Shown here: piece after piece, positions 1 through 64,000 of the stretch
Layout of the letters: every line of letters starts with the position of its first letter
Position numbering within the stretch: position 1 is the first letter of the stretch
Assembly (NCBI RefSeq): GCF_023151555.2
Contig: NZ_CP100425.1
Location: 1,178,001 to 1,242,000, forward strand
Direction: 5' to 3'
Origin: Photobacterium sp. CCB-ST2H9
Lineage (GTDB): Bacteria; Pseudomonadota; Gammaproteobacteria; Enterobacterales; Vibrionaceae
Length of the DNA stretch: 64,000 bases
Notes under the pieces: model-generated
Database searches by the model: none
Told to the model about the DNA's origin: nothing
The model's input: the letters and a program-made list of their open reading frames with translations, nothing else
Position numbers and translations under genes: made by a program

Positions 1-579
1 CCGTTGGAACCAGAACCGGGCTTTTTCAGCGGAAAACACCACGCTGACCCCCATGAACCAGATCGCATTGACGGAACACATCCAGGCGCCATAGAACATC
101 TGTACGGCGATGGGGGTATCGATGCTGACCACATTGGTCATGACCGCCAGGAAAAACAGGGTGGCTTTCGGGTTGGTGGCATTGGTGAGAAAACCAATGC
201 TGAAAGCCCGTTTCAGCGACTGTGTCTCCGCCGGGGTATCCGGATTGTTCGCTGCATCTGTTGCCGGTCCGTTGTCTTTGGCCGGTTTGCTGCGGCAGAG
301 CTGAACACCCAGATAAACCAGATAAATTGCCCCGAGCACTTTGGCTGCGATAAGCAGCCACTCGGAGGTGTGCATGAGTGCGCTCACGCCCAGCAGGGTA
401 TACAGGACATGAATGCCCAGCCCGCAGCCGATGCCCAGTGCGGTCATCACACCATGGCTGCGGCCAAATTTCAGGCTCTGTCTGACCGTCACCACAAAAT
501 CAGGTCCCGGTGCCACGACGGCCATAAAATGGATCAGGGCCAGAGAAAGAAATTCCGGCCAGTATTCATTGATCATCAT
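1..579 (-). CDS. LysE/RhtB-family amino acid exporter (3' end outside window)
   Basis: Reads on the minus strand from an ATG at 579, preceded by a TAAGGA ribosome site, and runs off the left edge after 193 codons. The N-terminus has the LysE/RhtB hallmark: a first hydrophobic helix followed by APGPDF and a glycine-rich second helix (ALGIGCGLGIHVLYTLLGVSAL), then a charged loop rich in K, D, N and P, then the NPKATLFF motif that starts the fourth helix. Family members are ~205-210 residues, so only the last few residues are missing. It lies 16 bp downstream of the AlaX-like gene and is probably co-transcribed with it. The family exports amino acids such as lysine, threonine or homoserine across the inner membrane; the substrate here cannot be read from the sequence. 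Confidence 0.88.
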   Translation of the reverse strand, partial: MMINEYWPEFLSLALIHFMAVVAPGPDFVVTVRQSLKFGRSHGVMTALGIGCGLGIHVLYTLLGVSALMHTSEWLLIAAKVLGAIYLVYLGVQLCRSKPAKDNGPATDAANNPDTPAETQSLKRAFSIGFLTNATNPKATLFFLAVMTNVVSIDTPIAVQMFYGAWMCSVNAIWFMGVSVVFSAEKARFWFQR

Positions 580-595
580 TCACATCCTTATTGAA

Positions 596-1264
596 TCAGG
601 CCGCCACTGGAATGTGGTAGCGCACCTGGAGGTTCCCTTGCTGGAACTGGGTGGAAATCCGGATATCAGCAGGCAATTCACTGGTATTGCTGATATGTGT
701 GCCCAGGCAGGGCAAAGTGGTCAGTTCGCCGAATCCGACCCGGCGTGTTCCTGTCTGATCCGTACTGATCTGAACCGGAAGTCCGGCAGCGATCAATCGG
801 CCCAGGTGCTGCGCAATGGTCTGTTCATCCAGCTCCACGACATGTGCCTGTGGCGCGAACTCAACATGACAGGTCTCGGGCCAGTGATTCGCTCGGACCG
901 GTTGCCAGCCATTTTGCAGACCAATGTTACCGATCAGATGTCCCAGGCTGTGCAGGCAACTGTGTAATTGCCGGGCTTCCTTATCCAGAGCCATGGTTGT
1001 CATGCCGGTAGGCAGGGCATGATCAAGGATATGCTGAATCTCGTTGCCCACTTTGCGGGTGTGCAGAACCTGTGCCCGTTCACCACAATGCGTGATGATC
1101 CGGCCGGTATCTCCGGGCTGCCCTTCATCTTGCGGATGAAAGACGGTTTTGTCCAACACGGCGATCCATTGCCCATCTTCCTGAAAACAGGCAAGAAGCT
1201 CGGCCTCACAGTAGAGCTGATTGGTGCTGAGATATAACGCTTGTGTTGCCATCGAAGATGCCAT
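596..1264 (-). CDS. AlaX-type alanyl-tRNA editing-domain protein
   Basis: A 222-residue protein resembling the stand-alone editing domain of alanyl-tRNA synthetase, which deacylates mischarged Ser- or Gly-tRNA(Ala) in the cytoplasm. Visible motifs are HPQDEGQPGDTG (about residues 43-54), the metal-binding HxxxH as HSLGH (105-109) and CxxxH as CLGTH (186-190). The second motif is followed by SNTSEL, as in the CGGTHVxxTxEI pattern of AlaRS. The start at 1264 has a GGAAAG ribosome site; a longer reading from 1330 adds 22 residues without family features and runs into the LysR promoter. It forms a probable two-gene operon with the LysE-type exporter. Some proteins of this type are annotated as amino-acid-metabolism enzymes rather than tRNA editors, so the exact substrate is uncertain. 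Confidence 0.85.
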   Translation of the reverse strand: MASSMATQALYLSTNQLYCEAELLACFQEDGQWIAVLDKTVFHPQDEGQPGDTGRIITHCGERAQVLHTRKVGNEIQHILDHALPTGMTTMALDKEARQLHSCLHSLGHLIGNIGLQNGWQPVRANHWPETCHVEFAPQAHVVELDEQTIAQHLGRLIAAGLPVQISTDQTGTRRVGFGELTTLPCLGTHISNTSELPADIRISTQFQQGNLQVRYHIPVAA

Positions 1265-1359
1265 GAACGCTTTCCGTGAATTGCTGGAATTGTTGTGATA
1301 GGCAGCATTGTAATCATCCGGACTGTGCATGATAATCCATCATCAATTCAAATAACTTT

Positions 1360-1372
1360 TGCGTATAACGCA
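1360..1372. promoter_or_regulatory. Palindrome in LysR leader, candidate operator
   Basis: A perfect dyad, TGCGT-ATA-ACGCA, ends 15 bp before the ATG of the LysR gene and lies between it and the divergent AlaX-exporter pair. LysR proteins often bind short dyads (T-N11-A type) in such divergent regions. The role is inferred from position only. Confidence 0.4.
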
Positions 1373-1387
1373 CGAATCAGAGGCAGC

Positions 1388-2302
1388 ATGAGCAGCAACA
1401 AACACATTGGTCTGATGCAGGATATGGCAATTTTTGTCTCTGTGGTGAAAACCGGCAGCTTTTCAGAATCGGCAAGATTGCTGGGCGTCTCACCTTCTGC
1501 CGTCAGCCGGACCATCAAACAGCTGGAGCAGCAGCTTGGCGTTTGCCTGTTACAGCGTACGACCCGGAAACTGCGGCTGAGTGAAACGGGCAGAACGGTG
1601 TATGAACGCTGTCTTCAACTGGACGAGGCAGCCAGAGAAGTGGTGTCGCTCTGTGAAAGTCAGGACAGCTCTGCCCGGGGTGTCGTGAAGGTTGCAGCTC
1701 CGAAAGCAGTGGCGCATTCTCTGATTCATCCCTACGTTGCTGAATTTCTGCGGCTGTATCCGGATATTGATGTGCACCTGGTGCTGGACGATCAGGCGCT
1801 GGATCTGATTGAACAGGAAATTGATATTTTGTTCCGGATCACCCGTCAGCCGCCGCAGGGGCTGATCGGACGCAGTATGATGCCGATTGTGCACGTGCTC
1901 TGCGCATCTCCGGAGTATCTGGAGCGCAGGGGGATGCCCGTTCATCCGAAAGAATTAACCGGCCACAGCTGTATTTCTTTGGGAGAGAATGAAACGGATT
2001 CGAAATGGCGGTTCCGAAAAGGAGACAGCAAAATCACGGTGCCGGTCACCGGACGGTACAGGGCTAATCATTCGCGGGTGCGGCTGGAAGCGGCAGAGCA
2101 GGGGATCGGGATTGCCAGCTTGCCGGTCTTTGTTGCTGAAGGAGCTATTGCGGAAGGCAAGATTATTCAGGTCTTACCCGAGTGGGAATTTGAAACAGCC
2201 TACACTGGTGATTTATGGATGTTATATCCGGCGACGCGCCATATTCCGGCCAAAGTGAGTTTGTTTGCGGACTACATTGTGGGCAAGTTAGGGAAGTCGT
2301 GA
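1388..2302 (+). CDS. LysR-family transcriptional regulator
   Basis: A 304-residue LysR-type regulator. The N-terminal winged helix-turn-helix is clear (about residues 10-70: DMAIFVSVVKTGSFSESARLLGVSPSAVSRTIKQLEQQLG), followed by a periplasmic-binding-like effector domain. The start at 1388 was chosen because AGAGG lies upstream and because the 31 extra residues of the longest reading overlap the neighbour's leader. Transcribed divergently from the AlaX-exporter operon, which is the most likely target. It belongs to the CrgA/YafC-like group in which the recognition helix ends SAVSRTIKQLE. The inducer is unknown. Confidence 0.9.
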   Translation: MSSNKHIGLMQDMAIFVSVVKTGSFSESARLLGVSPSAVSRTIKQLEQQLGVCLLQRTTRKLRLSETGRTVYERCLQLDEAAREVVSLCESQDSSARGVVKVAAPKAVAHSLIHPYVAEFLRLYPDIDVHLVLDDQALDLIEQEIDILFRITRQPPQGLIGRSMMPIVHVLCASPEYLERRGMPVHPKELTGHSCISLGENETDSKWRFRKGDSKITVPVTGRYRANHSRVRLEAAEQGIGIASLPVFVAEGAIAEGKIIQVLPEWEFETAYTGDLWMLYPATRHIPAKVSLFADYIVGKLGKS

Positions 2303-2343
2303 ATTTCGTCTGATCTGAAGGCTGGGCGCTACGGCGAACTGGT

Positions 2344-2371
2344 AAACAGCCATCCTGTAGGATGGCTGTTT
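2344..2371. terminator. Bidirectional rho-independent terminator
   Basis: A perfect 12-bp inverted repeat (AAACAGCCATCC / GGATGGCTGTTT) with a TGTA loop lies between the convergent LysR and deaminase genes. A and T residues at both ends of the stem suit use in both directions. Confidence 0.85.
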
Positions 2372-2376
2372 GTGGA

Positions 2377-3651
2377 TCAGAAGCGGGTATCCACGAATCG
2401 GCCGACGGTGTCCGTGTCGTCGGTAATACAGAGATAGCGCCATTTATCGAACGTCAGGCACGGATGAGAGGTTGAAAACACCAGTATGTCTCCCACCCGC
2501 AGATCGGTCCCGGCCGGGACGTTCACAAAGGTATGCTGATCCATGATGGCGGTCGCTTCCAGACCACTGACCGTGATTGGCTGACCGTCCCGGAATCCGC
2601 GTTCAACGATTGGCAGCCCGGCATCGAACGCAACGTCCCGTTTCCCCATCCCGATCACCGCTTTACAGGGCTCCGGCACGGAGAGAACGTAGGCCCAGAG
2701 TTCCAGGGCTGATTCCAGATCCCCGCCCAGTTCGCAGGCGTATCCCTGATTGGCTTTCGCACGAGCGATGACCTGATGCTGGGCATCCTGGTAAATCCCG
2801 GTGTCATGGATCAGATAACAGCCGGGCCGGATGACGGCATTCAGATGGGGATGACCCGCAAACTCTTCAGCCACAATGTCATACCAGGCAGAGCCTGCGC
2901 CGGTTACGATGGGGTGGTCAACCGTGATCAGCTTTTTCTCGGTCAGCTGTTCTGCCAGCAACACGGCATCGCGCAGGAATAAACGGATGTGATCTTCTGC
3001 ATCAGCGCCGTGAATGACACCCTCATACACTTCAATGCCATGCAGAGATAAGCCTTCCGCCGCCTGAATAAACCCGGCCAGAGTTTCTGCTTCTTCGTGG
3101 TTTCTGCAGCCGCAGCGGCCTCCCGGTACGCCATATTCGATCAGGACGTTCAGGGTCAGCCCTTCAGCTGAGAAGTATCGGCTGAGCTGAGCGGCATTGT
3201 CACAGGAGTCGACGCAGCAATAGAACCGGACGTCATGCTGACGGATCAGCCGGGCGATCAGGGCCATATTGGCTTTTCCGACCAGCTGGTTGGCCATCAG
3301 AATGTTTTGGGCCCCGGCAACGGCTGCGGTTTCAGCCTGTGCGGGGGTTGCAACGGTGATCCCCCAGGCACCGGCCTGCAGTTGCTCGGTAAAGAGCGAC
3401 GGCGTCATGGTGGTTTTGCCGTGGGGTGACAGTTTGACCTGATGGTGGTTGGCGAACTGTTGCATCCAGTTCAGGTTATTGTGAATCGCCGATTCGCGAA
3501 GGACCGCTGCCGGCAGGCAGATTTCTTCGTCAATCAGGCTGTACCGACCCTCACTTTTCTCATGGACCCAGACACCCTTGGTCCCAATCGGAAAGTTTTT
3601 GTGATCGAATTCTTGGTATTTACTAACATGCTTTTTGTTTGCTTGAGGCAT
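2377..3651 (-). CDS. PLP-dependent D-amino acid/D-glucosaminate deaminase (D-threonine aldolase/D-serine dehydratase fold)
   Basis: A 424-residue fold-type III PLP enzyme: an alanine-racemase-like N-terminal barrel followed by the C-terminal D-serine-dehydratase-like domain. The Schiff-base lysine is K79 in SPHGKT. The C-terminal SHPC (H396, C398) matches the His/Cys zinc ligands of eukaryotic-type D-serine dehydratase. The family deaminates D-serine-like substrates. Neighbours are an N-acyl-D-amino-acid deacylase, RidA, a 2-keto-3-deoxygluconate kinase and KDPG aldolase, so the likely substrate is D-glucosaminate, giving 2-keto-3-deoxygluconate and ammonia. The start has GGAG 8 bp upstream. 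The gene is divergent from the RpiR regulator. The family and fold are well supported; the substrate is inferred from context. Confidence 0.85.
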   Translation of the reverse strand: MPQANKKHVSKYQEFDHKNFPIGTKGVWVHEKSEGRYSLIDEEICLPAAVLRESAIHNNLNWMQQFANHHQVKLSPHGKTTMTPSLFTEQLQAGAWGITVATPAQAETAAVAGAQNILMANQLVGKANMALIARLIRQHDVRFYCCVDSCDNAAQLSRYFSAEGLTLNVLIEYGVPGGRCGCRNHEEAETLAGFIQAAEGLSLHGIEVYEGVIHGADAEDHIRLFLRDAVLLAEQLTEKKLITVDHPIVTGAGSAWYDIVAEEFAGHPHLNAVIRPGCYLIHDTGIYQDAQHQVIARAKANQGYACELGGDLESALELWAYVLSVPEPCKAVIGMGKRDVAFDAGLPIVERGFRDGQPITVSGLEATAIMDQHTFVNVPAGTDLRVGDILVFSTSHPCLTFDKWRYLCITDDTDTVGRFVDTRF

Positions 3652-3705
3652 TGGTTATTCTCCTAACATAGCCATTATCCCTTTATACATAAGGCTTGTG
3701 GCGAG

Positions 3706-3744
3706 ATGATAGTATTCTTGATGTTAGAAACTATCAAACATCTT
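3706..3744. promoter_or_regulatory. Interleaved inverted repeats, candidate operator for RpiR regulator
   Basis: Two interleaved dyads lie between the divergent deaminase and RpiR genes: GATAGT (3708-3713) with ACTATC (3730-3735), and GATGTT (3720-3725) with AACATC (3737-3742). RpiR/SIS regulators bind such palindromic sites in divergent promoter regions. The assignment is positional. Confidence 0.4.
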
Positions 3745-3820
3745 GTGGTGAATTGTGCGATTTCTCACTGTTTGATTCCCACCGTCTCACTAAGATTCAA
3801 CCCAGAGAGGAAAGGTCACC

Positions 3821-4684
3821 GTGACCATTGAAGTGGACATCGTTTCCCGAATTACTGAGTGCTTCCCACAGTTAAGAGAAGCAGAAAAAAAAGTGGCCCG
3901 CCTGGTGGTGGACGATCTGAGCAGTGCGGCGACGGCCAGCATCACGGAACTGGCAGAAGAAGCCGGGGTAAGTGAAGCCACCATCACCCGCTTTGCGAAG
4001 GCGGTCGGCTGTAAAAATGTGCGTGACCTGAAAATGAAGCTGGCGCAGTCACTGGCGGTCGGACAGCGGTTCATTCATGAAAGCCCGGATGAAACGGGCA
4101 TTCAGGGGGTGTATGAGTCGATTAAGAACGTCATCAACCTCAACCGGAAAATCGTGAATGAAGCGGATGTCGCCCGGGCGGTAGAAATGCTGCTCAACGC
4201 GCGGCAGGTTCTGTCGGTCGGCATGGGCGGTGGCTCAACCATCATGTCGCAGGAATTGCAGTTCAGGCTGTTTCGGATTGGATTTGCCGTCAGTGCCTAT
4301 AACGACGGCTTGCTGGCCCGGATGGTGGCCTCGACCGCAGACAGTAAAGACGTGATGGTAGCGCTGTCAGTGACGGGCTACACCGCAGAAGTGGTCGAAC
4401 CGGCATCCATTGCCAAACAGTACGGGCTTAAGGTGATTGCGATTACCGCGCCGGACTCGCCGCTGGCAAAAGTCAGTGATGTGGTGCTGCCGCTGGTGAC
4501 CGATGAAACAGATTTTATTTATAAACCCTCAGCCTCACGCTACGCCATGATGGCGCTGATTGATGTGCTGTCGACAGAACTGGCCCTGCGCCAGAAACGC
4601 CGTTCCCGTGATCGCCTGCGTCGGCTGAAACTGGCGCTGGACAGCCACCGCGGTGGTGAAGATCGACAGCCGCTGGGGGATTAG
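3821..4684 (+). CDS. RpiR/HexR-family regulator (HTH + SIS domain)
   Basis: A 287-residue regulator starting at a GTG with a strong AGAGGAAAGG site. Residues 1-80 form the HTH_6 domain (ITELAEEAGVSEATITRFAKAVGCKNVRDLKMKLAQSL). A sugar-isomerase (SIS) phosphosugar-sensing domain follows, with GMGGGST and SVTGYTAEVVEPA as its phosphosugar-binding loops. RpiR proteins usually sense a phosphorylated intermediate such as KDPG. Its position at the head of the deacylase-RidA-symporter-kinase-aldolase series, and divergent from the deaminase, points to local control of the cluster, probably through the dyads at 3706-3744. Confidence 0.9.
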   Translation: MTIEVDIVSRITECFPQLREAEKKVARLVVDDLSSAATASITELAEEAGVSEATITRFAKAVGCKNVRDLKMKLAQSLAVGQRFIHESPDETGIQGVYESIKNVINLNRKIVNEADVARAVEMLLNARQVLSVGMGGGSTIMSQELQFRLFRIGFAVSAYNDGLLARMVASTADSKDVMVALSVTGYTAEVVEPASIAKQYGLKVIAITAPDSPLAKVSDVVLPLVTDETDFIYKPSASRYAMMALIDVLSTELALRQKRRSRDRLRRLKLALDSHRGGEDRQPLGD

Positions 4685-4740
4685 CCCGCCAATTCTGAAA
4701 GAAGGTGGCGGATGCGAGAAACGAACGAAAAGGAAAACGT

Positions 4741-6177
4741 ATGCAGTTTGAGACCGTATTCCGCCAGGTCAGCATCATTGATGGCACCGGCGCGGATGCC
4801 TACCGCGCCGATGTTGCCATTCAGAATGGCCGCATCGTTCAGATTGGTGACCTTGCCGGTTGTGCCGCGCATCAGGTGATTGACGGCCGTCATCAGGTAC
4901 TGGCGCCGGGCTTCATTGATGTGCACACCCACGACGACACCCATGTGATCCGTTTTCCTGAGTGTCTGCCAAAAATCAGCCAGGGCGTTACCACGGTGAT
5001 TGTCGGTAACTGCGGTATCAGCGCGTCTCCGGCAGTGCTGGCTGCTGATCCGCCCGATCCCATGAACCTGCTGGGCAAGCGGGAAGATTTCCGGTACCCG
5101 GCTTTTGCAGACTACGCCGAAGCAGTACGTCAGGCGCAGCCCGCAGTCAATGTGGCGGCGCTGGTGGGTCATACCACCTTGCGCAATCAGGTGATGGATG
5201 ATCTCTGTCGCGCCGCGACGCCGCAGGAAATTGTTGCCATGAAGGCCCTGCTGAAACAGGCCATGCAGCAAGGTGCGCTTGGCCTGAGCTCCGGGCTGGC
5301 TTATGCCTCCGCCAAACAGGCACCGGCTGAGGAAGTGATGGCGCTGGCGGAAGCACTGGCGGCTTTCAACGGTATCTATACCACCCATATGCGCACTGAA
5401 TTCGAACAGATTCTGGATGCAATGGACGAAGCATTCCAAACTGGCAAGCACGCCAGAGTCCCGGTGGTGATTTCACATCTCAAATGTGCAGGCGCAGGCA
5501 ACTGGGGCCGGACGGTGGAAGTGCTGGACCGGATGGAATCTGCCGCGCAGTGTCAGGATGTGGCCTGCGACTGTTACCCGTATTCTGCCAGTTCCTCGAC
5601 GCTGGATCTTAATCAGGTCACAGAAGATATCAATATCTTCATTACCTGGTCAGAAGCGTTCCCGGAACTGGCAGGCAAGATGCTGAAAGAGATTGCGGCG
5701 GAGATGGACCTGCCGCTGATGGACGCCGCCAGAGCGCTGCAACCGGCCGGGGCGGTGTATCACTGCATGGATGAAGCCGATGTCGAGCGGGTACTGAAAT
5801 ACCGTCTCACCATGGTGGGCTCTGATGGCCTGCCGAATGACCCGCATCCGCACCCGCGTCTGTGGGGGGCATTTCCCCGGGTGCTGGGCTACTACACCCG
5901 CGAACGCAAGTTGTTCTCACTGGAGCAGGCCGTTCACAAGATGACCGGGATGTCGGCCCGACGTTTCGGGCTGAAAGACCGGGGGATCATCGCCGAAGGC
6001 GCTTTTGCGGATTTGGTGCTTTTTGACCCGGCCACGATTGAGGACGCTGCCAGTTTCGAGCACCCGATTACTGCCGCAAAGGGTATTGCGCTGGTCATGG
6101 TGAATGGCCGGATCAGCTATCAGCAGGGCAGTGTCAGCCCGGAACGTCATGGCCGCTTTCTGGCCCGGCATCAATGA
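4741..6177 (+). CDS. N-acyl-D-amino-acid deacylase family; probable N-acetyl-D-glucosaminate deacetylase
   Basis: A 478-residue amidohydrolase of the D-aminoacylase family. The catalytic and metal residues known from D-aminoacylase are all visible: H62/H64 in VHTHDD, C91 in VGNCGIS, H216 in TTHMRTE, H246 in ISHLK and the aspartate of GSDGLP. The start at 4741 has AAAGGA upstream; a longer reading from 4705 is unlikely. The enzyme removes an acyl group from N-acyl-D-amino acids in the cytoplasm. Because the following genes process a 2-keto-3-deoxy sugar acid, the natural substrate may be N-acetyl-D-glucosaminate, which is formally an N-acetyl-D-amino acid. The family is certain; the substrate is inferred. 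Confidence 0.87.
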   Translation: MQFETVFRQVSIIDGTGADAYRADVAIQNGRIVQIGDLAGCAAHQVIDGRHQVLAPGFIDVHTHDDTHVIRFPECLPKISQGVTTVIVGNCGISASPAVLAADPPDPMNLLGKREDFRYPAFADYAEAVRQAQPAVNVAALVGHTTLRNQVMDDLCRAATPQEIVAMKALLKQAMQQGALGLSSGLAYASAKQAPAEEVMALAEALAAFNGIYTTHMRTEFEQILDAMDEAFQTGKHARVPVVISHLKCAGAGNWGRTVEVLDRMESAAQCQDVACDCYPYSASSSTLDLNQVTEDINIFITWSEAFPELAGKMLKEIAAEMDLPLMDAARALQPAGAVYHCMDEADVERVLKYRLTMVGSDGLPNDPHPHPRLWGAFPRVLGYYTRERKLFSLEQAVHKMTGMSARRFGLKDRGIIAEGAFADLVLFDPATIEDAASFEHPITAAKGIALVMVNGRISYQQGSVSPERHGRFLARHQ

Positions 6178-6241
6178 TGAAGCACACACAGAATTATTCA
6201 AAGTCACAAGGCTAATCAGCCCTCAATTGGAGAAAACAATC

Positions 6242-6634
6242 ATGACGATTATTCGTTACGGCGTGGAAGGCGGGACAGGCACCGGCGGGCAGCATCTGCC
6301 ATTTGCACGTGCGACGCAGGCTGGTGGATTCCTGTATGTTTCAGGCCAGACACCGATGACAGACGGCGAGGTGGTTGAAGGCGGTATCGTCGATCAGTCA
6401 CGCCTGGCGATTCAGAACTGTCTCAACATCATGGAAGAAGCCGGATACGGCCTGGCCGATGTGGTCCATGTGAAAGTGGTGCTGACCGATGCCCGTTATT
6501 TCCAGTCGTTCAACAAGGTCTTTCAGGAGTTTTTTGGTGAACATCCGCCAGCCCGGATCTGCATGGTGTGTGATCTGGTGGTGGACGTCAAAGTGGAAGT
6601 GGATGTGACCTGTTACCGAGAGGATCGCCGTTAA
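6242..6634 (+). CDS. RidA-family enamine/imine deaminase
   Basis: A 130-residue RidA (YjgF/YER057c) protein. It carries the GGFLYVSGQTP strand, the substrate-binding arginine in PPARICM and the family C-terminus VEVDVTCYRE. The ATG at 6242 has GGAGAA upstream; the longer open frame from 6104 overlaps the preceding gene and is not needed. RidA hydrolyses the reactive enamine/imine intermediates released by PLP-dependent dehydratases. Its place directly behind the deacylase, in the same cluster as a PLP deaminase, suggests it speeds the last hydrolysis step of that reaction. Confidence 0.93.
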   Translation: MTIIRYGVEGGTGTGGQHLPFARATQAGGFLYVSGQTPMTDGEVVEGGIVDQSRLAIQNCLNIMEEAGYGLADVVHVKVVLTDARYFQSFNKVFQEFFGEHPPARICMVCDLVVDVKVEVDVTCYREDRR

Positions 6635-6754
6635 TCCGGCCCACAACTCGGACTTGGATTCGGTCAGTCATACGCTGAACGGACCAGCTGTCTCTTGAGC
6701 CTGCAGGATCTGTTGCAAGAATTTTTCTGTGCTGAAATCTCAGGCAGAAGCAAA

Positions 6755-6822
6755 GAAAAAGGGCTGGCAAAGTACCAGCCCGTAAAAAGCAAATGACTGA
6801 AATTCAAAGTCAATTTCAGTCA
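6755..6822. promoter_or_regulatory. Two consecutive hairpins in ridA-symporter gap
   Basis: In the 257-bp gap between ridA and the symporter there are two strong inverted repeats: GGGCTGG (6761-6767) with CCAGCCC (6775-6781), and the perfect 11-bp pair TGACTGAAATT (6794-6804) / AATTTCAGTCA (6812-6822). Neither is followed by a T-run on the plus strand. The first is preceded by an A-rich run, so it has terminator form only on the minus strand. They may be processing or mRNA-stability elements, or a partial attenuator. Confidence 0.5.
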
Positions 6823-6891
6823 TACACGGGATAACCGAATGTGTTTATCCCCAAGCAAATAAAAGCAATGGCGGATTATAAGAGGTAAGGA

Positions 6892-8382
6892 ATGAACAGT
6901 ACACTCTTTCTCACCGGATTCGGTGCATATGTGGTGTTTATGATCTGGCTGGGCTGGTTTGTGTCCCGCTCTCAGAAATCAGGGGAAGATTTTCTGCTGG
7001 GCGGACGTGGCCTGCCATTGTTCCTCGTACTGGGGACGACCGTGGCAACCATGGTGGGTACCGGCTCCAGTATGGGCGCAGTCGGTTTCGGATACCTGAA
7101 CGGCTGGGCCGGTGCGTTATACGGAATCGGGGGTGCCCTGGGGATCTTACTGCTGGCCTGGTGGTTTGCCCCGGTCCGTAAGCTGAACTTCATGACCATG
7201 AGTGAAGAACTGGCCTACTATGTTGGCGCCAACAAGGTGGTGAAAAACGTTGTGGGTGTGCTGATCTTCGTGGCCTGTATCGGCTGGCTGGGCGCCCATA
7301 TTCTCGGCGGCGGCCTGTATTTGGCGTGGATCGCGGATATCGATCTGAATACTGCCAAGATCGTCATTGCTGCGGCCTTCACCATTTATGTCGTCATCGG
7401 CGGTTATACCGCGGTGGTCTGGACCGATACGATTCAGGCGATTGTTCTGTTCTTCGGCTTTATTCTGATGGCGGTACTTTCCGTTCAGCAGATCGGCGGG
7501 CTGGAAAACCTCTATCAAGCCATGGATCCGGCAGCGGTGAGCCTGCTCGGCATTGAAAAGCTGGGCGCACTGCCTGCGCTGTCGCTGGCGATGGTGGTCG
7601 GTGTCGGAATTCTGGCTACGCCGTCTTTCCGCCAGCGTATTTACTCGGGTAAGGATGTGTCCACGATTCGCCGCTCTTTCGTCATGTCCGGTGTACTTTA
7701 CCTGTTTTTCTCAATTATTCCGGCAGTCATCGGGATGTCTGCCCACGCCATTAACCCGGAACTGAACAACGCGAACTATGCGTTTCCTTATGTCGCCGCA
7801 ACCGTGCTGCCGGTCGCCGTGGGGATGATTGTGCTGATTGCGGGTCTGTCTGCCACCATGTCGAGCGCCAGTTCCGATGCAATTGCCGGGGTGTCGATCA
7901 TGCTGCGTGACATTTTTATCCTTTTTACGGGCAAAGTGCCCTCAAAAGACAAAATGGTGTTTTACTCCCGTCTGTCGCTGGTGATTGTCATTGGCATGGC
8001 CCTGCTGTTCGCGCTGACTTCGAATGACATTATCAGCTATATCACCAAGATGATTTCCACCGTGATGTCAGGCATGTTCGTCTGCGGCATGCTGGGGCGG
8101 TTCTGGTCCCGGTATAACTGGCAGGGAGCACTGGCAACGCTGGCCGGGGCTTCAGCGGCATCTTTCTCGGTGATTCTGAATGCGGACTGGAATGCCTACT
8201 GGGGAAATCCCTGCATCCCGTCGGTGCTGACTGCGCTGGTGGCCGGTGCAACTGTCAGCCTGCTGACGCCTGCCAATCAGGTGAGCCCGGCACAGGCCAA
8301 AGCCATCCTGGATGCCGAGCGTGAAGCGATGGAAAACACTGTTCAGAAGGACATCAGTACAGAGGCTGCCTGCGCGAAATAA
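6892..8382 (+). CDS. Sodium:solute symporter (SSS family)
   Basis: A 496-residue inner-membrane protein with about 13 hydrophobic helices. SSS features are visible: YVVFMIWLGWFVSRSQKSGEDFLLGGRGL at the N-terminus, GTGSSMGAVGFGY in the second helix and the AGLSATMSSASSDAI segment in the helix that normally holds a sodium site. The start has AGGTAAGG upstream. The family couples sodium entry to uptake of sugars, amino acids or organic acids. By context it probably imports the substrate of this cluster, possibly N-acetyl-D-glucosaminate or a related acid. Confidence 0.9.
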   Translation: MNSTLFLTGFGAYVVFMIWLGWFVSRSQKSGEDFLLGGRGLPLFLVLGTTVATMVGTGSSMGAVGFGYLNGWAGALYGIGGALGILLLAWWFAPVRKLNFMTMSEELAYYVGANKVVKNVVGVLIFVACIGWLGAHILGGGLYLAWIADIDLNTAKIVIAAAFTIYVVIGGYTAVVWTDTIQAIVLFFGFILMAVLSVQQIGGLENLYQAMDPAAVSLLGIEKLGALPALSLAMVVGVGILATPSFRQRIYSGKDVSTIRRSFVMSGVLYLFFSIIPAVIGMSAHAINPELNNANYAFPYVAATVLPVAVGMIVLIAGLSATMSSASSDAIAGVSIMLRDIFILFTGKVPSKDKMVFYSRLSLVIVIGMALLFALTSNDIISYITKMISTVMSGMFVCGMLGRFWSRYNWQGALATLAGASAASFSVILNADWNAYWGNPCIPSVLTALVAGATVSLLTPANQVSPAQAKAILDAEREAMENTVQKDISTEAACAK

Positions 8383-8402
8383 ATCGCTAAAACTTGTGAA
8401 AA

Positions 8403-8433
8403 TGCAGGTCTTTGTGATGAACCAAGGCCTGCA
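8403..8433. promoter_or_regulatory. Intercistronic hairpin between symporter and kinase
   Basis: An imperfect stem pairs TGCAGG (8403-8408) with CCTGCA (8428-8433), with further pairing inside. No T-run follows, so it is more likely an mRNA-stability or processing element than a terminator. Confidence 0.4.
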
Positions 8434-8480
8434 TCATGAATTAGGCTTGTAGAAACAGTCCAAGAAAGAAAGGGACCGCT

Positions 8481-9401
8481 GTGAAAATTGCATTTTTTGG
8501 TGAATGTATGGTCGAGCTGAGCGGCCAGCCGTTACGTCGCACCTTTGGTGGTGATACCTTAAATACGGCACTCTATCTGGCCCGGCTCGGACGTTCTCGC
8601 CGGTTGGATGTCAGTTACGCAACGGCACTGGGAAAAGACAATATCAGCCAGGATATGCTGTCTGCCTGGCAGGAAGAATATATTGATACGCGTCTGGTGC
8701 GTCGGCTGGACGAGAAATTACCCGGACTCTATCTGGTGGAAACTGAGCCCAGCGGCGAGCGCCATTTTCACTATTGGCGCAATGACAGTGCCGCGAAGTT
8801 TTATTTCGCGACCGGAGTTACCCCGCTTGAACGGGCCATTGATAACAATGAGTTTGATGTGTTGTATATCAGCGGCATCAGTCTGGCGATTCTGGCGGAA
8901 GATGCCAAAGCCATTCTGATTACACTGTTGGAAAAACACAAAGCGACCGGCGGTAAAGTTGTGTTCGATAACAACTTCCGGCCGCAACTGTGGACAGCCA
9001 AACAGGCTCAATACTGGTATAAGCAGGTGCTGCCTTTTGTGGATATCGCCTTGATCACCGAAGATGATGACCAGAAAGTGTGGGGCGAGGGCGATGTGAC
9101 GGAACGTTGCCGCGATTTTGGCTGCGCTGAAGTTGTGATTAAGCGCGGCAGCCAGCCGTGTCTGGTGGCGACGGATTTACAGTCTGACCATCCGGGGATC
9201 AGTGAAGTGGCTGCCAACCCGGTTCAGACGGTGATTGATACCTGCGCGGCAGGCGATTCATTTGCAGCGGGTTATCTGGCAGGCCGGCTGAGCGGAGAAA
9301 CAGCCACGGCATCGGCAGAACTGGGTCACCAGCTGGCTGCGATTGTGATTCAACACCCGGGCGCGATTATTCCGCCCGAGGCTATGACAGAGATGATGTA
9401 A
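8481..9401 (+). CDS. kdgK: 2-keto-3-deoxygluconate kinase (PfkB family)
   Basis: A 306-residue PfkB/ribokinase-family sugar kinase starting at a GTG with AAAGGGA upstream. The N-terminal signature GGDTLNTALYLARLG binds the sugar. The C-terminal signature DTCAAGDSFAAGYLAG holds the catalytic aspartate and anion hole. The overall pattern, including YLVETEPSGERHFHYWR, matches 2-dehydro-3-deoxygluconokinase. It phosphorylates 2-keto-3-deoxygluconate to KDPG. It sits 15 bp upstream of the KDPG aldolase gene, the next step, with which it is surely co-transcribed. Confidence 0.9.
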   Translation: MKIAFFGECMVELSGQPLRRTFGGDTLNTALYLARLGRSRRLDVSYATALGKDNISQDMLSAWQEEYIDTRLVRRLDEKLPGLYLVETEPSGERHFHYWRNDSAAKFYFATGVTPLERAIDNNEFDVLYISGISLAILAEDAKAILITLLEKHKATGGKVVFDNNFRPQLWTAKQAQYWYKQVLPFVDIALITEDDDQKVWGEGDVTERCRDFGCAEVVIKRGSQPCLVATDLQSDHPGISEVAANPVQTVIDTCAAGDSFAAGYLAGRLSGETATASAELGHQLAAIVIQHPGAIIPPEAMTEMM

Positions 9402-9416
9402 AGGAGTTAGAAGTTC

Positions 9417-10049
9417 ATGTCTCAATCCCTGATTGAAAAGTTAAAACAATTGAAAGTTATCCCGGTGATTCAAATCAACCGGGTGGAACAGGCAGTTCCG
9501 CTGGCGAAAACCCTGGTAGAGAACGGCCTGCCCGTGGCAGAAGTAACCTTCCGGACTGACGCGGCAGCAGAAGCCATCCGCCTGATGCGGGAAGCTTATC
9601 CAACGCTGTGTATCGGCGCGGGTACTGTGCTGAATGCGGCGCAGGTGGATCGCGCGCAGGCAGCCGGTGCCGAGTTTATTGTGGCGCCGGGTCTGAACCC
9701 GAATACAGTGCGTTACTGTCAGGAGAAGGGGATTGTGGTGGTTCCGGGCGTGAACAACCCAAGCCAGATTGAACAGGCGCTGGAACTGGGTCTGAACTTT
9801 CTGAAATTCTTCCCGGCGGAAGCCTCCGGCGGTCTGAATATGGTGAAATCACTGCTGGCACCTTATGTGGATGTCAGCCTGATGCCAACCGGCGGCATCA
9901 GTAAAGCCAATATTCGTGACTATCTGGCCGTGGATCGCGTGCTGTGCTGTGGCGGCACCTGGATGGTCGCCCCGCAGCTGATTGATAACGGTGACTGGGA
10001 AGAAATCGGTCGTCTGGTGCGTGAAGCAGTCGCGCTGGTTCGCGACTGA
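9417..10049 (+). CDS. eda: KDPG/KHG aldolase
   Basis: A 210-residue class I aldolase. The Schiff-base lysine is in FLKFFPAE (about residue 130) and the general-acid glutamate is in PVAEVTFRT. It splits 2-keto-3-deoxy-6-phosphogluconate into pyruvate and glyceraldehyde-3-phosphate (and can act on 4-hydroxy-2-oxoglutarate). AAGGAG lies before the ATG. It is the last gene of the cluster and delivers the carbon to central metabolism. Vibrionaceae usually also carry an eda by the Entner-Doudoroff genes, so this may be a second, cluster-dedicated copy. Confidence 0.93.
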   Translation: MSQSLIEKLKQLKVIPVIQINRVEQAVPLAKTLVENGLPVAEVTFRTDAAAEAIRLMREAYPTLCIGAGTVLNAAQVDRAQAAGAEFIVAPGLNPNTVRYCQEKGIVVVPGVNNPSQIEQALELGLNFLKFFPAEASGGLNMVKSLLAPYVDVSLMPTGGISKANIRDYLAVDRVLCCGGTWMVAPQLIDNGDWEEIGRLVREAVALVRD

Positions 10050-10054
10050 CCCTT

Positions 10055-10837
10055 TCAGAGCCCTTTGGGTGTAATGGTCGCTTCGGTGTTGAAGCGGCTT
10101 TTTTCATCCGGAAAACTGCACATTTTGATTTGTCCTTTCGGATCAAACATCAGCGATAACTTATCGGGTTTCGCCTGGCTGAATGCTGCGATGCAGCGTT
10201 TGCCTGTCACTGTGGTTTGTGACTCCTGACCGGCACTAATCACCACATCCACGCCCTGTACGCTTTTTAACAGCTCCGGGGAAAAGCGTGTCGGATACTG
10301 ACTCAGCAGCACGATATTTCGGATCCCTTTCACCTGAAGCCGGTCAACACTGTTTCTGAGCAGCGTCAGATCCCGCTCGTGCAGTTCTTCACTGCCCGGG
10401 TAAGGGTTAATCAGCGCCAGAAAAGCAACCTGATTATTGCCATACCAGCGAATGAAAGCGTCTGCCCGGCCTTTATAGCTGTTGTAGCTGTAAACTTCGT
10501 CCCCGTTCTGGCGAAGGCCGAAATCGATATTACTTGCCAGCACCGGATAACTGGCCTGAGGCAGCAGGCTGGCAGAATCACTGTAGGACTTTGTTTCCGG
10601 GGTGATTGCCGTAATGTAAGAAAACGGCTGTTGTTCCACCTTGGGATTATGCGCCGAATAAAAGGTCATCCCTTCTTGTGCGGGCATCGCAATGACATCC
10701 AGATCAGCCTTGCCGGGAGAAGGGGGGAGTTGTGTCAGAAACCGGATGTGAAGATGTGTCTCAGCTGGCTCGGCAGGCGAACAGGCAGCGAGTAAACAAG
10801 ACATCACGACTGGGACATAAAGACTGAAACGGCGCAT
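10055..10837 (-). CDS. Lipoprotein with a degenerate metallophosphoesterase-like fold
   Basis: About 260 residues from the ATG at 10837; longer readings start at 10867 or 10894 and no start has a strong ribosome site. The N-terminus is a lipoprotein signal ending in the lipobox LAAC. The middle resembles the N-terminal domain of UshA-like 5'-nucleotidases: YPVLASNI, the long alternating segment, NIVLLSQYP, GVDVVISAGQES. In active enzymes the equivalents are LSH and GGHSH, so both metal-binding histidine positions appear to be glutamine. It is probably a non-catalytic, membrane-anchored periplasmic protein. Function unknown. It is convergent with eda, with only 5 bp between the stop codons. 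Confidence 0.6.
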   Translation of the reverse strand: MRRFSLYVPVVMSCLLAACSPAEPAETHLHIRFLTQLPPSPGKADLDVIAMPAQEGMTFYSAHNPKVEQQPFSYITAITPETKSYSDSASLLPQASYPVLASNIDFGLRQNGDEVYSYNSYKGRADAFIRWYGNNQVAFLALINPYPGSEELHERDLTLLRNSVDRLQVKGIRNIVLLSQYPTRFSPELLKSVQGVDVVISAGQESQTTVTGKRCIAAFSQAKPDKLSLMFDPKGQIKMCSFPDEKSRFNTEATITPKGL

Positions 10838-11104
10838 AAAAAATTGAAATGTGATCTGGGTCGCCATTCTGTTCTTTTTGCCCGGAAATGACAAGCCTCA
10901 GACAAAATTGCAGGCCTGCCAGAAGGGGAAAAACCCAATTTCTTTTCAAAAATCACGACCGCGTTCAACGAATGAAACGCGCTAACTCCCTCACACACCG
11001 ATAAAAAGTCACCCTTTTAGCTTTGTCTGATGGGTAAAAAATGAGAAGAATGACCTGTTTTGGGTGTAAAATAATCACTCAGTTCAAATTGATGAATTTT
11101 GCTG

Positions 11105-11132
11105 TTGACTCGATCTCACCTTTGCGTAGAAT
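11105..11132 (+). promoter_or_regulatory. Promoter of tRNA operon
   Basis: A -35 TTGACT (11105-11110) and -10 TAGAAT (11127-11132) are separated by 16 bp. A GC-rich stretch (GCATCCCG) follows, typical of the discriminator of stringently controlled stable-RNA promoters. The first tRNA begins about 80 bp downstream. Confidence 0.75.
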
Positions 11133-11214
11133 GCATCCCGTACCGCAACGGAGGGTAACGACGAAGCGGTCATGATAAAAGCCAAAACAACAACCCAAGC
11201 GGTTGATTGTCGAA

Positions 11215-11288
11215 GGCGCGTTGGCAGAGTGGCTATGCAGCGGATTGCAAATCCGTGGACCTCGGTTCGACTCCGGGACGCGCCTCCA
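11215..11288 (+). tRNA. tRNA-Cys (GCA)
   Basis: Full cloverleaf of 74 nt with encoded CCA. The acceptor arm pairs GGCGCGT with ACGCGCC, the anticodon loop reads TTGCAAA and the T-loop reads GGTTCGACTCC. First gene of a three-tRNA operon. Confidence 0.97.
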
Positions 11289-11291
11289 TTT

Positions 11292-11367
11292 GCGACACTA
11301 GCTCAGTTGGTAGAGCGCAACCTTGCCAAGGTTGAGGTCACGAGTTCGAACCTCGTGTGTCGCTCCA
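11292..11367 (+). tRNA. tRNA-Gly (GCC)
   Basis: Full cloverleaf of 76 nt with encoded CCA. The acceptor arm pairs GCGACAC with GTGTCGC, the anticodon stem-loop reads CCTTGCCAAGG (anticodon GCC) and the T-arm reads CGAGTTCGAACCTCG. It starts 3 nt after tRNA-Cys. Confidence 0.97.
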
Positions 11368-11437
11368 AATTTTGTCTGTATCGATTCAGATGTCGGTACA
11401 AAGATGGTGTCTGACCCATCGCAATCCAGAATTGCGT

Positions 11438-11524
11438 GCCCTGGTGGTGGAATTGGTAGACACAAGGGATTTAAAATCCCTCGACGTTCGCGTTGTGCCG
11501 GTTCAAGTCCGGCCCGGGGCACCA
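11438..11524 (+). tRNA. tRNA-Leu (TAA)
   Basis: An 87-nt class II tRNA with long variable arm and encoded CCA. The acceptor arm pairs GCCCTGG with CCGGGGC, and the anticodon arm GGGATTTAAAATCCC carries TAA. It follows tRNA-Gly after 70 bp in the same operon. Confidence 0.97.
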
Positions 11525-11533
11525 TCAAAATCA

Positions 11534-11570
11534 ACGGCTTACAGGCTAGCGTTTGTAAGCCGTTTTTCTT
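11534..11570 (+). terminator. Terminator of the tRNA operon
   Basis: Perfect 10-bp stem ACGGCTTACA / TGTAAGCCGT with a 10-nt loop, followed directly by TTTTCTTTG. A degraded look-alike occurs at about 13513-13555 (see the dioxygenase fragments). Confidence 0.93.
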
Positions 11571-11883
11571 TGTCTGCATTTTTTAGTCTGCTCATTTACC
11601 TTTCTATTTTTCAGGGAATTTTTCTCGTTTCTGCATCTTCCTTCTGCCTGTTGCAGGGGTTTGATGAACAGTTTGTCAGTCAATGCCTTTTGTTTTTCCT
11701 CGAAGTTCTCCTCGAAGGGCAGCATGCAAACTTCAGAGTTGTTAATTGTATGTTAATTCGTGATTGTGTTCACCGAATCCAATACTTCAGTAAGCCGGAC
11801 GCGAAAGAAAGTGGTCTACTGACCGTGTGAAACAGGAATAAGACATAACAATAACGAATAAAACAACAGGTTAGGAGAACACG

Positions 11884-12477
11884 ATGCAACCTTCAACGAC
11901 ACATCATCAGATGGCCCCCGCTCTTACTGCGTTACTGGATGCGGACTACCGTTTTAACTATCAGGAATTTCTGGCTCATGTTGAATTAGCCGACAAACCG
12001 CTGTCTCTGGCCACCATTCGATTTATGCTGGAAAAAGTCGAATTCAACAGTGACGAGGTAAAACAGTTGGTGCAGTTTGATCAGGAGACGTACTCAAGGC
12101 GCCGCTTGTTTGGCAATGATCATTGTGAAGTGTTGATCCTAAGCTGGCTGAATGGTCAGCGGAGTAAAATTCATGACCACCTTGGCAGCGCTTGCGGGGT
12201 TAAAGTGCTGCAGGGGCAGGCGACAGAAACTCTGTTTCAGCCAGCTGTGAATGGTCACATTTACGCGACCCAGTCGACGCACTATCCAACCGGTGAGGTG
12301 ACGGTGAGTCACGACAGTGATATTCACCAGATATCCAACCTGCAAGGCGGGGATGAACCTTTGGTGACACTGCACATCTATTCCCCGCCGTTGAAACAGT
12401 TCTATCTCTACCAACTCGAAAGCGGGACCGCAGAGCTGCTGGATCTTCAGCATGACTCCTGGTTCTATGAAATCTGA
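11884..12477 (+). CDS. Cysteine dioxygenase-type cupin (thiol dioxygenase)
   Basis: A 197-residue cupin of the cysteine dioxygenase type I family. The iron ligands fit the H-x-H...H pattern: H97 and H99 in KIHDHLGSACG and H148 in DSDIHQISN. C104 sits where the Cys-Tyr crosslink cysteine of cysteine dioxygenases lies, and Y166 in HIYSPP is a family residue. It would oxidise cysteine (or 3-mercaptopropionate) to the sulfinate using O2. AGGAG lies 6 bp before the ATG. Two decayed fragments of the same gene lie 1.6-1.9 kb downstream. Confidence 0.85.
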   Translation: MQPSTTHHQMAPALTALLDADYRFNYQEFLAHVELADKPLSLATIRFMLEKVEFNSDEVKQLVQFDQETYSRRRLFGNDHCEVLILSWLNGQRSKIHDHLGSACGVKVLQGQATETLFQPAVNGHIYATQSTHYPTGEVTVSHDSDIHQISNLQGGDEPLVTLHIYSPPLKQFYLYQLESGTAELLDLQHDSWFYEI

Positions 12478-12574
12478 AGAAGCTTGGTGGCGAATCATCG
12501 GATCTACGACACGTTGTATTGCTTGCAGATCCGATGTTGTCTTGGTCAAGGAAACGTATACTTAGGGTTTTAAA

Positions 12575-13261
12575 TTACGCCTGCATCAGGTGATCCAGTT
12601 CTTCCACCTTCTTTTCAAGCTGGTCAATGGAGTCATCCTGATTCCGTTCATTCATTTGCAGCTTCAGTCGTTCAATATGCTGTTTCAGCGTTTCAACAAC
12701 ATCGGCTTGTATCCGATCTTTGGCATCATGACCGAATGATTTTGCTTCCTCTATCAGTTGATCTAATTCATTGTCCAGTTGGTCCGCTGTTGGTTCAGCA
12801 GTATTATCGACCCAGTTTGAGAAGGAACGGTCAATACTTGAAGCGAACGACTGCAGGCTCTTGCCAAGCTGATTTTGCATCTCTTTAGCAATCCCCGTGA
12901 ATTTTGTACTGCCCTGAATCACTTGCCCGTCTTGAATAAATGTTCCCGGCTTGTCATTCGAAATGAGTTTAATCATCTGTGTCTCTTTGGCCTTGGCATT
13001 GTCTGTGATGACAAACAGAGCAGAATCAGTTGCCAGCGATTGGAAGGCTTCATCGACAGTCACATGCACTTCAAAATGACCCTGTTCGGTGTAGATGATT
13101 TCATTGACCTTGCCAATGACTTGGTCGTCATGCATTAATGGCGCATTGTTTTTCAATCCATTCACAGCATCGTAGCGAATCGAAAAATTCACACCAGATT
13201 CGATACAACCGGCCAGAAACAATACAACTAAGCTAAAACAAAATTTACCTAAAAGTCTCAT
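12575..13261 (-). CDS. MCE/MlaD-like lipoprotein with coiled-coil tail
   Basis: A 228-residue lipoprotein. The signal ends in the lipobox LAGC about 19 residues from the chosen ATG (13261, GGAG upstream); a longer reading from 13282 has no ribosome site. Residues 25-110 resemble the MCE/MlaD domain: NGLKNNAPLMHDDQVIGKVNEI fits the usual GLxxGxxVxxxGxxVGxVxxI pattern. The rest is charged and helical with heptad character (DQLDNELDQLIEEA, QLEKKVEELDHLM). MCE proteins move lipids between inner and outer membrane, usually with an ABC transporter, but no transporter genes are adjacent. It probably acts in the periplasm. Confidence 0.65.
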   Translation of the reverse strand: MRLLGKFCFSLVVLFLAGCIESGVNFSIRYDAVNGLKNNAPLMHDDQVIGKVNEIIYTEQGHFEVHVTVDEAFQSLATDSALFVITDNAKAKETQMIKLISNDKPGTFIQDGQVIQGSTKFTGIAKEMQNQLGKSLQSFASSIDRSFSNWVDNTAEPTADQLDNELDQLIEEAKSFGHDAKDRIQADVVETLKQHIERLKLQMNERNQDDSIDQLEKKVEELDHLMQA

Positions 13262-13572
13262 CAGACGACTACTCCAACACATTTTTCTACAGCGTTTAAC
13301 AGGGCGCAGTATGTCGGTTTCGGGCTAAATTGCAATGCTGAATGTATTGCCAACAGGTGGAGCAATATTCTATTGAAACTTATTTGGTTCACTGAAATGT
13401 TAGGAAATGCTTGTAAATGAATAGATTAAGAAAAATGCTGTAGAGGGGATTTCAAGTACGCTGATTTGGTTGTTTTATCAACAAATCCAATGGTTCACGG
13501 TTCGACTGGCTTAATCGAAATTTACGGCTTACGCATGAATGCTTGATAGCCGTTTCTCTTGATGTACGCCGT
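13262..13572. other. Intergenic region with a degraded terminator-like copy
   Basis: No gene is visible. At about 13507-13555 the sequence resembles the segment just after tRNA-Leu: an ATC(G/A)AAAT stretch, ACGGCTTAC, then AGCCGTTT-TCTT. It appears to be a decayed duplicate of the tRNA operon terminator. Confidence 0.5.
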
Positions 13573-13779
13573 GTTGAATATCAGGATAAACCGCTGTCTC
13601 TGGCGACCATTCGCTTTATGCTGGAAAAAGTCGAATTCAACAGTGAGGAGAATAAGTATTGTAAGGTGACTGTCTTTTTTAAAAGTTTAAATTCCCTGAG
13701 AGGAATATCTTCATGTTATTTAAATCCATACTCTCATCATGTCGCCCCAATATTTACTGCGCTTCTTGAAAGCGGTTAC
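13573..13779 (+). pseudogene. Two shuffled fragments of the dioxygenase gene
   Basis: 13573-13653 encodes VEYQDKPLSLATIRFMLEKV and continues EFNSEEN, nearly identical to residues 34-59 of the dioxygenase at 11884 (the DNA is also nearly identical). 13732-13779 encodes SHHVAPIFTALLESGY, matching residues 6-22 (THHQMAPALTALLDADY). The order is reversed relative to the intact gene, so these are pieces of two separate partial copies. The open frame around them (13543-13830) has no cupin iron-binding motif and is not expected to be functional. Confidence 0.8.
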
Positions 13780-13890
13780 CTTGTGTGGATTATTTCAAAT
13801 CATTATTCTGCGCACCAAGTGTCACAGTGAAATGCTGGAAAATCGGCAGTACATCTAAAGTGAAATTTGTTATTAAATCGTGGGGTTGGC

Positions 13891-14634
13891 ATGGCTAAGC
13901 TAAAAAAGAAGAGAGACGATATCGTCACCTGTAACTTGAATATCTGGCACAAGCCTGTGGGTTGGGTATTTTTCCTGGCGTCTGTTGTATTGATCGTGCT
14001 GTTTCCTTATTTTCCGGTTCAGTACCTGACGGCTTTACTGAGCCTTTGGTCCGTATTACGAAAAAAAGAAATGGTCTGGCAAAAAAGGGAGCGTCAGTGG
14101 TCTTACCGAGTTCGACGTTTTTTTCTGTGGCGCCAGACCAGCCATCAGATGACAGACCGCGATGCATTGATTTTGTATTACGAAAAGCCGGTTGAGGAAG
14201 AAAGAGATGGCACGATCATGACGAGTTATGGCAGGTTTGAACTCGAGTTCGAACCGGAATCCAGTCGGTTTGATCCGGATGGTCAATCTGAATATCAAGC
14301 TGGAGTTCAATATCGATTAAAAAAATTCGATCAAGATGCCAAAGCGCCTGAGTTAACGGAGATGATGAAACAAATTATCGGGATCTACCGTGCCAGTAAT
14401 CTGGATGTCCAAATCGTTTTTGGATTGACAGATCTGGACGATGAAAGATATATGGCAATCAAAACAGCGCTTGGCTTAGATCCGACTCGCATCCCATTGG
14501 ATGAAGCATTCAAGCGTACTGATGAAACGCTGGACGATAGCGACATGAATGCCGCTCATTATGAAGTGAAGCGATACAGGCTGAAGCCTAGTCAAATAAA
14601 ACATGAAACGAAATCGGCAGAACACCGCCAATGA
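13891..14634 (+). CDS. Membrane protein of unknown function, paralogue 1
   Basis: A 247-residue protein, not recognised. After a basic N-terminus comes CNLNIWHKPVGW and a hydrophobic hairpin (about residues 22-60), then LWSVLRKKEMVW, a QWSYRVRRFFLWR segment and a charged cytoplasmic region of ~170 residues with alternating strands and helices. The ATG at 13891 has a GGGG site; the TTG at 13867 is less likely. The next gene is a clear paralogue with the same motif order, so this is a tandem duplication. Probably an inner-membrane protein with a soluble C-terminal domain. No function can be assigned. Confidence 0.7.
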   Translation: MAKLKKKRDDIVTCNLNIWHKPVGWVFFLASVVLIVLFPYFPVQYLTALLSLWSVLRKKEMVWQKRERQWSYRVRRFFLWRQTSHQMTDRDALILYYEKPVEEERDGTIMTSYGRFELEFEPESSRFDPDGQSEYQAGVQYRLKKFDQDAKAPELTEMMKQIIGIYRASNLDVQIVFGLTDLDDERYMAIKTALGLDPTRIPLDEAFKRTDETLDDSDMNAAHYEVKRYRLKPSQIKHETKSAEHRQ

Positions 14635-14661
14635 TGTTGTCGTATGACAGGCGAGATGAAA

Positions 14662-15267
14662 ATGACAAAACAAACAAAGCAAACAGAACACACAAACGAT
14701 AGTGTCATCTGCAACTTAAAGGTCTGGCATAAGCCATTTGGCTGGTTTTGGACGATTGGGTTCGCCATCTTTCTGCCTGTTACATCGCCTAGCCCCTTAC
14801 AGGCTGCATTTGGGTTGCTGGGGCTGTGGTCTGTGTTGCGAAAAAGGGAAATTCTCTGGCGTGTCAACGAGGCGCAATGGGTCTACCGAACCCGAAACTT
14901 TTGGAAGTGGCGTGAAGTTCAATATGACATGACTGCGGATGATACGCTGACACTTACCTGGAATAGAAGGGAATCGTCTTCGTCGCTCTTCACTCTGAGA
15001 TTTGAACCGAAGTCGGCTCAGTTTATTCAACGTCATCGAATCTTAGATAGTTATGATTTAGAAGTGTTACCGACACACACAGGTGAAGTTGAATTAACGG
15101 CAACAATGAAAAAAATCGGTCGTATTTATGGTTCCTGTCATATCGGCCTGAATGCAGACGTTGTGTTCAATGGGCTGAACGATCAAAAAAGTAAAGCCAT
15201 TCATGATGAACTTGGCATCGACTTTTCGCCTGTTCAATCCGATGAGAAGCAATACGATCCCGGATGA
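14662..15267 (+). CDS. Membrane protein of unknown function, paralogue 2
   Basis: A 201-residue paralogue of the preceding gene. Shared blocks in the same order: CNLKVWHKPFGW, two hydrophobic segments, LWSVLRKREILW, QWVYRTRNFWKWR and MTADDTLTL, then an ELTATMKKIGRIYG helix matching ELTEMMKQIIGIYR. The C-terminus is shorter. The start at 14662 (AGGCGAG at suitable spacing) is preferred over 14644. It lies 27 bp after paralogue 1, so the two are likely co-transcribed and may form a hetero-oligomer. Function unknown. Confidence 0.7.
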   Translation: MTKQTKQTEHTNDSVICNLKVWHKPFGWFWTIGFAIFLPVTSPSPLQAAFGLLGLWSVLRKREILWRVNEAQWVYRTRNFWKWREVQYDMTADDTLTLTWNRRESSSSLFTLRFEPKSAQFIQRHRILDSYDLEVLPTHTGEVELTATMKKIGRIYGSCHIGLNADVVFNGLNDQKSKAIHDELGIDFSPVQSDEKQYDPG

Positions 15268-15437
15268 TGCCTGTGAATCAGTCATTCAGAATAAAGTGTC
15301 TGTCCTGATTTTTACTCCCTGAAATTGAAGAGTAATCTCTGTTGGTCTGTTGATTTTTCAGTTCAACCGGATATCCATTCAGCCGCCTCGGTGGCGGTTG
15401 AATGGCGGTGTAAACATTGCTCAGTGAAGCAATACCA

Positions 15438-16424
15438 TTACATCGTCAAAATAATCTTGCCCTTTAATGCCGCACGATGATTTTCAATCGTCTCCAAAGC
15501 CACCTGAAACTGTTCCAGAGGGAAGTACTGGTCTACATCCAGCGCGATCTTGTTGGACAGAAAATGCTCGAGCATCATGTCAAACTGTTCTCTTCGGACG
15601 GCTTTGCCTGCCTGATCTTCCCAGTACCGTAAGAAGAAATTACTGAACTGAATCTGCTGCCGTTGCTGATATTCGAAAAAGCGCTTTTCATACACGGCCA
15701 GCGACAAGGTACCGTAGGTGATATATCGTCCCTGAGCGCCAAGCGTCTGAATCAATTCGGTGCAGGCAGGACCGCCGATTGCGTCCAGTGCCACATTGGG
15801 TTGCGGGAGGCCATATTGCTTGAGCTGCGATGCCAGATTTTCATGGGCGTTTAAGACAGGTACAGTCTGATACGGATAGGATTCAGGCCGTGAGGTGATG
15901 GCAATGAGGGTAAATCCTACGGTTGAAGACAACTGCGCGAAGATTTTGCCAATTGCAGAGCTGCCTGCATTGATGATGACGACATCCTCCGGCGTGAGGC
16001 GGGCCACTTCCGTGGTCAGAATCCAGGCCGTGAAGGCATTGATATAGAGCTGGGCCGCATAGCCGTTGTCGATATCCGGCGGCAGGTGAAATAAGTTATC
16101 CGGATGCACATCTGCATATTTCTGCCAGGTTCCCTGCGCCGCAACGAGCACCTTTTGTCCTGAAACAAAACGGGGACAATCAGACGCGATCACATGACCC
16201 ACCGCTTCAAACCCCGGCACTCTCGGCGGCTGATGATTCCGGCGGTACTGACCAACACCATGAATCGATAACAGATCACTGGGGTTGATATTCGCAGCTT
16301 CGATCCGGACTCTGACAAGACTCTGGTCCCGCGATGTGCAAGGCATTTGTTCCAGCACCAGCACATCCTTGGGTTCACCAAAACTGACCTGATTGATGCG
16401 TGTGTTGTGATTGTGGTGCGTCAT
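15438..16424 (-). CDS. MDR-family oxidoreductase, enoyl reductase-like
   Basis: A 328-residue zinc-independent medium-chain dehydrogenase/reductase. The GroES-like N-terminal domain contains ANINPSDLLSIHGVGQYR and PRVPGFEAVGHV. The Rossmann domain has INAGSSAIGKIFAQLSS as its nucleotide loop. Lack of the catalytic zinc cysteine and the NPSD motif place it near quinone or 2-enoyl thioester reductases (MECR-like). It would reduce a C=C bond with NADPH in the cytoplasm. The ATG at 16424 was chosen; a longer reading from 16505 adds non-family residues. It ends convergently with the paralogue pair. Confidence 0.82.
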   Translation of the reverse strand: MTHHNHNTRINQVSFGEPKDVLVLEQMPCTSRDQSLVRVRIEAANINPSDLLSIHGVGQYRRNHQPPRVPGFEAVGHVIASDCPRFVSGQKVLVAAQGTWQKYADVHPDNLFHLPPDIDNGYAAQLYINAFTAWILTTEVARLTPEDVVIINAGSSAIGKIFAQLSSTVGFTLIAITSRPESYPYQTVPVLNAHENLASQLKQYGLPQPNVALDAIGGPACTELIQTLGAQGRYITYGTLSLAVYEKRFFEYQQRQQIQFSNFFLRYWEDQAGKAVRREQFDMMLEHFLSNKIALDVDQYFPLEQFQVALETIENHRAALKGKIILTM

Positions 16425-16509
16425 TGAGGTTGCTTCTTCGTCGTCCGCTGAAAATAGTACGAGCTCACTGCCGGGATTCGTTTTGCTGAACCCAAACGGG
16501 GGCAAACAA

Positions 16510-16941
16510 TTAATGATGGTTCAGTGTTGCGATGATGACTTCCCGGTCCCGGGGCTCAAATTGATCGAAAATCTCGTCACCACTGATCTGCTGTGCCTGA
16601 TGAGCGAATTGTGCAGCTTTGCTGGTGTCTCCGAGCTTCAGATAGGCTTTGGCTGTGGTCAGAAAGAGGAGGGGTTGTTTCTGGTCACGGCACCAGCTTA
16701 AAGCCTGGCCGGAGACGGTAATGGCGAGCTCATAGTCTTGATGTTCAAGTAAGACAGAGCCATAGCCGCTTTTGATCCAGAAATTCAAATCATCATCGGG
16801 CAGGTGTTCATCGGCGTATGCGGAAGCTTGCTGCCACATGTGTAAGGCTTCAGAAAGAGTCCCGTCTAATTCTAGAAAAAGTGCTTTATTTGCGAGCTCA
16901 AATGCATGGTCAGCATGCGGATTATTTTCTGTCATTATCAT
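16510..16941 (-). CDS. Small TPR-like protein
   Basis: A 143-residue soluble helical protein with repeated helix pairs typical of tetratricopeptide repeats (ANKALFLELDGTLSEALHMWQQA, GSVLLEHQDYELAITVSGQAL, AKAYLKLGDTSKAAQFAHQA). Likely a cytoplasmic protein-binding adaptor, but the partner is unknown. Start at 16941 or the in-frame ATG at 16935. It lies upstream of the MDR reductase in the same orientation and may be co-transcribed with it. Confidence 0.7.
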   Translation of the reverse strand: MIMTENNPHADHAFELANKALFLELDGTLSEALHMWQQASAYADEHLPDDDLNFWIKSGYGSVLLEHQDYELAITVSGQALSWCRDQKQPLLFLTTAKAYLKLGDTSKAAQFAHQAQQISGDEIFDQFEPRDREVIIATLNHH

Positions 16942-17483
16942 TCACTTTGTTATTTCAGCCTGCGTTCGCAATGGGGGATATCCAGTGTGAAATCGAAGCA
17001 GATATTCAGGATAAGAAGCGTTATTTTGCTGCAGAAGTCCGGTTCAGCGATATTATAATCTCAAATAAATGATTGATCCTTTCAAATTCACTGTGGTGAT
17101 GTATTCAAGTGAGCTGGATATCAGTCGTGCAACAGCGGCGGATAGCTGATGCATTAAATGTTAAAAAAATGAAACAAAAAATTCAGAATAAAATTTGATT
17201 TTGAATGCACCACTTCGTTTATTTTCAAAGCGGAACAGCAGAATATCAGTAGTCAAAAGACCTGATTTTTAATGTGTGTATCCGGTTGTTTTTCATCATA
17301 AAAGCTTCATAAATCTCATGTCCTCCCGTTCCCGGGATATCGCAAGAAATCGCTTATAAAGCCGTCACCCTTTGAACTTGGTTCCATTTTTGTGCTTCTA
17401 GTTGCAGTGCATTTTTGACACATTCCATTAACATCATCTATAGGTCATACCTCTTACCACTGACAATGAATGTATGGCTCACA
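16942..17483. other. AT-rich intergenic region before the phospholipase
   Basis: About 540 bp without a convincing gene. It is AT-rich and probably holds the promoters of the TPR gene (minus) and the phospholipase gene (plus). I see no strong inverted repeat or consensus promoter in it. Confidence 0.5.
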
Positions 17484-18731
17484 ATGAAAAAAACACTTTT
17501 ACTGACACTTTTGCCATTTTCTGTACTTGCACAAAGTGCTGAAGTTGAGAACACAAACCAACCGCTGACGGCTGCGCAAATTCAAGAGGTACAAAGCAGT
17601 AACACTTACACTTATGTGCGTTGCTGGTATCGCCCGGCACAGACACATGATGATCCGGCAACCACCTGGGAGTGGGCCCGGGATACCAACGGAGATTATT
17701 ACAAACTGAATGGTTACTGGTGGTCCGGCTGGTCGTTTAAAAATATGTTCTACACCAGTACGTCGCAGTCTGAAATTCAGCAGCGTTGTGCCGAAACACT
17801 AGGCGTAACCCACGATACGGCGGACATGCTGTTTTATGCGGCGGACAACAGCTGGTCGTATAACCATACTGTCTGGACCAACGATCAGGGGCCGGTGAAC
17901 GGCATCAATAAGGTCGTGGCATTCGGCGACAGTCTGTCGGATACCGGCAATCTGTTCAACGCTTCGCAATGGGTTTTCCCGAACCGGAATTCCTGGTTCC
18001 TGGGCCATTTCTCCAATGGTTTTGTGTGGACTGAGTATCTGTCGGACAGCCTGAATCTGCCGCTGTATAACTGGGCAGTCGGCGGTGCGGCGGGTTCGAA
18101 CCAGTATGTTGCACTCACGGGTGTGGCAGAGCAGGTCACGTCTTATCTGGAATACATGCAGCTGGCGAAGAACTACAATCCGGCGAATACGCTGTTCACG
18201 CTGGAATTTGGCCTGAACGATTTCATGAACTATGACCGGACGGTTGCGGATGCAAAAGCGGATTACAGTGAAGCGATGCAACGTCTGACCGCTTCCGGCG
18301 CCAATAACATTTTGCTGATGACTCTGCCGGATGCGACCCGTGCGCCGCAGTTTAAGTATGCCACTCAGGCTGAAATTGATAAGGTCCGGGCAAAGCTTCT
18401 GGCCTTTAACGAATTCATCAAAACAGAGGCCAAAAGTTATCAGGACAAAGGCGTGAACGTGGTGTTGTTTGACGCTTATGCCCTGTTCGAAAAGATCACG
18501 ACGGAGCCACTGGCATACGGCTTTGCAAATGCCAAAGATGCCTGTCTGGACATCAACCGAAACTCAGCCGCGGATTACCTGTACAGCCACGATTTTACGG
18601 CTGATTGTGCATCGCACGGCTCAGATAAGTATGTGTTCTGGGGTGTGACCCATCCGACGACGGCGACGCACAAGTTCATTGCAAATGCGATGTATCTGCC
18701 TGCAGTGTCTTCGTTCAATATCCAGCCATAA
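17484..18731 (+). CDS. Secreted SGNH phospholipase (thermolabile hemolysin/lecithinase type)
   Basis: A 415-residue secreted lipase with a classical signal peptide (MKKTLLLTLLPFSVLAQSA). It closely resembles Vibrio thermolabile hemolysin and VvPlpA phospholipase A2 along its length: YTYVRCWYR and YWWSGWSFKNMFYTSTSQS in the N-terminal domain, then the SGNH domain. S150 in GDSLSDTG is the nucleophile, GLNDF is block III, and H390 lies in GVTHPTTATH. The usual DxxH aspartate is glycine (G387), as reported for VvPlpA. It acts extracellularly on host or environmental phospholipids. The ATG at 17484 fits the family start; the frame is open further upstream. Confidence 0.93.
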   Translation: MKKTLLLTLLPFSVLAQSAEVENTNQPLTAAQIQEVQSSNTYTYVRCWYRPAQTHDDPATTWEWARDTNGDYYKLNGYWWSGWSFKNMFYTSTSQSEIQQRCAETLGVTHDTADMLFYAADNSWSYNHTVWTNDQGPVNGINKVVAFGDSLSDTGNLFNASQWVFPNRNSWFLGHFSNGFVWTEYLSDSLNLPLYNWAVGGAAGSNQYVALTGVAEQVTSYLEYMQLAKNYNPANTLFTLEFGLNDFMNYDRTVADAKADYSEAMQRLTASGANNILLMTLPDATRAPQFKYATQAEIDKVRAKLLAFNEFIKTEAKSYQDKGVNVVLFDAYALFEKITTEPLAYGFANAKDACLDINRNSAADYLYSHDFTADCASHGSDKYVFWGVTHPTTATHKFIANAMYLPAVSSFNIQP

Positions 18732-18743
18732 TCGGCTGATCAT

Positions 18744-18785
18744 TCAGGCGGGACGACTCAGTGCATGTCGTTCCGCCTGATTTTT
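18744..18785 (+). terminator. Terminator after the phospholipase
   Basis: Inverted repeat TCAGGCGG...CCGCCTGA with inner ACGAC/GTCGT pairing, followed by TTTTT (18781-18785). Confidence 0.9.
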
Positions 18786-19109
18786 CCGAATTTCCAAGAC
18801 GCGCGGCCTGCCTTTGTTCAGGGGCTTGTTCGTCATGACTCACTTTCTTTGACCAGCCGATCAACCCAAAGATTTTGCTCACTGTCTGCCTTTTTAGTTT
18901 TGGTCCGTTGTGGGATTGTGCAGCGTGGGTACCGGCACTGACAGTTCATTCGGATGACTTGCCGGAAACTCGCGAAAGTTCATCAGGTTATATTTTTTTG
19001 TGACTTTTCTATCACTAACCGTTCTAATGAATCACGGCCGTAAACTTTGATTCGTCACGCGCCGCCCCGATATTGAACAGATGAGTCTATCGAAGTGAGG
19101 TAAAACAGG
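18786..19109. other. Intergenic region before the yghU-like gene
   Basis: About 320 bp with no convincing gene. It presumably carries the promoter of the glutathione-transferase gene. A GAGGT ribosome site lies just before 19110. Confidence 0.5.
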
Positions 19110-19967
19110 ATGGCAAACCAATACGTACCCCCGAAAGTCTGGACCATGGACTGCGAAAATGGCGGCGAGTGGGCAAGCATTAACCGGCCGGATGCCGGGG
19201 CCCGGTATGAGAAAGAACTTCCGGTCGGCGACCATCCCCTTCAGTTATATTCGCTGGGAACGCCGAATGGTCAGAAGATCACCATCATGCTGGAAGAACT
19301 GCTGGCTTTGGGTGAGTCCGGCGCCGAGTATGATGCGCATCTGATCAATATCGGCGACGGCGATCAGTTTTCTTCCGGCTTTGTGGGTGTGAATCCGAAT
19401 TCCAAGATCCCGGCACTGGTGGATCGCTCGGGAGAGACATCCATCAATGTTTTCGAATCCGGTTCAATTCTGGTGTATCTGGCAGAAAAATTCGGCCATT
19501 TTCTGCCGACAGAGATTGCGGAACGAACTCAGGTCCTGAATTGGCTTTTCTGGCTGCAGGGTGCTGCGCCTTTCCTGGGCGGTGGTTTCGGTCATTTTTA
19601 TGCCTATGCTCCGGAAAAGTATGAGTACCCGATTAACCGTTACACCATGGAAGTGAAACGTCAGCTGGATGTACTGGATAAACAACTGGCAAACCACACC
19701 TATGTTGCCGGTGAGACTTACAGTATCGCTGATATTGCCATCTGGCCCTGGTACGGCAATGTTGCACTGGGACTGGCTTATGATGCGGCGGAGTTTCTGG
19801 ATGTACAGCGCTATCAGCATGTTCAGCGCTGGGCTAAAGCGATTCTGGAACGTCCGGCAGTTCAGCGTGGCCGTATTGTCAATAAGACTTCAGGGGAAGC
19901 CTGGGAAGCAGTCCCCGAACGCCACAGTGCCGCAGATATTGATGCAGCACTGAAGCAACGGCCGTAA
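19110..19967 (+). CDS. yghU: Glutathione S-transferase-like disulfide reductase
   Basis: A 285-residue YghU-type protein. The family N-terminal extension (YVPPKVWTMD) precedes the thioredoxin-like domain with YSLGTPNGQKITIMLEEL. NPNSKIPALVD and FESGSILVYLAEKFG form the glutathione-binding region. The helical C-terminal domain contains the N-capping motif YSIADIAIWPW. E. coli YghU reduces disulfides and hydroperoxides with glutathione in the cytoplasm. Length and motif order match the E. coli protein (~288 residues). It is a single-gene unit closed by its own terminator. Confidence 0.92.
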   Translation: MANQYVPPKVWTMDCENGGEWASINRPDAGARYEKELPVGDHPLQLYSLGTPNGQKITIMLEELLALGESGAEYDAHLINIGDGDQFSSGFVGVNPNSKIPALVDRSGETSINVFESGSILVYLAEKFGHFLPTEIAERTQVLNWLFWLQGAAPFLGGGFGHFYAYAPEKYEYPINRYTMEVKRQLDVLDKQLANHTYVAGETYSIADIAIWPWYGNVALGLAYDAAEFLDVQRYQHVQRWAKAILERPAVQRGRIVNKTSGEAWEAVPERHSAADIDAALKQRP

Positions 19968-19986
19968 TCCTGCGGATAAATTCTCA

Positions 19987-20016
19987 ATGTGGCAGCTTTG
20001 TCTGCCACATTTCTTT
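19987..20016 (+). terminator. Terminator after yghU
   Basis: Perfect 9-bp stem ATGTGGCAG / CTGCCACAT with a 6-nt loop, followed by TTCTTTC. Confidence 0.88.
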
Positions 20017-20220
20017 CTGGGCAACTGAACACAAATTTACCCCTCCTCTTAATGACTTCAGCAGATCGTCGTCCTCAGTCATCATTTTAGGCAAGTATCG
20101 CATCTGAACAGGCAAACGCTCCCCTGGGTTTTTGACCATACTCATCCCATCGCTTGAACAGGACCGGCCTGAAAGACAAGCAATACGTACGGATGAATAC
20201 AAGGGTAAGAGGTGAGTGTC

Positions 20221-21135
20221 ATGGAAAAGGTGAAATTCAAAAATCTGAATGGTCAGGGTGTCACCATGGCTGCTGTGATCAACTTTCCGGAAGGATTTGA
20301 TGAGCACAAGAAATATCCGGTTGTGGTTGTCTCTCATCCGGGAGGCGGTGTGAAGGAGCAGGCCTCCGGGCTCTATGCGAAAAAGCTGGCTGAGCAAGGG
20401 CTGGTGACCATCGCTTTCGATGCCTCTTATCAGGGGGAGAGTACCGGCGAACCCCGTCAGCTGGAAAACCCTTACATTCGGACGGAAGACGTCAGTGCTG
20501 TGATTGATTATCTGACCACTCTGCCTTATGTGGATCCGGAGCGGATTGGTGCGATGGGAATTTGTGCTGGTGCGGGTTATACCGCAAATGCTGCAATGAA
20601 TGATCGCCGGATCAAAGCGGTGGGTTCTGTGAGCGCTGTAAACATTGGCTCGATGTTCCGAAATGGCTGGGACAACAATGTGAAAGATGAGGATGCGATT
20701 CCTTTCATTCAGCATGGTTCTCAGGCGCGGACCAGTGATGCAGGCAAACCCGATTCAGAGATTCTGCCGCTGGCACCGATGCGTAAAGAAGATGCGCCGA
20801 ACAAAGAGCTGGAAGAAGCCTGGGAATACTATCACACCCCACGCTGTCAGTATCCGACGGCACCGGGTTATATGACGGCCCGAAGCATCAGCCAGATCAT
20901 CACTTACGATGCATATAACAAAGCCGAAGCATTCCTGACTCAACCGCTGCAGGTGATTGCGGGCAGTGAAGCGGGCAGCAAGTGGATGAGTGATGATATG
21001 TATGCGCGTGCAGCCAGTCAGGACAAAGCGTTTCACGTTGTGAACGGTGCGAATCATATGTCTTTGTATGACGTGCCTCAGTATGTGGATGAAGCGGTCT
21101 CAGTGCTGGCGCCTTTCTTCCAGTCCAAACTGTAA
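20221..21135 (+). CDS. Alpha/beta hydrolase with cysteine nucleophile, copy 1
   Basis: A 304-residue alpha/beta hydrolase of the dienelactone hydrolase/YcjY-like group. The nucleophile elbow is GICAG, with C115 in place of serine. SHPGGGVKEQASGLYAKKLAEQG forms the oxyanion-hole region and ANHMSLYD holds the catalytic histidine. The ATG at 20221 has AGAGG at good spacing; the in-frame GTG at 20212 is less likely. The next gene is a paralogue with the same architecture. Substrate unknown; the family cleaves esters or lactones. Confidence 0.85.
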   Translation: MEKVKFKNLNGQGVTMAAVINFPEGFDEHKKYPVVVVSHPGGGVKEQASGLYAKKLAEQGLVTIAFDASYQGESTGEPRQLENPYIRTEDVSAVIDYLTTLPYVDPERIGAMGICAGAGYTANAAMNDRRIKAVGSVSAVNIGSMFRNGWDNNVKDEDAIPFIQHGSQARTSDAGKPDSEILPLAPMRKEDAPNKELEEAWEYYHTPRCQYPTAPGYMTARSISQIITYDAYNKAEAFLTQPLQVIAGSEAGSKWMSDDMYARAASQDKAFHVVNGANHMSLYDVPQYVDEAVSVLAPFFQSKL

Positions 21136-21156
21136 TTTCCCCTGTATTGAATCAAT

Positions 21157-21183
21157 CAGGCTCGGTGTTTCGTACCGAGCCTG
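21157..21183. promoter_or_regulatory. Hairpin between the two hydrolase genes
   Basis: Perfect 10-bp inverted repeat CAGGCTCGGT / ACCGAGCCTG with a 7-nt loop. No T-run follows, and the stem ends just before the GGAG of the next gene, so it may influence mRNA processing or translation rather than terminate. Confidence 0.5.
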
Positions 21184-21198
21184 TACGGAGCGATGAAC

Positions 21199-22128
21199 AT
21201 GATCAATATTAAACATGTGACTTATCAGAATCTGGGCTGGGAATCTGCCGCAGACTTGTATTTACCCCCGGCATTCGATGCATCCGTCAAGTATCCGGCC
21301 ATTGTGAGTACGCACCCGATTGGGAGCTGTAAAGAACAAACTTCCGGCAATATTTATGCTGCCGCTCTGGCGGAAGCGGGTTATGTCGTGTTGGCCTTTG
21401 ATGCCAGTTTTCAGGGCGCCAGTGGCGGAACACCGCGCTTGATTGAAGATCCTGCAATTCGGGTTTCCGATATTCGTTTTGCCATTGATTATCTGGTCAC
21501 ACTGCCTTATGTCGACGAGAACCGTATTGGTGCGATTGGCGTGTGCGGGGGCGGGGCGTATACCATTCATGCCGCGATGACCGATCATCGGATTCGGGCA
21601 CTGACTTCGATCACCGGGGTGAATTTCGGCCGACTGATTCGTGAGGTATTCAGTGAGTTTAATCCGGTCGGCGCGATGGAGGCCATGGGCAAGCAGCGGA
21701 CTGCCGAAGCTCAGGGTGCAGCGCGTCATGTGATTGATTATTTGCCGCCTTCAGTTGAAGCGGGCAAGCAAATGGGTCTGAATGATATTGATGTGCTTGA
21801 AGCCACGGAATACTACAAAACCGCACGCGGTCAGCAGCCGAACGGCGCGACCAGCGGCCTGTTCTCGTTCAACAGTGCCGCGATGGGCTGGGATGCATTC
21901 CTTCATGCAGAAGTGCTGCTGACACAGCCCCTGCTGGTGGTGATTGGCGATAAACCCGGCGGCTTCGGTGCCTATCGTGATGGCTGGGAAATTTACGGTC
22001 GTGCGGCTTCGCAGAAGAAAGAGATTTTTGTCGCGGAAGGCTGGTCTCACTACGATTTATATGACAAGCCTGAACCGGTTGCTCTTGCACTGGAAAAGGT
22101 CGTGCCTTTCTTCCGGGACAACTTGTAA
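21199..22128 (+). CDS. Alpha/beta hydrolase with cysteine nucleophile, copy 2
   Basis: A 309-residue paralogue of the preceding hydrolase. Shared features: STHPIGSCKEQTSG, FDASFQGASGGTPRLIEDP, the elbow GVCGG with C116 as nucleophile, and the catalytic-histidine region GWSHYDLYD. The ATG at 21199 was preferred over 21193 because GGAG lies 8 bp upstream of it. Two tandem copies followed by a flavodoxin-like protein and an AraC regulator suggest one operon that handles a particular class of compounds. Substrate unknown. Confidence 0.85.
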   Translation: MINIKHVTYQNLGWESAADLYLPPAFDASVKYPAIVSTHPIGSCKEQTSGNIYAAALAEAGYVVLAFDASFQGASGGTPRLIEDPAIRVSDIRFAIDYLVTLPYVDENRIGAIGVCGGGAYTIHAAMTDHRIRALTSITGVNFGRLIREVFSEFNPVGAMEAMGKQRTAEAQGAARHVIDYLPPSVEAGKQMGLNDIDVLEATEYYKTARGQQPNGATSGLFSFNSAAMGWDAFLHAEVLLTQPLLVVIGDKPGGFGAYRDGWEIYGRAASQKKEIFVAEGWSHYDLYDKPEPVALALEKVVPFFRDNL

Positions 22129-22208
22129 GTTTCTGAAGAGGTTCAGCTCGGGTGGCCTGATGCGGATTGAAGCGTCAGGCTTCTGCTCAATGAGAGATGT
22201 GAACGCTG

Positions 22209-22883
22209 ATGATGAAATGGTTTGTGTTGATATTCTGTGTCCTGTTGCTGGCTGCTTTTCTGGTGCCATTTGTAGTCACCCGGATTGAAAACCAACAAGT
22301 TCAGCAAAACCGGATCCGGTTGAAAGAACCGCAGGCTGATGCGACCAACCCTGATAAGGTTGCGGTTGTTGTCTTTTCCCGATCCGGTAATACGGCCGTA
22401 CTGGCCCGTCATATTGCCGAGAAGACAGGAGGCGCGTTACTTTTCATTCAAGCGGAAGCCTATGCGCCCGGCTTACCGGGGTGGGTCAATGCGATGAAAG
22501 ACGCTCGAAGCCAAACCGCCGTCATTACGCCGGAATCGATCGATTTGTCTGAGTTTGAAACCGTGTTTTTAGGCGCGCCGATCTGGTTGTACAGTCCGGC
22601 GCCGCCAGTCTGGCAGTTGGCCGCAAATACTGAATTTTCCGGCCAGCATATTGTCTTGTTCAATACGTATAACAGTCATTTTGAGCAAAGTTATATTGAT
22701 GCGTTTGAGACATTGGTGAAGGCAAATGGCGCGCAATCTTTTGAGCATGTTGCAGTGTTACGGGGCCGGATGGGAAGCCAACTGACCACAGAGGAAATGC
22801 TGCAGCAGTTTGAGCAGCATAGACTGGTGAAAAGACAGATGAAAAGACCTGATGAAAAAGCAGATGAACTGAATGATGAATGA
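22209..22883 (+). CDS. Membrane-anchored flavodoxin-like protein
   Basis: A 224-residue protein. Residues 1-27 form a single hydrophobic anchor. The rest is a flavodoxin fold with the FMN phosphate loop SRSGNT (about residues 57-62), a GAPIWLYSPAPPVW segment at the position of the second FMN loop, and FNTYNSHFEQS later on. The C-terminus is very charged. It may transfer electrons at the membrane for a nearby oxidoreductase. Its 3' end overlaps the start of the AraC gene by 11 nt, which implies coupled translation. Confidence 0.78.
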   Translation: MMKWFVLIFCVLLLAAFLVPFVVTRIENQQVQQNRIRLKEPQADATNPDKVAVVVFSRSGNTAVLARHIAEKTGGALLFIQAEAYAPGLPGWVNAMKDARSQTAVITPESIDLSEFETVFLGAPIWLYSPAPPVWQLAANTEFSGQHIVLFNTYNSHFEQSYIDAFETLVKANGAQSFEHVAVLRGRMGSQLTTEEMLQQFEQHRLVKRQMKRPDEKADELNDE

Positions 22884-23793
22884 GAATCACGCGGACTATT
22901 TATCGCTGTCTACCAAGCTTGCCGTGCTGGCAGAGCTGGTCGGTAGCCTTGCCCGGGCAGAAGGGGATCACGTCACGACGGTGCCCGGATTGTCGCTGCA
23001 TCGCTGGAATCAACCGTCTGAACCTTTGCACTGTATCTATACCCTCAGTGTCGCGCTGACCATTCAGGGCGGAAAGCAGGTTTTAATCGGGGATGTGGTA
23101 CACGAACTGGGTCCGGGCAAGAGCATGATCACAACGCTGGATTTGCCTGTGGTTTCTCATGTGGTTGAAGCCCGGCGTCACCAGCCCTATCTGGGCATTT
23201 TGCTTCAGCTGGATATTGCTCAGATTCTGGCTGTGAATACTGAGCTGGATTTATCACGCCCCCATAAAGGGGATATGTTTCAGTCGGTGTCGATTGAACA
23301 GGCTGACGCTCAGCTTTGCGATGCTTTTATTCGTTTGCTTCAGTTACCCATGCAACCCGAGATGCAACCGCATCTTGCGCCACTGATTCAGAAAGAGATC
23401 GTGATTCGGCTGCTCACCGGGCCACATGGATTGCACCTGCGGCATCTGGTTAGTGAAGGCTCACCCAGTGAGCATATCTCCAGAGCGGTGACCTGGCTGA
23501 AACAAAATTTTGTCCATTCATTCAGCATGGATGAGCTGGCGAACCGGGCGCATATGAGTGCTTCCACATTCCGGCAGCATTTCAGGGCAATGACCGGCAC
23601 CAGTCCGCTGCAATACCAAAAGCAGCTCCGGTTGCAGGAGGCCCGGGAACTGATGCTGAATCAACAGATGGATGCCAGCCGCGCCAGCGCAATGGTCGGT
23701 TATGAAAGCGCTTCCCAGTTCAGCAGGGAATACAGTCGCTTGTTTGGCGCTCCTCCTCAGAAGGATATCCGCAGGCTGAGACATAACAGCTAG
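22873..23793 (+). CDS. AraC-family regulator (AraC_N type), copy 1
   Basis: A 306-residue regulator. The N-terminal ~190 residues match the AraC-type N-terminal sensor domain found in YqhC-like proteins (TLSVALTIQGGKQVLIGDVVHELGPGKSMI). The C-terminal ~100 residues carry two helix-turn-helix units (MDELANRAHMSASTFRQHFRA and ASRASAMVGYESASQFSREYSRLFG). Its start overlaps the flavodoxin-like gene, so it is translated from the same mRNA as its probable targets. It probably controls this operon and/or the downstream old-yellow-enzyme gene. YqhC relatives respond to aldehydes; the inducer here is unknown. Confidence 0.9.
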   Translation: MMNENHADYLSLSTKLAVLAELVGSLARAEGDHVTTVPGLSLHRWNQPSEPLHCIYTLSVALTIQGGKQVLIGDVVHELGPGKSMITTLDLPVVSHVVEARRHQPYLGILLQLDIAQILAVNTELDLSRPHKGDMFQSVSIEQADAQLCDAFIRLLQLPMQPEMQPHLAPLIQKEIVIRLLTGPHGLHLRHLVSEGSPSEHISRAVTWLKQNFVHSFSMDELANRAHMSASTFRQHFRAMTGTSPLQYQKQLRLQEARELMLNQQMDASRASAMVGYESASQFSREYSRLFGAPPQKDIRRLRHNS

Positions 23794-23935
23794 TCTGTTG
23801 TTCGGCATGGCGCATTCGTCGGATCAGGCAAGATCAACGTCAAAACCGGCAAATCTTAACTGAGACAATTCGGTACGCTCTTCAGATGTCTTGTTACGTT
23901 TTCAAAGCATGATGTCAGGTCAAGAGAGGTCCCAA

Positions 23936-25072
23936 GTGTCTGAGCAAACAAAGTCCTTATTTTCTGCGTTTGATTTTCAAAAGCATTTCATCCTGAGAAA
24001 CCGTGTCGCCTTAGCCCCGATGACCACCTGGTCGTCGAATGTCGATGGCACGATTTCCGAACAGGAACTGGCATATTATCGCCGTCGCGTGAATGGCGTC
24101 GGTCTGGCCATCACGGGTTGTTCTCATGTCATGGCCAATGGAATTGGATTTACCGATGAGTTTGCGGCCTGGGATGATTATTTTCTGCCAAGCCTGACCC
24201 GGTTGGCAGCTGCGACCAAAAGTGGTGGCGCACCTGCCGTGCTTCAGCTGTTTCATGCCGGCAACAAAGCGGTGCCTGAACTGACACCCAAGGGTGAAAT
24301 CGTCAGTGCGAGTGAACTGGCTGCTGCACCCGGTCCATTCAATACCGGGCAGCAAGCCAGCCGCGCCTTAACCGATGAAGAGATTCATGACGTGATTCAG
24401 GCTTTTGGCGAGGCGACTCGTCGGGCCATCGAGGCCGGGTTCGATGGCATTGAGCTGCATGGTGCGCACGGTTTCCTGATTCAGAACTTCTTTTCACCTC
24501 ATTACAATCAACGGACCGACGCATGGGGCGGTTCACTGGAAAATCGCATGCGTTTCCCGCTTGCGGTGGTGAACGAAGTTCAGCGCGTGGTAAAGCAGTA
24601 CGCGCAACGCCCGTTTCTGGTCGGCTACCGGATTTCTCTGGAAGAAGCGGAATCGGGCGGGCTGCGGATAGGCGATAGCTTCGCTTTGATCAACCGATTG
24701 ATAGAGCAGGGGATCAGTTATCTTCATGTGTCGCTCAAGGATTTGCTGACCGATAAACCCATCGATGATCAGGATGGTCTCCCGACCGCATCGCTGGTGG
24801 CTGCGCATGTAAAACAGCGAGTCCCTGTCATTGCCGCAGGTCAGATCAATCGCCCGGAGCAGGCCGAGCAGGCGTTGCAACTCGGCGTGGACATGGTCGC
24901 GATTGGCCGCAGTCTGGTGATCAATCCTGAGTGGGTCGAGATGGCGCAAGGCAGAGTGCCGGCTTTTATGCGGGAAACGCTGCCGCGGGATGCGAAACCT
25001 GATCTCACAATTCCGGATAAACTCTGGCAGGTAATTGAACAGACGACGGGATGGTTTCCACTGGAAAAATAA
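23936..25072 (+). CDS. NADH-dependent flavin oxidoreductase (old yellow enzyme family)
   Basis: A 378-residue FMN-dependent TIM-barrel reductase. Family marks: RNRVALAPMTTW at the N-terminus, QLFHAGNKA, GFDGIELHGAHGFLIQNFFSPHYNQRTDAWGG with the substrate-binding HG-H pattern, and VAIGRSLVINPEW near the end. It reduces activated C=C bonds of enones or similar electrophiles. The GTG at 23936 was chosen because AGAGAGG is at the right distance; longer readings begin at 23891 (TTG) or 23909. It is flanked by two AraC regulators of the same subtype. Confidence 0.9.
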   Translation: MSEQTKSLFSAFDFQKHFILRNRVALAPMTTWSSNVDGTISEQELAYYRRRVNGVGLAITGCSHVMANGIGFTDEFAAWDDYFLPSLTRLAAATKSGGAPAVLQLFHAGNKAVPELTPKGEIVSASELAAAPGPFNTGQQASRALTDEEIHDVIQAFGEATRRAIEAGFDGIELHGAHGFLIQNFFSPHYNQRTDAWGGSLENRMRFPLAVVNEVQRVVKQYAQRPFLVGYRISLEEAESGGLRIGDSFALINRLIEQGISYLHVSLKDLLTDKPIDDQDGLPTASLVAAHVKQRVPVIAAGQINRPEQAEQALQLGVDMVAIGRSLVINPEWVEMAQGRVPAFMRETLPRDAKPDLTIPDKLWQVIEQTTGWFPLEK

Positions 25073-25081
25073 GATTGTTGT

Positions 25082-25102
25082 GTAGCCCCGTTCAGGGGCT
25101 AC
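25082..25102. terminator. Hairpin between convergent genes
   Basis: Perfect 8-bp stem GTAGCCCC / GGGGCTAC with a 5-nt loop between the convergent reductase and AraC genes. There is no long T-run, so its strength as a terminator is uncertain. Confidence 0.6.
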
Positions 25103-25104
25103 GA

Positions 25105-26013
25105 CTATATCCGGTCTTCCATCGTTGGTTTGTGGCCTCGCAGGCGGCTGATATCTGTCATGGGCGGTATGCCAAACAGCCGGCTGTATTCGCGGTTGAA
25201 GTGGGACGGGCTTTCATAGCCGACCCGATAGCTGGCGGCGGAAGCGTCAAGACCGTCCTGCAGCATGATCCGGCGTGCTTCATTGAGCCGGAGCTGTTTC
25301 TGAAACTGCAGCGGCGTCATGGACGTCACGGCTTTGAAGGCATTGAACAGGGAAGACTGGCTCATGTGGACCATATCGGCCAGTTCCTGAACCCGGATCG
25401 GTTCCCGGTATCGCTGCTGAATCATCTCAACCACTTTGCTGATGCGGTTGGCCTGCGTGTCCCGAAGCAGGAACTGGCGAAGCTGCACACCCGCCGGGCT
25501 TTTGAGCAGCCTGTACATGAGTTCCCGTCTGAGCAGCGGCAGCATGACGGCAATATCTTCCGGATGGTCGAGTAACGTCAGGAAGCGTTTGAAGACCGAC
25601 AGCATCTCTTCATCAGAAGACACGGTTCTGATGCAGTAAGGACATTTGGTGATGGCTTCGGGCGGCTCTTTCATGGCGATCAGCAAATCGGTCAGTTCTT
25701 TGAGATCCAGCGCAATGCTGATGCCGATGTAAGGCTGTTCTTCTGAAGCCCGAAGAATTTCGCCGACCACAGGCATCATGACGGGCACCAGTAAAAAATC
25801 TCCGCCTTTCAGTAACAGTTCGCGTGCGCCGGCCGTAATGCGCTTTTCACCCTGCACCAGTAAACACAGCATCGGGCTGTAAATGGTCGGTGAACAGGAG
25901 GAATTTTCCGTGCTGTGCATCAGCTTTAATTCTGGCAGCACCGTTTCGGTCAGTCCCGGCCCATCAATATGCCGATTCACCAGATTAATTAATTCTTGTT
26001 GGGTCGCCGTCAT
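25105..26013 (-). CDS. AraC-family regulator (AraC_N type), copy 2
   Basis: A 302-residue regulator with the same architecture as the copy at 22873: a sensor N-terminus (YSPMLCLLVQGEKRITAGARELLLKGGDFLLV) and two C-terminal helix-turn-helix units (VQELADMVHMSQSSLFNAFKAV, ASAASYRVGYESPSHFNREYSRLFG). The ATG at 26013 fits the family start; a longer reading from 26133 adds 40 atypical residues. It is divergent from the RND pump genes and convergent with the reductase, so either could be its target. Confidence 0.88.
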   Translation of the reverse strand: MTATQQELINLVNRHIDGPGLTETVLPELKLMHSTENSSCSPTIYSPMLCLLVQGEKRITAGARELLLKGGDFLLVPVMMPVVGEILRASEEQPYIGISIALDLKELTDLLIAMKEPPEAITKCPYCIRTVSSDEEMLSVFKRFLTLLDHPEDIAVMLPLLRRELMYRLLKSPAGVQLRQFLLRDTQANRISKVVEMIQQRYREPIRVQELADMVHMSQSSLFNAFKAVTSMTPLQFQKQLRLNEARRIMLQDGLDASAASYRVGYESPSHFNREYSRLFGIPPMTDISRLRGHKPTMEDRI

Positions 26014-26287
26014 TCCGTCACTCGTCTTTTTCTGTCCACATGCGACTATAGAGTATAAGGCAAGCCTGGGGCCACCGTTTTGTGGAATGACAGCGTTCGG
26101 AGGAATAGGCAAGGATTGTGTAGGAACAGGCAAGACTGGCTTTTTGTCAGGGGGTTTATGCAGTATTTAGTGTCTTTGCTCGGTCTGTCGAAAGTGTGTT
26201 GATTCTATGGGTGAAAATCCTGCTTTGTAGAAATAGGCAATCATTCCCGAGGTTTCGACAATATCAATAAGCTGAATGAGACATAGA

Positions 26288-26302
26288 ATGTCAAGGTGAC
26301 AT
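26288..26302. promoter_or_regulatory. Perfect palindrome upstream of the RND operon
   Basis: ATGTCA-AGG-TGACAT lies 78 bp before the adaptor gene start, in the ~366-bp divergent region between the AraC gene and the efflux operon. A candidate operator; the rest of this region shows no gene. Confidence 0.4.
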
Positions 26303-26379
26303 CTGAACCCTGAGAGGTGGTTCGGTCACGACATTGCATTTTTCGAATTCAGCCTATCAACGTCAGAGAGGATTGCCTG

Positions 26380-27639
26380 ATGATGACTTTCAACCGATTT
26401 GGAAACCGCCTTCGGGGCGGCATTTCTGTGATTCTGCTGTCCGCCTCCGGGGCAGCAATTGGCAATGAATCTCCGGCATCGCCTCCGCTTCCGCAAATCA
26501 GTGTGGCCCCCGTGATCAGCGAGCGAATCACGGAGTGGGACGAATATACAGGCCGTTTGCAGGCGCCTGTGAATGTCGTCCTTATGCCCCGTGTGTCGGG
26601 TTATGTGACCGAAGTGGCTTACCGGGAAGGCGACATGGTTCATCAGGGCGATGTGCTGTTCAGAATTGATGATCGCCTGTTCCGTGCGGAAGTCGAGCGG
26701 CTGGAAGCTCAGCAGGTCAGTCTGCAGAGTCAGCTGAAGCTGGCTGAAAGCGAGTTCGTCCGGGCGAAGCGGCTGAATGCAACCAAAGCCATTTCCGCCG
26801 ATGTCTTTGATAATCGTCAGGCAGGGTTACAGCAGGCCAGAGCAGAGCTGGATGCGCTTAAAGCATCGCTCAAACATGCCCGTCTGCAGCTCTCATTTAC
26901 CGAAGTGGTGTCCCCAATCGATGGTCGTGTGTCCCATGCACAGGTGACGCAGGGAAATTATGTCACCAGTGGTCAGAGTGAACTGACGACCATTGTGTCG
27001 ACCGAGCAGATGTACGCCTATTTTGACGTCGATGAACAAACCTACCTGAATTATGTCCGGAATCACCTGTTGCGTGTGTCTGACACCACTGAATCCAGCC
27101 CGGTGATGATGGCTTTGTCTGGTGATGCCGGATTTTCATATCAGGGTCATATCGATTTTGTGAATAACACCGTGAATCAGCAGACCGGTTCAATCCGGAT
27201 GCGTGCGACGTTTGAGAATGAAGCACAGGTGCTGATGCCCGGTCTGTTTGCACGTTTACGTCTGGTGGCCAGCAAACCCTATGACGCCATTCTGATTGAT
27301 GAAAAAGCGGTGGGCACGGATCTCAACCGGAAGTATGTCCTCAAACTGGATGACGCCAATGTGGTGACTTATCAGCCCGTGACCCTGGGTGAGAAAGTTG
27401 CCGGATTGCGGGTGGTGCAGTCCGGTTTAACTGCAGCCGACAGAATCGTGGTCAGCGGTCTGCAGAAGATCCGGCCAAGTATGCAGGTGTCACCGAAAAT
27501 CGTTGACATGGCGACCACAGAACAACTGGCGGATATCCAACGTCTTCAGCAATGGGGCACCGAAGAAAGCTATGCAGAAAACAGCAATGGTGAGGGAAGC
27601 CATGTGCTGACCGCCCGCCAACCGACCGACGCACAGTAA
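26380..27639 (+). CDS. RND efflux periplasmic adaptor subunit
   Basis: A 419-residue membrane-fusion protein of the AcrA/MexA type. After an N-terminal hydrophobic segment come the lipoyl-like half motifs (VNVVLMPRVSGYVTEVAYREGDMVHQGDVLFRIDD and SFTEVVSPIDGRVSHAQVTQGNYV) on either side of an alpha-helical hairpin, then the beta-barrel and membrane-proximal domains. The ATG at 26380 is preceded by AGAGAGG. It connects the RND pump to an outer-membrane channel; no TolC-like gene is present in the window. Confidence 0.92.
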   Translation: MMTFNRFGNRLRGGISVILLSASGAAIGNESPASPPLPQISVAPVISERITEWDEYTGRLQAPVNVVLMPRVSGYVTEVAYREGDMVHQGDVLFRIDDRLFRAEVERLEAQQVSLQSQLKLAESEFVRAKRLNATKAISADVFDNRQAGLQQARAELDALKASLKHARLQLSFTEVVSPIDGRVSHAQVTQGNYVTSGQSELTTIVSTEQMYAYFDVDEQTYLNYVRNHLLRVSDTTESSPVMMALSGDAGFSYQGHIDFVNNTVNQQTGSIRMRATFENEAQVLMPGLFARLRLVASKPYDAILIDEKAVGTDLNRKYVLKLDDANVVTYQPVTLGEKVAGLRVVQSGLTAADRIVVSGLQKIRPSMQVSPKIVDMATTEQLADIQRLQQWGTEESYAENSNGEGSHVLTARQPTDAQ

Positions 27640-27652
27640 TCAGGACGCTTCT

Positions 27653-30600
27653 ATGTTTTCACAATATTTTATTCGCAGACCTGTCTTTGCCTCGGTGCTG
27701 TCACTGCTGTTTGTCATTATCGGCAGTATTGCGGTCTGGCAGTTGCCGGTCACTGAATACCCGGAAGTCGTGCCGCCGACCGTGGTCGTGAGCGCAAAAT
27801 ATCCCGGCGCGAATCCCGACGTGATTGCCCAGACCGTGGCCTCGCCGCTGGAGCAGGAAATCAATGGCGTGGAGAACATGTTGTATATGTCTTCGCAGTC
27901 CACCGCAGACGGCATGATGACGCTGACCCTGACCTTTGCCATCGGCACCGATGTGGATCTGGCGGTGTCTCAGGTGCAAAGCCGGGTCGACCGGGCGTTG
28001 CCGCGCTTACCGCAGCAAGTGCAGCGATTGGGTGTGGTGACGGAAAAGTCATCGCCCAACCTGACCATGGTGGTGCATCTGTTCTCGCCGGATGACCGTT
28101 ACGACATGCTGTATTTATCCAATTTTGCCAATCTCAAAGTGAAAGATGAGCTGGCGAAAGTCAGCGGTGTCGGCTCTGTCCGGTCGTTTGGTGCGGGCAA
28201 CTTCAGTATGCGGGTCTGGCTGGATCCGAATCAGGTGGCTGCGTTGCATCTGACCCCGGCGGATATCGCGGAAGCGATCCGTCAGCAGAACCAGCAGGCC
28301 GTGGCGGGCAGCCTGGGCACGCAACCGGCAACCCACTCGGATTATCAGTTACTGATTAATGTGAAAGGGCGGTTGTCGACCGTTGAAGAGTTTGAAAACA
28401 TCATCATCCGCGTGGGTGAGCACGGTGAAATCAGCCGCCTGAAAGATGTGGCCCGGATTGAGCTGGGCGCGGATTCCTACGCGCTGCGCTCTACGCTGGA
28501 CAATCAGGATGCCGCTGCTATCGGTATTTTCCAGGCCGCCGGTTCGAATGCGATTCAGATCTCCAATGATGTTCGCGAGACGATGGCGCGTCTGGCGGAA
28601 GACTTCCCGGAAGGCGTGTCTTACGAAATCGCCTATGACCCGACGGTGTTCGTGCGGGGCTCGATTGAAGCCGTGATTCAGACGCTGCTGGAAGCGGTGC
28701 TGCTGGTCGTTGCTGTGGTGGTGTTGTTTCTGCAAACCTGGCGGGCGTCGATTATTCCGCTGGTGGCGGTGCCTGTGTCGCTGATCGGTACATTCGCCTT
28801 TATGCTGCTGATGGGATTCTCCCTCAATGCACTGTCACTTTTTGGTCTGGTGCTGGCAATCGGCATCGTGGTGGACGATGCCATCGTGGTGGTGGAAAAC
28901 GTCGAGCGGAATATCAGCGAGGGCTTGTCTCCGGTTGATGCGACGGTAAAAGCCATGCGTGAAGTGACCGGGCCGATTGTTGCGACCACGCTGGTGCTGG
29001 CTGCGGTGTTTATTCCGACGGCATTTATGACCGGACTGACCGGCCAGTTTTACAAGCAGTTTGCGCTGACGATTACCATTTCAACCTTCATTTCCGCGAT
29101 CAACTCGCTGACGCTGAGCCCTGCATTATCAGCGCTGTTGCTGAAAGGGCATGATGCACCGAAAGACTGGCTGACCCGCGGCATGGACCGTCTGTTTGGC
29201 CGCTGGCTGTTCAACCCGTTTAACCGGTTCTTCAGCGCCTTGTCAGATGGCTACGGCGTGGTAGTGCGTAAAGTGATTCGTGCCGGTGCAATCGCCGCTG
29301 TGGCTTATGTGGCCTTACTCGGTTTGACGGGCTATCAGTTTGCCACCACACCGACCGGTTATATTCCGGCGCAGGACAAGCAGTATCTGATTGCTTTCGC
29401 ACAGTTGCCGAATGCAGCCTCGCTGGATCGCACCGATGCGGTGCTGAAAAAGATGTCTGATTTGGCGCAGGCGCAGGCAGGGGTTACGAATACACTGGGC
29501 TTTCCCGGACTGAGCATCAACGGATTCACCAATGCCTCCAACAGCGGCATTGTATTTGTGATGCTGGATGATTTTGACCAGCGTCAGGATCCGGCTGCCA
29601 GTGCGTATGCGATCGCTGCCCGGCTGAATCAGCAATATGCCGGGATTGAAGAAGCCTTTGTCGCGGTCTTCCCACCACCGCCGGTGATGGGCCTGGGCAC
29701 AATTGGCGGATTCCGGCTGCAGATTGAAGACCGGAACGGGCTGGGTTTTGAGGCGTTGCATCAGGCAACCATGACGGTGATGCAAAAGGCGGCAGCGACG
29801 CCAGAACTGGCCGGGGTTTTCTCAGGGTATCAGGTCAACGTGCCGCAGCTGGATATTGAAGTCGACAGAACCAAAGCGATGCAGCAGGGCGTGAATCTGG
29901 ATATGCTTTTCCAGACGCTTCAGGGCTATCTGAGTTCAACGTATGTCAATGATTTGAATCTGTTTGGCCGGACGTATCAGGTCAATATGCAGGCCGATCA
30001 GGCGTATCGTCAGGATGCGACGCAGGTCGGGCAGATCAAAGTCCGGAATGCGCAGGGCGACATGGTGCCGATTGATTCTTTCATCCATGTGAAAGATACC
30101 GCCGGGCCGGATCGCGTGATGCATTACAACGGCTTTATGACGGCAGAGATCAATGGCGGTCCGGCACCGGGTTACAGCTCCGGGGAAGCTCAGGCAGCCA
30201 TCGAGAAAATTTTGGCTGAAACCCTGCCCAGAGGCATGAGCTATGAATGGACGGAACTGACCTATCAGCAAATGATCACCGGAGACAGCAACCTCTATGT
30301 GTATCCACTGGTGATCCTGCTGGTGTTCATGGTGCTGGCCGCTCAGTATGAAAGTGTCCGCTTGCCGATGGCGATTATTCTGATTATTCCGCTGACCCTG
30401 CTTTCTGCGCTCAGCGGGGTGGTGCTCTACGGCGGTGATAACAACATCCTGACGCAAATTGGCTTTATCGTGCTGGTCGGGCTGGCCACCAAGAATGCCA
30501 TCCTGATCGTCGAATTTGCGAAAGAGTTGCAGGATCAGGGGTACTCGGTCAAAGAAGCGATTCTGGAAGCCAGCCGGTTGCGGTTACGACCGATTCTGAT

Positions 30601-30832
30601 GACTTCCATTGCCTTTATCATGGGTGTGGCGCCTCTGGTGTATTCGACCGGCGCAGGCGCCGAGATGCGTCAGGCCATGGGAGTTGCGGTTTTCTCAGGC
30701 ATGATTGGTGTCACCGTGTTCGGACTCTTGCTGACCCCGCTGTTTTATTACCTGCTGGCGAAGCGGGGGCAGAAACAGTCCGGTGAAGCAAAAACGTCAG
30801 CCACATCAGAGCTCCAAGAGGCCATAGGATGA
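27653..30832 (+). CDS. RND multidrug efflux pump, HAE1 family
   Basis: A 1059-residue inner-membrane transporter related to AcrB/MexF. FSQYFIRRPVFASVLSLL opens the first helix. The proton-relay aspartates are in GIVVDDAIVVVENVERN and the relay lysine is in GLATKNAILIVEFAKEL. Two large periplasmic loops carry the porter domain. It exports hydrophobic compounds using the proton gradient. It starts 13 bp after the adaptor gene and overlaps the next small frame by 4 nt. Confidence 0.95.
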   Translation: MFSQYFIRRPVFASVLSLLFVIIGSIAVWQLPVTEYPEVVPPTVVVSAKYPGANPDVIAQTVASPLEQEINGVENMLYMSSQSTADGMMTLTLTFAIGTDVDLAVSQVQSRVDRALPRLPQQVQRLGVVTEKSSPNLTMVVHLFSPDDRYDMLYLSNFANLKVKDELAKVSGVGSVRSFGAGNFSMRVWLDPNQVAALHLTPADIAEAIRQQNQQAVAGSLGTQPATHSDYQLLINVKGRLSTVEEFENIIIRVGEHGEISRLKDVARIELGADSYALRSTLDNQDAAAIGIFQAAGSNAIQISNDVRETMARLAEDFPEGVSYEIAYDPTVFVRGSIEAVIQTLLEAVLLVVAVVVLFLQTWRASIIPLVAVPVSLIGTFAFMLLMGFSLNALSLFGLVLAIGIVVDDAIVVVENVERNISEGLSPVDATVKAMREVTGPIVATTLVLAAVFIPTAFMTGLTGQFYKQFALTITISTFISAINSLTLSPALSALLLKGHDAPKDWLTRGMDRLFGRWLFNPFNRFFSALSDGYGVVVRKVIRAGAIAAVAYVALLGLTGYQFATTPTGYIPAQDKQYLIAFAQLPNAASLDRTDAVLKKMSDLAQAQAGVTNTLGFPGLSINGFTNASNSGIVFVMLDDFDQRQDPAASAYAIAARLNQQYAGIEEAFVAVFPPPPVMGLGTIGGFRLQIEDRNGLGFEALHQATMTVMQKAAATPELAGVFSGYQVNVPQLDIEVDRTKAMQQGVNLDMLFQTLQGYLSSTYVNDLNLFGRTYQVNMQADQAYRQDATQVGQIKVRNAQGDMVPIDSFIHVKDTAGPDRVMHYNGFMTAEINGGPAPGYSSGEAQAAIEKILAETLPRGMSYEWTELTYQQMITGDSNLYVYPLVILLVFMVLAAQYESVRLPMAIILIIPLTLLSALSGVVLYGGDNNILTQIGFIVLVGLATKNAILIVEFAKELQDQGYSVKEAILEASRLRLRPILMTSIAFIMGVAPLVYSTGAGAEMRQAMGVAVFSGMIGVTVFGLLLTPLFYYLLAKRGQKQSGEAKTSATSELQEAIG

Positions 30833-31176
30833 ATGACTGGCAGGAACCACTCCTCGGCATCCTGGTGTACTGTGTGGTCAGTCTGACGACGGTGCTTCAG
30901 TGTGCGCTGTCTCCCGAGCGGCAGTTTCAGCTTGCTGAGGCTGCTCCGGGGGTGCAACAGCAGGATGATGGTGCCTGGACACAGATCTTCGATGCCGAGG
31001 CATTAGCGCAGCTGTCGGTTTCGGAAAGGTCGGAGAAAACGGCTCAGCCGTTATGGCAGCCCCCAGGGCTACCGGTTGGCACCGGGGGGATTGATTCCGA
31101 AAGTGCGGGTGTAAAAGCGGCGCACTGTCTGAGATCTTCCAATGAAGCAACCGGTGCAGTCAATCTCGTGTTCTGA
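30829..31176 (+). CDS. Small hypothetical protein coupled to the RND gene
   Basis: A 115-residue open frame whose ATG overlaps the RND stop in an ATGA arrangement, with GAGG upstream, as expected for translational coupling. Residues 8-25 are hydrophobic (LLGILVYCVVSLTTVLQC); the rest is low in structure and rich in Q, E and S. I recognise no family. It may be a real accessory peptide of the pump or a chance frame. Confidence 0.4.
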   Translation: MNDWQEPLLGILVYCVVSLTTVLQCALSPERQFQLAEAAPGVQQQDDGAWTQIFDAEALAQLSVSERSEKTAQPLWQPPGLPVGTGGIDSESAGVKAAHCLRSSNEATGAVNLVF

Positions 31177-31354
31177 CGCACCGCATATCAGGTCGTAATC
31201 CGCTGAATCACTGTGGCGGGGAGTGACCTGATTTTTTGCTCGTGTTGTGCAGAAGGATTGATTGGGGATTGAATGTACACCTGAATGCACTTGATCCGGA
31301 AAAGAAGACAAAAGGCATGACGAGGTATCTGTGTCATCCCGGCTTGAGAGTGGT

Positions 31355-31372
31355 AACCTTTGATTGAAGGTT
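31355..31372. promoter_or_regulatory. Dyad in the MerR leader
   Basis: AACCTT-TGATTG-AAGGTT lies about 30 bp before the merR-type gene. It shares the AACCTT/AAGGT elements of the two promoters at 32686-32795, so it may be an autoregulatory site. Confidence 0.4.
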
Positions 31373-31402
31373 CAGGTCAGACAGATGAAAAAGGCGGACA
31401 CG

Positions 31403-31834
31403 ATGAAAATTGGGGAATTGGCGAAACGCACAGGTGTCGCCCCATCCCGCATTCGTTTTTACGAGAGTATTGGTTTGCTGAAGGTGGTGCAGCGCAAGGC
31501 AAATGGTTACCGGACGTATCCGCCGGAAGCCGTCCAGGTACTCCATCTGATATTGACGGCTCAGAAAGCAGGATTCAGTCTGGATGAGCTGCGCATGTTA
31601 TTGCCATCAGATTTAACACGGTGGGACCACGACTCGCTGGTCTATACTCTCCGTGAAAAAATTCGGGACATTGAAGTCTTGCAGCAACAATTGACAGAAA
31701 GCAAAGCGCATTTAGTTCAGGTGTTGGCGGAGATAGAAGCCAAACCCGATGATATGGATTGTGTGACGAATGCCGGGCGGGTATTGTCGCAACTTGGTCT
31801 GAGTGAACCGATAACGAAAGAGGATAAAGGCTAA
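31403..31834 (+). CDS. MerR-family transcriptional regulator
   Basis: A 143-residue MerR-type activator. The winged helix DNA-binding domain is typical (MKIGELAKRTGVAPSRIRFYESIGLL, NGYRTYPPEAVQVLHLILTAQKAGFSLDELR), followed by the antiparallel dimerisation helix and a short tail. Only one cysteine is present, in MDCVTN, so a metal-thiolate site of the CueR/ZntR kind is not obvious. The ATG at 31403 has AAGGCGG upstream. The nearby divergent pair (DJ-1/PfpI-like and SDR genes) carries two promoters with the 19-bp spacer characteristic of MerR activation, so these are its likely targets. Confidence 0.9.
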   Translation: MKIGELAKRTGVAPSRIRFYESIGLLKVVQRKANGYRTYPPEAVQVLHLILTAQKAGFSLDELRMLLPSDLTRWDHDSLVYTLREKIRDIEVLQQQLTESKAHLVQVLAEIEAKPDDMDCVTNAGRVLSQLGLSEPITKEDKG

Positions 31835-31889
31835 CCCGCTGTCAAACATGTTGTTTTTCAGCATGAATGTCAGAGAACCCTCCGCTTTT

Positions 31890-32612
31890 TCAGTTTGTTG
31901 ATTCCATCTTTGATGAATTTTCTCTGGTTGTCAGCAGCACAGCGACCTGCTTTGCGGTTGCCTGAGCCGATTGCGGATTCTGACCGGTGATCAGCCGGCC
32001 ATCCATTTCAACTCGGGCTGTAAATGGCAGCCAGTTTTTCCGGAAGCGTGCACCGCGCTGCTTCATTTCAGATTCTGCGTTGTAGGGCATTTTTTTCGCA
32101 ACGCCCGCGAGAATCTCTTCCCGCCAGGAAAAGCCTGAGATGCGCCGTGCTTCGACCAGCAGCGTACCGTCTGACAGCTTTGTATTGAGCAGCCCGCAGT
32201 ACCCATGACAGACGGAGGCAACAACACCGCCGTGGTCGTAAATGTCACGCGTGATCTTCTGCAATCCGTCGTGATCTGGAAAGTCCCACATGGCGCCATG
32301 GCCGCCCGTAAAGTAGATGGCATCAAAAAGCGCCGGATCGATGTCTTCGGGTGTGGCGGTGTTTTCAAGCAGTGCCATCCGATGATGATCGGCCAGCCAG
32401 GCTTTGGCTGTCGCGTCCAGATTCGGCCACTTGAGGGAACGAGGGTCCAGTGGTGCGTGCCCGCCCATGGGGCTCACAATGGCCTGTTCGAATCCATATT
32501 CTGCAAAAACCTGCCATGCGTGGGTGAGTTCTGACAGCCAGAGGCCGGTTGGCGTTGATGGGTCTGCATAGTGTGTGGTGTTGGTGACCACGTGAAGAAT
32601 TCGCCGGGCCAT
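31890..32612 (-). CDS. DJ-1/PfpI-family protein (Hsp31/class I amidotransferase-like)
   Basis: A 240-residue protein of the DJ-1/PfpI superfamily, Hsp31-like branch. The nucleophile elbow is ASVCHGYCGLL with the catalytic cysteine before HG. YFTGGHGAMWDFPDH and MGGHAPLDPRS are characteristic Hsp31-like segments. Such proteins act as glyoxalase III, chaperones or deglycases and protect against reactive carbonyls. It is transcribed from a MerR-type promoter, divergent from the SDR gene. Confident as to family, not as to reaction. Confidence 0.87.
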   Translation of the reverse strand: MARRILHVVTNTTHYADPSTPTGLWLSELTHAWQVFAEYGFEQAIVSPMGGHAPLDPRSLKWPNLDATAKAWLADHHRMALLENTATPEDIDPALFDAIYFTGGHGAMWDFPDHDGLQKITRDIYDHGGVVASVCHGYCGLLNTKLSDGTLLVEARRISGFSWREEILAGVAKKMPYNAESEMKQRGARFRKNWLPFTARVEMDGRLITGQNPQSAQATAKQVAVLLTTRENSSKMESTN

Positions 32613-32685
32613 CTCTGATGCTCCTGTTCTGGCGGGTTAACATTGATGAAAGGCATCATCACTTGCTGAGTATCGGGATATTTGC

Positions 32686-32716
32686 AGCTTAAGGTTAAAG
32701 CTCACTTGAAGGTCAA
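32686..32716 (-). promoter_or_regulatory. MerR-type promoter of the DJ-1/PfpI gene
   Basis: Read on the minus strand: -35 TTGACC, 19-bp spacer, -10 TAAGCT. The spacer contains TTCAAG-N4-CTTTAA, an imperfect dyad. The long spacer is the classical sign of MerR-activated promoters. Confidence 0.75.
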
Positions 32717-32764
32717 GTCTTTCATCCGGTTGTGTGCTGCGCCGAAAAGGGTTCAGCATAACCA

Positions 32765-32795
32765 TTGACATTCAAGTGAACTTTAACCTTAGGAT
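32765..32795 (+). promoter_or_regulatory. MerR-type promoter of the SDR gene
   Basis: -35 TTGACA (32765-32770), 19-bp spacer, -10 TAGGAT (32790-32795). The spacer reads TTCAAGTGAACTTTAACCT, almost identical to that of the opposite promoter, so the two form a large inverted repeat. Confidence 0.78.
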
Positions 32796-32836
32796 TCCTT
32801 CATTGCAGACATCGACAGTTGAAGGAGTACGAAGGT

Positions 32837-33802
32837 ATGCAAACGATATTAGGGGCAAACGGCCAGATCGGCCGAGAACTGGCCGTGAGTCTGAAGCAGG
32901 ATTTCACCCCGGATATCCGGCTGGTCAGCCGGAACCCGCAACCGGTGAATCAGACCGATCAGTTGCTGAGTGCCGACTTGCTTGATCCGAAAGCTGCACA
33001 ACGGGCGGTTGAAGGTTCAGACATTGTGTATCTGACTGCCGGGTTGCCGATGGATACACAGCGCTGGATCACGCAATGGCCGGTTCTGATGCGGAACGTT
33101 ATTGAGGCGTGTGCGCAGCAGGGAGCGAAACTGGTATTTTTTGATAATACCTATATGTACCCGCAGAGCAGTGCAACGCAAACAGAAGCGACCGAATTTC
33201 AGCCGGATGGTCAAAAAGGTCAGGTACGGGCATTAATAGCCACGGAACTGAATGACGCCATTGCGCAAGGCCGGGTGGAAGCCATGATTTGCAGGGCGCC
33301 TGAATTTTACGGTCCGGGTAAGACGCAGAGCATTACCAATTCGACAATCCTCAGTCCGCTGAAGCAGGGGCAAAAGGCTCGGGTGTTCCTGCGCGACGAT
33401 ACGCTGCGCAGCCTGATTTACACGCCAGATGCCAGTCGTGCAATGGCGCTGCTCGGCAATACGCCGGATGCTTTCCAGCAGACCTGGCACTTACCCTGTG
33501 ACGACAACCGTCTGACTTACCGTCAGTTCATTGCGCTTGCTGCGGACATCATGGGTGTGGAAGGACGTTACAACGTGGTGAAACACTGGCAGCTCAGGCT
33601 GGCGGGATTGTTCAACCGTACCGTGCGGGATGCGGCCGAGCTTTTGCCCCGCTATGGCGAGGACAACATCTTTATTTCAGACAAATTCAAGGCTCGTTTT
33701 CCTGAGTTTCAGGTCACGACTTTCCGCGAAGGACTGACGACTATTCTGCAGGAAGGTACGCTTCAGAAAGACACGCAGCAGAAAGGCACGGGCCATGCGT
33801 GA
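32837..33802 (+). CDS. NAD(P)-dependent epimerase/dehydratase-like protein (extended SDR)
   Basis: A 321-residue atypical short-chain dehydrogenase. The N-terminal dinucleotide motif is degenerate (LGANGQIGREL) as in NAD-dependent epimerases. SADLLDPKAAQRAVEGSDIVYLTAG follows, then a FDNTYMYPQ segment where the YxxxK region should be, and APEFYGPG. The ATG at 32837 has GGAG upstream. Probably a cytoplasmic NADP-binding protein acting with the DJ-1-like neighbour under MerR control. Confidence 0.82.
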   Translation: MQTILGANGQIGRELAVSLKQDFTPDIRLVSRNPQPVNQTDQLLSADLLDPKAAQRAVEGSDIVYLTAGLPMDTQRWITQWPVLMRNVIEACAQQGAKLVFFDNTYMYPQSSATQTEATEFQPDGQKGQVRALIATELNDAIAQGRVEAMICRAPEFYGPGKTQSITNSTILSPLKQGQKARVFLRDDTLRSLIYTPDASRAMALLGNTPDAFQQTWHLPCDDNRLTYRQFIALAADIMGVEGRYNVVKHWQLRLAGLFNRTVRDAAELLPRYGEDNIFISDKFKARFPEFQVTTFREGLTTILQEGTLQKDTQQKGTGHA

Positions 33803-33927
33803 ACCGTGCGCGACTGGTGATTGCCTCCATAAAGGGGATACGGAGGAAAAATGCACGAAGCATCGTCTTGTGCTGAATCCGGAATGGGTGGAAGTTGCAC
33901 AGGACAATGCATCCGAGCTGATTGGGT

Positions 33928-34860
33928 TCACTCGTGTATGGCCTGCTTATCCGGCTGATGCGCCTTGCCCGTTTGCCCGAACCGTGCCATCACGAAAGCG
34001 ACAAATAACCGCACCCGCATCGGCAGATGATCCCGGTCTCGGTACAGCATAAATAAAGTCCGGGGTTTGCTGCGCCAGTCGGGCAGTACACGGCTGAGTT
34101 CGCCCTGTTCAATCATGGGCAGGGCGTAATAATCGGGAATGTAGCCAATCCCCAGACCCGCCTGAATGGCGTGGGTCAGCATCCGAATTTCATCAACTTC
34201 CATACGAATGGCTTTGGCAGGCTGGTGGTCAAACGTCTGCCCGTTTTTCAGGTGCGCCAGCTGCCAGATGTTCATCGGATGGCAGAGAATGGAAGGATGT
34301 TCGCCGAGCATGTCAGGGTGCGTGATGGTCTGTACCGGATAATTCGGGTGCGCACAGACAATAAAATGGATATCTTTCAGAGGCCGGGCAATCCAGTTTT
34401 CGACCACTGGGGTGCCAACCCGGAACACAACGTCCATGGCCTGCGCTTCAATGTCGATCAGGGTATTTGAAAACTGCAGATCAAGCTGGATCTCCGGATA
34501 CTGCTGTAAAAATTCTAAAAAGATGTCGCGCAGAAACTGTGACCCGGCATTAATGGGAGCACTGATGCGAATTTTCCCTTTGGGTTCATGCTTATCCCGG
34601 TGCAGATCTTCCCCGATATCACTCAGCTCATCAAATAAGGTGCTTGAGCGTTCAAAATACTGCTGGCCGGTGTGGGTCAGTGAGACACGGTGGGCATCCC
34701 GGTTCAACAGCCGCAACTGAAGATCGGTCTCCAGCTGACGGATACGCCGGCTGAGGGTAGACAAGGGCATGCCGAGGTTTTCTGCGGCCAGTTTGAAACT
34801 GCCCAGTCTGGCAACTGAACAAAAACAGCGCAGATCGTCGAGAGAGTAGTTAGATTTCAT
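33928..34860 (-). CDS. LysR-family transcriptional regulator
   Basis: A 310-residue LysR protein of the CrgA/AaeR type. The helix-turn-helix is SLDDLRCFCSVARLGSFKLAAENLGMPLSTLSRRIRQLE. The effector domain follows with GKIRISAPINAGSQFL. It is transcribed divergently from the EamA transporter with a 93-bp gap, so that gene is the probable target. Confidence 0.92.
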   Translation of the reverse strand: MKSNYSLDDLRCFCSVARLGSFKLAAENLGMPLSTLSRRIRQLETDLQLRLLNRDAHRVSLTHTGQQYFERSSTLFDELSDIGEDLHRDKHEPKGKIRISAPINAGSQFLRDIFLEFLQQYPEIQLDLQFSNTLIDIEAQAMDVVFRVGTPVVENWIARPLKDIHFIVCAHPNYPVQTITHPDMLGEHPSILCHPMNIWQLAHLKNGQTFDHQPAKAIRMEVDEIRMLTHAIQAGLGIGYIPDYYALPMIEQGELSRVLPDWRSKPRTLFMLYRDRDHLPMRVRLFVAFVMARFGQTGKAHQPDKQAIHE

Positions 34861-34953
34861 TTTTGAGATTTACTGTCTTAATTTTGCCTGTTTATCCATA
34901 TACTGAAACTAATAGACTATCGATTATCTTCTGACAAGTCATCTGGAGAAACG

Positions 34954-35874
34954 ATGAACTCATCTTCAACAATGAAAGCGGTTGTCCTGCTCATTATCTG
35001 CAGCTTTTTTTGGGGCAGCTGCTTTCCGATTGGTAAACACGCTCTGAATGAAGTGCATGCGCTGACCCTGGTTTTCTGGCGATTCACCATCGCGGCGGCC
35101 TGTCTGGCGCTTTATATTCTGGTCATGGGTTCTGAACGGTTTAAATTAACCGCAAAACAATGGGTCTGGGTGATTGCCGTGAGTGCAGTCGGGGTGGGGG
35201 GCCTAAATCTCGGCCTGTTTACCGGTCTTGAACATACGGCGGCAACCAACGGTTCGCTGATTATGGCGCTGAGCCCGCTGATGACGGCACTCATTGCCTG
35301 TGTGGCGATGCGCACGTTGCCAACTCTTCTGCAATGTCTCAGCCTTGTGGTGAGTTTGTCCGGCGTCCTGGTGGTGATCACCAATGGTCATCTGGATGCG
35401 CTGTTCAATATGCAATTCAATCAGGGCGATAAGATGATTTTCTGCGGCATGTTTGCGTGGAGTTTTTACACCTACTGCAGTCAGGGAATCAGCCGCTGGA
35501 TGCCTGTCATCCCCTACACATTCGTCGGGATGATCAGTGGTGCCACTGTGATTGGGCTGATGTGTCTGGCGACCCCGGAAGTCCGTCCGTTTGCAGAGTT
35601 TTTCAGCAGTACTTCTGTAGGTATGACGGAAGTCGTTTATATTGGTGTCTTCGGTACAGTGGCCGGATATTTGTTGTGGCTGAATGGTGTCCGGGTCCTG
35701 GGTTCCCCAACGGCAGCGCTGTTCTTCAACTTTGTGCCTGTCTTTGCGGTCTTTACAGCTTTTCTGATGGGGCAGCCGGTGACACCACTGCAACTGATCG
35801 GGATTGCCGTCGTGATTCTTGGCCTGCTGCTGCCAAGGCTGCTGACGTTCCGGAAAGCCGCTCGCGTGGCCTGA
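34954..35874 (+). CDS. EamA/DMT-family transporter
   Basis: A 306-residue inner-membrane protein with about ten helices in two EamA repeats (FFWGSCFPIGKHALNEVHALTLVFWRF in the first, GTVAGYLLWLNGVRVLGSPTAALFFNFVPVFAVF in the second). TGGAGA precedes the ATG. The family exports or imports metabolites such as amino acids; the substrate is unknown. Confidence 0.92.
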   Translation: MNSSSTMKAVVLLIICSFFWGSCFPIGKHALNEVHALTLVFWRFTIAAACLALYILVMGSERFKLTAKQWVWVIAVSAVGVGGLNLGLFTGLEHTAATNGSLIMALSPLMTALIACVAMRTLPTLLQCLSLVVSLSGVLVVITNGHLDALFNMQFNQGDKMIFCGMFAWSFYTYCSQGISRWMPVIPYTFVGMISGATVIGLMCLATPEVRPFAEFFSSTSVGMTEVVYIGVFGTVAGYLLWLNGVRVLGSPTAALFFNFVPVFAVFTAFLMGQPVTPLQLIGIAVVILGLLLPRLLTFRKAARVA

Positions 35875-35907
35875 GTCCGATCGTTTCTGTCTTCATTTCT
35901 TTCAACA

Positions 35908-35933
35908 AGTGCTCCCGCGATTGCGGGAGCACT
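35908..35933. terminator. Hairpin between convergent EamA and LLM genes
   Basis: Perfect 11-bp stem AGTGCTCCCGC / GCGGGAGCACT with a GATT loop. No T-run on either side, but the position between convergent genes suits a two-way terminator. Confidence 0.65.
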
Positions 35934-35953
35934 GGATCAGGTGGGGGGAAAAT

Positions 35954-36937
35954 TCAAAGCTCCGCCAGCAACTCATACGATCGCAGCTTTTTCTCCTGAT
36001 CAAAGATCAGGGCATTCGCCATAATCTCATCAGCTTGTGTGCGCTCGACCAGATCCATCAGACGACTGCGAACGGTTTCGGGATCACCGTGGATCGACTC
36101 CCGCAACTGGTTTTCAATCTGCAGTTTCTCATGGGGCAGCCACAGGGATTCCATGCTCCAGACCGGCGGCGGGATCTTGCCCTGAACGCCGCGGATCATA
36201 TTGAGGAATTTTTGCTTCTCGGTGGTCCCCAGATACTGTGCTTCCTCATCGGTGTCTGCCACAATCACGTTCACTCCAATCATCACATAAGGTTGCGACA
36301 GCTGTTCGGAGGGCTGGAAATGATCGCGATAGATTTGGATCGCGCTCATCATTGCATCCGGCGCAAAGTGTGAGGCGAAAGCAAATGGCAGCCCTTTGAT
36401 GCCGGCCAGACGGGCGCTGTAAGTGCTGGAGCCCAGCAGCCAGATCGGTACTTCGGCATTGGAGCCGGGACAAGCTTTTACCGGTTGGTTGGGCGAGACC
36501 GGACCCATGAAAAATTGCAGTTCTTCTAACAGTTCATCAAAGTTCGGATCCATGTGTTCCGGGTCACGTCTCAGAGCATGCATGGTGGGATAGTCAGTAC
36601 CCGGCGCACGGCCCAGCCCCAGATCAATCCGGCCCGGATACAGGGCTTCCAGCGTACCGAATTGTTCGGCAATCACCAGTGGCGCATGGTTGGGCAACAT
36701 GATCCCACCGGAACCCAGCCGAATTGACGAAGTTTTGGCACCAATATGGCTGATCAACACCGATGTTGCAGCACTGGCGATGTCTGGCATGTTGTGATGT
36801 TCAGCCAGCCAGAACCGTTTGTAGCCCCACTTTTCGGCATGCTGCGCTAAAGAGACGGAACGCGCATAAGTTGTTGAGAAATCGGCGCCTTCAACAACAG
36901 GCGCTAAATCCAGGATTGAGCGTGGCGGTAGTGTCAT
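35954..36937 (-). CDS. Luciferase-like (LLM) flavin-dependent oxidoreductase
   Basis: A 327-residue bacterial luciferase-like TIM barrel of the YhbW type: [63 protein letters not shown]. It would use reduced FMN for a monooxygenase or reductase reaction in the cytoplasm. Single gene, convergent with the EamA transporter. Confidence 0.9.
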
Positions 36938-37339
36938 GGACCCTTCTTTCAGATTAATGATGCATGAATGTCAGACTATGCCCGTTTATTTGAACCGGGT
37001 AAACGGACAGAAAAATGCTTGGTTTGAAATAGGGGATGCACTTACAGGCGGAATGTTTTCCGTGCAACAAGAAATCTGTTATTGATATTTAACCTATTGT
37101 TTTTAAAAGGTTGATTGCGAGAAGGAATGTTTCTATAGTGCTGGCCAATTCAATCAGGTTATTCCATTCAGCGATGTAGCCGATAATTTTGAATCCAATG
37201 GAAATTCATGGCTTATCCATGTGTTTCATTTCAATCACCACTGTTGATTGGATGTGGTAAATCGCGTGAATGACTGAAATGAATGCTCATATTGAACCAG
37301 TGGAGACAGGCAAATGACAAAGTATGATCAGGAAGGTTC
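36938..37339. promoter_or_regulatory. Intergenic region with promoter and long leader of the hydrolase
   Basis: A good promoter is visible on the plus strand: TTGATT (37111-37116), 17-bp spacer, TATAGT (37134-37139). That leaves a ~195-nt untranslated leader before the hydrolase ATG. I see no gene here. Confidence 0.55.
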
Positions 37340-38152
37340 ATGAAGAGAACAGTCAAGTTATCTCATTCAAGAGTTTCGTATACAGTCTATTTGCCTGAGG
37401 AAAAGAAAGAAGATGTGCTGACCCCGCTGGTTTTCTTGCATGGCACAAACAGCGACGGTGAGTCCAGCTTTGGCCAGATTCATCCCCGGTTCAGTCTGAA
37501 CCGGAAAGTCATTATTCCGGATTATGCTGGCTGTGGTGACTCCACACTTCCTTGTGGCGGCATCACGGTAGAAACATTAGTCGATCAGGTCGTTGCGATT
37601 TTAGATGATTACGGCGTCAGTCAGGTTGATCTCGTTGGGCACTCTCTGGGTGCGGTGGTTGCAGCGGCACTCGCTGGCCGACACCCGGCATATGTGAACC
37701 GACTGATTCTCAGCTCACCATGGTGTGATTCAGATGATCCCCGGCATCAGCTGATTTTTGGTACGTGGAAGGCGTTAGAGGAATCCAACACCAGGCTGTC
37801 GATGTCTTTTGCGCTGAGCCATGTCCTGAGTCCGGCATTTCTTTCCCAACTGGGGAAAGAGATGATTGAGAAGATATGTCATCGTGAAAGTGCAATGAAT
37901 ACCAATCTCAGAATTGAACTGGGAATGAATATTGATATTCGTCATTATCTGGAAAATATTCATGCAAGAACGCTGGTGATGGGGATGTCTCACGATACGC
38001 TGATTCCTGCAAAGATGGTTCAGGATGTTGTGAGCCGAATTAAAGATTGTGAACACGGTGAAGTAGAGAGTGGTCATGCGGTTCAGCTTGAAAATCCATC
38101 AGCTTGGTCGCATGAAATTTCAAGTTTTTTAAATCGAAACATAGCCGACTGA
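37340..38152 (+). CDS. Alpha/beta hydrolase
   Basis: A 270-residue cytoplasmic alpha/beta hydrolase. VFLHGTNSDG forms the oxyanion region, GHSLGAVV holds the nucleophile serine, SHDTLIP the acidic residue and ESGHAVQLENP the histidine. AGGAAGG precedes the ATG. Likely an esterase or C-C hydrolase; the substrate is unknown. It stands alone between its promoter and a strong terminator. Confidence 0.85.
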   Translation: MKRTVKLSHSRVSYTVYLPEEKKEDVLTPLVFLHGTNSDGESSFGQIHPRFSLNRKVIIPDYAGCGDSTLPCGGITVETLVDQVVAILDDYGVSQVDLVGHSLGAVVAAALAGRHPAYVNRLILSSPWCDSDDPRHQLIFGTWKALEESNTRLSMSFALSHVLSPAFLSQLGKEMIEKICHRESAMNTNLRIELGMNIDIRHYLENIHARTLVMGMSHDTLIPAKMVQDVVSRIKDCEHGEVESGHAVQLENPSAWSHEISSFLNRNIAD

Positions 38153-38168
38153 TTCAACATGAAAGGGT

Positions 38169-38206
38169 AACTTCTGCATATACTGGATATGCAGAAGTTT
38201 GGTTTT
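38169..38206 (+). terminator. Terminator after the hydrolase
   Basis: Perfect 13-bp stem AACTTCTGCATAT / ATATGCAGAAGTT with a 5-nt loop, followed by TGGTTTT. Confidence 0.88.
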
Positions 38207-38244
38207 AAAATGGGTTATTCAGGCCAAAATAAGCATCAGTGTAA

Positions 38245-40119
38245 TTAAGACTCATGATTTGATTCATGATTCGAACGCTCAAACGCCATCTCTTCTTTGA
38301 TTCGATCTTCAAATTGCAGGAAGAGTTTGAGGTAGTTATTGTCGAACCGCTCACCGCCGCCCGATTCGCCCAGCCATGCTTCATACAGGCTGGCAGACAG
38401 CTCTTCCGTTACCCGTTTATAAGCCAGCTTCTGTTGTTGTGCCAGCCGGGGCGGATAACCCAGTTCCCTCAGGGCTGCACCGCCGATTTCCAGTGCGGAA
38501 TGATACGTTTCGGCTTCAATCACATCGGCACCGGCCTGACGGAGACGATACATGTGTCCCCGGTCATAGGCCCGGGCCAGCACTTTGACTCTGGGGTAAC
38601 TGTGTTTGATGTATTTCACCAGATTGATGCTGCTTTCCGGATTGTCCATCGCAATGACTACCATGGCGGCCTGCTCGATCCCAGCGGTGTGAAGCAGGTC
38701 GTGACGGGTGGCATCGCCGAAATAGGCTTTGGTATTGATTCTTCGCATGGTGTCGATAATGGATGACTGGTGATCCAGCACCACAGTTTTGACCCCATTG
38801 GCAATCAGCAGGCGGTTGATAATTTGGCCGAAACGGCCAATCCCTGCGATGATGACGGTGCCTTGTTCATCGATGTTGTCCGCTTCCCGTTCATTCGAGG
38901 ACTGTTCAAAGCGGGGCAGAATCACTTTGTCGAACAGAATAAACAGTCCCGGTGTCAGCATCATTGACAGGGCGACTACCAGCGACAGAATCTGAGCCAG
39001 TCCGGGGGGCAGTACATGGTTCTGCACGGTAAAACTGATCAGCACAAAACCGAATTCACCGGCCTGCGCCAGACTCAGGGTAAACAGCCAGCGGTTGCTG
39101 TTCCGGATGCGGAAGATGAAAGCCAGCATATACAGCACAAAGGCTTTTAAAGCGATAACCCCCAGCGTCAGTCCAATGACTGTGAAGAATTTACTGAACA
39201 GGATGTCAAAGTTGATCCCGGCGCCGACTGTAATGAAAAACAAACCCAGCAGCAGACCTTTGAACGGGTCAATATTGGATTCGAGCTCATGCCGGAATTC
39301 ACTGTTGGCCAGGACCACGCCCGCCAGAAAGGTGCCCAGTGCCGGAGAGAGTCCCACAAGACTCATCAAAATTGCGACACCTAAAACCAGCATCAGAGCT
39401 GTGGCCGTGAAAATCTCACGTAAGCCTGAACTTGCCACAAACCGGAACAAGGGTCTGCTGAGATAATGACCGCCGATCACCACAAAGGCGATAGAAGCGG
39501 TAATCACCAGACCATAAGCCCAGCCGGGCAAGCCCGCGACAAGACTCAGTTCTTCATGATGCTCTGCGGCGGCAGCGGTTGCAGCCTGCGCCTGTTCAAT
39601 TAGTTCCGGCAATGCCAGTAAGGGCAGCAGCGCCAGTAGCGGGATGACGGCAATATCCTGGAACAGCAGGACAGAAAAGGCATTTTTACCGCCTTCCGTT
39701 TTACCGAGTCCTTTTTCATTGAAGGTTTGCAGGACGATAGCGGTGGATGACATCGCAAGGATTAGCCCGATCGCCAGCGCCAGTGTCCAGGGCAAGTGAA
39801 TCAGGATACCAAAGCTGGTAAAGGCGAGGGCAGTCAGACCGATTTGCAATCCGCCGAGTCCGACTAATCGGTGGCGCATGGCCCAGAGCGATCTGGGCTC
39901 CAGCTCCAGACCGACCAGAAACAGCATGATCACGACCCCGAACTCGGCAAAATGCTGAATGGTTGTGGTTTCTTCGCCGACAAGACCAACCACGGGGCCA
40001 ATCACGATACCGGCGATCAGGTAGCCGAGCACAGAACCTAACCCAAAACGCTGTGCAAGCGGCACAGCAATGACGGCAGCAATCAGATAAATAAAGGCAT
40101 AGATAAGGTATTCCGTCAT
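38245..40119 (-). CDS. Monovalent cation:proton antiporter (CPA2, KefB/C-like) with RCK domain
   Basis: A 624-residue protein. The first ~390 residues form the 12-13-helix sodium/proton exchanger domain (GYLIAGIVIGPVVGLV, LFLVGLELEPRSLW, LAMSSTAIVLQTFNE, FQDIAVIPLLALL). This is followed by a TrkA-N/RCK nucleotide-binding domain (TVIIAGIGRFGQIINRLL, YFGDATRHDLL) and a short C-terminal tail. KefB/C proteins release potassium in response to glutathione adducts. It is transcribed away from the molybdenum region. Confidence 0.93.
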   Translation of the reverse strand: MTEYLIYAFIYLIAAVIAVPLAQRFGLGSVLGYLIAGIVIGPVVGLVGEETTTIQHFAEFGVVIMLFLVGLELEPRSLWAMRHRLVGLGGLQIGLTALAFTSFGILIHLPWTLALAIGLILAMSSTAIVLQTFNEKGLGKTEGGKNAFSVLLFQDIAVIPLLALLPLLALPELIEQAQAATAAAAEHHEELSLVAGLPGWAYGLVITASIAFVVIGGHYLSRPLFRFVASSGLREIFTATALMLVLGVAILMSLVGLSPALGTFLAGVVLANSEFRHELESNIDPFKGLLLGLFFITVGAGINFDILFSKFFTVIGLTLGVIALKAFVLYMLAFIFRIRNSNRWLFTLSLAQAGEFGFVLISFTVQNHVLPPGLAQILSLVVALSMMLTPGLFILFDKVILPRFEQSSNEREADNIDEQGTVIIAGIGRFGQIINRLLIANGVKTVVLDHQSSIIDTMRRINTKAYFGDATRHDLLHTAGIEQAAMVVIAMDNPESSINLVKYIKHSYPRVKVLARAYDRGHMYRLRQAGADVIEAETYHSALEIGGAALRELGYPPRLAQQQKLAYKRVTEELSASLYEAWLGESGGGERFDNNYLKLFLQFEDRIKEEMAFERSNHESNHES

Positions 40120-40667
40120 GTTTTTTCCTTGAACAGCAGCGGTGTCAGCAATTCAGTGTACGAGTCGAAAGCTATGCTTGCCCGATGATTCAGCGGCGTC
40201 ACAGACAAGCACGTCTTTTGAGTGTAGAGCAGATAATTTAAGCCTTTTTTTCTCAAGGGGCTACGGGTTCCGGGGGCTTTTTCGCAACTGATTTCATCTG
40301 CCCGGTGTTGAGCGCAGAAAATCAATTTCAGGCAAAACTGGCGGCTTGGTTTGGGAAGTCGGGTTCGGGGAGTTGGGCTCGGAGTGTAGCGTTCGGGGTT
40401 TGAGCTTCGGTGAGGATTACCTGCAAGCGGGGAGGAGGCGCAAAATCATTTCTCTGGAAATAATTTTCTGGGCAATGGCTGCTGTTCACCGAAGAAACAG
40501 AAATGAATTCAGGGATATTCATTGCTTCATCAATGCGGTCTATGAACCCATTTATAACAGTGATTTGACGCGATAATCCGGGTCTCTAAAATGATAAATA
40601 AATCGATAATATCTGATCTTGTTTTCAATCAATATTTCATCAGTTTTTGATGAAAGGAGTAACTGAG
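40120..40667. other. Intergenic region with an inverted repeat near its right end
   Basis: About 550 bp without a convincing gene; a G-rich stretch with repeated TTCGGGG-like units occurs around 40365-40410. TTCATCA-GTTTT-TGATGAA (40636-40654) directly overlaps the ribosome-site region of the small membrane protein gene and is a candidate operator or translational hairpin. Confidence 0.45.
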
Positions 40668-40853
40668 ATGAAACTATCAGTGGTTCATACCGAACATTCT
40701 GAAGAGATAAAAAATACCCCCCATTCAACAGAACATGGCTGGAAACGCTGGTTCTGGATGGCTTACCTGTGGGCGGGCAGTGTGCTGGCTCTGGCCTTAA
40801 TTGCCAGTTTGATCCGGATATTCATGATGGCTGCCGGCATGAAAATGCATTGA
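40668..40853 (+). CDS. Small single-pass membrane protein, DUF2474-like
   Basis: A 61-residue protein with AAAGGAG before the ATG. A His/Glu-rich N-terminus is followed by WKRWFWMAYLWAGSVLALAL and a second half rich in I, M and L ending GMKMH. The pattern W(K/Q)RxxWxxxxWxxSVLALxxxAxLIRxxMxxAGM resembles, from memory, DUF2474 proteins, which usually sit next to the cyanide-insensitive oxidase genes cioAB. Here it lies instead just upstream of moaA, while a cioAB-like pair lies 16 kb away. Likely inner-membrane. Confidence 0.6.
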   Translation: MKLSVVHTEHSEEIKNTPHSTEHGWKRWFWMAYLWAGSVLALALIASLIRIFMMAAGMKMH

Positions 40854-41007
40854 TGACTCTGTGCTGAATTCAGCCCTGATTTGCAACCCGCCGGAATCAG
40901 GATATCGATAGTGTTTTCGATGGAAAGGATATTATCCATATCTTGATTTCTTCCATTCCGCCTGTTCACTCTTTTCAGCATCACAGAAAAGGGAAAAGGA
41001 GGGGGCC

Positions 41008-42039
41008 GTGACTGCGCCTCATTTATTTCAGACACTGGATCAAATCGTGCCGGTGGCACAGTTTGAAGATACATGGCAGCGCCAATTTTATTATCTGCGC
41101 TTGTCCGTGACGGATGTGTGTAATTTTCGGTGCACTTATTGTTTGCCGGAGGGTTACCGGCCCGGTCACGTCAAGAATAAAAGCTTTCTGACACTGGATG
41201 AAATCCGCCGGGTGACCCGGGCGTTTGCCATGGCCGGGACAGATAAAGTTCGTCTGACCGGCGGCGAACCGTCGTTGCGCCGCGATTTTATCGACATTAT
41301 CGCCGCGGTCCGTGAAAACGAATCTGTCCGGCAACTGGCGATGACGACCAATGGTTACCGGATGGCCCGGGATGTTGCGGCCTGGCGAAAAGCGGGTCTG
41401 ACATCCGTCAACGTCAGCCTCGACAGTCTCGATGCCCGTCAGTTTTATGCGATCACCGGACAGGACAAATTTCATCAGGTCATGGCCGGAATTGATGCAG
41501 CCTTTGATGCCGGGTTTGAAAAGGTCAAAGTGAATACTGTGCTGATGCGGGATATCAATCACCATCAGCTAAAGACATTTTTAGAGTGGATTCGTCTCCG
41601 CCCGATTCAGTTACGCTTTATTGAGCTGATGGAAACCGGGGATGGCGGCGATCTGTTTCGCAGGCACCATATTTCCGGGGACGTCATTCGCCGCCAGCTC
41701 ACCGAGATGGGATGGCAGTTGCAGCCGCGTGGCCGCAGCGATGGCCCGGCACAGGTTTTCTCACATCCGGATTATGCCGGAGAGATCGGCCTGATCATGC
41801 CTTATGACACTAATTTTTGCGCCAACTGCAACCGTCTTCGGGTTTCGGCCGTTGGTCAGCTGCACTTGTGTCTGTTTGGCGATCACGGCGTCCCGCTTCG
41901 CGATTTACTGGCGTCTGATGATCAGTTGCCTGAGTTACAGGCACGTATCGCCGATAGTCTCGGACAGAAAAAACAAACGCACTTTTTACATCAGGGGAAT
42001 ACAGGGATCACGCAGAACTTATCGTTTATCGGTGGCTGA
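41008..42039 (+). CDS. moaA: GTP 3',8-cyclase MoaA (molybdopterin biosynthesis)
   Basis: A 343-residue radical SAM enzyme starting at a GTG with a perfect AAAGGAGG site. The SAM cluster motif is [20 protein letters not shown] and NVSLDSLD are typical MoaA segments. The C-terminal second cluster is [19 protein letters not shown] and the protein ends in the required GG. It performs the first step of molybdenum-cofactor synthesis, converting GTP to 3',8-cH2GTP. First gene of moaA-moaB-moaD-moaE; moaC is missing, so that step must be encoded elsewhere. Confidence 0.95.
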
Positions 42040-42051
42040 CAGGAGGCAACC

Positions 42052-42570
42052 ATGGGCAAAACTGATTCTTCATTCATGCCGGTCAGTGTGGCTGTACTGA
42101 CGGTGTCCGATCACCGGGATGCCCGCAATGACACGTCCGGCGATTATTTCCGGTTGGTCAGTCGTGAAGCCGGACATCAGGTGGTTGAATCGCACATCGT
42201 CCCGGATAACAAATATGCGATTCGTGAAATCGTGTCGCGTTGGATTGCAGGCAATTCGGTGCAAGTGGTGCTGGTGAATGGCGGCACAGGATTCAACGCA
42301 AAAAATTCGACGCCGGAAGCGCTGCAACCATTGTTTGACCGGGACATTGCGGGGTTCGGGGAAGCGTTTCGTCGCCTGTCCTGGGACGACATCGGTACCA
42401 GTACGTTACAGTCCCGCGCGCTGGCTGGCCTGGCGAACGGGACACTGATTTTTGCCGTGCCGGGCTCAACCGGTGCCTGTCGTCTGGCATGGGAACAGCT
42501 GATTGCCCCGCAATTGGATGCCCGGACGCGTCCCTGCCAGTTTGTCCCGCATCTGAAGCCGGTGGAATGA
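42052..42570 (+). CDS. moaB: Molybdopterin adenylyltransferase-like protein MoaB
   Basis: A 172-residue MoaB/MogA-type protein. The nucleotide-binding MPT signature is VNGGTGFNAKNSTPEAL, and GFGEAFRRLSWDDIGTSTLQSRALAG and AVPGSTGACRLAWEQLI complete the family pattern. It starts 12 bp after moaA with AGGAGG upstream. It probably adenylates molybdopterin or acts in metal insertion. Confidence 0.94.
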   Translation: MGKTDSSFMPVSVAVLTVSDHRDARNDTSGDYFRLVSREAGHQVVESHIVPDNKYAIREIVSRWIAGNSVQVVLVNGGTGFNAKNSTPEALQPLFDRDIAGFGEAFRRLSWDDIGTSTLQSRALAGLANGTLIFAVPGSTGACRLAWEQLIAPQLDARTRPCQFVPHLKPVE

Positions 42571-42611
42571 TGAAACCGCGGATACTTCAGGCTATTGTGT
42601 GATTTGGAGAG

Positions 42612-42860
42612 ATGATGATTCACGTTTTATTTTTTGCGCAGGTCCGGGAACTGACCGGATGTGATGCGCTGCAGTTGGATGCTCACTACGACAGCGTCGA
42701 ACAACTGAGGGCTGCGCTGGCTGAACGGGGCGATCGCTGGGCGCTGGCGCTGGAGAAAGGCAAGCTGCTGGCGGCAGTAAACCAGACGATGGTACCGTTC
42801 GATCACCCGCTGAAATCCGGGGATGAAGTGGCTTTATTTCCGCCGGTGACCGGAGGCTGA
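42612..42860 (+). CDS. moaD: Molybdopterin synthase small subunit MoaD
   Basis: An 82-residue ubiquitin-like protein ending in the essential VTGG, whose last glycine becomes a thiocarboxylate. Strands MIHVLFFAQVRELTG and DEVALFPPVTGG are typical. TGGAGAG lies before the ATG. It adjoins moaE with 1 bp between stop and start. Confidence 0.95.
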   Translation: MMIHVLFFAQVRELTGCDALQLDAHYDSVEQLRAALAERGDRWALALEKGKLLAAVNQTMVPFDHPLKSGDEVALFPPVTGG

Positions 42861-42861
42861 G

Positions 42862-43332
42862 ATGTTAAACCGAATTCGGGTCTGTCCAGAAGCTTTTGAT
42901 ATCCGGACAGAACATGACTGGCTGGCCGCTGATGATCAGGATGGTGCCGTTGTCACTTTCCTTGGCAAAGTCCGACATCTGAATCTGGGCGATTCAGTCA
43001 GTTCGCTGACGCTGGAACATTACCCCGGCATGACGGAAAAAGCATTGCAGCAGATTGCCGGGCAAGCCCGGCAGCGTTGGGCACTGAACCGTATCACTAT
43101 CGCCCATCGCATTGGAAAGCTCGGCGCAGGCGAAAACATCGTCCTGGTTGGTGTAAGCAGTGCGCATCGCGGGAACGCCTTTGCCGCTGCAGAATTCATC
43201 ATGGATTATCTGAAAACCCGGGCTCCTTTCTGGAAACGGGAATCGACGCCGGCTGGCGATCGCTGGGTTGATGCCCGCGACAGTGATCATCAGGCAGCCG
43301 CACGCTGGACAACGGCCAGCGAATCGCACTGA
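42862..43332 (+). CDS. moaE: Molybdopterin synthase large subunit MoaE
   Basis: A 156-residue MoaE. The LEHYPGMTEKAL and IAHRIGKLGAGENIVLVGVSSAHRGNAFAAAEFIMDYLKTRAPFWKRE stretch contains the active-site lysines. With MoaD it adds two sulfurs to cyclic pyranopterin to form molybdopterin. Last gene of the operon before a strong terminator. Confidence 0.95.
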   Translation: MLNRIRVCPEAFDIRTEHDWLAADDQDGAVVTFLGKVRHLNLGDSVSSLTLEHYPGMTEKALQQIAGQARQRWALNRITIAHRIGKLGAGENIVLVGVSSAHRGNAFAAAEFIMDYLKTRAPFWKRESTPAGDRWVDARDSDHQAAARWTTASESH

Positions 43333-43397
43333 AAAAGAAACTGACTCAGTTACCTTCCGCTCTCTCACTTTTTGGAAAATACGCACATCATTTTCCC

Positions 43398-43433
43398 GGC
43401 GCCTTGTCTGAACTGACAGGCGCCGATTTTTTT
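43398..43433 (+). terminator. Terminator after moaE
   Basis: Stem GGCGCCTTGTC / GACAGGCGCC (one bulged T) with a 6-nt loop, followed by GATTTTTTT. Confidence 0.9.
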
Positions 43434-43564
43434 CGTTCTCCTTTTTTCATTCGCCCTTATTTTATTCACCCTTTTTTATTTACCTATGCCGGACTCACCC
43501 ATCTGGCCCAGCCGTGTATGCTTGATTTCTGCGTTAGAGTGTATGTCCGGCCGGGCGCACAGCC

Positions 43565-43593
43565 TTGACGTCAGACAGCACCGTACCTATACC
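43565..43593 (+). promoter_or_regulatory. Promoter of the first YdeP-like gene
   Basis: TTGACG (43565-43570), 17-bp spacer, TATACC (43588-43593), 98 bp before the ATG. It lies just after the moaE terminator, so this gene has its own transcription unit. Confidence 0.5.
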
Positions 43594-43691
43594 CAATAAA
43601 CATCTTCATCGTGAGGTTCGTCTTCTGGCGAGCCGGTTTCTTATTCACCCGTCGTTTTTTGAAGTATTCGCTGGCGGGTTAAGGAGAAGAC

Positions 43692-46007
43692 ATGGTCAAA
43701 CAACGGAAAGTCCCGGGTGTGAAAAACTATAAAGCACCGGCTGGCGGATGGGGGGCACTGAAAGCCACGGCGATAGCTGTGAGACAGCAGATGGATACCG
43801 TGAAAGCGCCCATCACGCTGCTGCGCACGAATCAGCCGGATGGCTTTGACTGTCCGGGATGCGCATGGCCGGACAAGGAACACAAATCCACCTTTCAGTT
43901 TTGTGAAAACGGCGCCAAAGCCGTGACCTGGGAAGCCACCAACAAACGGGTCACCCCTGAGTATTTCGCCAGTCATACGGTGTCGACCTTACTGACCTAC
44001 AGCGATTTTGAACTGGAAGATCTGGGACGGCTGACCCATCCGCTTGCTTATGATCCCTCGACGGATACGTATCAGCCGGTGGCATGGGAAACCGCTTTTG
44101 AACGCATCGGTGAGATTTTGCGCCAACTGTCGCCACAGCAAGTTGAGTTTTACACCTCTGGCCGGGCCTCGAATGAGGCAGCATATCTCTATCAGCTGTT
44201 TGCCCGGGAATACGGGACCAATAATTTCCCGGACTGTTCCAATATGTGCCATGAACCGACGAGTGTCGGTCTGCCGCGCTCTATCGGTATCGGGAAGGGC
44301 ACGGTGTCACTGGCTGATTTCGATGATTGTGAGCTGATTATTGCCATCGGACATAATCCCGGGACCAATCACCCGAGAATGATGGGAACCCTGCATGAGG
44401 CTTCGCGCCGGGGGGTACCGATCATTGTTTTCAACCCGCTCAGAGAACGGGCGCTGGAGCGTTTTGCCGACCCCCAGAATATGGTGGAAATGGCAACGTA
44501 CCGTTCAACGCGGATTGCATCGTCTTACTTTCAGGTGCGGGCCGGAGGCGATGCGGCTGCGCTGAAAGGTATCATGAAAGCCTTGCTGGAGATGGAAGCC
44601 GATTCTGGGGATGTGCTGGATAAAGACTTTATTCAGCAGCACACCAATGGGTTTGATGCGCTGGCTGAGGATCTGAAGACGACAGCATGGACAGAAATAG
44701 AAACGATCAGCGGACTTGCCCGTGACGATTTAGAAATGGTTGCAGCGACTTACGCCAAATCCAATGCGACCATTGTCAGTTACGGCATGGGAGTGACACA
44801 ACATAATACGGGGACTGCCAATGTCCGGCTGATTTGTGATCTGCTGATGCTTCGGGGCAATTTTGGCAAACCGGGCGCTGGGATTTGCCCGCTGCGCGGA
44901 CACTCCAATGTGCAGGGGAACCGGACGGTGGGGATTACGGAAAAGCCTTCTGCTGAATTCTTACAACGCCTTGAACACACCTTTGGATTTAAGCCGCCAA
45001 CGGCACAGGGTCATGACGCAGTACAGGCCATGCAGGCTATCGTGGCGCAATCTTCGAAAGCTTTGATTTGTCTGGGAGGAAACCTGATCGTTGCCTTACC
45101 GGATCCGGCGCAATGTTTTCCCGCCATGGGCAACATGGAACTCTGTGTGTATATCGGGACCAAACTGAACCGGACCCACTTGCTGGTGGGGAAAGAAACT
45201 TTTCTGTTTCCCTGTCTGGGCCGGACTGAGCTGGATGAACAGGAAAGCGGCCCGCAGTCTGTCACGGTGGAAGATTCGATGTCGATGGTTCATGCATCTG
45301 CGGGCAAGCTGAAGCCAGCCTCGGAACAGCTTCGCTCTGAAATCGCGATTGTTGCGGGGATGGCTCAGGCAACGCTGCCGGACAGCAAAGTCCCGTGGCA
45401 GTCGCTGACTGCGGACTATAACCAGATCCGTGATCTCATTGAACAAACCGTGCCGGGGTTTGAGAACTTCAATGAACGAATCCGTCAACCGGGCGGTTTC
45501 AGGCTGCCATTGCCGCCGACCGAGCGCATCTGGAACACAGCGTCAGGCAAAGCAGAATTTTATGTCTTTGCGGGATTGCTGGAAGACAAACAGGTCAAAA
45601 CAAGCGATGTCCTGCGGCTCATCACCATCCGAAGCCATGATCAGTACAACACTACAATTTACTCACTGGATGACCGGTACCGTGGGGTATTCGGCCGCCG
45701 CGATGTACTTTTCATGCACCCGGACGATCTGGCCAGTCGCGGGCTGTCACATGGCGATACCGTTGATCTTGAAACCATCACACAGGGTGAACCGATGGTT
45801 TATCAGGGGCTGACTGCCATCGAATATCAAATTGCTGTCGGATCGGTTGCTGCGTATTACCCGGAAGCCAACAGACTGGTGCCATTGGACTATATCGACG
45901 AAGAGTGCGGCACGCCGTCGTACAAGTCTGTGCCGGTCAGAGTGCGGAAAGCTGAGTCCTCATCATCGAGCACGTGCCAGCGGAGCGGAGGCAAAGCTGG
46001 CACGTGA
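43692..46007 (+). CDS. FdhF/YdeP-family molybdopterin oxidoreductase, copy 1
   Basis: A 771-residue molybdopterin-bis-guanine-dinucleotide enzyme like E. coli YdeP. The N-terminus holds DCPGCAW and FCENGAKAV, where classical formate dehydrogenases have a four-cysteine [4Fe-4S] site. NFPDCSNMCHEPTSVGL places Cys-His at the position of the catalytic selenocysteine-histidine of FdhF. NPGTNHPRM, GKPGAGICPLRGHSNVQGNRTVGI and the C-terminal MopB_CT region (RSHDQYNTTIYSLDDRYRGVFG) bind the cofactor. It is soluble, with no signal peptide, so the cytoplasm is likely. YdeP is linked to acid resistance in E. coli but its substrate is unknown. Confidence 0.92.
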   Translation: MVKQRKVPGVKNYKAPAGGWGALKATAIAVRQQMDTVKAPITLLRTNQPDGFDCPGCAWPDKEHKSTFQFCENGAKAVTWEATNKRVTPEYFASHTVSTLLTYSDFELEDLGRLTHPLAYDPSTDTYQPVAWETAFERIGEILRQLSPQQVEFYTSGRASNEAAYLYQLFAREYGTNNFPDCSNMCHEPTSVGLPRSIGIGKGTVSLADFDDCELIIAIGHNPGTNHPRMMGTLHEASRRGVPIIVFNPLRERALERFADPQNMVEMATYRSTRIASSYFQVRAGGDAAALKGIMKALLEMEADSGDVLDKDFIQQHTNGFDALAEDLKTTAWTEIETISGLARDDLEMVAATYAKSNATIVSYGMGVTQHNTGTANVRLICDLLMLRGNFGKPGAGICPLRGHSNVQGNRTVGITEKPSAEFLQRLEHTFGFKPPTAQGHDAVQAMQAIVAQSSKALICLGGNLIVALPDPAQCFPAMGNMELCVYIGTKLNRTHLLVGKETFLFPCLGRTELDEQESGPQSVTVEDSMSMVHASAGKLKPASEQLRSEIAIVAGMAQATLPDSKVPWQSLTADYNQIRDLIEQTVPGFENFNERIRQPGGFRLPLPPTERIWNTASGKAEFYVFAGLLEDKQVKTSDVLRLITIRSHDQYNTTIYSLDDRYRGVFGRRDVLFMHPDDLASRGLSHGDTVDLETITQGEPMVYQGLTAIEYQIAVGSVAAYYPEANRLVPLDYIDEECGTPSYKSVPVRVRKAESSSSSTCQRSGGKAGT

Positions 46008-46034
46008 ATCCTTGTCATGGTCAGTATGCGATGG

Positions 46035-47846
46035 TCAGTAATACCGGCGGAACATGACATTGAACTGAGTTTCGTGCAGTTCCGCCATATCGGCATACTG
46101 GGCACCCAGATCGATAGCGGTGTCTTCAAGACCCAGATAAGTCAGGGTCGCCGAGGCCTTATGCTTAAAATTGCTGTCTGCGTACTGGTTCCAGACGGTA
46201 TTGGCTGAAAGCGAGATTTTCACATCTTGCCTGAAATAGCTGAACAGACCGGTGTCTATGGCAAAGGCACCCCAGACTTTGTCTGAACTGGCCGAAAGCT
46301 CCGTATCAACCGTGGCATAGACCTGAACGGCGTTATTGACCGTATGGCTCAGGCCGAGACCGCCGGACACAAACAATCGCTTGTTATCCCGTTCGGCAAA
46401 GTCGGTTCCTCTGTCCCACTGTACGGAGAATTTGCCGGACCATCCGCCGAACAAGGGGTCATAAGGGATATAGCTGTTGATGGCGTATAAGGTGAAATTA
46501 TCCAGACGGAGCGCATCCCGGCTGGCGCTGACGGAGATTTTCATCAGTTCCAGCGAGGATTCACTGAAAGCATTCCGGTTGTCATCTTTGAGCGTGTGTG
46601 ATGCCGGTAACCAGATGGCCGTCAGTTCCGGATCATTCTGTTGATCCCAGCGGGTTCCGATTTGCCACTGAGCATCTTTTTGACGCTTGAGTGGGTTTTT
46701 AAAGTCACTCAGGTCAACGGCCAGGGATTCGAACTGGTCATCATAGCGGGCCAGCGCTCGGGCATTGTCGGTATAAGATGCCTCAGAAATTTCTTCGGTT
46801 TCCAGCAGATACTGATTCAGCGCGCTGGAGAATTCCCAGGTCAGAAATTGCTGCTCGACCGGGCTGTCTTCGTCGATGGCGTTTTTTTCCAGCGCACCGG
46901 CGCTTAATTGTTTCACGAGCGATTGCTTTACCGCATCGGTCTGAGAGGCACCATAGGCGCGCAGCCGCCAGTTCAGGGAAGGGGTAATGCTGGCTTGTTC
47001 GATCATCTGGCTCTGGTTCGCGAGCTGAATTAAATCCAGCGGGCTCAGCCAGTCCCGGCGATGTGCCATCAAATCAGGATTGCTGATAGCAATCAGATTC
47101 AGCGTGATCGACGCACAATTCTGGTCGTGGAAGTAGTAATCAATTTTGGTGTCTTTCAGTTCCCACAAGTGCAGCTTAATGAGTTGTTTGTCTTTTTCAG
47201 ACAGATTGAGCTGGTACTCGTAGACATTCCTGCCTTCAATGCCTTTATAGTGCTCCAGACTTTCCCGGTAAGGGGAGACCATGAAATAACCTTCTTTTCC
47301 GACGACAAGGGAATCGAACATGATCTTGGGCAGATTAAATCCGGCAACTTCCGTAAAGAAAGAGACGGCATGGCCCGGGTCCTGCGTGTTCTCGCTAAGC
47401 TTGATAAAAGCGTGCCCCATAAAGCTGCTCGGACTCAGCAGGTTTTCTGAAGCGTAGACCAGGCTGATTGAATTTGCGGAAACGGCATCAAGATAGGTTT
47501 GTAATTCACCACATGGAGAAAAATCCGGCTGTGGGATATACGAGTAACTGTCGGCCAGCAACTGCGCCCGTGCCGGAAAACGGCAAATATAATCTTGTGC
47601 GTGTTCCGGCTGTGTCAGCTGAGCGATATTTGCATCGATCTCGGCCTCAATATCCGTCGGGTTGGATGAGAAATAAAACCCGGGATCCTGAATATTCAGT
47701 TGCTCGTCACTGACATGCAGGAGCGTGGCAAAAGTTGAGGAGGTGTTCTGAACCTCATGTGACTTTGACACATGTGACGGTGTTTTTGCCATCACAGGCA
47801 AACTCAGAGGAATACAAAAAAAAGAAGCCCAAAGGCTTCTTATCAT
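46035..47846 (-). CDS. DUF4105-domain envelope protein
   Basis: About 603 residues from the ATG at 47846. The first 20 residues read as a signal peptide (short basic start, hydrophobic core, ...PVMA|KTP). The first half has the DUF4105 papain-like pattern: SSFMGHAFIKL with the histidine, and YYFHDQNCASITLNL with the cysteine. The second half is rich in beta strands with W/Y residues and ends MFRRYY, like an outer-membrane-type barrel or repeat region. Bacteroidetes relatives (Lnb) acylate lipoproteins; the role in Vibrionaceae is not known to me. It follows a small lipoprotein gene on the same strand, and that gene's terminator hairpin overlaps the signal-peptide codons. Alternative ATGs: 47867 and 47915. 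Confidence 0.8.
   Translation of the reverse strand: MIRSLWASFFCIPLSLPVMAKTPSHVSKSHEVQNTSSTFATLLHVSDEQLNIQDPGFYFSSNPTDIEAEIDANIAQLTQPEHAQDYICRFPARAQLLADSYSYIPQPDFSPCGELQTYLDAVSANSISLVYASENLLSPSSFMGHAFIKLSENTQDPGHAVSFFTEVAGFNLPKIMFDSLVVGKEGYFMVSPYRESLEHYKGIEGRNVYEYQLNLSEKDKQLIKLHLWELKDTKIDYYFHDQNCASITLNLIAISNPDLMAHRRDWLSPLDLIQLANQSQMIEQASITPSLNWRLRAYGASQTDAVKQSLVKQLSAGALEKNAIDEDSPVEQQFLTWEFSSALNQYLLETEEISEASYTDNARALARYDDQFESLAVDLSDFKNPLKRQKDAQWQIGTRWDQQNDPELTAIWLPASHTLKDDNRNAFSESSLELMKISVSASRDALRLDNFTLYAINSYIPYDPLFGGWSGKFSVQWDRGTDFAERDNKRLFVSGGLGLSHTVNNAVQVYATVDTELSASSDKVWGAFAIDTGLFSYFRQDVKISLSANTVWNQYADSNFKHKASATLTYLGLEDTAIDLGAQYADMAELHETQFNVMFRRYY
47816..47841 (-). terminator. Terminator of the small lipoprotein gene, inside the next gene's 5' end
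   Basis: On the minus strand an 8-bp stem AAGAAGCC / GGCTTCTT with a TTTG loop (47841-47822) runs directly into eight Ts (47823-47816). This is a classic terminator form. It lies in the codons of the predicted signal peptide of the DUF4105 protein. Confidence 0.78.
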
Positions 47847-47875
47847 TGAAGACTGAAACAACTGCATTGAACAGA

Positions 47876-48238
47876 TTATTGGCAGTTGATTTGCAGCGTA
47901 TCCTGGTAACGCCACATTTTTTCAGAAGCGAAGTCTGTGGTTGAACCGAATGCACCGCCAGACAGAATGTTTACGAAGAATGTTGGCTCAACTTCTTTGT
48001 TCAGTGCCACTTGCTGCTTACAACCTTCAGAAGTCACGAGCAGTGTTTTGTCTTTGTTTTCTTTCTTCACAGTGATGATGCCTGGTGCAGTTTGCTCAAT
48101 GCCATCAACTTCAACAGTGAATTTCTTATCAGAAGAAGAAACAACGTTAATGCGCTGGTTTTCATCAGTCAGAATGGTAGAACAACCTACAGCAGAAATC
48201 GCTGCACCAGCAACAATCAGAGTTTTAATTACGTTCAT
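47876..48238 (-). CDS. Small lipoprotein of unknown function
   Basis: A 120-residue lipoprotein with signal and lipobox ending AVGC. The mature part (QRINVVSSSDKKFTVEVDG and GIITVKKENKDKTLLVTSEG) resembles short beta-sandwich (PEGA-like) lipoproteins, often annotated only as hypothetical. It is probably periplasmic, anchored to a membrane. It is upstream of the DUF4105 gene on the same strand. Confidence 0.78.
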   Translation of the reverse strand: MNVIKTLIVAGAAISAVGCSTILTDENQRINVVSSSDKKFTVEVDGIEQTAPGIITVKKENKDKTLLVTSEGCKQQVALNKEVEPTFFVNILSGGAFGSTTDFASEKMWRYQDTLQINCQ

Positions 48239-48984
48239 GATACATCCAAATAGTATATAGCTAAGATAAGCGCGGTGATTATACTATCAAATTTATAATT
48301 GACAATATCCTGACAAATCCGATCTCATCCACGTTAAATGAATGTACCTGATTTTTTAATTGTATTAACTTTGTTTATCTGAAAAATACAATGTTCGAAT
48401 GTAAAGTTCATTCTATATTGATTCAAAATTTTGCATGTATCTCATGGCTGAATACATCAAGCTGATCCGACAGGTTCATTATCGTTTCAGCGTATTTTCC
48501 CTAGTCAATGTTATCATCGCTTTAGGGATTCCTTATTCTCAGAGAGAATCGTGAAGCATCGTGCAAGGAACATATACAGCGGCAATGCATCGCTGCATGA
48601 GGCCTGACCAGGAGAAGGGACTGGATATGTCTGTTTTGATACCGGAGCAGACAATCCAGAGGTGGCCTGACGGCCAGAATGGTCTCAGTAACCTTCACAA
48701 GTTGCTGAGAAAAATCAGGGTTTTCATCATAAGCAGTTTCAGGAAGAGGCCTGGTGGCTTGGAAATCAAGTGTCTGAAATCCCGGTTCAGCCACGTATAA
48801 ACTGGATTTCATCTATAGTTAATTTGGCACTGTATCTGGCGAGAAGATCAGGTCAGGACGGCTTGGGTTGAGTACGGTTTCATGTTCAATGGCGGCAGGT
48901 CGCACTCTATAGTGATAATGTATTGTTGGTTGGCGAAAAAAATGGCATTTTCGTCAGTGACTGTTTCAGGGAATAAAAAAGAAA
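48239..48984. other. Intergenic region, no supported gene
   Basis: About 745 bp. The first 300 bp are very AT-rich. Open frames at 48522-48812 (minus) and 48561-48800 (plus) overlap one another and show no family, ribosome site or plausible composition. The right end carries the promoter of the next gene (an AT-rich stretch before 48960). Confidence 0.5.
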
Positions 48985-49515
48985 ATGAAAAAATTAGCGT
49001 TATTGATCATTCTAGGGTTTTCAGCAACCAGCGCTCATGCTGAAGTGAAAGAAACGATTACTGACATGACAAGAGGGATTGTCAAGTTCACGAAAGAAAT
49101 CTCAAGTGGTTTGACTGAAGGTTTCAAAGAAGGCAGAAGTTCCACGGAAAGTGCGGATGGTTCGGTTGTCGCGACCAATGAGAAAGAAACCCTTGAATAT
49201 ATTGAAATCGATCTTGTGAGTGTAATGACGGAAAAAGATTCGAATTTGACTGTTGTGGAACTGAGCTTCAAAAATAAACACAACAAACCCGTCAAAATCA
49301 CTGGACTCAGCGCAGAAGGTGCGCTGCTGACGATTGATAAAGATGGTTTCTCTCACGCGCTGGCAAGCTGGCAGCAGATTGAGTTCACGGTGCCAAACGA
49401 AGCTGCGAAAAAATATTCGTTCACCTTCTCCGGCGATCCTTCACAAGTCAAGCAAGTGAGAGTCTGGCATAAAACCTACGACGTGGGTTCAAAGCGGAAA
49501 GATATCGGCGCGTAA
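48985..49515 (+). CDS. Periplasmic protein of unknown function
   Basis: A 176-residue protein with a clear signal peptide (MKKLALLIILGFSATSAHA|E). The mature part starts with an amphipathic helix (TITDMTRGIVKFTKEISSGLTEGFKEG) and continues as a beta-rich domain (LTVVELSFKNKHNKPVKITGL, YSFTFSGDPSQVKQVRVWHKTY), an immunoglobulin-like pattern. No family recognised. Confidence 0.72.
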   Translation: MKKLALLIILGFSATSAHAEVKETITDMTRGIVKFTKEISSGLTEGFKEGRSSTESADGSVVATNEKETLEYIEIDLVSVMTEKDSNLTVVELSFKNKHNKPVKITGLSAEGALLTIDKDGFSHALASWQQIEFTVPNEAAKKYSFTFSGDPSQVKQVRVWHKTYDVGSKRKDIGA

Positions 49516-49540
49516 CCTCAAAAGCTCCTCTCAGTTGTCA

Positions 49541-49570
49541 GCAAGCGGCGCACATTGGTGCGCGCTTGCC
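49541..49570 (+). terminator. GC-rich hairpin after the periplasmic gene
   Basis: Imperfect stem GCAAGC-GCGCAC / GTGCGC-GCTTGC with an ATTG loop. No T-run follows, so termination is uncertain. Confidence 0.45.
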
Positions 49571-49580
49571 TGATTAGTAT

Positions 49581-50000
49581 ATGAACAGACAAACTTTGAG
49601 CGTCATCCTTGGTCAGCATCAGGGTAGCATTGAGTTTCAGTGCGAGCGTACTCTTGTCTGGGTTGATACATCAGTACTGGGAACAGAAAGAAGTCTTGAG
49701 ATAGTGAATCAAGACTTGAATGACGTTTGGGAATCAATGTCGCTTGTTTTGTCTTTCGCAGAGGAAAAGATGCGTGAGCTGGATGCTAAGCTTTGGGCGA
49801 AACTGGATGATCTATCAATGAGCTCAGAAGCATTAGAAGTTTGGGGTGTTTGGTATTATCCGCACACCCGCGTAGCGCATTATGATGTCAATTACAGTCT
49901 CACGGCAGTTGATTTCGATTTACCTGAGGAGCGTGTGATTGTTCTTCGTAAAACAGACGGCACACTCAATTTCGCTGAAAATACGATATCACTAACTTAA
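49581..50000 (+). CDS. Hypothetical protein
   Basis: A 139-residue soluble protein without a recognised family. It contains an acidic helix (EEKMRELDAKLWAKLDDLSMSSEALEVWG) and a C-terminal beta segment (HYDVNYSLTAVDFDLPEERVIVLRKTDG). No strong ribosome site is seen. It ends 21 bp before the convergent fdhD stop. Confidence 0.55.
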   Translation: MNRQTLSVILGQHQGSIEFQCERTLVWVDTSVLGTERSLEIVNQDLNDVWESMSLVLSFAEEKMRELDAKLWAKLDDLSMSSEALEVWGVWYYPHTRVAHYDVNYSLTAVDFDLPEERVIVLRKTDGTLNFAENTISLT

Positions 50001-50020
50001 AAGCGCAATGCCTTTACAAC

Positions 50021-50863
50021 TTATGCTTTCTTCCCGCTATACAACCTCGGCGCACTCCGGTGCGGTAAATGGATGAGATTCAGGTTGTTGTGCCGCGCCC
50101 AGCGGACGGTCATTGCCGTAGGGGCGGAGAGGCTGACGAGTGTGCCGATTTTGGCACGGACGGCCTTCTGGATAAGCTCCAGGCTGCACCGGCTGGTGAT
50201 CACGGCGAAGCCGGATTTCGGGTTGATGCGGGCAGCAGCCATCGCACCAATCAGTTTGTCCAGCGCGTTATGACGGCCGATGTCTTCCCGGCAGAGCTGA
50301 ATGTTGCCTGTGGCATCGACATATAACGCGGCGTGCAGCGCGCCACTGCTGCGGGCGACTTCCTGCACTTCACTGATCCGCGACCGCAGATTGTGCAGCA
50401 GGCTGGCTTTGGGGGGCGGCACCGGTGTGAGCGGTGTTAAAGGCGGCAGTGCCTGTTCAATCGCTTCCACACCACATATCCCGCAACCACTGGTACCTGC
50501 CAGCTGACGACGGTGATTTTTCAGCGACCAGAAAGCCCGGTTGGAAATCTCAACTTCCGCATGATGCGAATCGCACCCGGCAGTCAGGGTAATGTCGTAA
50601 ATTTCTCCGACTGAGCTGACAATGTCGTTGCTCAGGCTGAATCCTTTGACGAAATCTTCAATGTTTCCTGGGGTGACCATCATTACGGCCTGACTGATGC
50701 CGTTATAGCTGATCGACAACGCCGTTTCGCTGGCTAAGACGGCATGGTCTGTAATGGTTGCCTGATCATCATCGAGCAGCTCAATATAAGTAAATGTGTC
50801 AGGTGAAGGCGGGGCCGCATTCACATCTGAAATGTCATACGCTTTTTTTTCAGGGTCATTCAT
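50021..50863 (-). CDS. fdhD: FdhD sulfurtransferase for molybdoenzyme maturation
   Basis: A 280-residue FdhD. The redox-active cysteine pair lies in TSGCGICGVEAIEQ. VEGFSLSND-type segments (VKGFSLSNDIVSS) and the C-terminal GRHNALDKLIGAM and SRCSLELIQKAVRAKIG are diagnostic. It passes sulfur from IscS to the molybdenum cofactor so that FdhF-type enzymes become active. It lies between the two YdeP-like genes, which supports these as its clients. Confidence 0.95.
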   Translation of the reverse strand: MNDPEKKAYDISDVNAAPPSPDTFTYIELLDDDQATITDHAVLASETALSISYNGISQAVMMVTPGNIEDFVKGFSLSNDIVSSVGEIYDITLTAGCDSHHAEVEISNRAFWSLKNHRRQLAGTSGCGICGVEAIEQALPPLTPLTPVPPPKASLLHNLRSRISEVQEVARSSGALHAALYVDATGNIQLCREDIGRHNALDKLIGAMAAARINPKSGFAVITSRCSLELIQKAVRAKIGTLVSLSAPTAMTVRWARHNNLNLIHLPHRSAPRLYSGKKA

Positions 50864-50971
50864 GATGCTGCCTGTTACCGGAAAATCATGGGCTGGAATC
50901 GGATACAGACAGGCTACGCAACTGCCTGTCTGTTGTCCAATGGCTTGTTTTGATGGCCTGATAAGGCGGGT

Positions 50972-51868
50972 CTATGGCGTTTTACTAGCTTGAAAAATCC
51001 CTTTCGCTTCAGCAAAACATTTGTCGGCTAGTGCGGACCGGGGCTCGCTGCGGCGCATGACCAGTCCGAGCGGCGAATGAATGACGGCATCGGTGATGGG
51101 CACGATGTTCAGGTGTTCATTCATCGCCTCAATCCCGCTTCTCAGGGGCATGATGGCACAGCAAATTCCCGCGTTCACCGCCTGAATCAGCTGAAAGGTC
51201 GAATCACTTTCCAGAATGGTGTGCGGGTCGATGTCGTGACTGCGGAAGCTGAGATCAATGGACTGGCGGTAGTGCATCCCTTTGGTCAGCAGCCCCAGCG
51301 GTTGCCGGCCAACGGCTTCCCAGCTGAGATCAGCATCGTCGAACTGAAAGTGACGGACGTCATGCAGCAGGCCCATGCTGGTAGCGGTAAGCCGGATGAC
51401 ATCGAAAAACTGGGTATCGACCTGATCGAGATAGCAAAAGCCCAGATCGAGCTGGTTGCGGTTGAGATGATCGATGATCTGTTCTGAGGTTAATGAACTG
51501 AGCTGGAAATGCAGCTCGGGATAACGTTTGGACAAGGGCTTCAGCAGTTGCATGGGATTGAGGCTTGCCAGCGGAACCATCCCAAGACGCAGACTGCCGA
51601 CCAGCTGGCCGCGGCAACTGGCCGCTTCGGCCTGTAAGCCGTCATGCGCGGCTAACAGGGTTCGAGCCCAGGCCAGGATGCGTTCGCCTTCTTCGGTAAA
51701 CCCTTCGAATCGCTGTCCGCGGGTGATCAGAACCAGATCCAGCTCGTCCTCCAGATTGCGGATCCGCATCGAGAGGGTGGGCTGAGTAATGTGGCAGAGG
51801 GCCGCCGCCTGACCGAAATGCCGGGTTTGATCCAGCGCGATCAGGTACTTCAGTTGTTTGATATCCAT
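50972..51868 (-). CDS. LysR-family transcriptional regulator
   Basis: A 298-residue LysR protein with an OxyR-like N-terminus (MDIKQLKYLIALDQTRHFGQAAALCHITQPTLSMRIRNLEDELDLVL). It lies between mobA and fdhD on the same strand. Its position suggests control of the molybdoenzyme genes. The effector is unknown. Confidence 0.92.
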   Translation of the reverse strand: MDIKQLKYLIALDQTRHFGQAAALCHITQPTLSMRIRNLEDELDLVLITRGQRFEGFTEEGERILAWARTLLAAHDGLQAEAASCRGQLVGSLRLGMVPLASLNPMQLLKPLSKRYPELHFQLSSLTSEQIIDHLNRNQLDLGFCYLDQVDTQFFDVIRLTATSMGLLHDVRHFQFDDADLSWEAVGRQPLGLLTKGMHYRQSIDLSFRSHDIDPHTILESDSTFQLIQAVNAGICCAIMPLRSGIEAMNEHLNIVPITDAVIHSPLGLVMRRSEPRSALADKCFAEAKGIFQASKTP

Positions 51869-51973
51869 GTTTTACCCTGAGGGTCTGTTTTTATTTGGGA
51901 AAATGCATTGACCCCGGCATCTCTGAAGATGCAGCAGCATTGGCTGGAGCTTCAGAACGTTCGGGGATATGTA

Positions 51974-52579
51974 CTAATCATGGTGCAAATTGAGTAATTG
52001 TTGCGGAGTATTGACGTTCTGAAGCCGTGGATCGTTCTCATCACAATCGATGGCAATCACATCATGCTGTTTCAGAATCGTCATCAGGCTGCGTTCACCT
52101 GACTGCCAGGCCGCTTTCAGCTCAGGCAGTAAAGCCTTTGGGATCAAGCTGAACATGGGCTGCCACTGCCGGCCCTGACGGACCATCGCCGGACGAGGCG
52201 TTTGTGCAGATGCTGCGGCCAGCATCTGATCAATCAGGGTTTGGTTCAGCAGGGGCGCATCGCAGGGAAACAACAGCAGCCAGTCATATCTGGCTTCCGT
52301 CAGCCCCTTCAGGATGCCGGCCAGCGGGCCGGGAAATCCGGCGACGTCGTCAGAAAGTGTCCGGTCGCAGTAAGCCGCGTAGGTTTGCGCGTTCCGGTTG
52401 CAGGAAATCAGCAGGTCATCTGTCAGCGGCCTGACAACGTCATGCAGACTGGCAATCAGCGGTCGGCCACGAAACGGAACCAGCCCTTTGTCTTGTCCTC
52501 CCATACGCGAGCCTTGCCCGCCAGCGAGCAGGAGTACAGAAAAGGAAACTGGATTCTGGTTCATTTTGTTTACAGCCAT
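51974..52579 (-). CDS. mobA: Molybdenum cofactor guanylyltransferase MobA
   Basis: A 201-residue nucleotidyltransferase. LLLAGGQGSRMGGQDKGLVPFRGRPLI is the GTP-binding signature of MobA. FPCDAPLL is the metal-binding aspartate motif. It attaches GMP to molybdopterin to form the bis-MGD cofactor required by FdhF/YdeP enzymes. AGGA lies before the ATG at 52579. Confidence 0.94.
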   Translation of the reverse strand: MAVNKMNQNPVSFSVLLLAGGQGSRMGGQDKGLVPFRGRPLIASLHDVVRPLTDDLLISCNRNAQTYAAYCDRTLSDDVAGFPGPLAGILKGLTEARYDWLLLFPCDAPLLNQTLIDQMLAAASAQTPRPAMVRQGRQWQPMFSLIPKALLPELKAAWQSGERSLMTILKQHDVIAIDCDENDPRLQNVNTPQQLLNLHHD

Positions 52580-52610
52580 TTCAACTATCCTGCTCAAAAA
52601 TATAACGTTT

Positions 52611-52738
52611 ATGCTTCATAGTCCAATAAACGCAATTGATGAATTGATAGATAAGATTTATCACAGCAGTGGTCGTGTGCTGATTGATCTGGATCGTCTG
52701 TCGCTGCATATGCGGGCTGTAGGTCCATCTGCAGCGGC
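52611..52738 (+). pseudogene. Orphan N-terminal coding fragment
   Basis: An ATG at 52611 opens a plausible 42-codon coding stretch (MLHSPINAIDELIDKIYHSS, then GRVLIDLDRLSLHMRAVGPS). It runs directly into the 3' end of the opposite bestrophin gene. It looks like the first part of a gene whose remainder was lost. I do not recognise the family. Confidence 0.35.
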
Positions 52739-53638
52739 TCAGTTCAGCACATACTCCACGGGCTCTAAGGGCGCTGGCAAATCAGGGTGCCCCAGCGCAT
52801 CCAGCAGGTCACGTTCAATGGTGCGGACAAGGGCATCGGTCGGCAGGTCATTTTCATCCCGGCCAAAGGGGTCTTCCAGCTCGTCACCGATGGCATCCAG
52901 TCCGAAGAAGGTATAACTGACGATTGTCGTGAATACCGGCGCCAACCAGCCCAGAGGCTCGGCCATCGCGAAGGGCAGCAGGAGACAGAAGATATAAATA
53001 GTCCGGTGCAGCAACAGGGTATAGGGAAACGGCAGGGGTGTGCCCTTGATCCGCTCGCAGGTTGCCTGTGCTTCCGACAGTCCGTGCAGGCATTTCTCCA
53101 GCGTGATGTAACGCCAGTCACTGATGGCATTGCATGCTGCCAGTTCAGAACATTGACGGCTGATGTTTCTCAAAATGCCGTCACTGATGTTCTGGCCGTA
53201 GGTCCCGGGGATGTTTGACACCCAAGGGCCTGCGGCATGCAGTTCATTTTCACCGCGCAGGCGGGCATTCAGGGCATGGGCAAATCCGCACAGTTCTCTG
53301 AGCATGGCTTCGCGTCTGGCCGGATCGGGGATGGCAATGCTGGCTCTGGCAAAAGAACGCATTTCAATCATCACTTTGCCCCAGGCCTGACGGCCTTCCC
53401 ACCAGCGGCCATAACAGGCGTTATTCCGGAAACTCATAAAGATGGACAGGGAAATCCCGAGCAACGTAAAGGGCGTTGCATTCACGCGGGAAAATAGCGC
53501 CGGATAAAGCACCTCGATGAAGACAATCATTGATGCCAGCGCCGTGACCATCAGGCTGCGGAGCGCAATGCGTTTGGCAATGGATCCTTTTAATGAAAAA
53601 AGGATATCCGATAATTTCGGTTTGGGATGGACGATCAT
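52739..53638 (-). CDS. Bestrophin-like (YneE family) chloride-channel protein
   Basis: A 299-residue membrane protein of the bestrophin/UPF0187 type. MIVHPKPKLSDILFSLKGSI matches the YneE-like start. FTLLGISLSIFMSFRNNACYGRWWEGRQAWG is the family core, and the later PLGWLAPVFTTIVSYTFFGLDAIGDELEDPFG is the conserved aspartate/proline region. It forms a pentameric anion channel in characterised homologues. The ATG at 53638 fits family length; a frame from 53692 is longer. Confidence 0.88.
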   Translation of the reverse strand: MIVHPKPKLSDILFSLKGSIAKRIALRSLMVTALASMIVFIEVLYPALFSRVNATPFTLLGISLSIFMSFRNNACYGRWWEGRQAWGKVMIEMRSFARASIAIPDPARREAMLRELCGFAHALNARLRGENELHAAGPWVSNIPGTYGQNISDGILRNISRQCSELAACNAISDWRYITLEKCLHGLSEAQATCERIKGTPLPFPYTLLLHRTIYIFCLLLPFAMAEPLGWLAPVFTTIVSYTFFGLDAIGDELEDPFGRDENDLPTDALVRTIERDLLDALGHPDLPAPLEPVEYVLN

Positions 53639-54217
53639 GGGATACCTGAACTCTTTTGGGAAAGCCTGTTTTGAATCAGTTTCTGTTTGCACAGAAATTA
53701 TGTTTTATATTATTTATGGTTGATGGTTCGGCAGCGTTTTGTGATGAGTTATATTTCAGCTGGCTGTTGATTAAAGCGTATTCAGCCCGTTTTTAATGGT
53801 CAAATAGATTGTTTTGATTGGATGATAAATACGATTGATGAAGATGATTTATCGCAGGGGATATTCATTTGTTGCGGGGAATAAAAAATCAGGTGGATTT
53901 ATTTTCTGCTTGCGTGATGTTTGCTTTTATATATCTTAATGGGCTGAGATGAAAGCACTTTCTGATATTTTACCGCCCTGATAGATACAATTTATTACCT
54001 CTTCAATAATATCAATTAGACGCCACGCTTAAACCGCCATAATCTTTGATTCAGATCATTTTAAATGCAGACCTTATTCCTGGTCCCGCATGAAATTCAT
54101 CTGCAAAAAATGAAACGGATGTCAGTTTGAATCAGAGAACGCTGAATTTCTGATCATGCGCCGTGACTTTCATGAACGCATTCGCAACCGCTGACACCTA
54201 ATCTGAGGCTTACTTTT
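53639..54217. promoter_or_regulatory. Regulatory region of the YdeP-oxidase operon
   Basis: About 580 bp without a gene, AT-rich. TTGAT-TCAG-ATCAT (54046-54059) matches the FNR consensus TTGAT-N4-ATCAA at nine of ten positions. It lies about 160 bp before the YdeP-like start, so oxygen-dependent control of the following operon is possible. Confidence 0.45.
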
Positions 54218-56542
54218 ATGAACCACAAAGAAAATATCAGAGATTACAACGGCCCGGCTGCAGGCTGGGGAGCGTTGAAAAGTGTCACCAAAAGCTGGCT
54301 GGGCAGTGAGAATGCGTTTCGAAATCTCAGGGCAATGCTGAAAACAAACCAGAATGGCGGCTTTGACTGTCCGGGATGCGCCTGGGGAGAATCGCCGGAA
54401 GACGGGTTAGTGAAGTTCTGTGAAAACGGCGCCAAAGCGGTGAACTGGGAAGCAAGCGGGCGTCTGGTTGATCCGAATTTCTTTGCGCAATACAGCGTCT
54501 CTGAGCTGCTGAAACAAAGTGACTACTGGCTGGAATATCAGGGGCGGCTGTCTCACCCGATGCGTTACAACGCGGAAAGCGATCATTATGAGCCCATCAG
54601 TTGGCAAGATGCTTTCGCACTGATTGCGAGACACCTGAACAACCTTGAATCGCCGGATCAGGCGGAGTTCTACACCTCAGGCCGTGCCAGCAACGAAGCC
54701 GCTTATCTGTATCAGCTGTTTGTCCGTGCCTTCGGCACCAATAACTTTCCGGATTGCTCGAACATGTGCCATGAGGCCAGCGGGATTGGGATGTCCGAGA
54801 CCATTGGGGTCGGCAAAGGCACGGTGGTGTTTAAAGATCTGGAGCTGGCTGATGCCATCTTCGTGATCGGCCAGAACCCGGGCACTAATCACCCGCGGAT
54901 GCTGGAGCCATTGCGGGAAGCGGTGAAACGCGGCGCGCAGGTGGTCTGTTTTAACCCGCTGAAAGAGCGTGGTCTGGAACGTTTTCAGCACCCGCAGCAC
55001 CCGTTTGAAATGCTGAGCAATGGCTCGGAACCCACCAACACCGCTTATTTCCGCCCGGCACTCGGCGGCGACATGGCTGCGATGCGCGGCATGGCGAAGT
55101 TTTTACTGAATTGGGAGCGTGAGGCGCAGGAAAAAGGTGAACCGGCCGTGTTCGACCATGACTTCATTGAACGTCACACCACAGGACTGGATCAGTATCT
55201 GGCCGAAGTCGATGCCACCAGCTGGGATCACATTGTTGAGCAATCGGGTCTGACGCTAGCGGAAATTGAAATGGCAGCGCGCATGTACCGCCGTGCCGAA
55301 AGGGTCGTGATGTGCTGGGCGATGGGTCTGACGCAACACCGCCACTCGGTGCCGACCATTCAGGAGGTCGTCAATCTGCAACTGCTGCGCGGTAATGTCG
55401 GGAAACCGGGGGCAGGACTGTCACCGGTGCGCGGGCACAGTAATGTGCAGGGTGACCGTACGATGGGGATTGATGAACAGCCGCCGGAATCCCTGCTGAA
55501 TGCACTGGAAGACCGGTTCAGATTCCGGGCACCCCGGATGCACGGTCATAACGCGGTTCTGGCCATTCAGGCGATGGAAGAAAAGCGTGCCAAAGTCTTT
55601 GTCGGTCTGGGCGGTAACTTTGCACAGGCAACTCCGGATACGCCGCGCACCCATGCAGCGCTGCGCAACTGTGACCTGACCGTGCAAATCTCAACCAAGC
55701 TCAACCGGGGTCATCTGGTGACCGGGCGGGAAGCGCTGATCCTGCCGTGTCTGGGCCGGACTGAAGTGGATCTGCAGGCAGAAGGCCCGCAGGGGGTTAC
55801 CGTGGAAGACACGTTCAGTATGGTTCATATCTCCTATGGTCAGCTGAAACCCCGTTCACCTCAGCTGCGTTCTGAGCCGGCCATTATTGCAGGGATGGCG
55901 AAAGCGACGTTGGGCGATCATCCGGTGAACTGGGACTGGGTCGTGGCGGATTACAGCCGGATTCGGGACCTGATTGCCGATACGATTCCGGGTTTTGAGA
56001 ACTTCAACGAAAAGCTGAAACATCCGGGCGGTTTTCATCTGGGGAATGCGGCCGCACAGCGGCAATGGCATACCCCGAGCGGAAAGGCGCAGTTCACACC
56101 TTGTGAACTGCCCGGACAGCTGGTGAATGAAACGGTGCTGGCGCGTGGCGAAAAGCCGGATCTGATCCTGCAAACCATGCGCTCGCATGACCAGTACAAC
56201 ACTACCCTCTATGGTCTGGATGACCGTTACCGTGGCGTCTTCGGCATCCGGGAGGTGGTGTTTGCCAATGAAGCGGATATCCGTCGCCTCGGGTTCGAAC
56301 CGGGCGAAAAAGTGGATCTGGTCTCTTTGTGGGAAGACGGAAAAGAGCGTCGGGTCTCCGGATTTATGCTGGTCGCCTACGACATTCCGTCCGGTCAGGC
56401 AGCCTCTTATTACCCGGAAACCAACCCGCTGGTGCCGCTGGAAAGCTACGGTGACCGGACCTACACCCCGACATCGAAATTTGTGGCGATCCGACTGGAA
56501 AAAGCACAGGCAGACAACCGGATTCCGTCGTCTGCGGTATGA
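54218..56542 (+). CDS. FdhF/YdeP-family molybdopterin oxidoreductase, copy 2
   Basis: A 774-residue paralogue of the gene at 43692, sharing nearly every motif: DCPGCAW, FCENGAKAVNWEASG, FYTSGRASNEAAYLYQLF, NFPDCSNMCHEASG with Cys-His at the active-site position, GIGMSETIGVGKGTV, NPGTNHPRM, GKPGAGLSPVRGHSNVQGDRTMGI, and the C-terminal RSHDQYNTTLYGLDDRYRGVFG. It lacks a signal peptide, so a cytoplasmic bis-MGD enzyme. GAGG precedes the ATG. The cyanide-insensitive oxidase genes follow 86 bp downstream with no terminator, implying one operon. Confidence 0.92.
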   Translation: MNHKENIRDYNGPAAGWGALKSVTKSWLGSENAFRNLRAMLKTNQNGGFDCPGCAWGESPEDGLVKFCENGAKAVNWEASGRLVDPNFFAQYSVSELLKQSDYWLEYQGRLSHPMRYNAESDHYEPISWQDAFALIARHLNNLESPDQAEFYTSGRASNEAAYLYQLFVRAFGTNNFPDCSNMCHEASGIGMSETIGVGKGTVVFKDLELADAIFVIGQNPGTNHPRMLEPLREAVKRGAQVVCFNPLKERGLERFQHPQHPFEMLSNGSEPTNTAYFRPALGGDMAAMRGMAKFLLNWEREAQEKGEPAVFDHDFIERHTTGLDQYLAEVDATSWDHIVEQSGLTLAEIEMAARMYRRAERVVMCWAMGLTQHRHSVPTIQEVVNLQLLRGNVGKPGAGLSPVRGHSNVQGDRTMGIDEQPPESLLNALEDRFRFRAPRMHGHNAVLAIQAMEEKRAKVFVGLGGNFAQATPDTPRTHAALRNCDLTVQISTKLNRGHLVTGREALILPCLGRTEVDLQAEGPQGVTVEDTFSMVHISYGQLKPRSPQLRSEPAIIAGMAKATLGDHPVNWDWVVADYSRIRDLIADTIPGFENFNEKLKHPGGFHLGNAAAQRQWHTPSGKAQFTPCELPGQLVNETVLARGEKPDLILQTMRSHDQYNTTLYGLDDRYRGVFGIREVVFANEADIRRLGFEPGEKVDLVSLWEDGKERRVSGFMLVAYDIPSGQAASYYPETNPLVPLESYGDRTYTPTSKFVAIRLEKAQADNRIPSSAV

Positions 56543-56628
56543 ATCAATTGTGATTCGCTGAACGTTTCAAACGGCAGCCGGCAGCGGCTGACCTGATCAG
56601 ATAAGTTGTTATCGAAAAGGATAGTTGT

Positions 56629-58008
56629 ATGTTTCATCTGGAAGCATTAGATCTCGCGCGGATTCAGTTCGCGTTTACGGTCTCTTTTCATATTATCTTT
56701 CCTGCCATCACCATCGGCTTAGCCAGCTACCTGGCTGTGCTGGAATGGCGCTGGCTGAAAACCGGAAATCAGGTTTACAAAAATCTGTATTACTTCTGGT
56801 CGAAAATCTTTGCCGTCAATTTTGGCATGGGCGTGGTATCCGGGCTCGTGATGTCTTACGAGTTTGGCACCAACTGGGCGCGTTTTTCCGATTTCGCGGG
56901 CAGCGTGACCGGACCGTTATTAACCTATGAGGTACTGACGGCTTTCTTCCTTGAGGCTGGTTTCCTGGGCGTGATGCTGTTTGGCTGGGAACGTGTCAGC
57001 CGCAGGATGCACTTTTTCGCAACCGTGATGGTGGCGATCGGGACGCTGATCTCGACCTTCTGGATTCTGTCTTCGAACAGCTGGATGCAGACGCCGCAGG
57101 GTATTGAAATTGTGGACGGCCGCATTGTGCCGCTCGACTGGTTCAAAATCGTGTTTAACCCGTCTTTCCCGTACCGTCTGGTGCACATGGCGCTGGCTGC
57201 TTTCCTGTCGACTGCCTTTTTCGTGGCGGCATCCGCAGCATGGCACTTACTGCGCGGACGCAATACCGCTGAAATCCGGAAAATGCTGTCGATGGCGATG
57301 TGGATGATTCTGCTGGTTGCGCCGATTCAGGCTTTTGTCGGCGATGCCCATGGGCTGAATACGCTGGAACACCAGCCCGCTAAAATCGCTGCCATTGAAG
57401 GTCACTGGGACAACAAACCGGGTGAGGCCACCCCGCTGATTCTGTTTGGGATTCCGGATATGGATGCGGAGAAGACCCGCTACAGCCTGGAAATTCCTTA
57501 TTTAGGCAGCCTGATTCTGACCCACAGTCTGGACAAGCAGATTCCGGCACTGAAAAGCTTTCCGAAAGAAGACCGTCCGAATTCAACCCTTGTGTTCTGG
57601 AGCTTTCGCATCATGGCGGGTCTGGGCATGCTGATGCTGCTTTCCAGCCTGGTGGCCCTGGTGCTGCGTCGCAAAGGAACACTGTATCAGAATAAAACCT
57701 TCCTGCGTTTCATGCTGATGATGGGCCCGTCGGGGCTGATTGCGCTGCTGGCTGGGTGGTTCACAACCGAAGTCGGCCGTCAGCCCTGGGTCGTTTACGG
57801 CATGATGCGGACGCATGACGCGGTCTCGAATCATGACGTGGTCCAGATGACCATCTCGCTGGCTGTGTTTGTGGTGGTGTACTTTTCAGTGTTCACCGTC
57901 GGGATTGGCTACATGATGCGGCTCGTCAACAAAGGCCCGAAAGGCTTATACGGACTTCAGCCACAAGAAGGGCTGCCATCGCTGAAACCTCAGTCGGTCA
58001 CGGAATAA
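56629..58008 (+). CDS. cioA: Cytochrome bd-type quinol oxidase subunit I (CIO/CioA type)
   Basis: A 459-residue CydA-family subunit with about nine helices. SFHIIFPAITIG holds the haem-ligand histidine and YRLVHMALAAF the second. LTYEVLTAFFLEAGFLG and GWFTTEVGRQPWVVYGMMRT are hallmark motifs. The quinol loop is short and the protein is smaller than E. coli CydA (522), placing it in the cyanide-insensitive (CIO) branch. It oxidises quinol in the inner membrane and passes electrons to O2. AAAGGA precedes the ATG. Confidence 0.93.
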   Translation: MFHLEALDLARIQFAFTVSFHIIFPAITIGLASYLAVLEWRWLKTGNQVYKNLYYFWSKIFAVNFGMGVVSGLVMSYEFGTNWARFSDFAGSVTGPLLTYEVLTAFFLEAGFLGVMLFGWERVSRRMHFFATVMVAIGTLISTFWILSSNSWMQTPQGIEIVDGRIVPLDWFKIVFNPSFPYRLVHMALAAFLSTAFFVAASAAWHLLRGRNTAEIRKMLSMAMWMILLVAPIQAFVGDAHGLNTLEHQPAKIAAIEGHWDNKPGEATPLILFGIPDMDAEKTRYSLEIPYLGSLILTHSLDKQIPALKSFPKEDRPNSTLVFWSFRIMAGLGMLMLLSSLVALVLRRKGTLYQNKTFLRFMLMMGPSGLIALLAGWFTTEVGRQPWVVYGMMRTHDAVSNHDVVQMTISLAVFVVVYFSVFTVGIGYMMRLVNKGPKGLYGLQPQEGLPSLKPQSVTE

Positions 58009-58020
58009 GGAAGTGGAATC

Positions 58021-59037
58021 ATGAATATACAAGGTATCGATCTGTCGATTATCTGGAGCGTTCTCATTGCCTTCGGCATCATGATGTACGTGATTCTGGA
58101 TGGTTTCGATTTAGGACTGGGCATCCTGTTTCCGTTTATTTCCGATTCGGAAGAGCGGGATGTCATGATGAATACCGTCGCACCGGTTTGGGACGGGAAT
58201 GAAACCTGGATTGTTTTTGGTGCGGCGGCAATGTTCGGGGCATTTCCGCTCGCGTATTCACTCATTTTTGAGGCGCTCTATCTGCCGCTGATTTTTGTGC
58301 TGGCCGGGCTGATCCTCCGCGGCGTTGCCTTTGAATTTCGCTTTAAAGCGGAACCAGAGAAGCGTCATATCTGGGATAAAGCTTTTATTGCCGGGTCTGT
58401 GCTGGCGACCTTTTTCCAGGGCGTGGCACTGGGCACGTATGTCTCAGGGATTCCGGTGGTGGACCGCCAGTTCGCGGGTGGCGCATTTGACTGGTTCGCA
58501 CCGTTCCCGCTCTTCTGTGGTGTGGGGCTGGTCCTGACCTACGCGTTGCTGGGCAGCACCTGGCTGCTGATTAAAACGGAAGGGATGCTGGAAGCGCGGA
58601 TGCGTCATTACAGTCGTCCGCTGGCTTATCTGCTGGCATGGGTGATCGTACTCACTTGCGGATGGACGGCATTCATTCATAAAGATATCGCACACCGCTG
58701 GTTCCATGGTTCACACTGGCTGCTGACCGGCGCCATCGCCGTGCTGGCCGTGATCGCCTTGTATGCACTGCAAAAGAGCCTGCGAGAACGTCACTCTCAT
58801 AAGCCGTTTATCTCGACACTGGGATTGGTCTTTCTGGGGTATGCGGGTCTGGTGCTGAGTGTTTGGCCTAATATTGTGCCGCCGTCGATTGATTTCTGGG
58901 AAGCGGCATCGCCAACGACCAGTCAGTTGTTTGCATTAATAGGCACCTTACTGATTTTACCGGTGATCCTGATGTACACCTTGTGGGGATATCATGTCTT
59001 TCGGGGTAAGGTGAAACCGGGGGATGCATATCACTGA
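58021..59037 (+). CDS. cioB: Cytochrome bd-type quinol oxidase subunit II (CioB type)
   Basis: A 338-residue CydB-family subunit with about eight helices. VILDGFDLGLGILFPF, WDGNETWIVFGAAAMFGAFPLAYS and RGVAFEFRFK are the family signatures. It is translated from the cioA mRNA, 12 bp after its stop, with AAGGAAG. It completes the quinol oxidase. The small CydX/DUF2474 partner expected after cioB is not present here; a strong terminator follows. Confidence 0.94.
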   Translation: MNIQGIDLSIIWSVLIAFGIMMYVILDGFDLGLGILFPFISDSEERDVMMNTVAPVWDGNETWIVFGAAAMFGAFPLAYSLIFEALYLPLIFVLAGLILRGVAFEFRFKAEPEKRHIWDKAFIAGSVLATFFQGVALGTYVSGIPVVDRQFAGGAFDWFAPFPLFCGVGLVLTYALLGSTWLLIKTEGMLEARMRHYSRPLAYLLAWVIVLTCGWTAFIHKDIAHRWFHGSHWLLTGAIAVLAVIALYALQKSLRERHSHKPFISTLGLVFLGYAGLVLSVWPNIVPPSIDFWEAASPTTSQLFALIGTLLILPVILMYTLWGYHVFRGKVKPGDAYH

Positions 59038-59066
59038 TTCCAGCTCATCACAGTCGGAATAACGAG

Positions 59067-59097
59067 AAACGGGCACCGCAGATTGCGTGCCCGTTTT
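59067..59097 (+). terminator. Terminator after cioB
   Basis: Perfect 10-bp stem AAACGGGCAC / GTGCCCGTTT with a 10-nt loop; the stem itself ends in Ts. Confidence 0.88.
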
Positions 59098-59150
59098 GCA
59101 TTCGGAAAGCTATCAATCTATGCAATTTATGGGTAAATGCCCGCAGATAA

Positions 59151-59360
59151 TTAATCAGATAAATATTGCTGTTTGTATTTCGACACTTTGGCAAAAAATG
59201 GCAGGGTGCATCCGATGAAAAGAATGACCACTGCAAACTCAATCATTTCATATTCAACCAACATAAACGCAGAAAATAAAAATAATAAAACAAGAAATAT
59301 AATAATAGAGATATGCACGTATGGATGTTTTTTTGAGAATTTAGCATATTTCACGATCAT
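59151..59360 (-). CDS. Small two-helix membrane protein
   Basis: A 69-residue protein with two hydrophobic helices (ISIIIFLVLLFLFSAFMLV and IEFAVVILFIGCTLPFF) separated by a short acidic turn, and a basic N-terminus. GAGGG precedes the ATG at 59360. It is AT-rich compared with neighbours. No family recognised. Confidence 0.6.
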   Translation of the reverse strand: MIVKYAKFSKKHPYVHISIIIFLVLLFLFSAFMLVEYEMIEFAVVILFIGCTLPFFAKVSKYKQQYLSD

Positions 59361-59717
59361 CATATCCCTCTTTAATATTCATTAAACTGATGATTGGATA
59401 GAGCCAAGAGACGCAAATATAAATATGATGCTTTGATAAAGCATTTCTTTTATTTTCTGTTGACTGAAGTATACGACAGAATTCACAGTTTTACTGAGTT
59501 TAGATGAGTTTACAAAAAGAGAAATGTTAAATATTCGTTGAATAACAGTTATTTAGGTTGATTTCCGAACTGGTGTGATCGTGAGAGACCACCCAGTTTG
59601 TGCTGGGACAATTCTGTCTGTGAGCACTGTTCACATGTTAAAAGGCACTTCTCAGAGAAGTGCCTTGTTGTGGTTGCGAATGAGACCGTTTATTTCAGAA
59701 CATCGACTTCAGATCTT
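59361..59717. other. Intergenic region between small membrane gene and katG
   Basis: About 355 bp, AT-rich at the left. It holds the promoter of the small gene and, at the right, the katG terminator. No gene seen. Confidence 0.5.
59640..59666 (-). terminator. Terminator of katG
   Basis: Perfect 11-bp stem AAGGCACTTCT / AGAAGTGCCTT with a CAG loop (59642-59666), followed by TT on the minus strand, just downstream of the katG stop. Confidence 0.8.
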
Positions 59718-62256
<2,539 letters not shown>

Positions 62257-62688
62257 ATGATCACTTGCGTGATCTTGTACGCATTTATTTTTCTGTTTAA
62301 CATCATTGCCATTCCTTTTTTATCTCTGTTATTTGGCAGTGTGCTGAATTTTTTTGCTTTTTATTTTTCTTTCATTAATTTACTTGCCTCAATTGGGTCG
62401 TTTCTGAGTTACTTGAAATCAATCCTCTTCAGGAAAGAGGAGAGGGGTTTAATTTATAAATCTATACATGGCTTGATTGTATTTTTGTTGTTTTCCGGAT
62501 CTGGGGTAGGGGCGTTTTATTTGCTGTCTGGGAATTTTATGCGCAAGGATAGCTATATCATTGGGGTCGGTGTGCTTTCTGAATCCAGTAAAGAATTGTT
62601 ATTTTCCATCTTATTTTCTGGCGGGATTATTTTGGCGTTTTATCATTCGTTTGGTCTTATCTTCAAAATTTTAAGGTTGATAAAGTAA
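62257..62688 (+). CDS. Polytopic membrane protein of unknown function
   Basis: A 143-residue, very hydrophobic protein with about four helices, encoded by AT-rich DNA unlike the rest of the window. No ribosome site is evident before the ATG, which directly follows a run of eight Ts. No family recognised. It may be acquired DNA. Confidence 0.55.
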   Translation: MITCVILYAFIFLFNIIAIPFLSLLFGSVLNFFAFYFSFINLLASIGSFLSYLKSILFRKEERGLIYKSIHGLIVFLLFSGSGVGAFYLLSGNFMRKDSYIIGVGVLSESSKELLFSILFSGGIILAFYHSFGLIFKILRLIK

Positions 62689-62974
62689 TCTTATTTTTGC
62701 CTATCAGATGGAATCTTTTGGCTCATTATTGTTGACGTTATTGCTGGTCGCGCTGCTTTGATTGGGTTTAGTATCCAGGGTGAAGTTGTGAACCTTTGCT
62801 GGCTATCAAAAAAGACTTATTTGTTCCACTCTGCGCAGTTAGAGGCGGTGCTCAAGGTTAGTTTGAGATACGGGAATCATTCTCACATGAATTGAAGGCA
62901 AAGTTGGCGTGAACGATGACCAAATATGACGTGGTTCTTATCGCTGAGATGATCGCTCAAGCGTTATCCATAGA
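62689..62974. other. Intergenic region, AT-rich
   Basis: About 285 bp without a convincing gene or a strong regulatory motif. Confidence 0.45.
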
Positions 62975-63265
62975 ATGAATGTCTATGCTGCATTTAATAA
63001 AAGAGTGCACAGACAATTGAAAACAGAACAAGAAGGAAACGAAATTGCAGCGATTCCCCAACGGATAAGCATGTTGCGAGGTTGCCTCGTACGATTCATG
63101 CAGCTACACGAGGATGTGATCGCTTTTTATTCGATTGATGAATGGTGTCAAGCAAATGATGGCTGCTATTGGTTGAGTACCTCGACAAGCGAGGTGATAT
63201 TTCATGAGCTCTGTATGACGAAATATACGATGTTTTTTATGCGGTACATTATTCATGGGAAATAG
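62975..63265 (+). CDS. Possible small hypothetical protein
   Basis: A 96-residue open frame without strong ribosome site or family. Composition is mixed (HEDVIAFYSIDEWCQANDGCYW). It may be a real small gene, a gene remnant or a chance frame. Confidence 0.25.
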   Translation: MNVYAAFNKRVHRQLKTEQEGNEIAAIPQRISMLRGCLVRFMQLHEDVIAFYSIDEWCQANDGCYWLSTSTSEVIFHELCMTKYTMFFMRYIIHGK

Positions 63266-63327
63266 GTTTAAAATTTTAAACTTTTTGTCGCCTAGAAAAC
63301 GAGAATTTTACAAGTCTCGGAATCAAG

Positions 63328-63918
63328 ATGGAAACGATTGCAAAATTTTTTTTAGTCTCACTATTGATAGTTATCGCTGGATTTATATTCACAAACCCTT
63401 TTGTATTAATGTGCCTTGGGGCGATTGTTAACCTATTTTTCTTTCTTGGTGTCGCCAATCTGTATTACGAACCCATTAAAGACTTATTTGATCAGACACC
63501 CAAGCAGCCGAGTCGACATAAAGATTCATTTTTTGTTCATGTTTTTTCTTTGATCCCGGGGCTTGCGCTCTTACTTGTTGGGTTTGCAATTTATTATCTG
63601 TTTTCATACCTGTATTTGCACACCCCTCAGTACCATAGCGAGCGGGTCTGGTCCGGCACTGCTCAGGTTGTCAGAGCCACTTCCAAGGAAGTTGCTGATT
63701 CTAATAAGATGTTCTGGTTTGTTTTCTTTTATGTTATTGGTGGAATTCTTGCGCTTAAAATTGTCACAGGAGGGAAATCAGAAGATCAAAATTTCGCTCC
63801 CGGTAAAAACCATCATCGTTATCAGCCGCCCACACAAGAAGAGATTGAAGCCAAAAGAGAAAAGAAACGCCGGAATCTTGAGAACCGGAGGAAGCGGAGT
63901 AAAAAGAAGAAAAAGTAA
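63328..63918 (+). CDS. Membrane protein with a basic C-terminal tail, unknown function
   Basis: A 196-residue protein with two N-terminal helices, two more around residues 68-92 and 128-145, and a highly charged tail (EAKREKKRRNLENRRKRSKKKKK). The tail is probably cytoplasmic. It is AT-rich like its neighbours. No family recognised. Confidence 0.6.
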   Translation: METIAKFFLVSLLIVIAGFIFTNPFVLMCLGAIVNLFFFLGVANLYYEPIKDLFDQTPKQPSRHKDSFFVHVFSLIPGLALLLVGFAIYYLFSYLYLHTPQYHSERVWSGTAQVVRATSKEVADSNKMFWFVFFYVIGGILALKIVTGGKSEDQNFAPGKNHHRYQPPTQEEIEAKREKKRRNLENRRKRSKKKKK

Positions 63919-63962
63919 AATTTGTGCCCGTTATTACTGCAGCTTCGAGAGAAACTCAGTTT

Positions 63963-64000
63963 ATGATTCGAATCAGAAATCTTGTCAAACAGAAAAAGCG
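63963..64000 (+). CDS. Possible start of a further gene (3' part outside window)
   Basis: ATG at 63963 with GAGAGA upstream opens MIRIRNLVKQKK at the right edge. Too short to identify. Confidence 0.25.
   Translation, partial: MIRIRNLVKQKK

Follow-up and report, generated by a model that had tools for sequence, protein, structure and literature searches.

The closest described systems are those of Pseudomonas putida, in which the FdhF/YdeP-family proteins PP_4596 and PP_0256-0257 (the latter with fdhD) are reported to rise with formate, as are moaA (PP_4597), moaB (PP_4600) and cioAB (PMC10308882). According to the same report, deletion of PP_4596 or of PP_0256-0257 lowered formate tolerance, with complementation described for PP_0256-0257; its authors favour NAD-linked formate oxidation, call the cofactor unexplored and tie the rise of cioAB to pH (PMC10308882).

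The locus analyzed here lies within 64,000 nucleotides of Photobacterium sp. CCB-ST2H9 (the whole stretch, hereafter the window), where a gene of this family, ydeP1, directly precedes the genes of a quinol oxidase. We consider it probable that the locus is an inducible formate-oxidation module, serving detoxification and respiration, with a dedicated quinol oxidase, and this agrees with the respiratory or detoxification role proposed in a preliminary description of the sequence. The substrate, the inducer and the electron route of the module are those that we infer from the evidence below, with formate as the likely inducer and as the compound that YdeP1 would oxidize. The parts are of known kinds, and what is new here is a 44-nt operator.

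The probable ydeP1-cioA-cioB operon and its recurrence

Three genes on the + strand make up the core of the locus: ydeP1 (54218..56542, 774 aa), encoding an FdhF/YdeP-family Mo-bisPGD oxidoreductase and probable formate dehydrogenase (FDH) according to TIGR01701 and its C-H and RGH residues; cioA (56629..58008, 459 aa), encoding subunit I of a bd-type quinol oxidase, assigned to the CIO type using PF01654, an alignment with AppC and a phylogenetic tree; and cioB (58021..59037, 338 aa), encoding subunit II (PF02322, TIGR00203). Gaps calculated from the ORF coordinates are 86 bp between ydeP1 and cioA and 12 bp between cioA and cioB, and Shine-Dalgarno-like purine runs lie upstream of all three starts. 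The 86-bp gap contained no + strand terminator in a pattern scan (fold z -1.3), and a terminator-like hairpin with TTTT ending its 3' arm follows cioB on the + strand (59066..59097; -22.8 kcal/mol, z -4.0). This hairpin was absent from the list of the pattern scan and was found by folding. Gene positions, gaps, ribosome sites and closing hairpin had been described in this way before and match the sequence, and positions 54218-59037 probably represent one operon and a single transcript. The three proteins had no anti-phage defence match in PADLOC.

CioA and CioB were recognized by the Cyt_bd_oxida_I (573.5 bits) and Cyt_bd_oxida_II (326.5 bits) profiles, respectively. The alignment with AppC indicated a short Q-loop in CioA (AppC residues 318-380 have no counterpart) with the haem-ligand residues kept, and CioAB is predicted to be of the cyanide-insensitive (CIO) type.

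A survey of how often YdeP-like genes adjoin cioAB, suggested by the preliminary description, found cioAB immediately behind ydeP1 in 43 of the 298 Pseudomonas and 6 of the 296 Vibrionaceae genomes sampled, so that the operon layout proposed earlier occurs in other genomes of two families; P. protegens is an example of a species with ydeP1-cioAB. In a class-wide sample of 369 genomes, only the window's own genome had a CioA match at E <= 1e-238; this sample was thin and missed the known Pseudomonas cases. Many ydeP1 genes had no adjoining cioAB, namely 31 of 37 in the Vibrionaceae and 40 of 81 close rows in Pseudomonas (by coordinates; 28 of these 40 were checked by tblastn), so that YdeP1 evidently functions in the absence of a CIO of its own and the oxidase is an add-on.

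In the phylogenetic tree, the ydeP-linked CioA, that of the window among them, grouped in one clade (support 99/98) in which 39 of 40 rows were linked, apart from the ordinary CioA included for comparison; of 11 linked genomes checked, 10 had such an ordinary CioA as well. Distances among YdeP1 proteins and among linked CioA proteins were correlated (r 0.90, with none of 5000 permutations as high). The operator described below is retained (35.3 bits in each case) by two cioA genes that belong to the linked clade but are no longer adjacent to ydeP1. That a single CioA clade is inherited together with ydeP1, and that nearly all linked genomes checked have an ordinary cioA besides, suggests a specialized isoform. 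A chance adjacency of two unrelated genes, with which the roughly half of close ydeP1 loci lacking cioAB would be compatible, is extremely improbable, being contradicted by the recurrence in two families, the single CioA clade, the correlated distances and the operator kept by cioA copies that have lost ydeP1.

A 44-nt operator and the neighboring cofactor genes

The operator was searched for using a 44-nt matrix built from ydeP1 promoters of other genera, with all rows of the window's genus left out; held-out rows were excluded by sequence. Five sites scoring 7.6-43.4 bits were identified in the window, the next best match scoring -8.7. On the + strand they precede ydeP1-cioAB (53979..54022, 43.4 bits) and the DUF2474-moaABDE genes (40527..40570, 8.1 bits), and on the - strand a bestrophin gene (53798..53841, 13.0 bits), mobA-lysR (52620..52663, 7.6 bits) and fdhD (50934..50977, 15.3 bits). 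In a control, 5 of 200 dinucleotide shuffles had any site of at least 4 bits, and the best score in a single shuffle was 15.2 bits, about reaching the four weaker sites of the window (7.6-15.3 bits); the weight of these four sites rests on their number and places and not on their single scores. A pattern of the ydeP1 site with up to 3 mismatches had one match genome-wide, the ydeP1 site itself. The site before DUF2474 was found by the matrix only, a consensus-word search there being not significant (420 of 500 shuffles equally good).

Over 2,605 kb from 143 fetched loci, the matrix gave 182 distinct operator matches, of which 177 lay before a module gene and on its strand, using a cut of 7.5 bits that was chosen after the window scores had been seen. 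By comparison, 21 ordinary cioA loci had no operator at 0 bits or above. This placement indicates that the genes for the FDH, its maturation and the oxidase have a common promoter element.

The genes behind the operator sites were all identified by profile matches, the neighbors listed in the preliminary description (fdhD, LysR, mobA, a second ydeP, moaABDE and a DUF2474-like gene) proving to be real. Encoded on the - strand are a bestrophin-family anion channel (52739..53692; PF25539, 334.7 bits), the molybdenum cofactor guanylyltransferase MobA (51974..52597; TIGR02665, 209.8 bits, cut-off 151.85), a LysR-family regulator presumed to read the operator (50972..51868; PF00126/PF03466) and the FDH sulfurtransferase FdhD (50021..50863; TIGR00129, 149.3 bits, cut-off 140.9). 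The + strand moa genes, moaA (41008..42039, profile match), moaB (42052..42570, PF00994), moaD (42612..42860, ThiS family) and moaE (42862..43332, profile match), are headed by a gene for a small DUF2474 protein (ORF 40668..40853, +; match at C1:1218740-1218844, corresponding to 40740-40844 of the window). DUF2474 genes elsewhere were also found after cioB. A second FdhF/YdeP-family gene, ydeP2 (43692..46007, +; TIGR01701, 970.9 bits), had no operator of its own in the matrix scan. Both lysR and fdhD were found beside ydeP1 in 34 of 36 Vibrionaceae loci other than the window. Judging from this co-location and from the distribution of the operator, the local LysR protein probably reads it, and the earlier proposal of a coordinated module linked to fdhD, mobA, moa and DUF2474 gains support.

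It is quite improbable that the locus is instead a cyanide module, in which the CIO would respire under cyanide while YdeP1 cleared the formate released by cyanide hydrolysis. The oxidase is of the CIO type, and cyanide hydrolysis to formate together with FDH has been discussed for P. pseudoalcaligenes (PMC6368324), but no nitrilase, cyanide hydratase or formamidase was found among the 20 window proteins scanned (five of which had no Pfam match), and the common operator marks molybdenum-cofactor and FDH genes.

An FNR-like box with 9 of the 10 consensus bases (TTGAT-N4-ATCAA) lies upstream of ydeP1 (54046..54059, +). A perfect box was present in 30 of 37 Vibrionaceae ydeP1 upstream regions, whereas among 45 close upstream regions from outside the Vibrionaceae none had a perfect box and one had a box with one mismatch. 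FNR/ANR control as a feature common to all loci found no support in Pseudomonas and was retained as possible for the Vibrionaceae only, to which the low-oxygen link drawn earlier is hereby restricted.

The substrate of YdeP1

YdeP1 scored well above the cut-off of the FdhF/YdeP family (TIGR01701, 958.8 bits vs. 582.15), below that of the E. coli YdeP equivalog (PRK09939, 830.5 bits vs. 1473) and below that of FdnG/FdoG-type catalytic subunits (TIGR01553, 90.4 bits vs. 814.2). Its NMCHE and PVRGHS stretches align with positions 140/141/333 of E. coli FDH-H, at which YdeP1 and 122 other aligned family rows have Cys-His and Arg-Gly-His. YdeP1 hereby has the active-site residues (Cys/Sec-His and Arg-Gly-x) of Mo/W-bisPGD formate dehydrogenases, and the Cys-His/Arg-Gly-His combination has been described as the pattern of class III FDH (PMC8808070). 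We rejected the idea that YdeP1 has no FDH arginine and that a Gln of the TQHRHSVPTIQ stretch takes its place, as Arg333 of FDH-H aligns on the conserved RGH.

Gene order links YdeP1 to the P. putida proteins. The order ydeP1-moaA-...-moaB occurs in Pseudomonas, and YdeP1 is 82-85% identical to the Pseudomonas proteins of this gene order, which points to a protein of the PP_4596 type, an assignment made by gene order. Relatives of YdeP1 at the 81-85% level also occur in Zobellella, Marinobacter, Gallaecimonas and Shewanella. The active-site signature, the presence in the window of an fdhD with the operator common to ydeP1, and the published data on the P. putida counterparts together make YdeP1 very likely an enzyme that breaks down formate. 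Where the preliminary description had left the substrate of this molybdoenzyme unknown, these three lines of evidence point to formate.

The acid or oxidative stress role considered previously found nothing specific in its favor apart from the acid-resistance role published for E. coli YdeP (PMC7384014, PMC3720670). That YdeP1 acts like this protein in acid stress, with formate incidental, is improbable: the PRK09939 profile similarity is in line with it, but the score falls short of the equivalog cut-off, and E. coli YdeP could itself oxidize formate (PMC3720670), which would fold this explanation into formate oxidation as the main reading.

The genome of the window contains pflB, and no FdnG/FdoG-type FDH above the TIGR01553 cut-off was found in it, both of which favor the formate-oxidation module. 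It also contains two more YdeP-family genes and FDH-like ORFs below the cut-off (C1:1611444, C2:1134923), so YdeP1 is not its sole candidate FDH.

Proposed electron route and comparison with known systems

Under formate oxidation with a dedicated oxidase, a LysR-type protein, probably that at 50972-51868, would sense formate or a related signal and act at the five operator sites. Expression of moaABDE, mobA and fdhD would rise, with the cofactor being made and sulfurated; the bestrophin would be co-induced, perhaps as an anion or bicarbonate path; and expression of ydeP1-cioAB would increase with the LysR signal. Cytoplasmic YdeP1 would convert formate to CO2 and pass the electrons to the quinone pool, directly or via a carrier, and the co-expressed CIO isoform would use the quinol to reduce O2, so that haem-copper oxidases, which can be inhibited by formate, would be spared. 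No electron-transfer subunit for YdeP1 was recognized among the annotated neighbors, and we regard the route of its electrons through quinone and CIO as evenly balanced between holding and failing.

It is somewhat unlikely that the acceptor of YdeP1 is instead NAD or a soluble carrier and that cioAB only supplies an oxidase still working in a formate-rich cell, with no dedicated route. Such parallel protection would fit the NAD-linked oxidation inferred by the P. putida authors (PMC10308882), the roughly half of close ydeP1 loci without cioAB, and the binding and inhibition of cytochrome c oxidase by formate (as cited in PMC5238407); however, a single CioA clade is co-inherited with ydeP1, the ordinary cioA being extra in nearly all linked genomes checked, and in C. 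jejuni the two oxidases, CioAB among them, may both be inhibited by formate (PMC5238407), which speaks against the dedicated oxidase as well.

Returning to the dedicated oxidase, we put forward tentatively a complete formate:oxygen chain, in which a soluble FDH would reduce quinone at or near a co-inherited, specialized CIO isoform. The chain would belong to the regulon of a formate-sensing LysR protein, with the 44-nt operator as its mark, and this regulon would also set the supply of cofactor and of the CIO-associated DUF2474 protein. A combination of FDH, its own oxidase and operator was not reported in the available text of the open-access papers searched. A quinol oxidase co-inherited in operon and regulon offers a testable answer on the electron acceptor of FdhF/YdeP-type enzymes of P. 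putida, the cofactor of which was called unexplored although their role with formate is established (PMC10308882). If true, the proposal would account for the presence of two CIO sets in some bacteria, and it bears on the formate tolerance of hosts for C1 biotechnology, e.g., P. putida. The operator provides a handle for finding the remaining members of the regulon.

PP_4596 and PP_0256 of P. putida resemble YdeP1 in family and in having moaA, moaB and fdhD as neighbors or co-induced genes, but cioAB of P. putida (PP_4650-4651) is located elsewhere, whereas here a distinct cioAB directly follows ydeP1. Since the P. putida cioAB is not beside PP_4596 and ordinary cioA loci have no operator, its formate induction has another cause. 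CioAB of the known type resembles that of the window in having both subunits, the short Q-loop and the haem-ligand residues; the window CioAB differs in its separate clade, in the FDH operator and in having no DUF2474 gene directly after cioB. E. coli YdeP also belongs to the TIGR01701 family, differs through the PRK09939 cut-off that YdeP1 does not reach, and has been studied for acid resistance under EvgA. A relative from the family, Fdh4A of Methylobacterium extorquens, has been reported to contribute to the oxidation of formate (cited in PMC10308882, PMC3720670); it is coupled to Fdh4B, which has no P. putida counterpart according to the authors of PMC10308882, and is likened to YdeP1 by description only. 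ForCE of Bacillus subtilis resembles the module proposed here in being a cytosolic Mo-bisPGD FDH that is reported to pass electrons to menaquinone (PMC8808070). ForC carries C-Q/RGH in place of the C-H/RGH of YdeP1, is extended at the N-terminus by an Fe-S region and works with a DUF1641 protein (PMC8808070), a kind of partner not seen for YdeP1.

The putative ydeP1-cioA-cioB operon and its products

The coordinates of ydeP1, cioA and cioB (putative operon, window 54218-59037, plus strand) and the gaps between them agreed with the preliminary description, which had placed the genes 86 bp and 12 bp apart, and a hairpin with a 3' arm ending in TTTT (59066-59097) is the predicted closing element. 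By profile search the ydeP1 product was assigned to the FdhF/YdeP family of oxidoreductases (TIGR01701, 958.8 bits) and the cioA and cioB products to subunits I and II of bd-type quinol oxidases. The window CioA conserves the residues corresponding to His19, His186, Met393, Glu99, Glu107, Glu445 and Arg448 (E. coli CydA numbering), and its alignment to AppC revealed no counterpart of the long Q-loop (AppC residues 318-380). The window genome comprises three contigs (5.17 Mb), and the nearest named YdeP1 was that of Photobacterium galatheae (98%), which points to Photobacterium as the probable genus.

A catalase-peroxidase gene, katG (59718-61928), lies convergent to cioB; it is kept beside cioB in genomes G152 and G064 and was not seen flanking the examined linked loci (cioAB directly after ydeP1) of Vibrio and Pseudomonas. 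An Lnb_N/DUF7840/DUF7843 protein, not obviously a member of the module, is encoded between ydeP2, the second FdhF/YdeP gene of the window, and fdhD (46035-47915).

The YdeP active site was inspected in an alignment of 124 rows, namely the two window YdeP, 121 relatives from fetched loci with at least 600 aligned residues, and a stretch of the E. coli formate dehydrogenase (FDH) FDH-H. In all 123 YdeP rows FDH-H position 140 was matched by Cys, 141 by His and 333 by the Arg of an RGH motif. An N-terminal C-x2-C...C-E-N-G pattern was likewise conserved; C/UH...RGH is class III among FDH active sites according to PMC8808070.

Recurrence of the linkage and phylogeny of linked CioA

Among the best 80 of the matches listed in a contig scan for YdeP1 loci, cioAB directly followed ydeP1 in five, all among the 10 rows with 77% identity or more, and followed ydeP in none of the remaining 70, one of which (L034) has just 214 bp downstream. 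The 296 Vibrionaceae genomes encode YdeP1-like proteins with an identity of 72% or more at 37 places, six of them with cioAB next; lysR and fdhD adjoined ydeP1 at 34 of the 36 places other than the window, a count that leaves out four lower-identity loci fetched alongside. For 298 Pseudomonas genomes the listing contained 81 places where YdeP1 identity was 76% or higher, and cioA (E-value at most 1e-241) followed within 173 bp at 41 of these; two further such cioA follow a ydeP1 truncated where its contig ends, bringing the linked genomes to 43, and four of the 47 Pseudomonas cioA matches were unlinked. Of the 40 unlinked ydeP1 places, 28 also lacked a nearby cioA by tblastn and the other 12 were judged by the cioA E-value threshold. 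By genome, both genes were present in 44, ydeP1 only in 32, cioA only in one and neither in 221. Among 369 genomes spread over the class, CioA at an E-value of at most 1e-238 was found only in the window genome. YdeP1 relatives of 81-85% were also present in Zobellella, Marinobacter, Gallaecimonas and Shewanella; linkage was surveyed in Vibrionaceae and Pseudomonas, and a restriction of the pair to two families is not claimed.

The CioA tree was built from 61 CioA rows and CydA, identical rows being entered once, and drew on sequences for which a locus existed (30 of the 47 Pseudomonas matches, the check for ordinary cioA, and fetched regions) after removal of five partial rows, which also dropped genome G393. 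Linked CioA grouped in a single clade (support 99/98), 39 of whose 40 rows are linked and one free. The six Vibrionaceae sequences were nested in it beside a Pseudomonas subclade, and the 21 other unlinked CioA all fell outside it. Copies outside this clade are here called ordinary, and ordinary cioA was also present in 10 of 11 linked genomes checked. On a YdeP tree inferred quickly from 97 thinned rows, of which 20 are linked, the linked label needs six changes, which would fit one origin of the linkage with several losses. Distances of YdeP1 and linked CioA were correlated (r 0.90, 20 pairs, 0 of 5000 permutations), to which shared species history contributes.

A shared operator and the P. 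putida counterpart

Alignment of upstream regions revealed a conserved 44-nt block before ydeP1, a putative operator. A word consensus of this block, derived from eight Vibrionaceae rows, recurred at the exact 33-nt spacing in 60 of the 67 other upstreams with identities of 76% or more, in 9 of 38 below 76% and in none of 525 shuffles. A matrix of 66 sites (22 Vibrio, 44 Pseudomonas), from which all rows of the window's genus were excluded, placed sites in the window on the strand of the gene that follows, before ydeP1 (43.4 bits, 196 bp upstream of the start codon), fdhD (15.3 bits, 71 bp), the bestrophin gene (13.0 bits, 106 bp), DUF2474-moaABDE (8.1 bits, 98 bp) and mobA (7.6 bits, 23 bp). 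The sixth-best site reached only -8.7 bits; 5 of 200 dinucleotide shuffles of the window held any site of at least 4 bits, the best scoring 15.2 bits.

Across 143 fetched loci (2,605 kb; 45 without a match) there were 182 distinct matches of at least 7.5 bits, 177 of them at most 450 bp before a module gene on the same strand and five unassigned. The 177 preceded ydeP (64), lysR (33), fdhD (32), moaA (19), moaB (17), bestrophin (6), mobA (3), cioA (2) and DUF2474 (1); the ydeP class is circular because ydeP sites supplied the matrix, which does not apply to the other classes. Both cioA matches (35.3 bits) belong to linked-clade copies without ydeP1, at one of which a bestrophin remnant still adjoins the operator, and none was found at 21 ordinary cioA loci even at 0 bits. 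On this distribution over cioA loci, linked cioAB is a predicted part of the FDH/cofactor regulon and ordinary cioAB lies outside it.

Of the 21 close Pseudomonas loci with long flanking sequence, 20 have a bestrophin gene near ydeP1, as does the window (52739-53692); among the Vibrionaceae, 6 of 36 loci do. Several of these bestrophin genes have an operator site. Two further loci of the window genome carry no operator site: the third FdhF/YdeP gene of the genome, which lies on the second contig (G000:C2:809487-811769; L142), and, 1.6-4.3 kb past the window end, another cioAB of the ordinary kind with a DUF2474 gene behind it (G000:C1:1243597-1246261; L004).

A small DUF2474 protein is encoded after this ordinary cioB and, in P. 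protegens, after linked cioB; neither of the two window-genome DUF2474 genes over the cut-off follows the window's linked cioB. One (40668-40853) heads moaABDE behind the operator site, and DUF2474 also adjoins moaA, moaD and moaE in G064 (L256), a second physical tie between the cyanide-insensitive quinol oxidase (CIO) and FDH cofactor genes. An FNR-like box lies upstream of ydeP1 (54046-54059 in the window). A perfect copy precedes ydeP1 in 30 of 37 Vibrionaceae loci and in none of the 45 close loci from outside the Vibrionaceae, which suggests oxygen control of ydeP1 in Vibrionaceae only.

In P. putida-like loci a divergent moaA flanks ydeP1, followed by bestrophin, with moaB and lysR farther out. 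Given this gene order and YdeP1 identities of 82-85% to the P. putida-like type versus about 74% to the fdhD-ydeP type, YdeP1 is assigned to the PP_4596 type, by comparison with P. putida-like loci. According to PMC10308882, PP_4596 is FdhF/YdeP, PP_4597 moaA and PP_4600 moaB, and PP_0256 stands with PP_0257 (fdhD); formate induces all five and cioAB, deletion of PP_4596 or of PP_0256-0257 lowers formate tolerance, and the enzyme's cofactor is left open, the authors leaning to NAD. The operator-bearing Pseudomonas genes (ydeP1, moaA, moaB, fdhD-ydeP) are those induced by formate in P. putida. We infer that formate is the inducer of the regulon and the local LysR-family protein the reader of the operator.

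A candidate formate module

We favour ydeP1-cioAB as an inducible formate module, in which electrons derived from formate would end at the dedicated, linked CIO. The window genome can produce formate (pflB is present); no FDH of the FdnG/FdoG type over the cut-off was found in it, and other FDH-like ORFs are present. The strongest objections to this reading are that about half of the close ydeP1 genes are without linked cioAB, that no electron carrier was recognised among the annotated neighbours, that the P. putida enzymes may use NAD (PMC10308882) and that formate may inhibit CIO as well in C. jejuni (PMC5238407).

No description of the operon or of the 44-nt operator was found in the open-access literature searched, as far as its available text extends. 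Formate oxidation by E. coli YdeP had already been suggested (PMC3720670), and the enzymes of the ydeP1-cioAB module are of known kinds.
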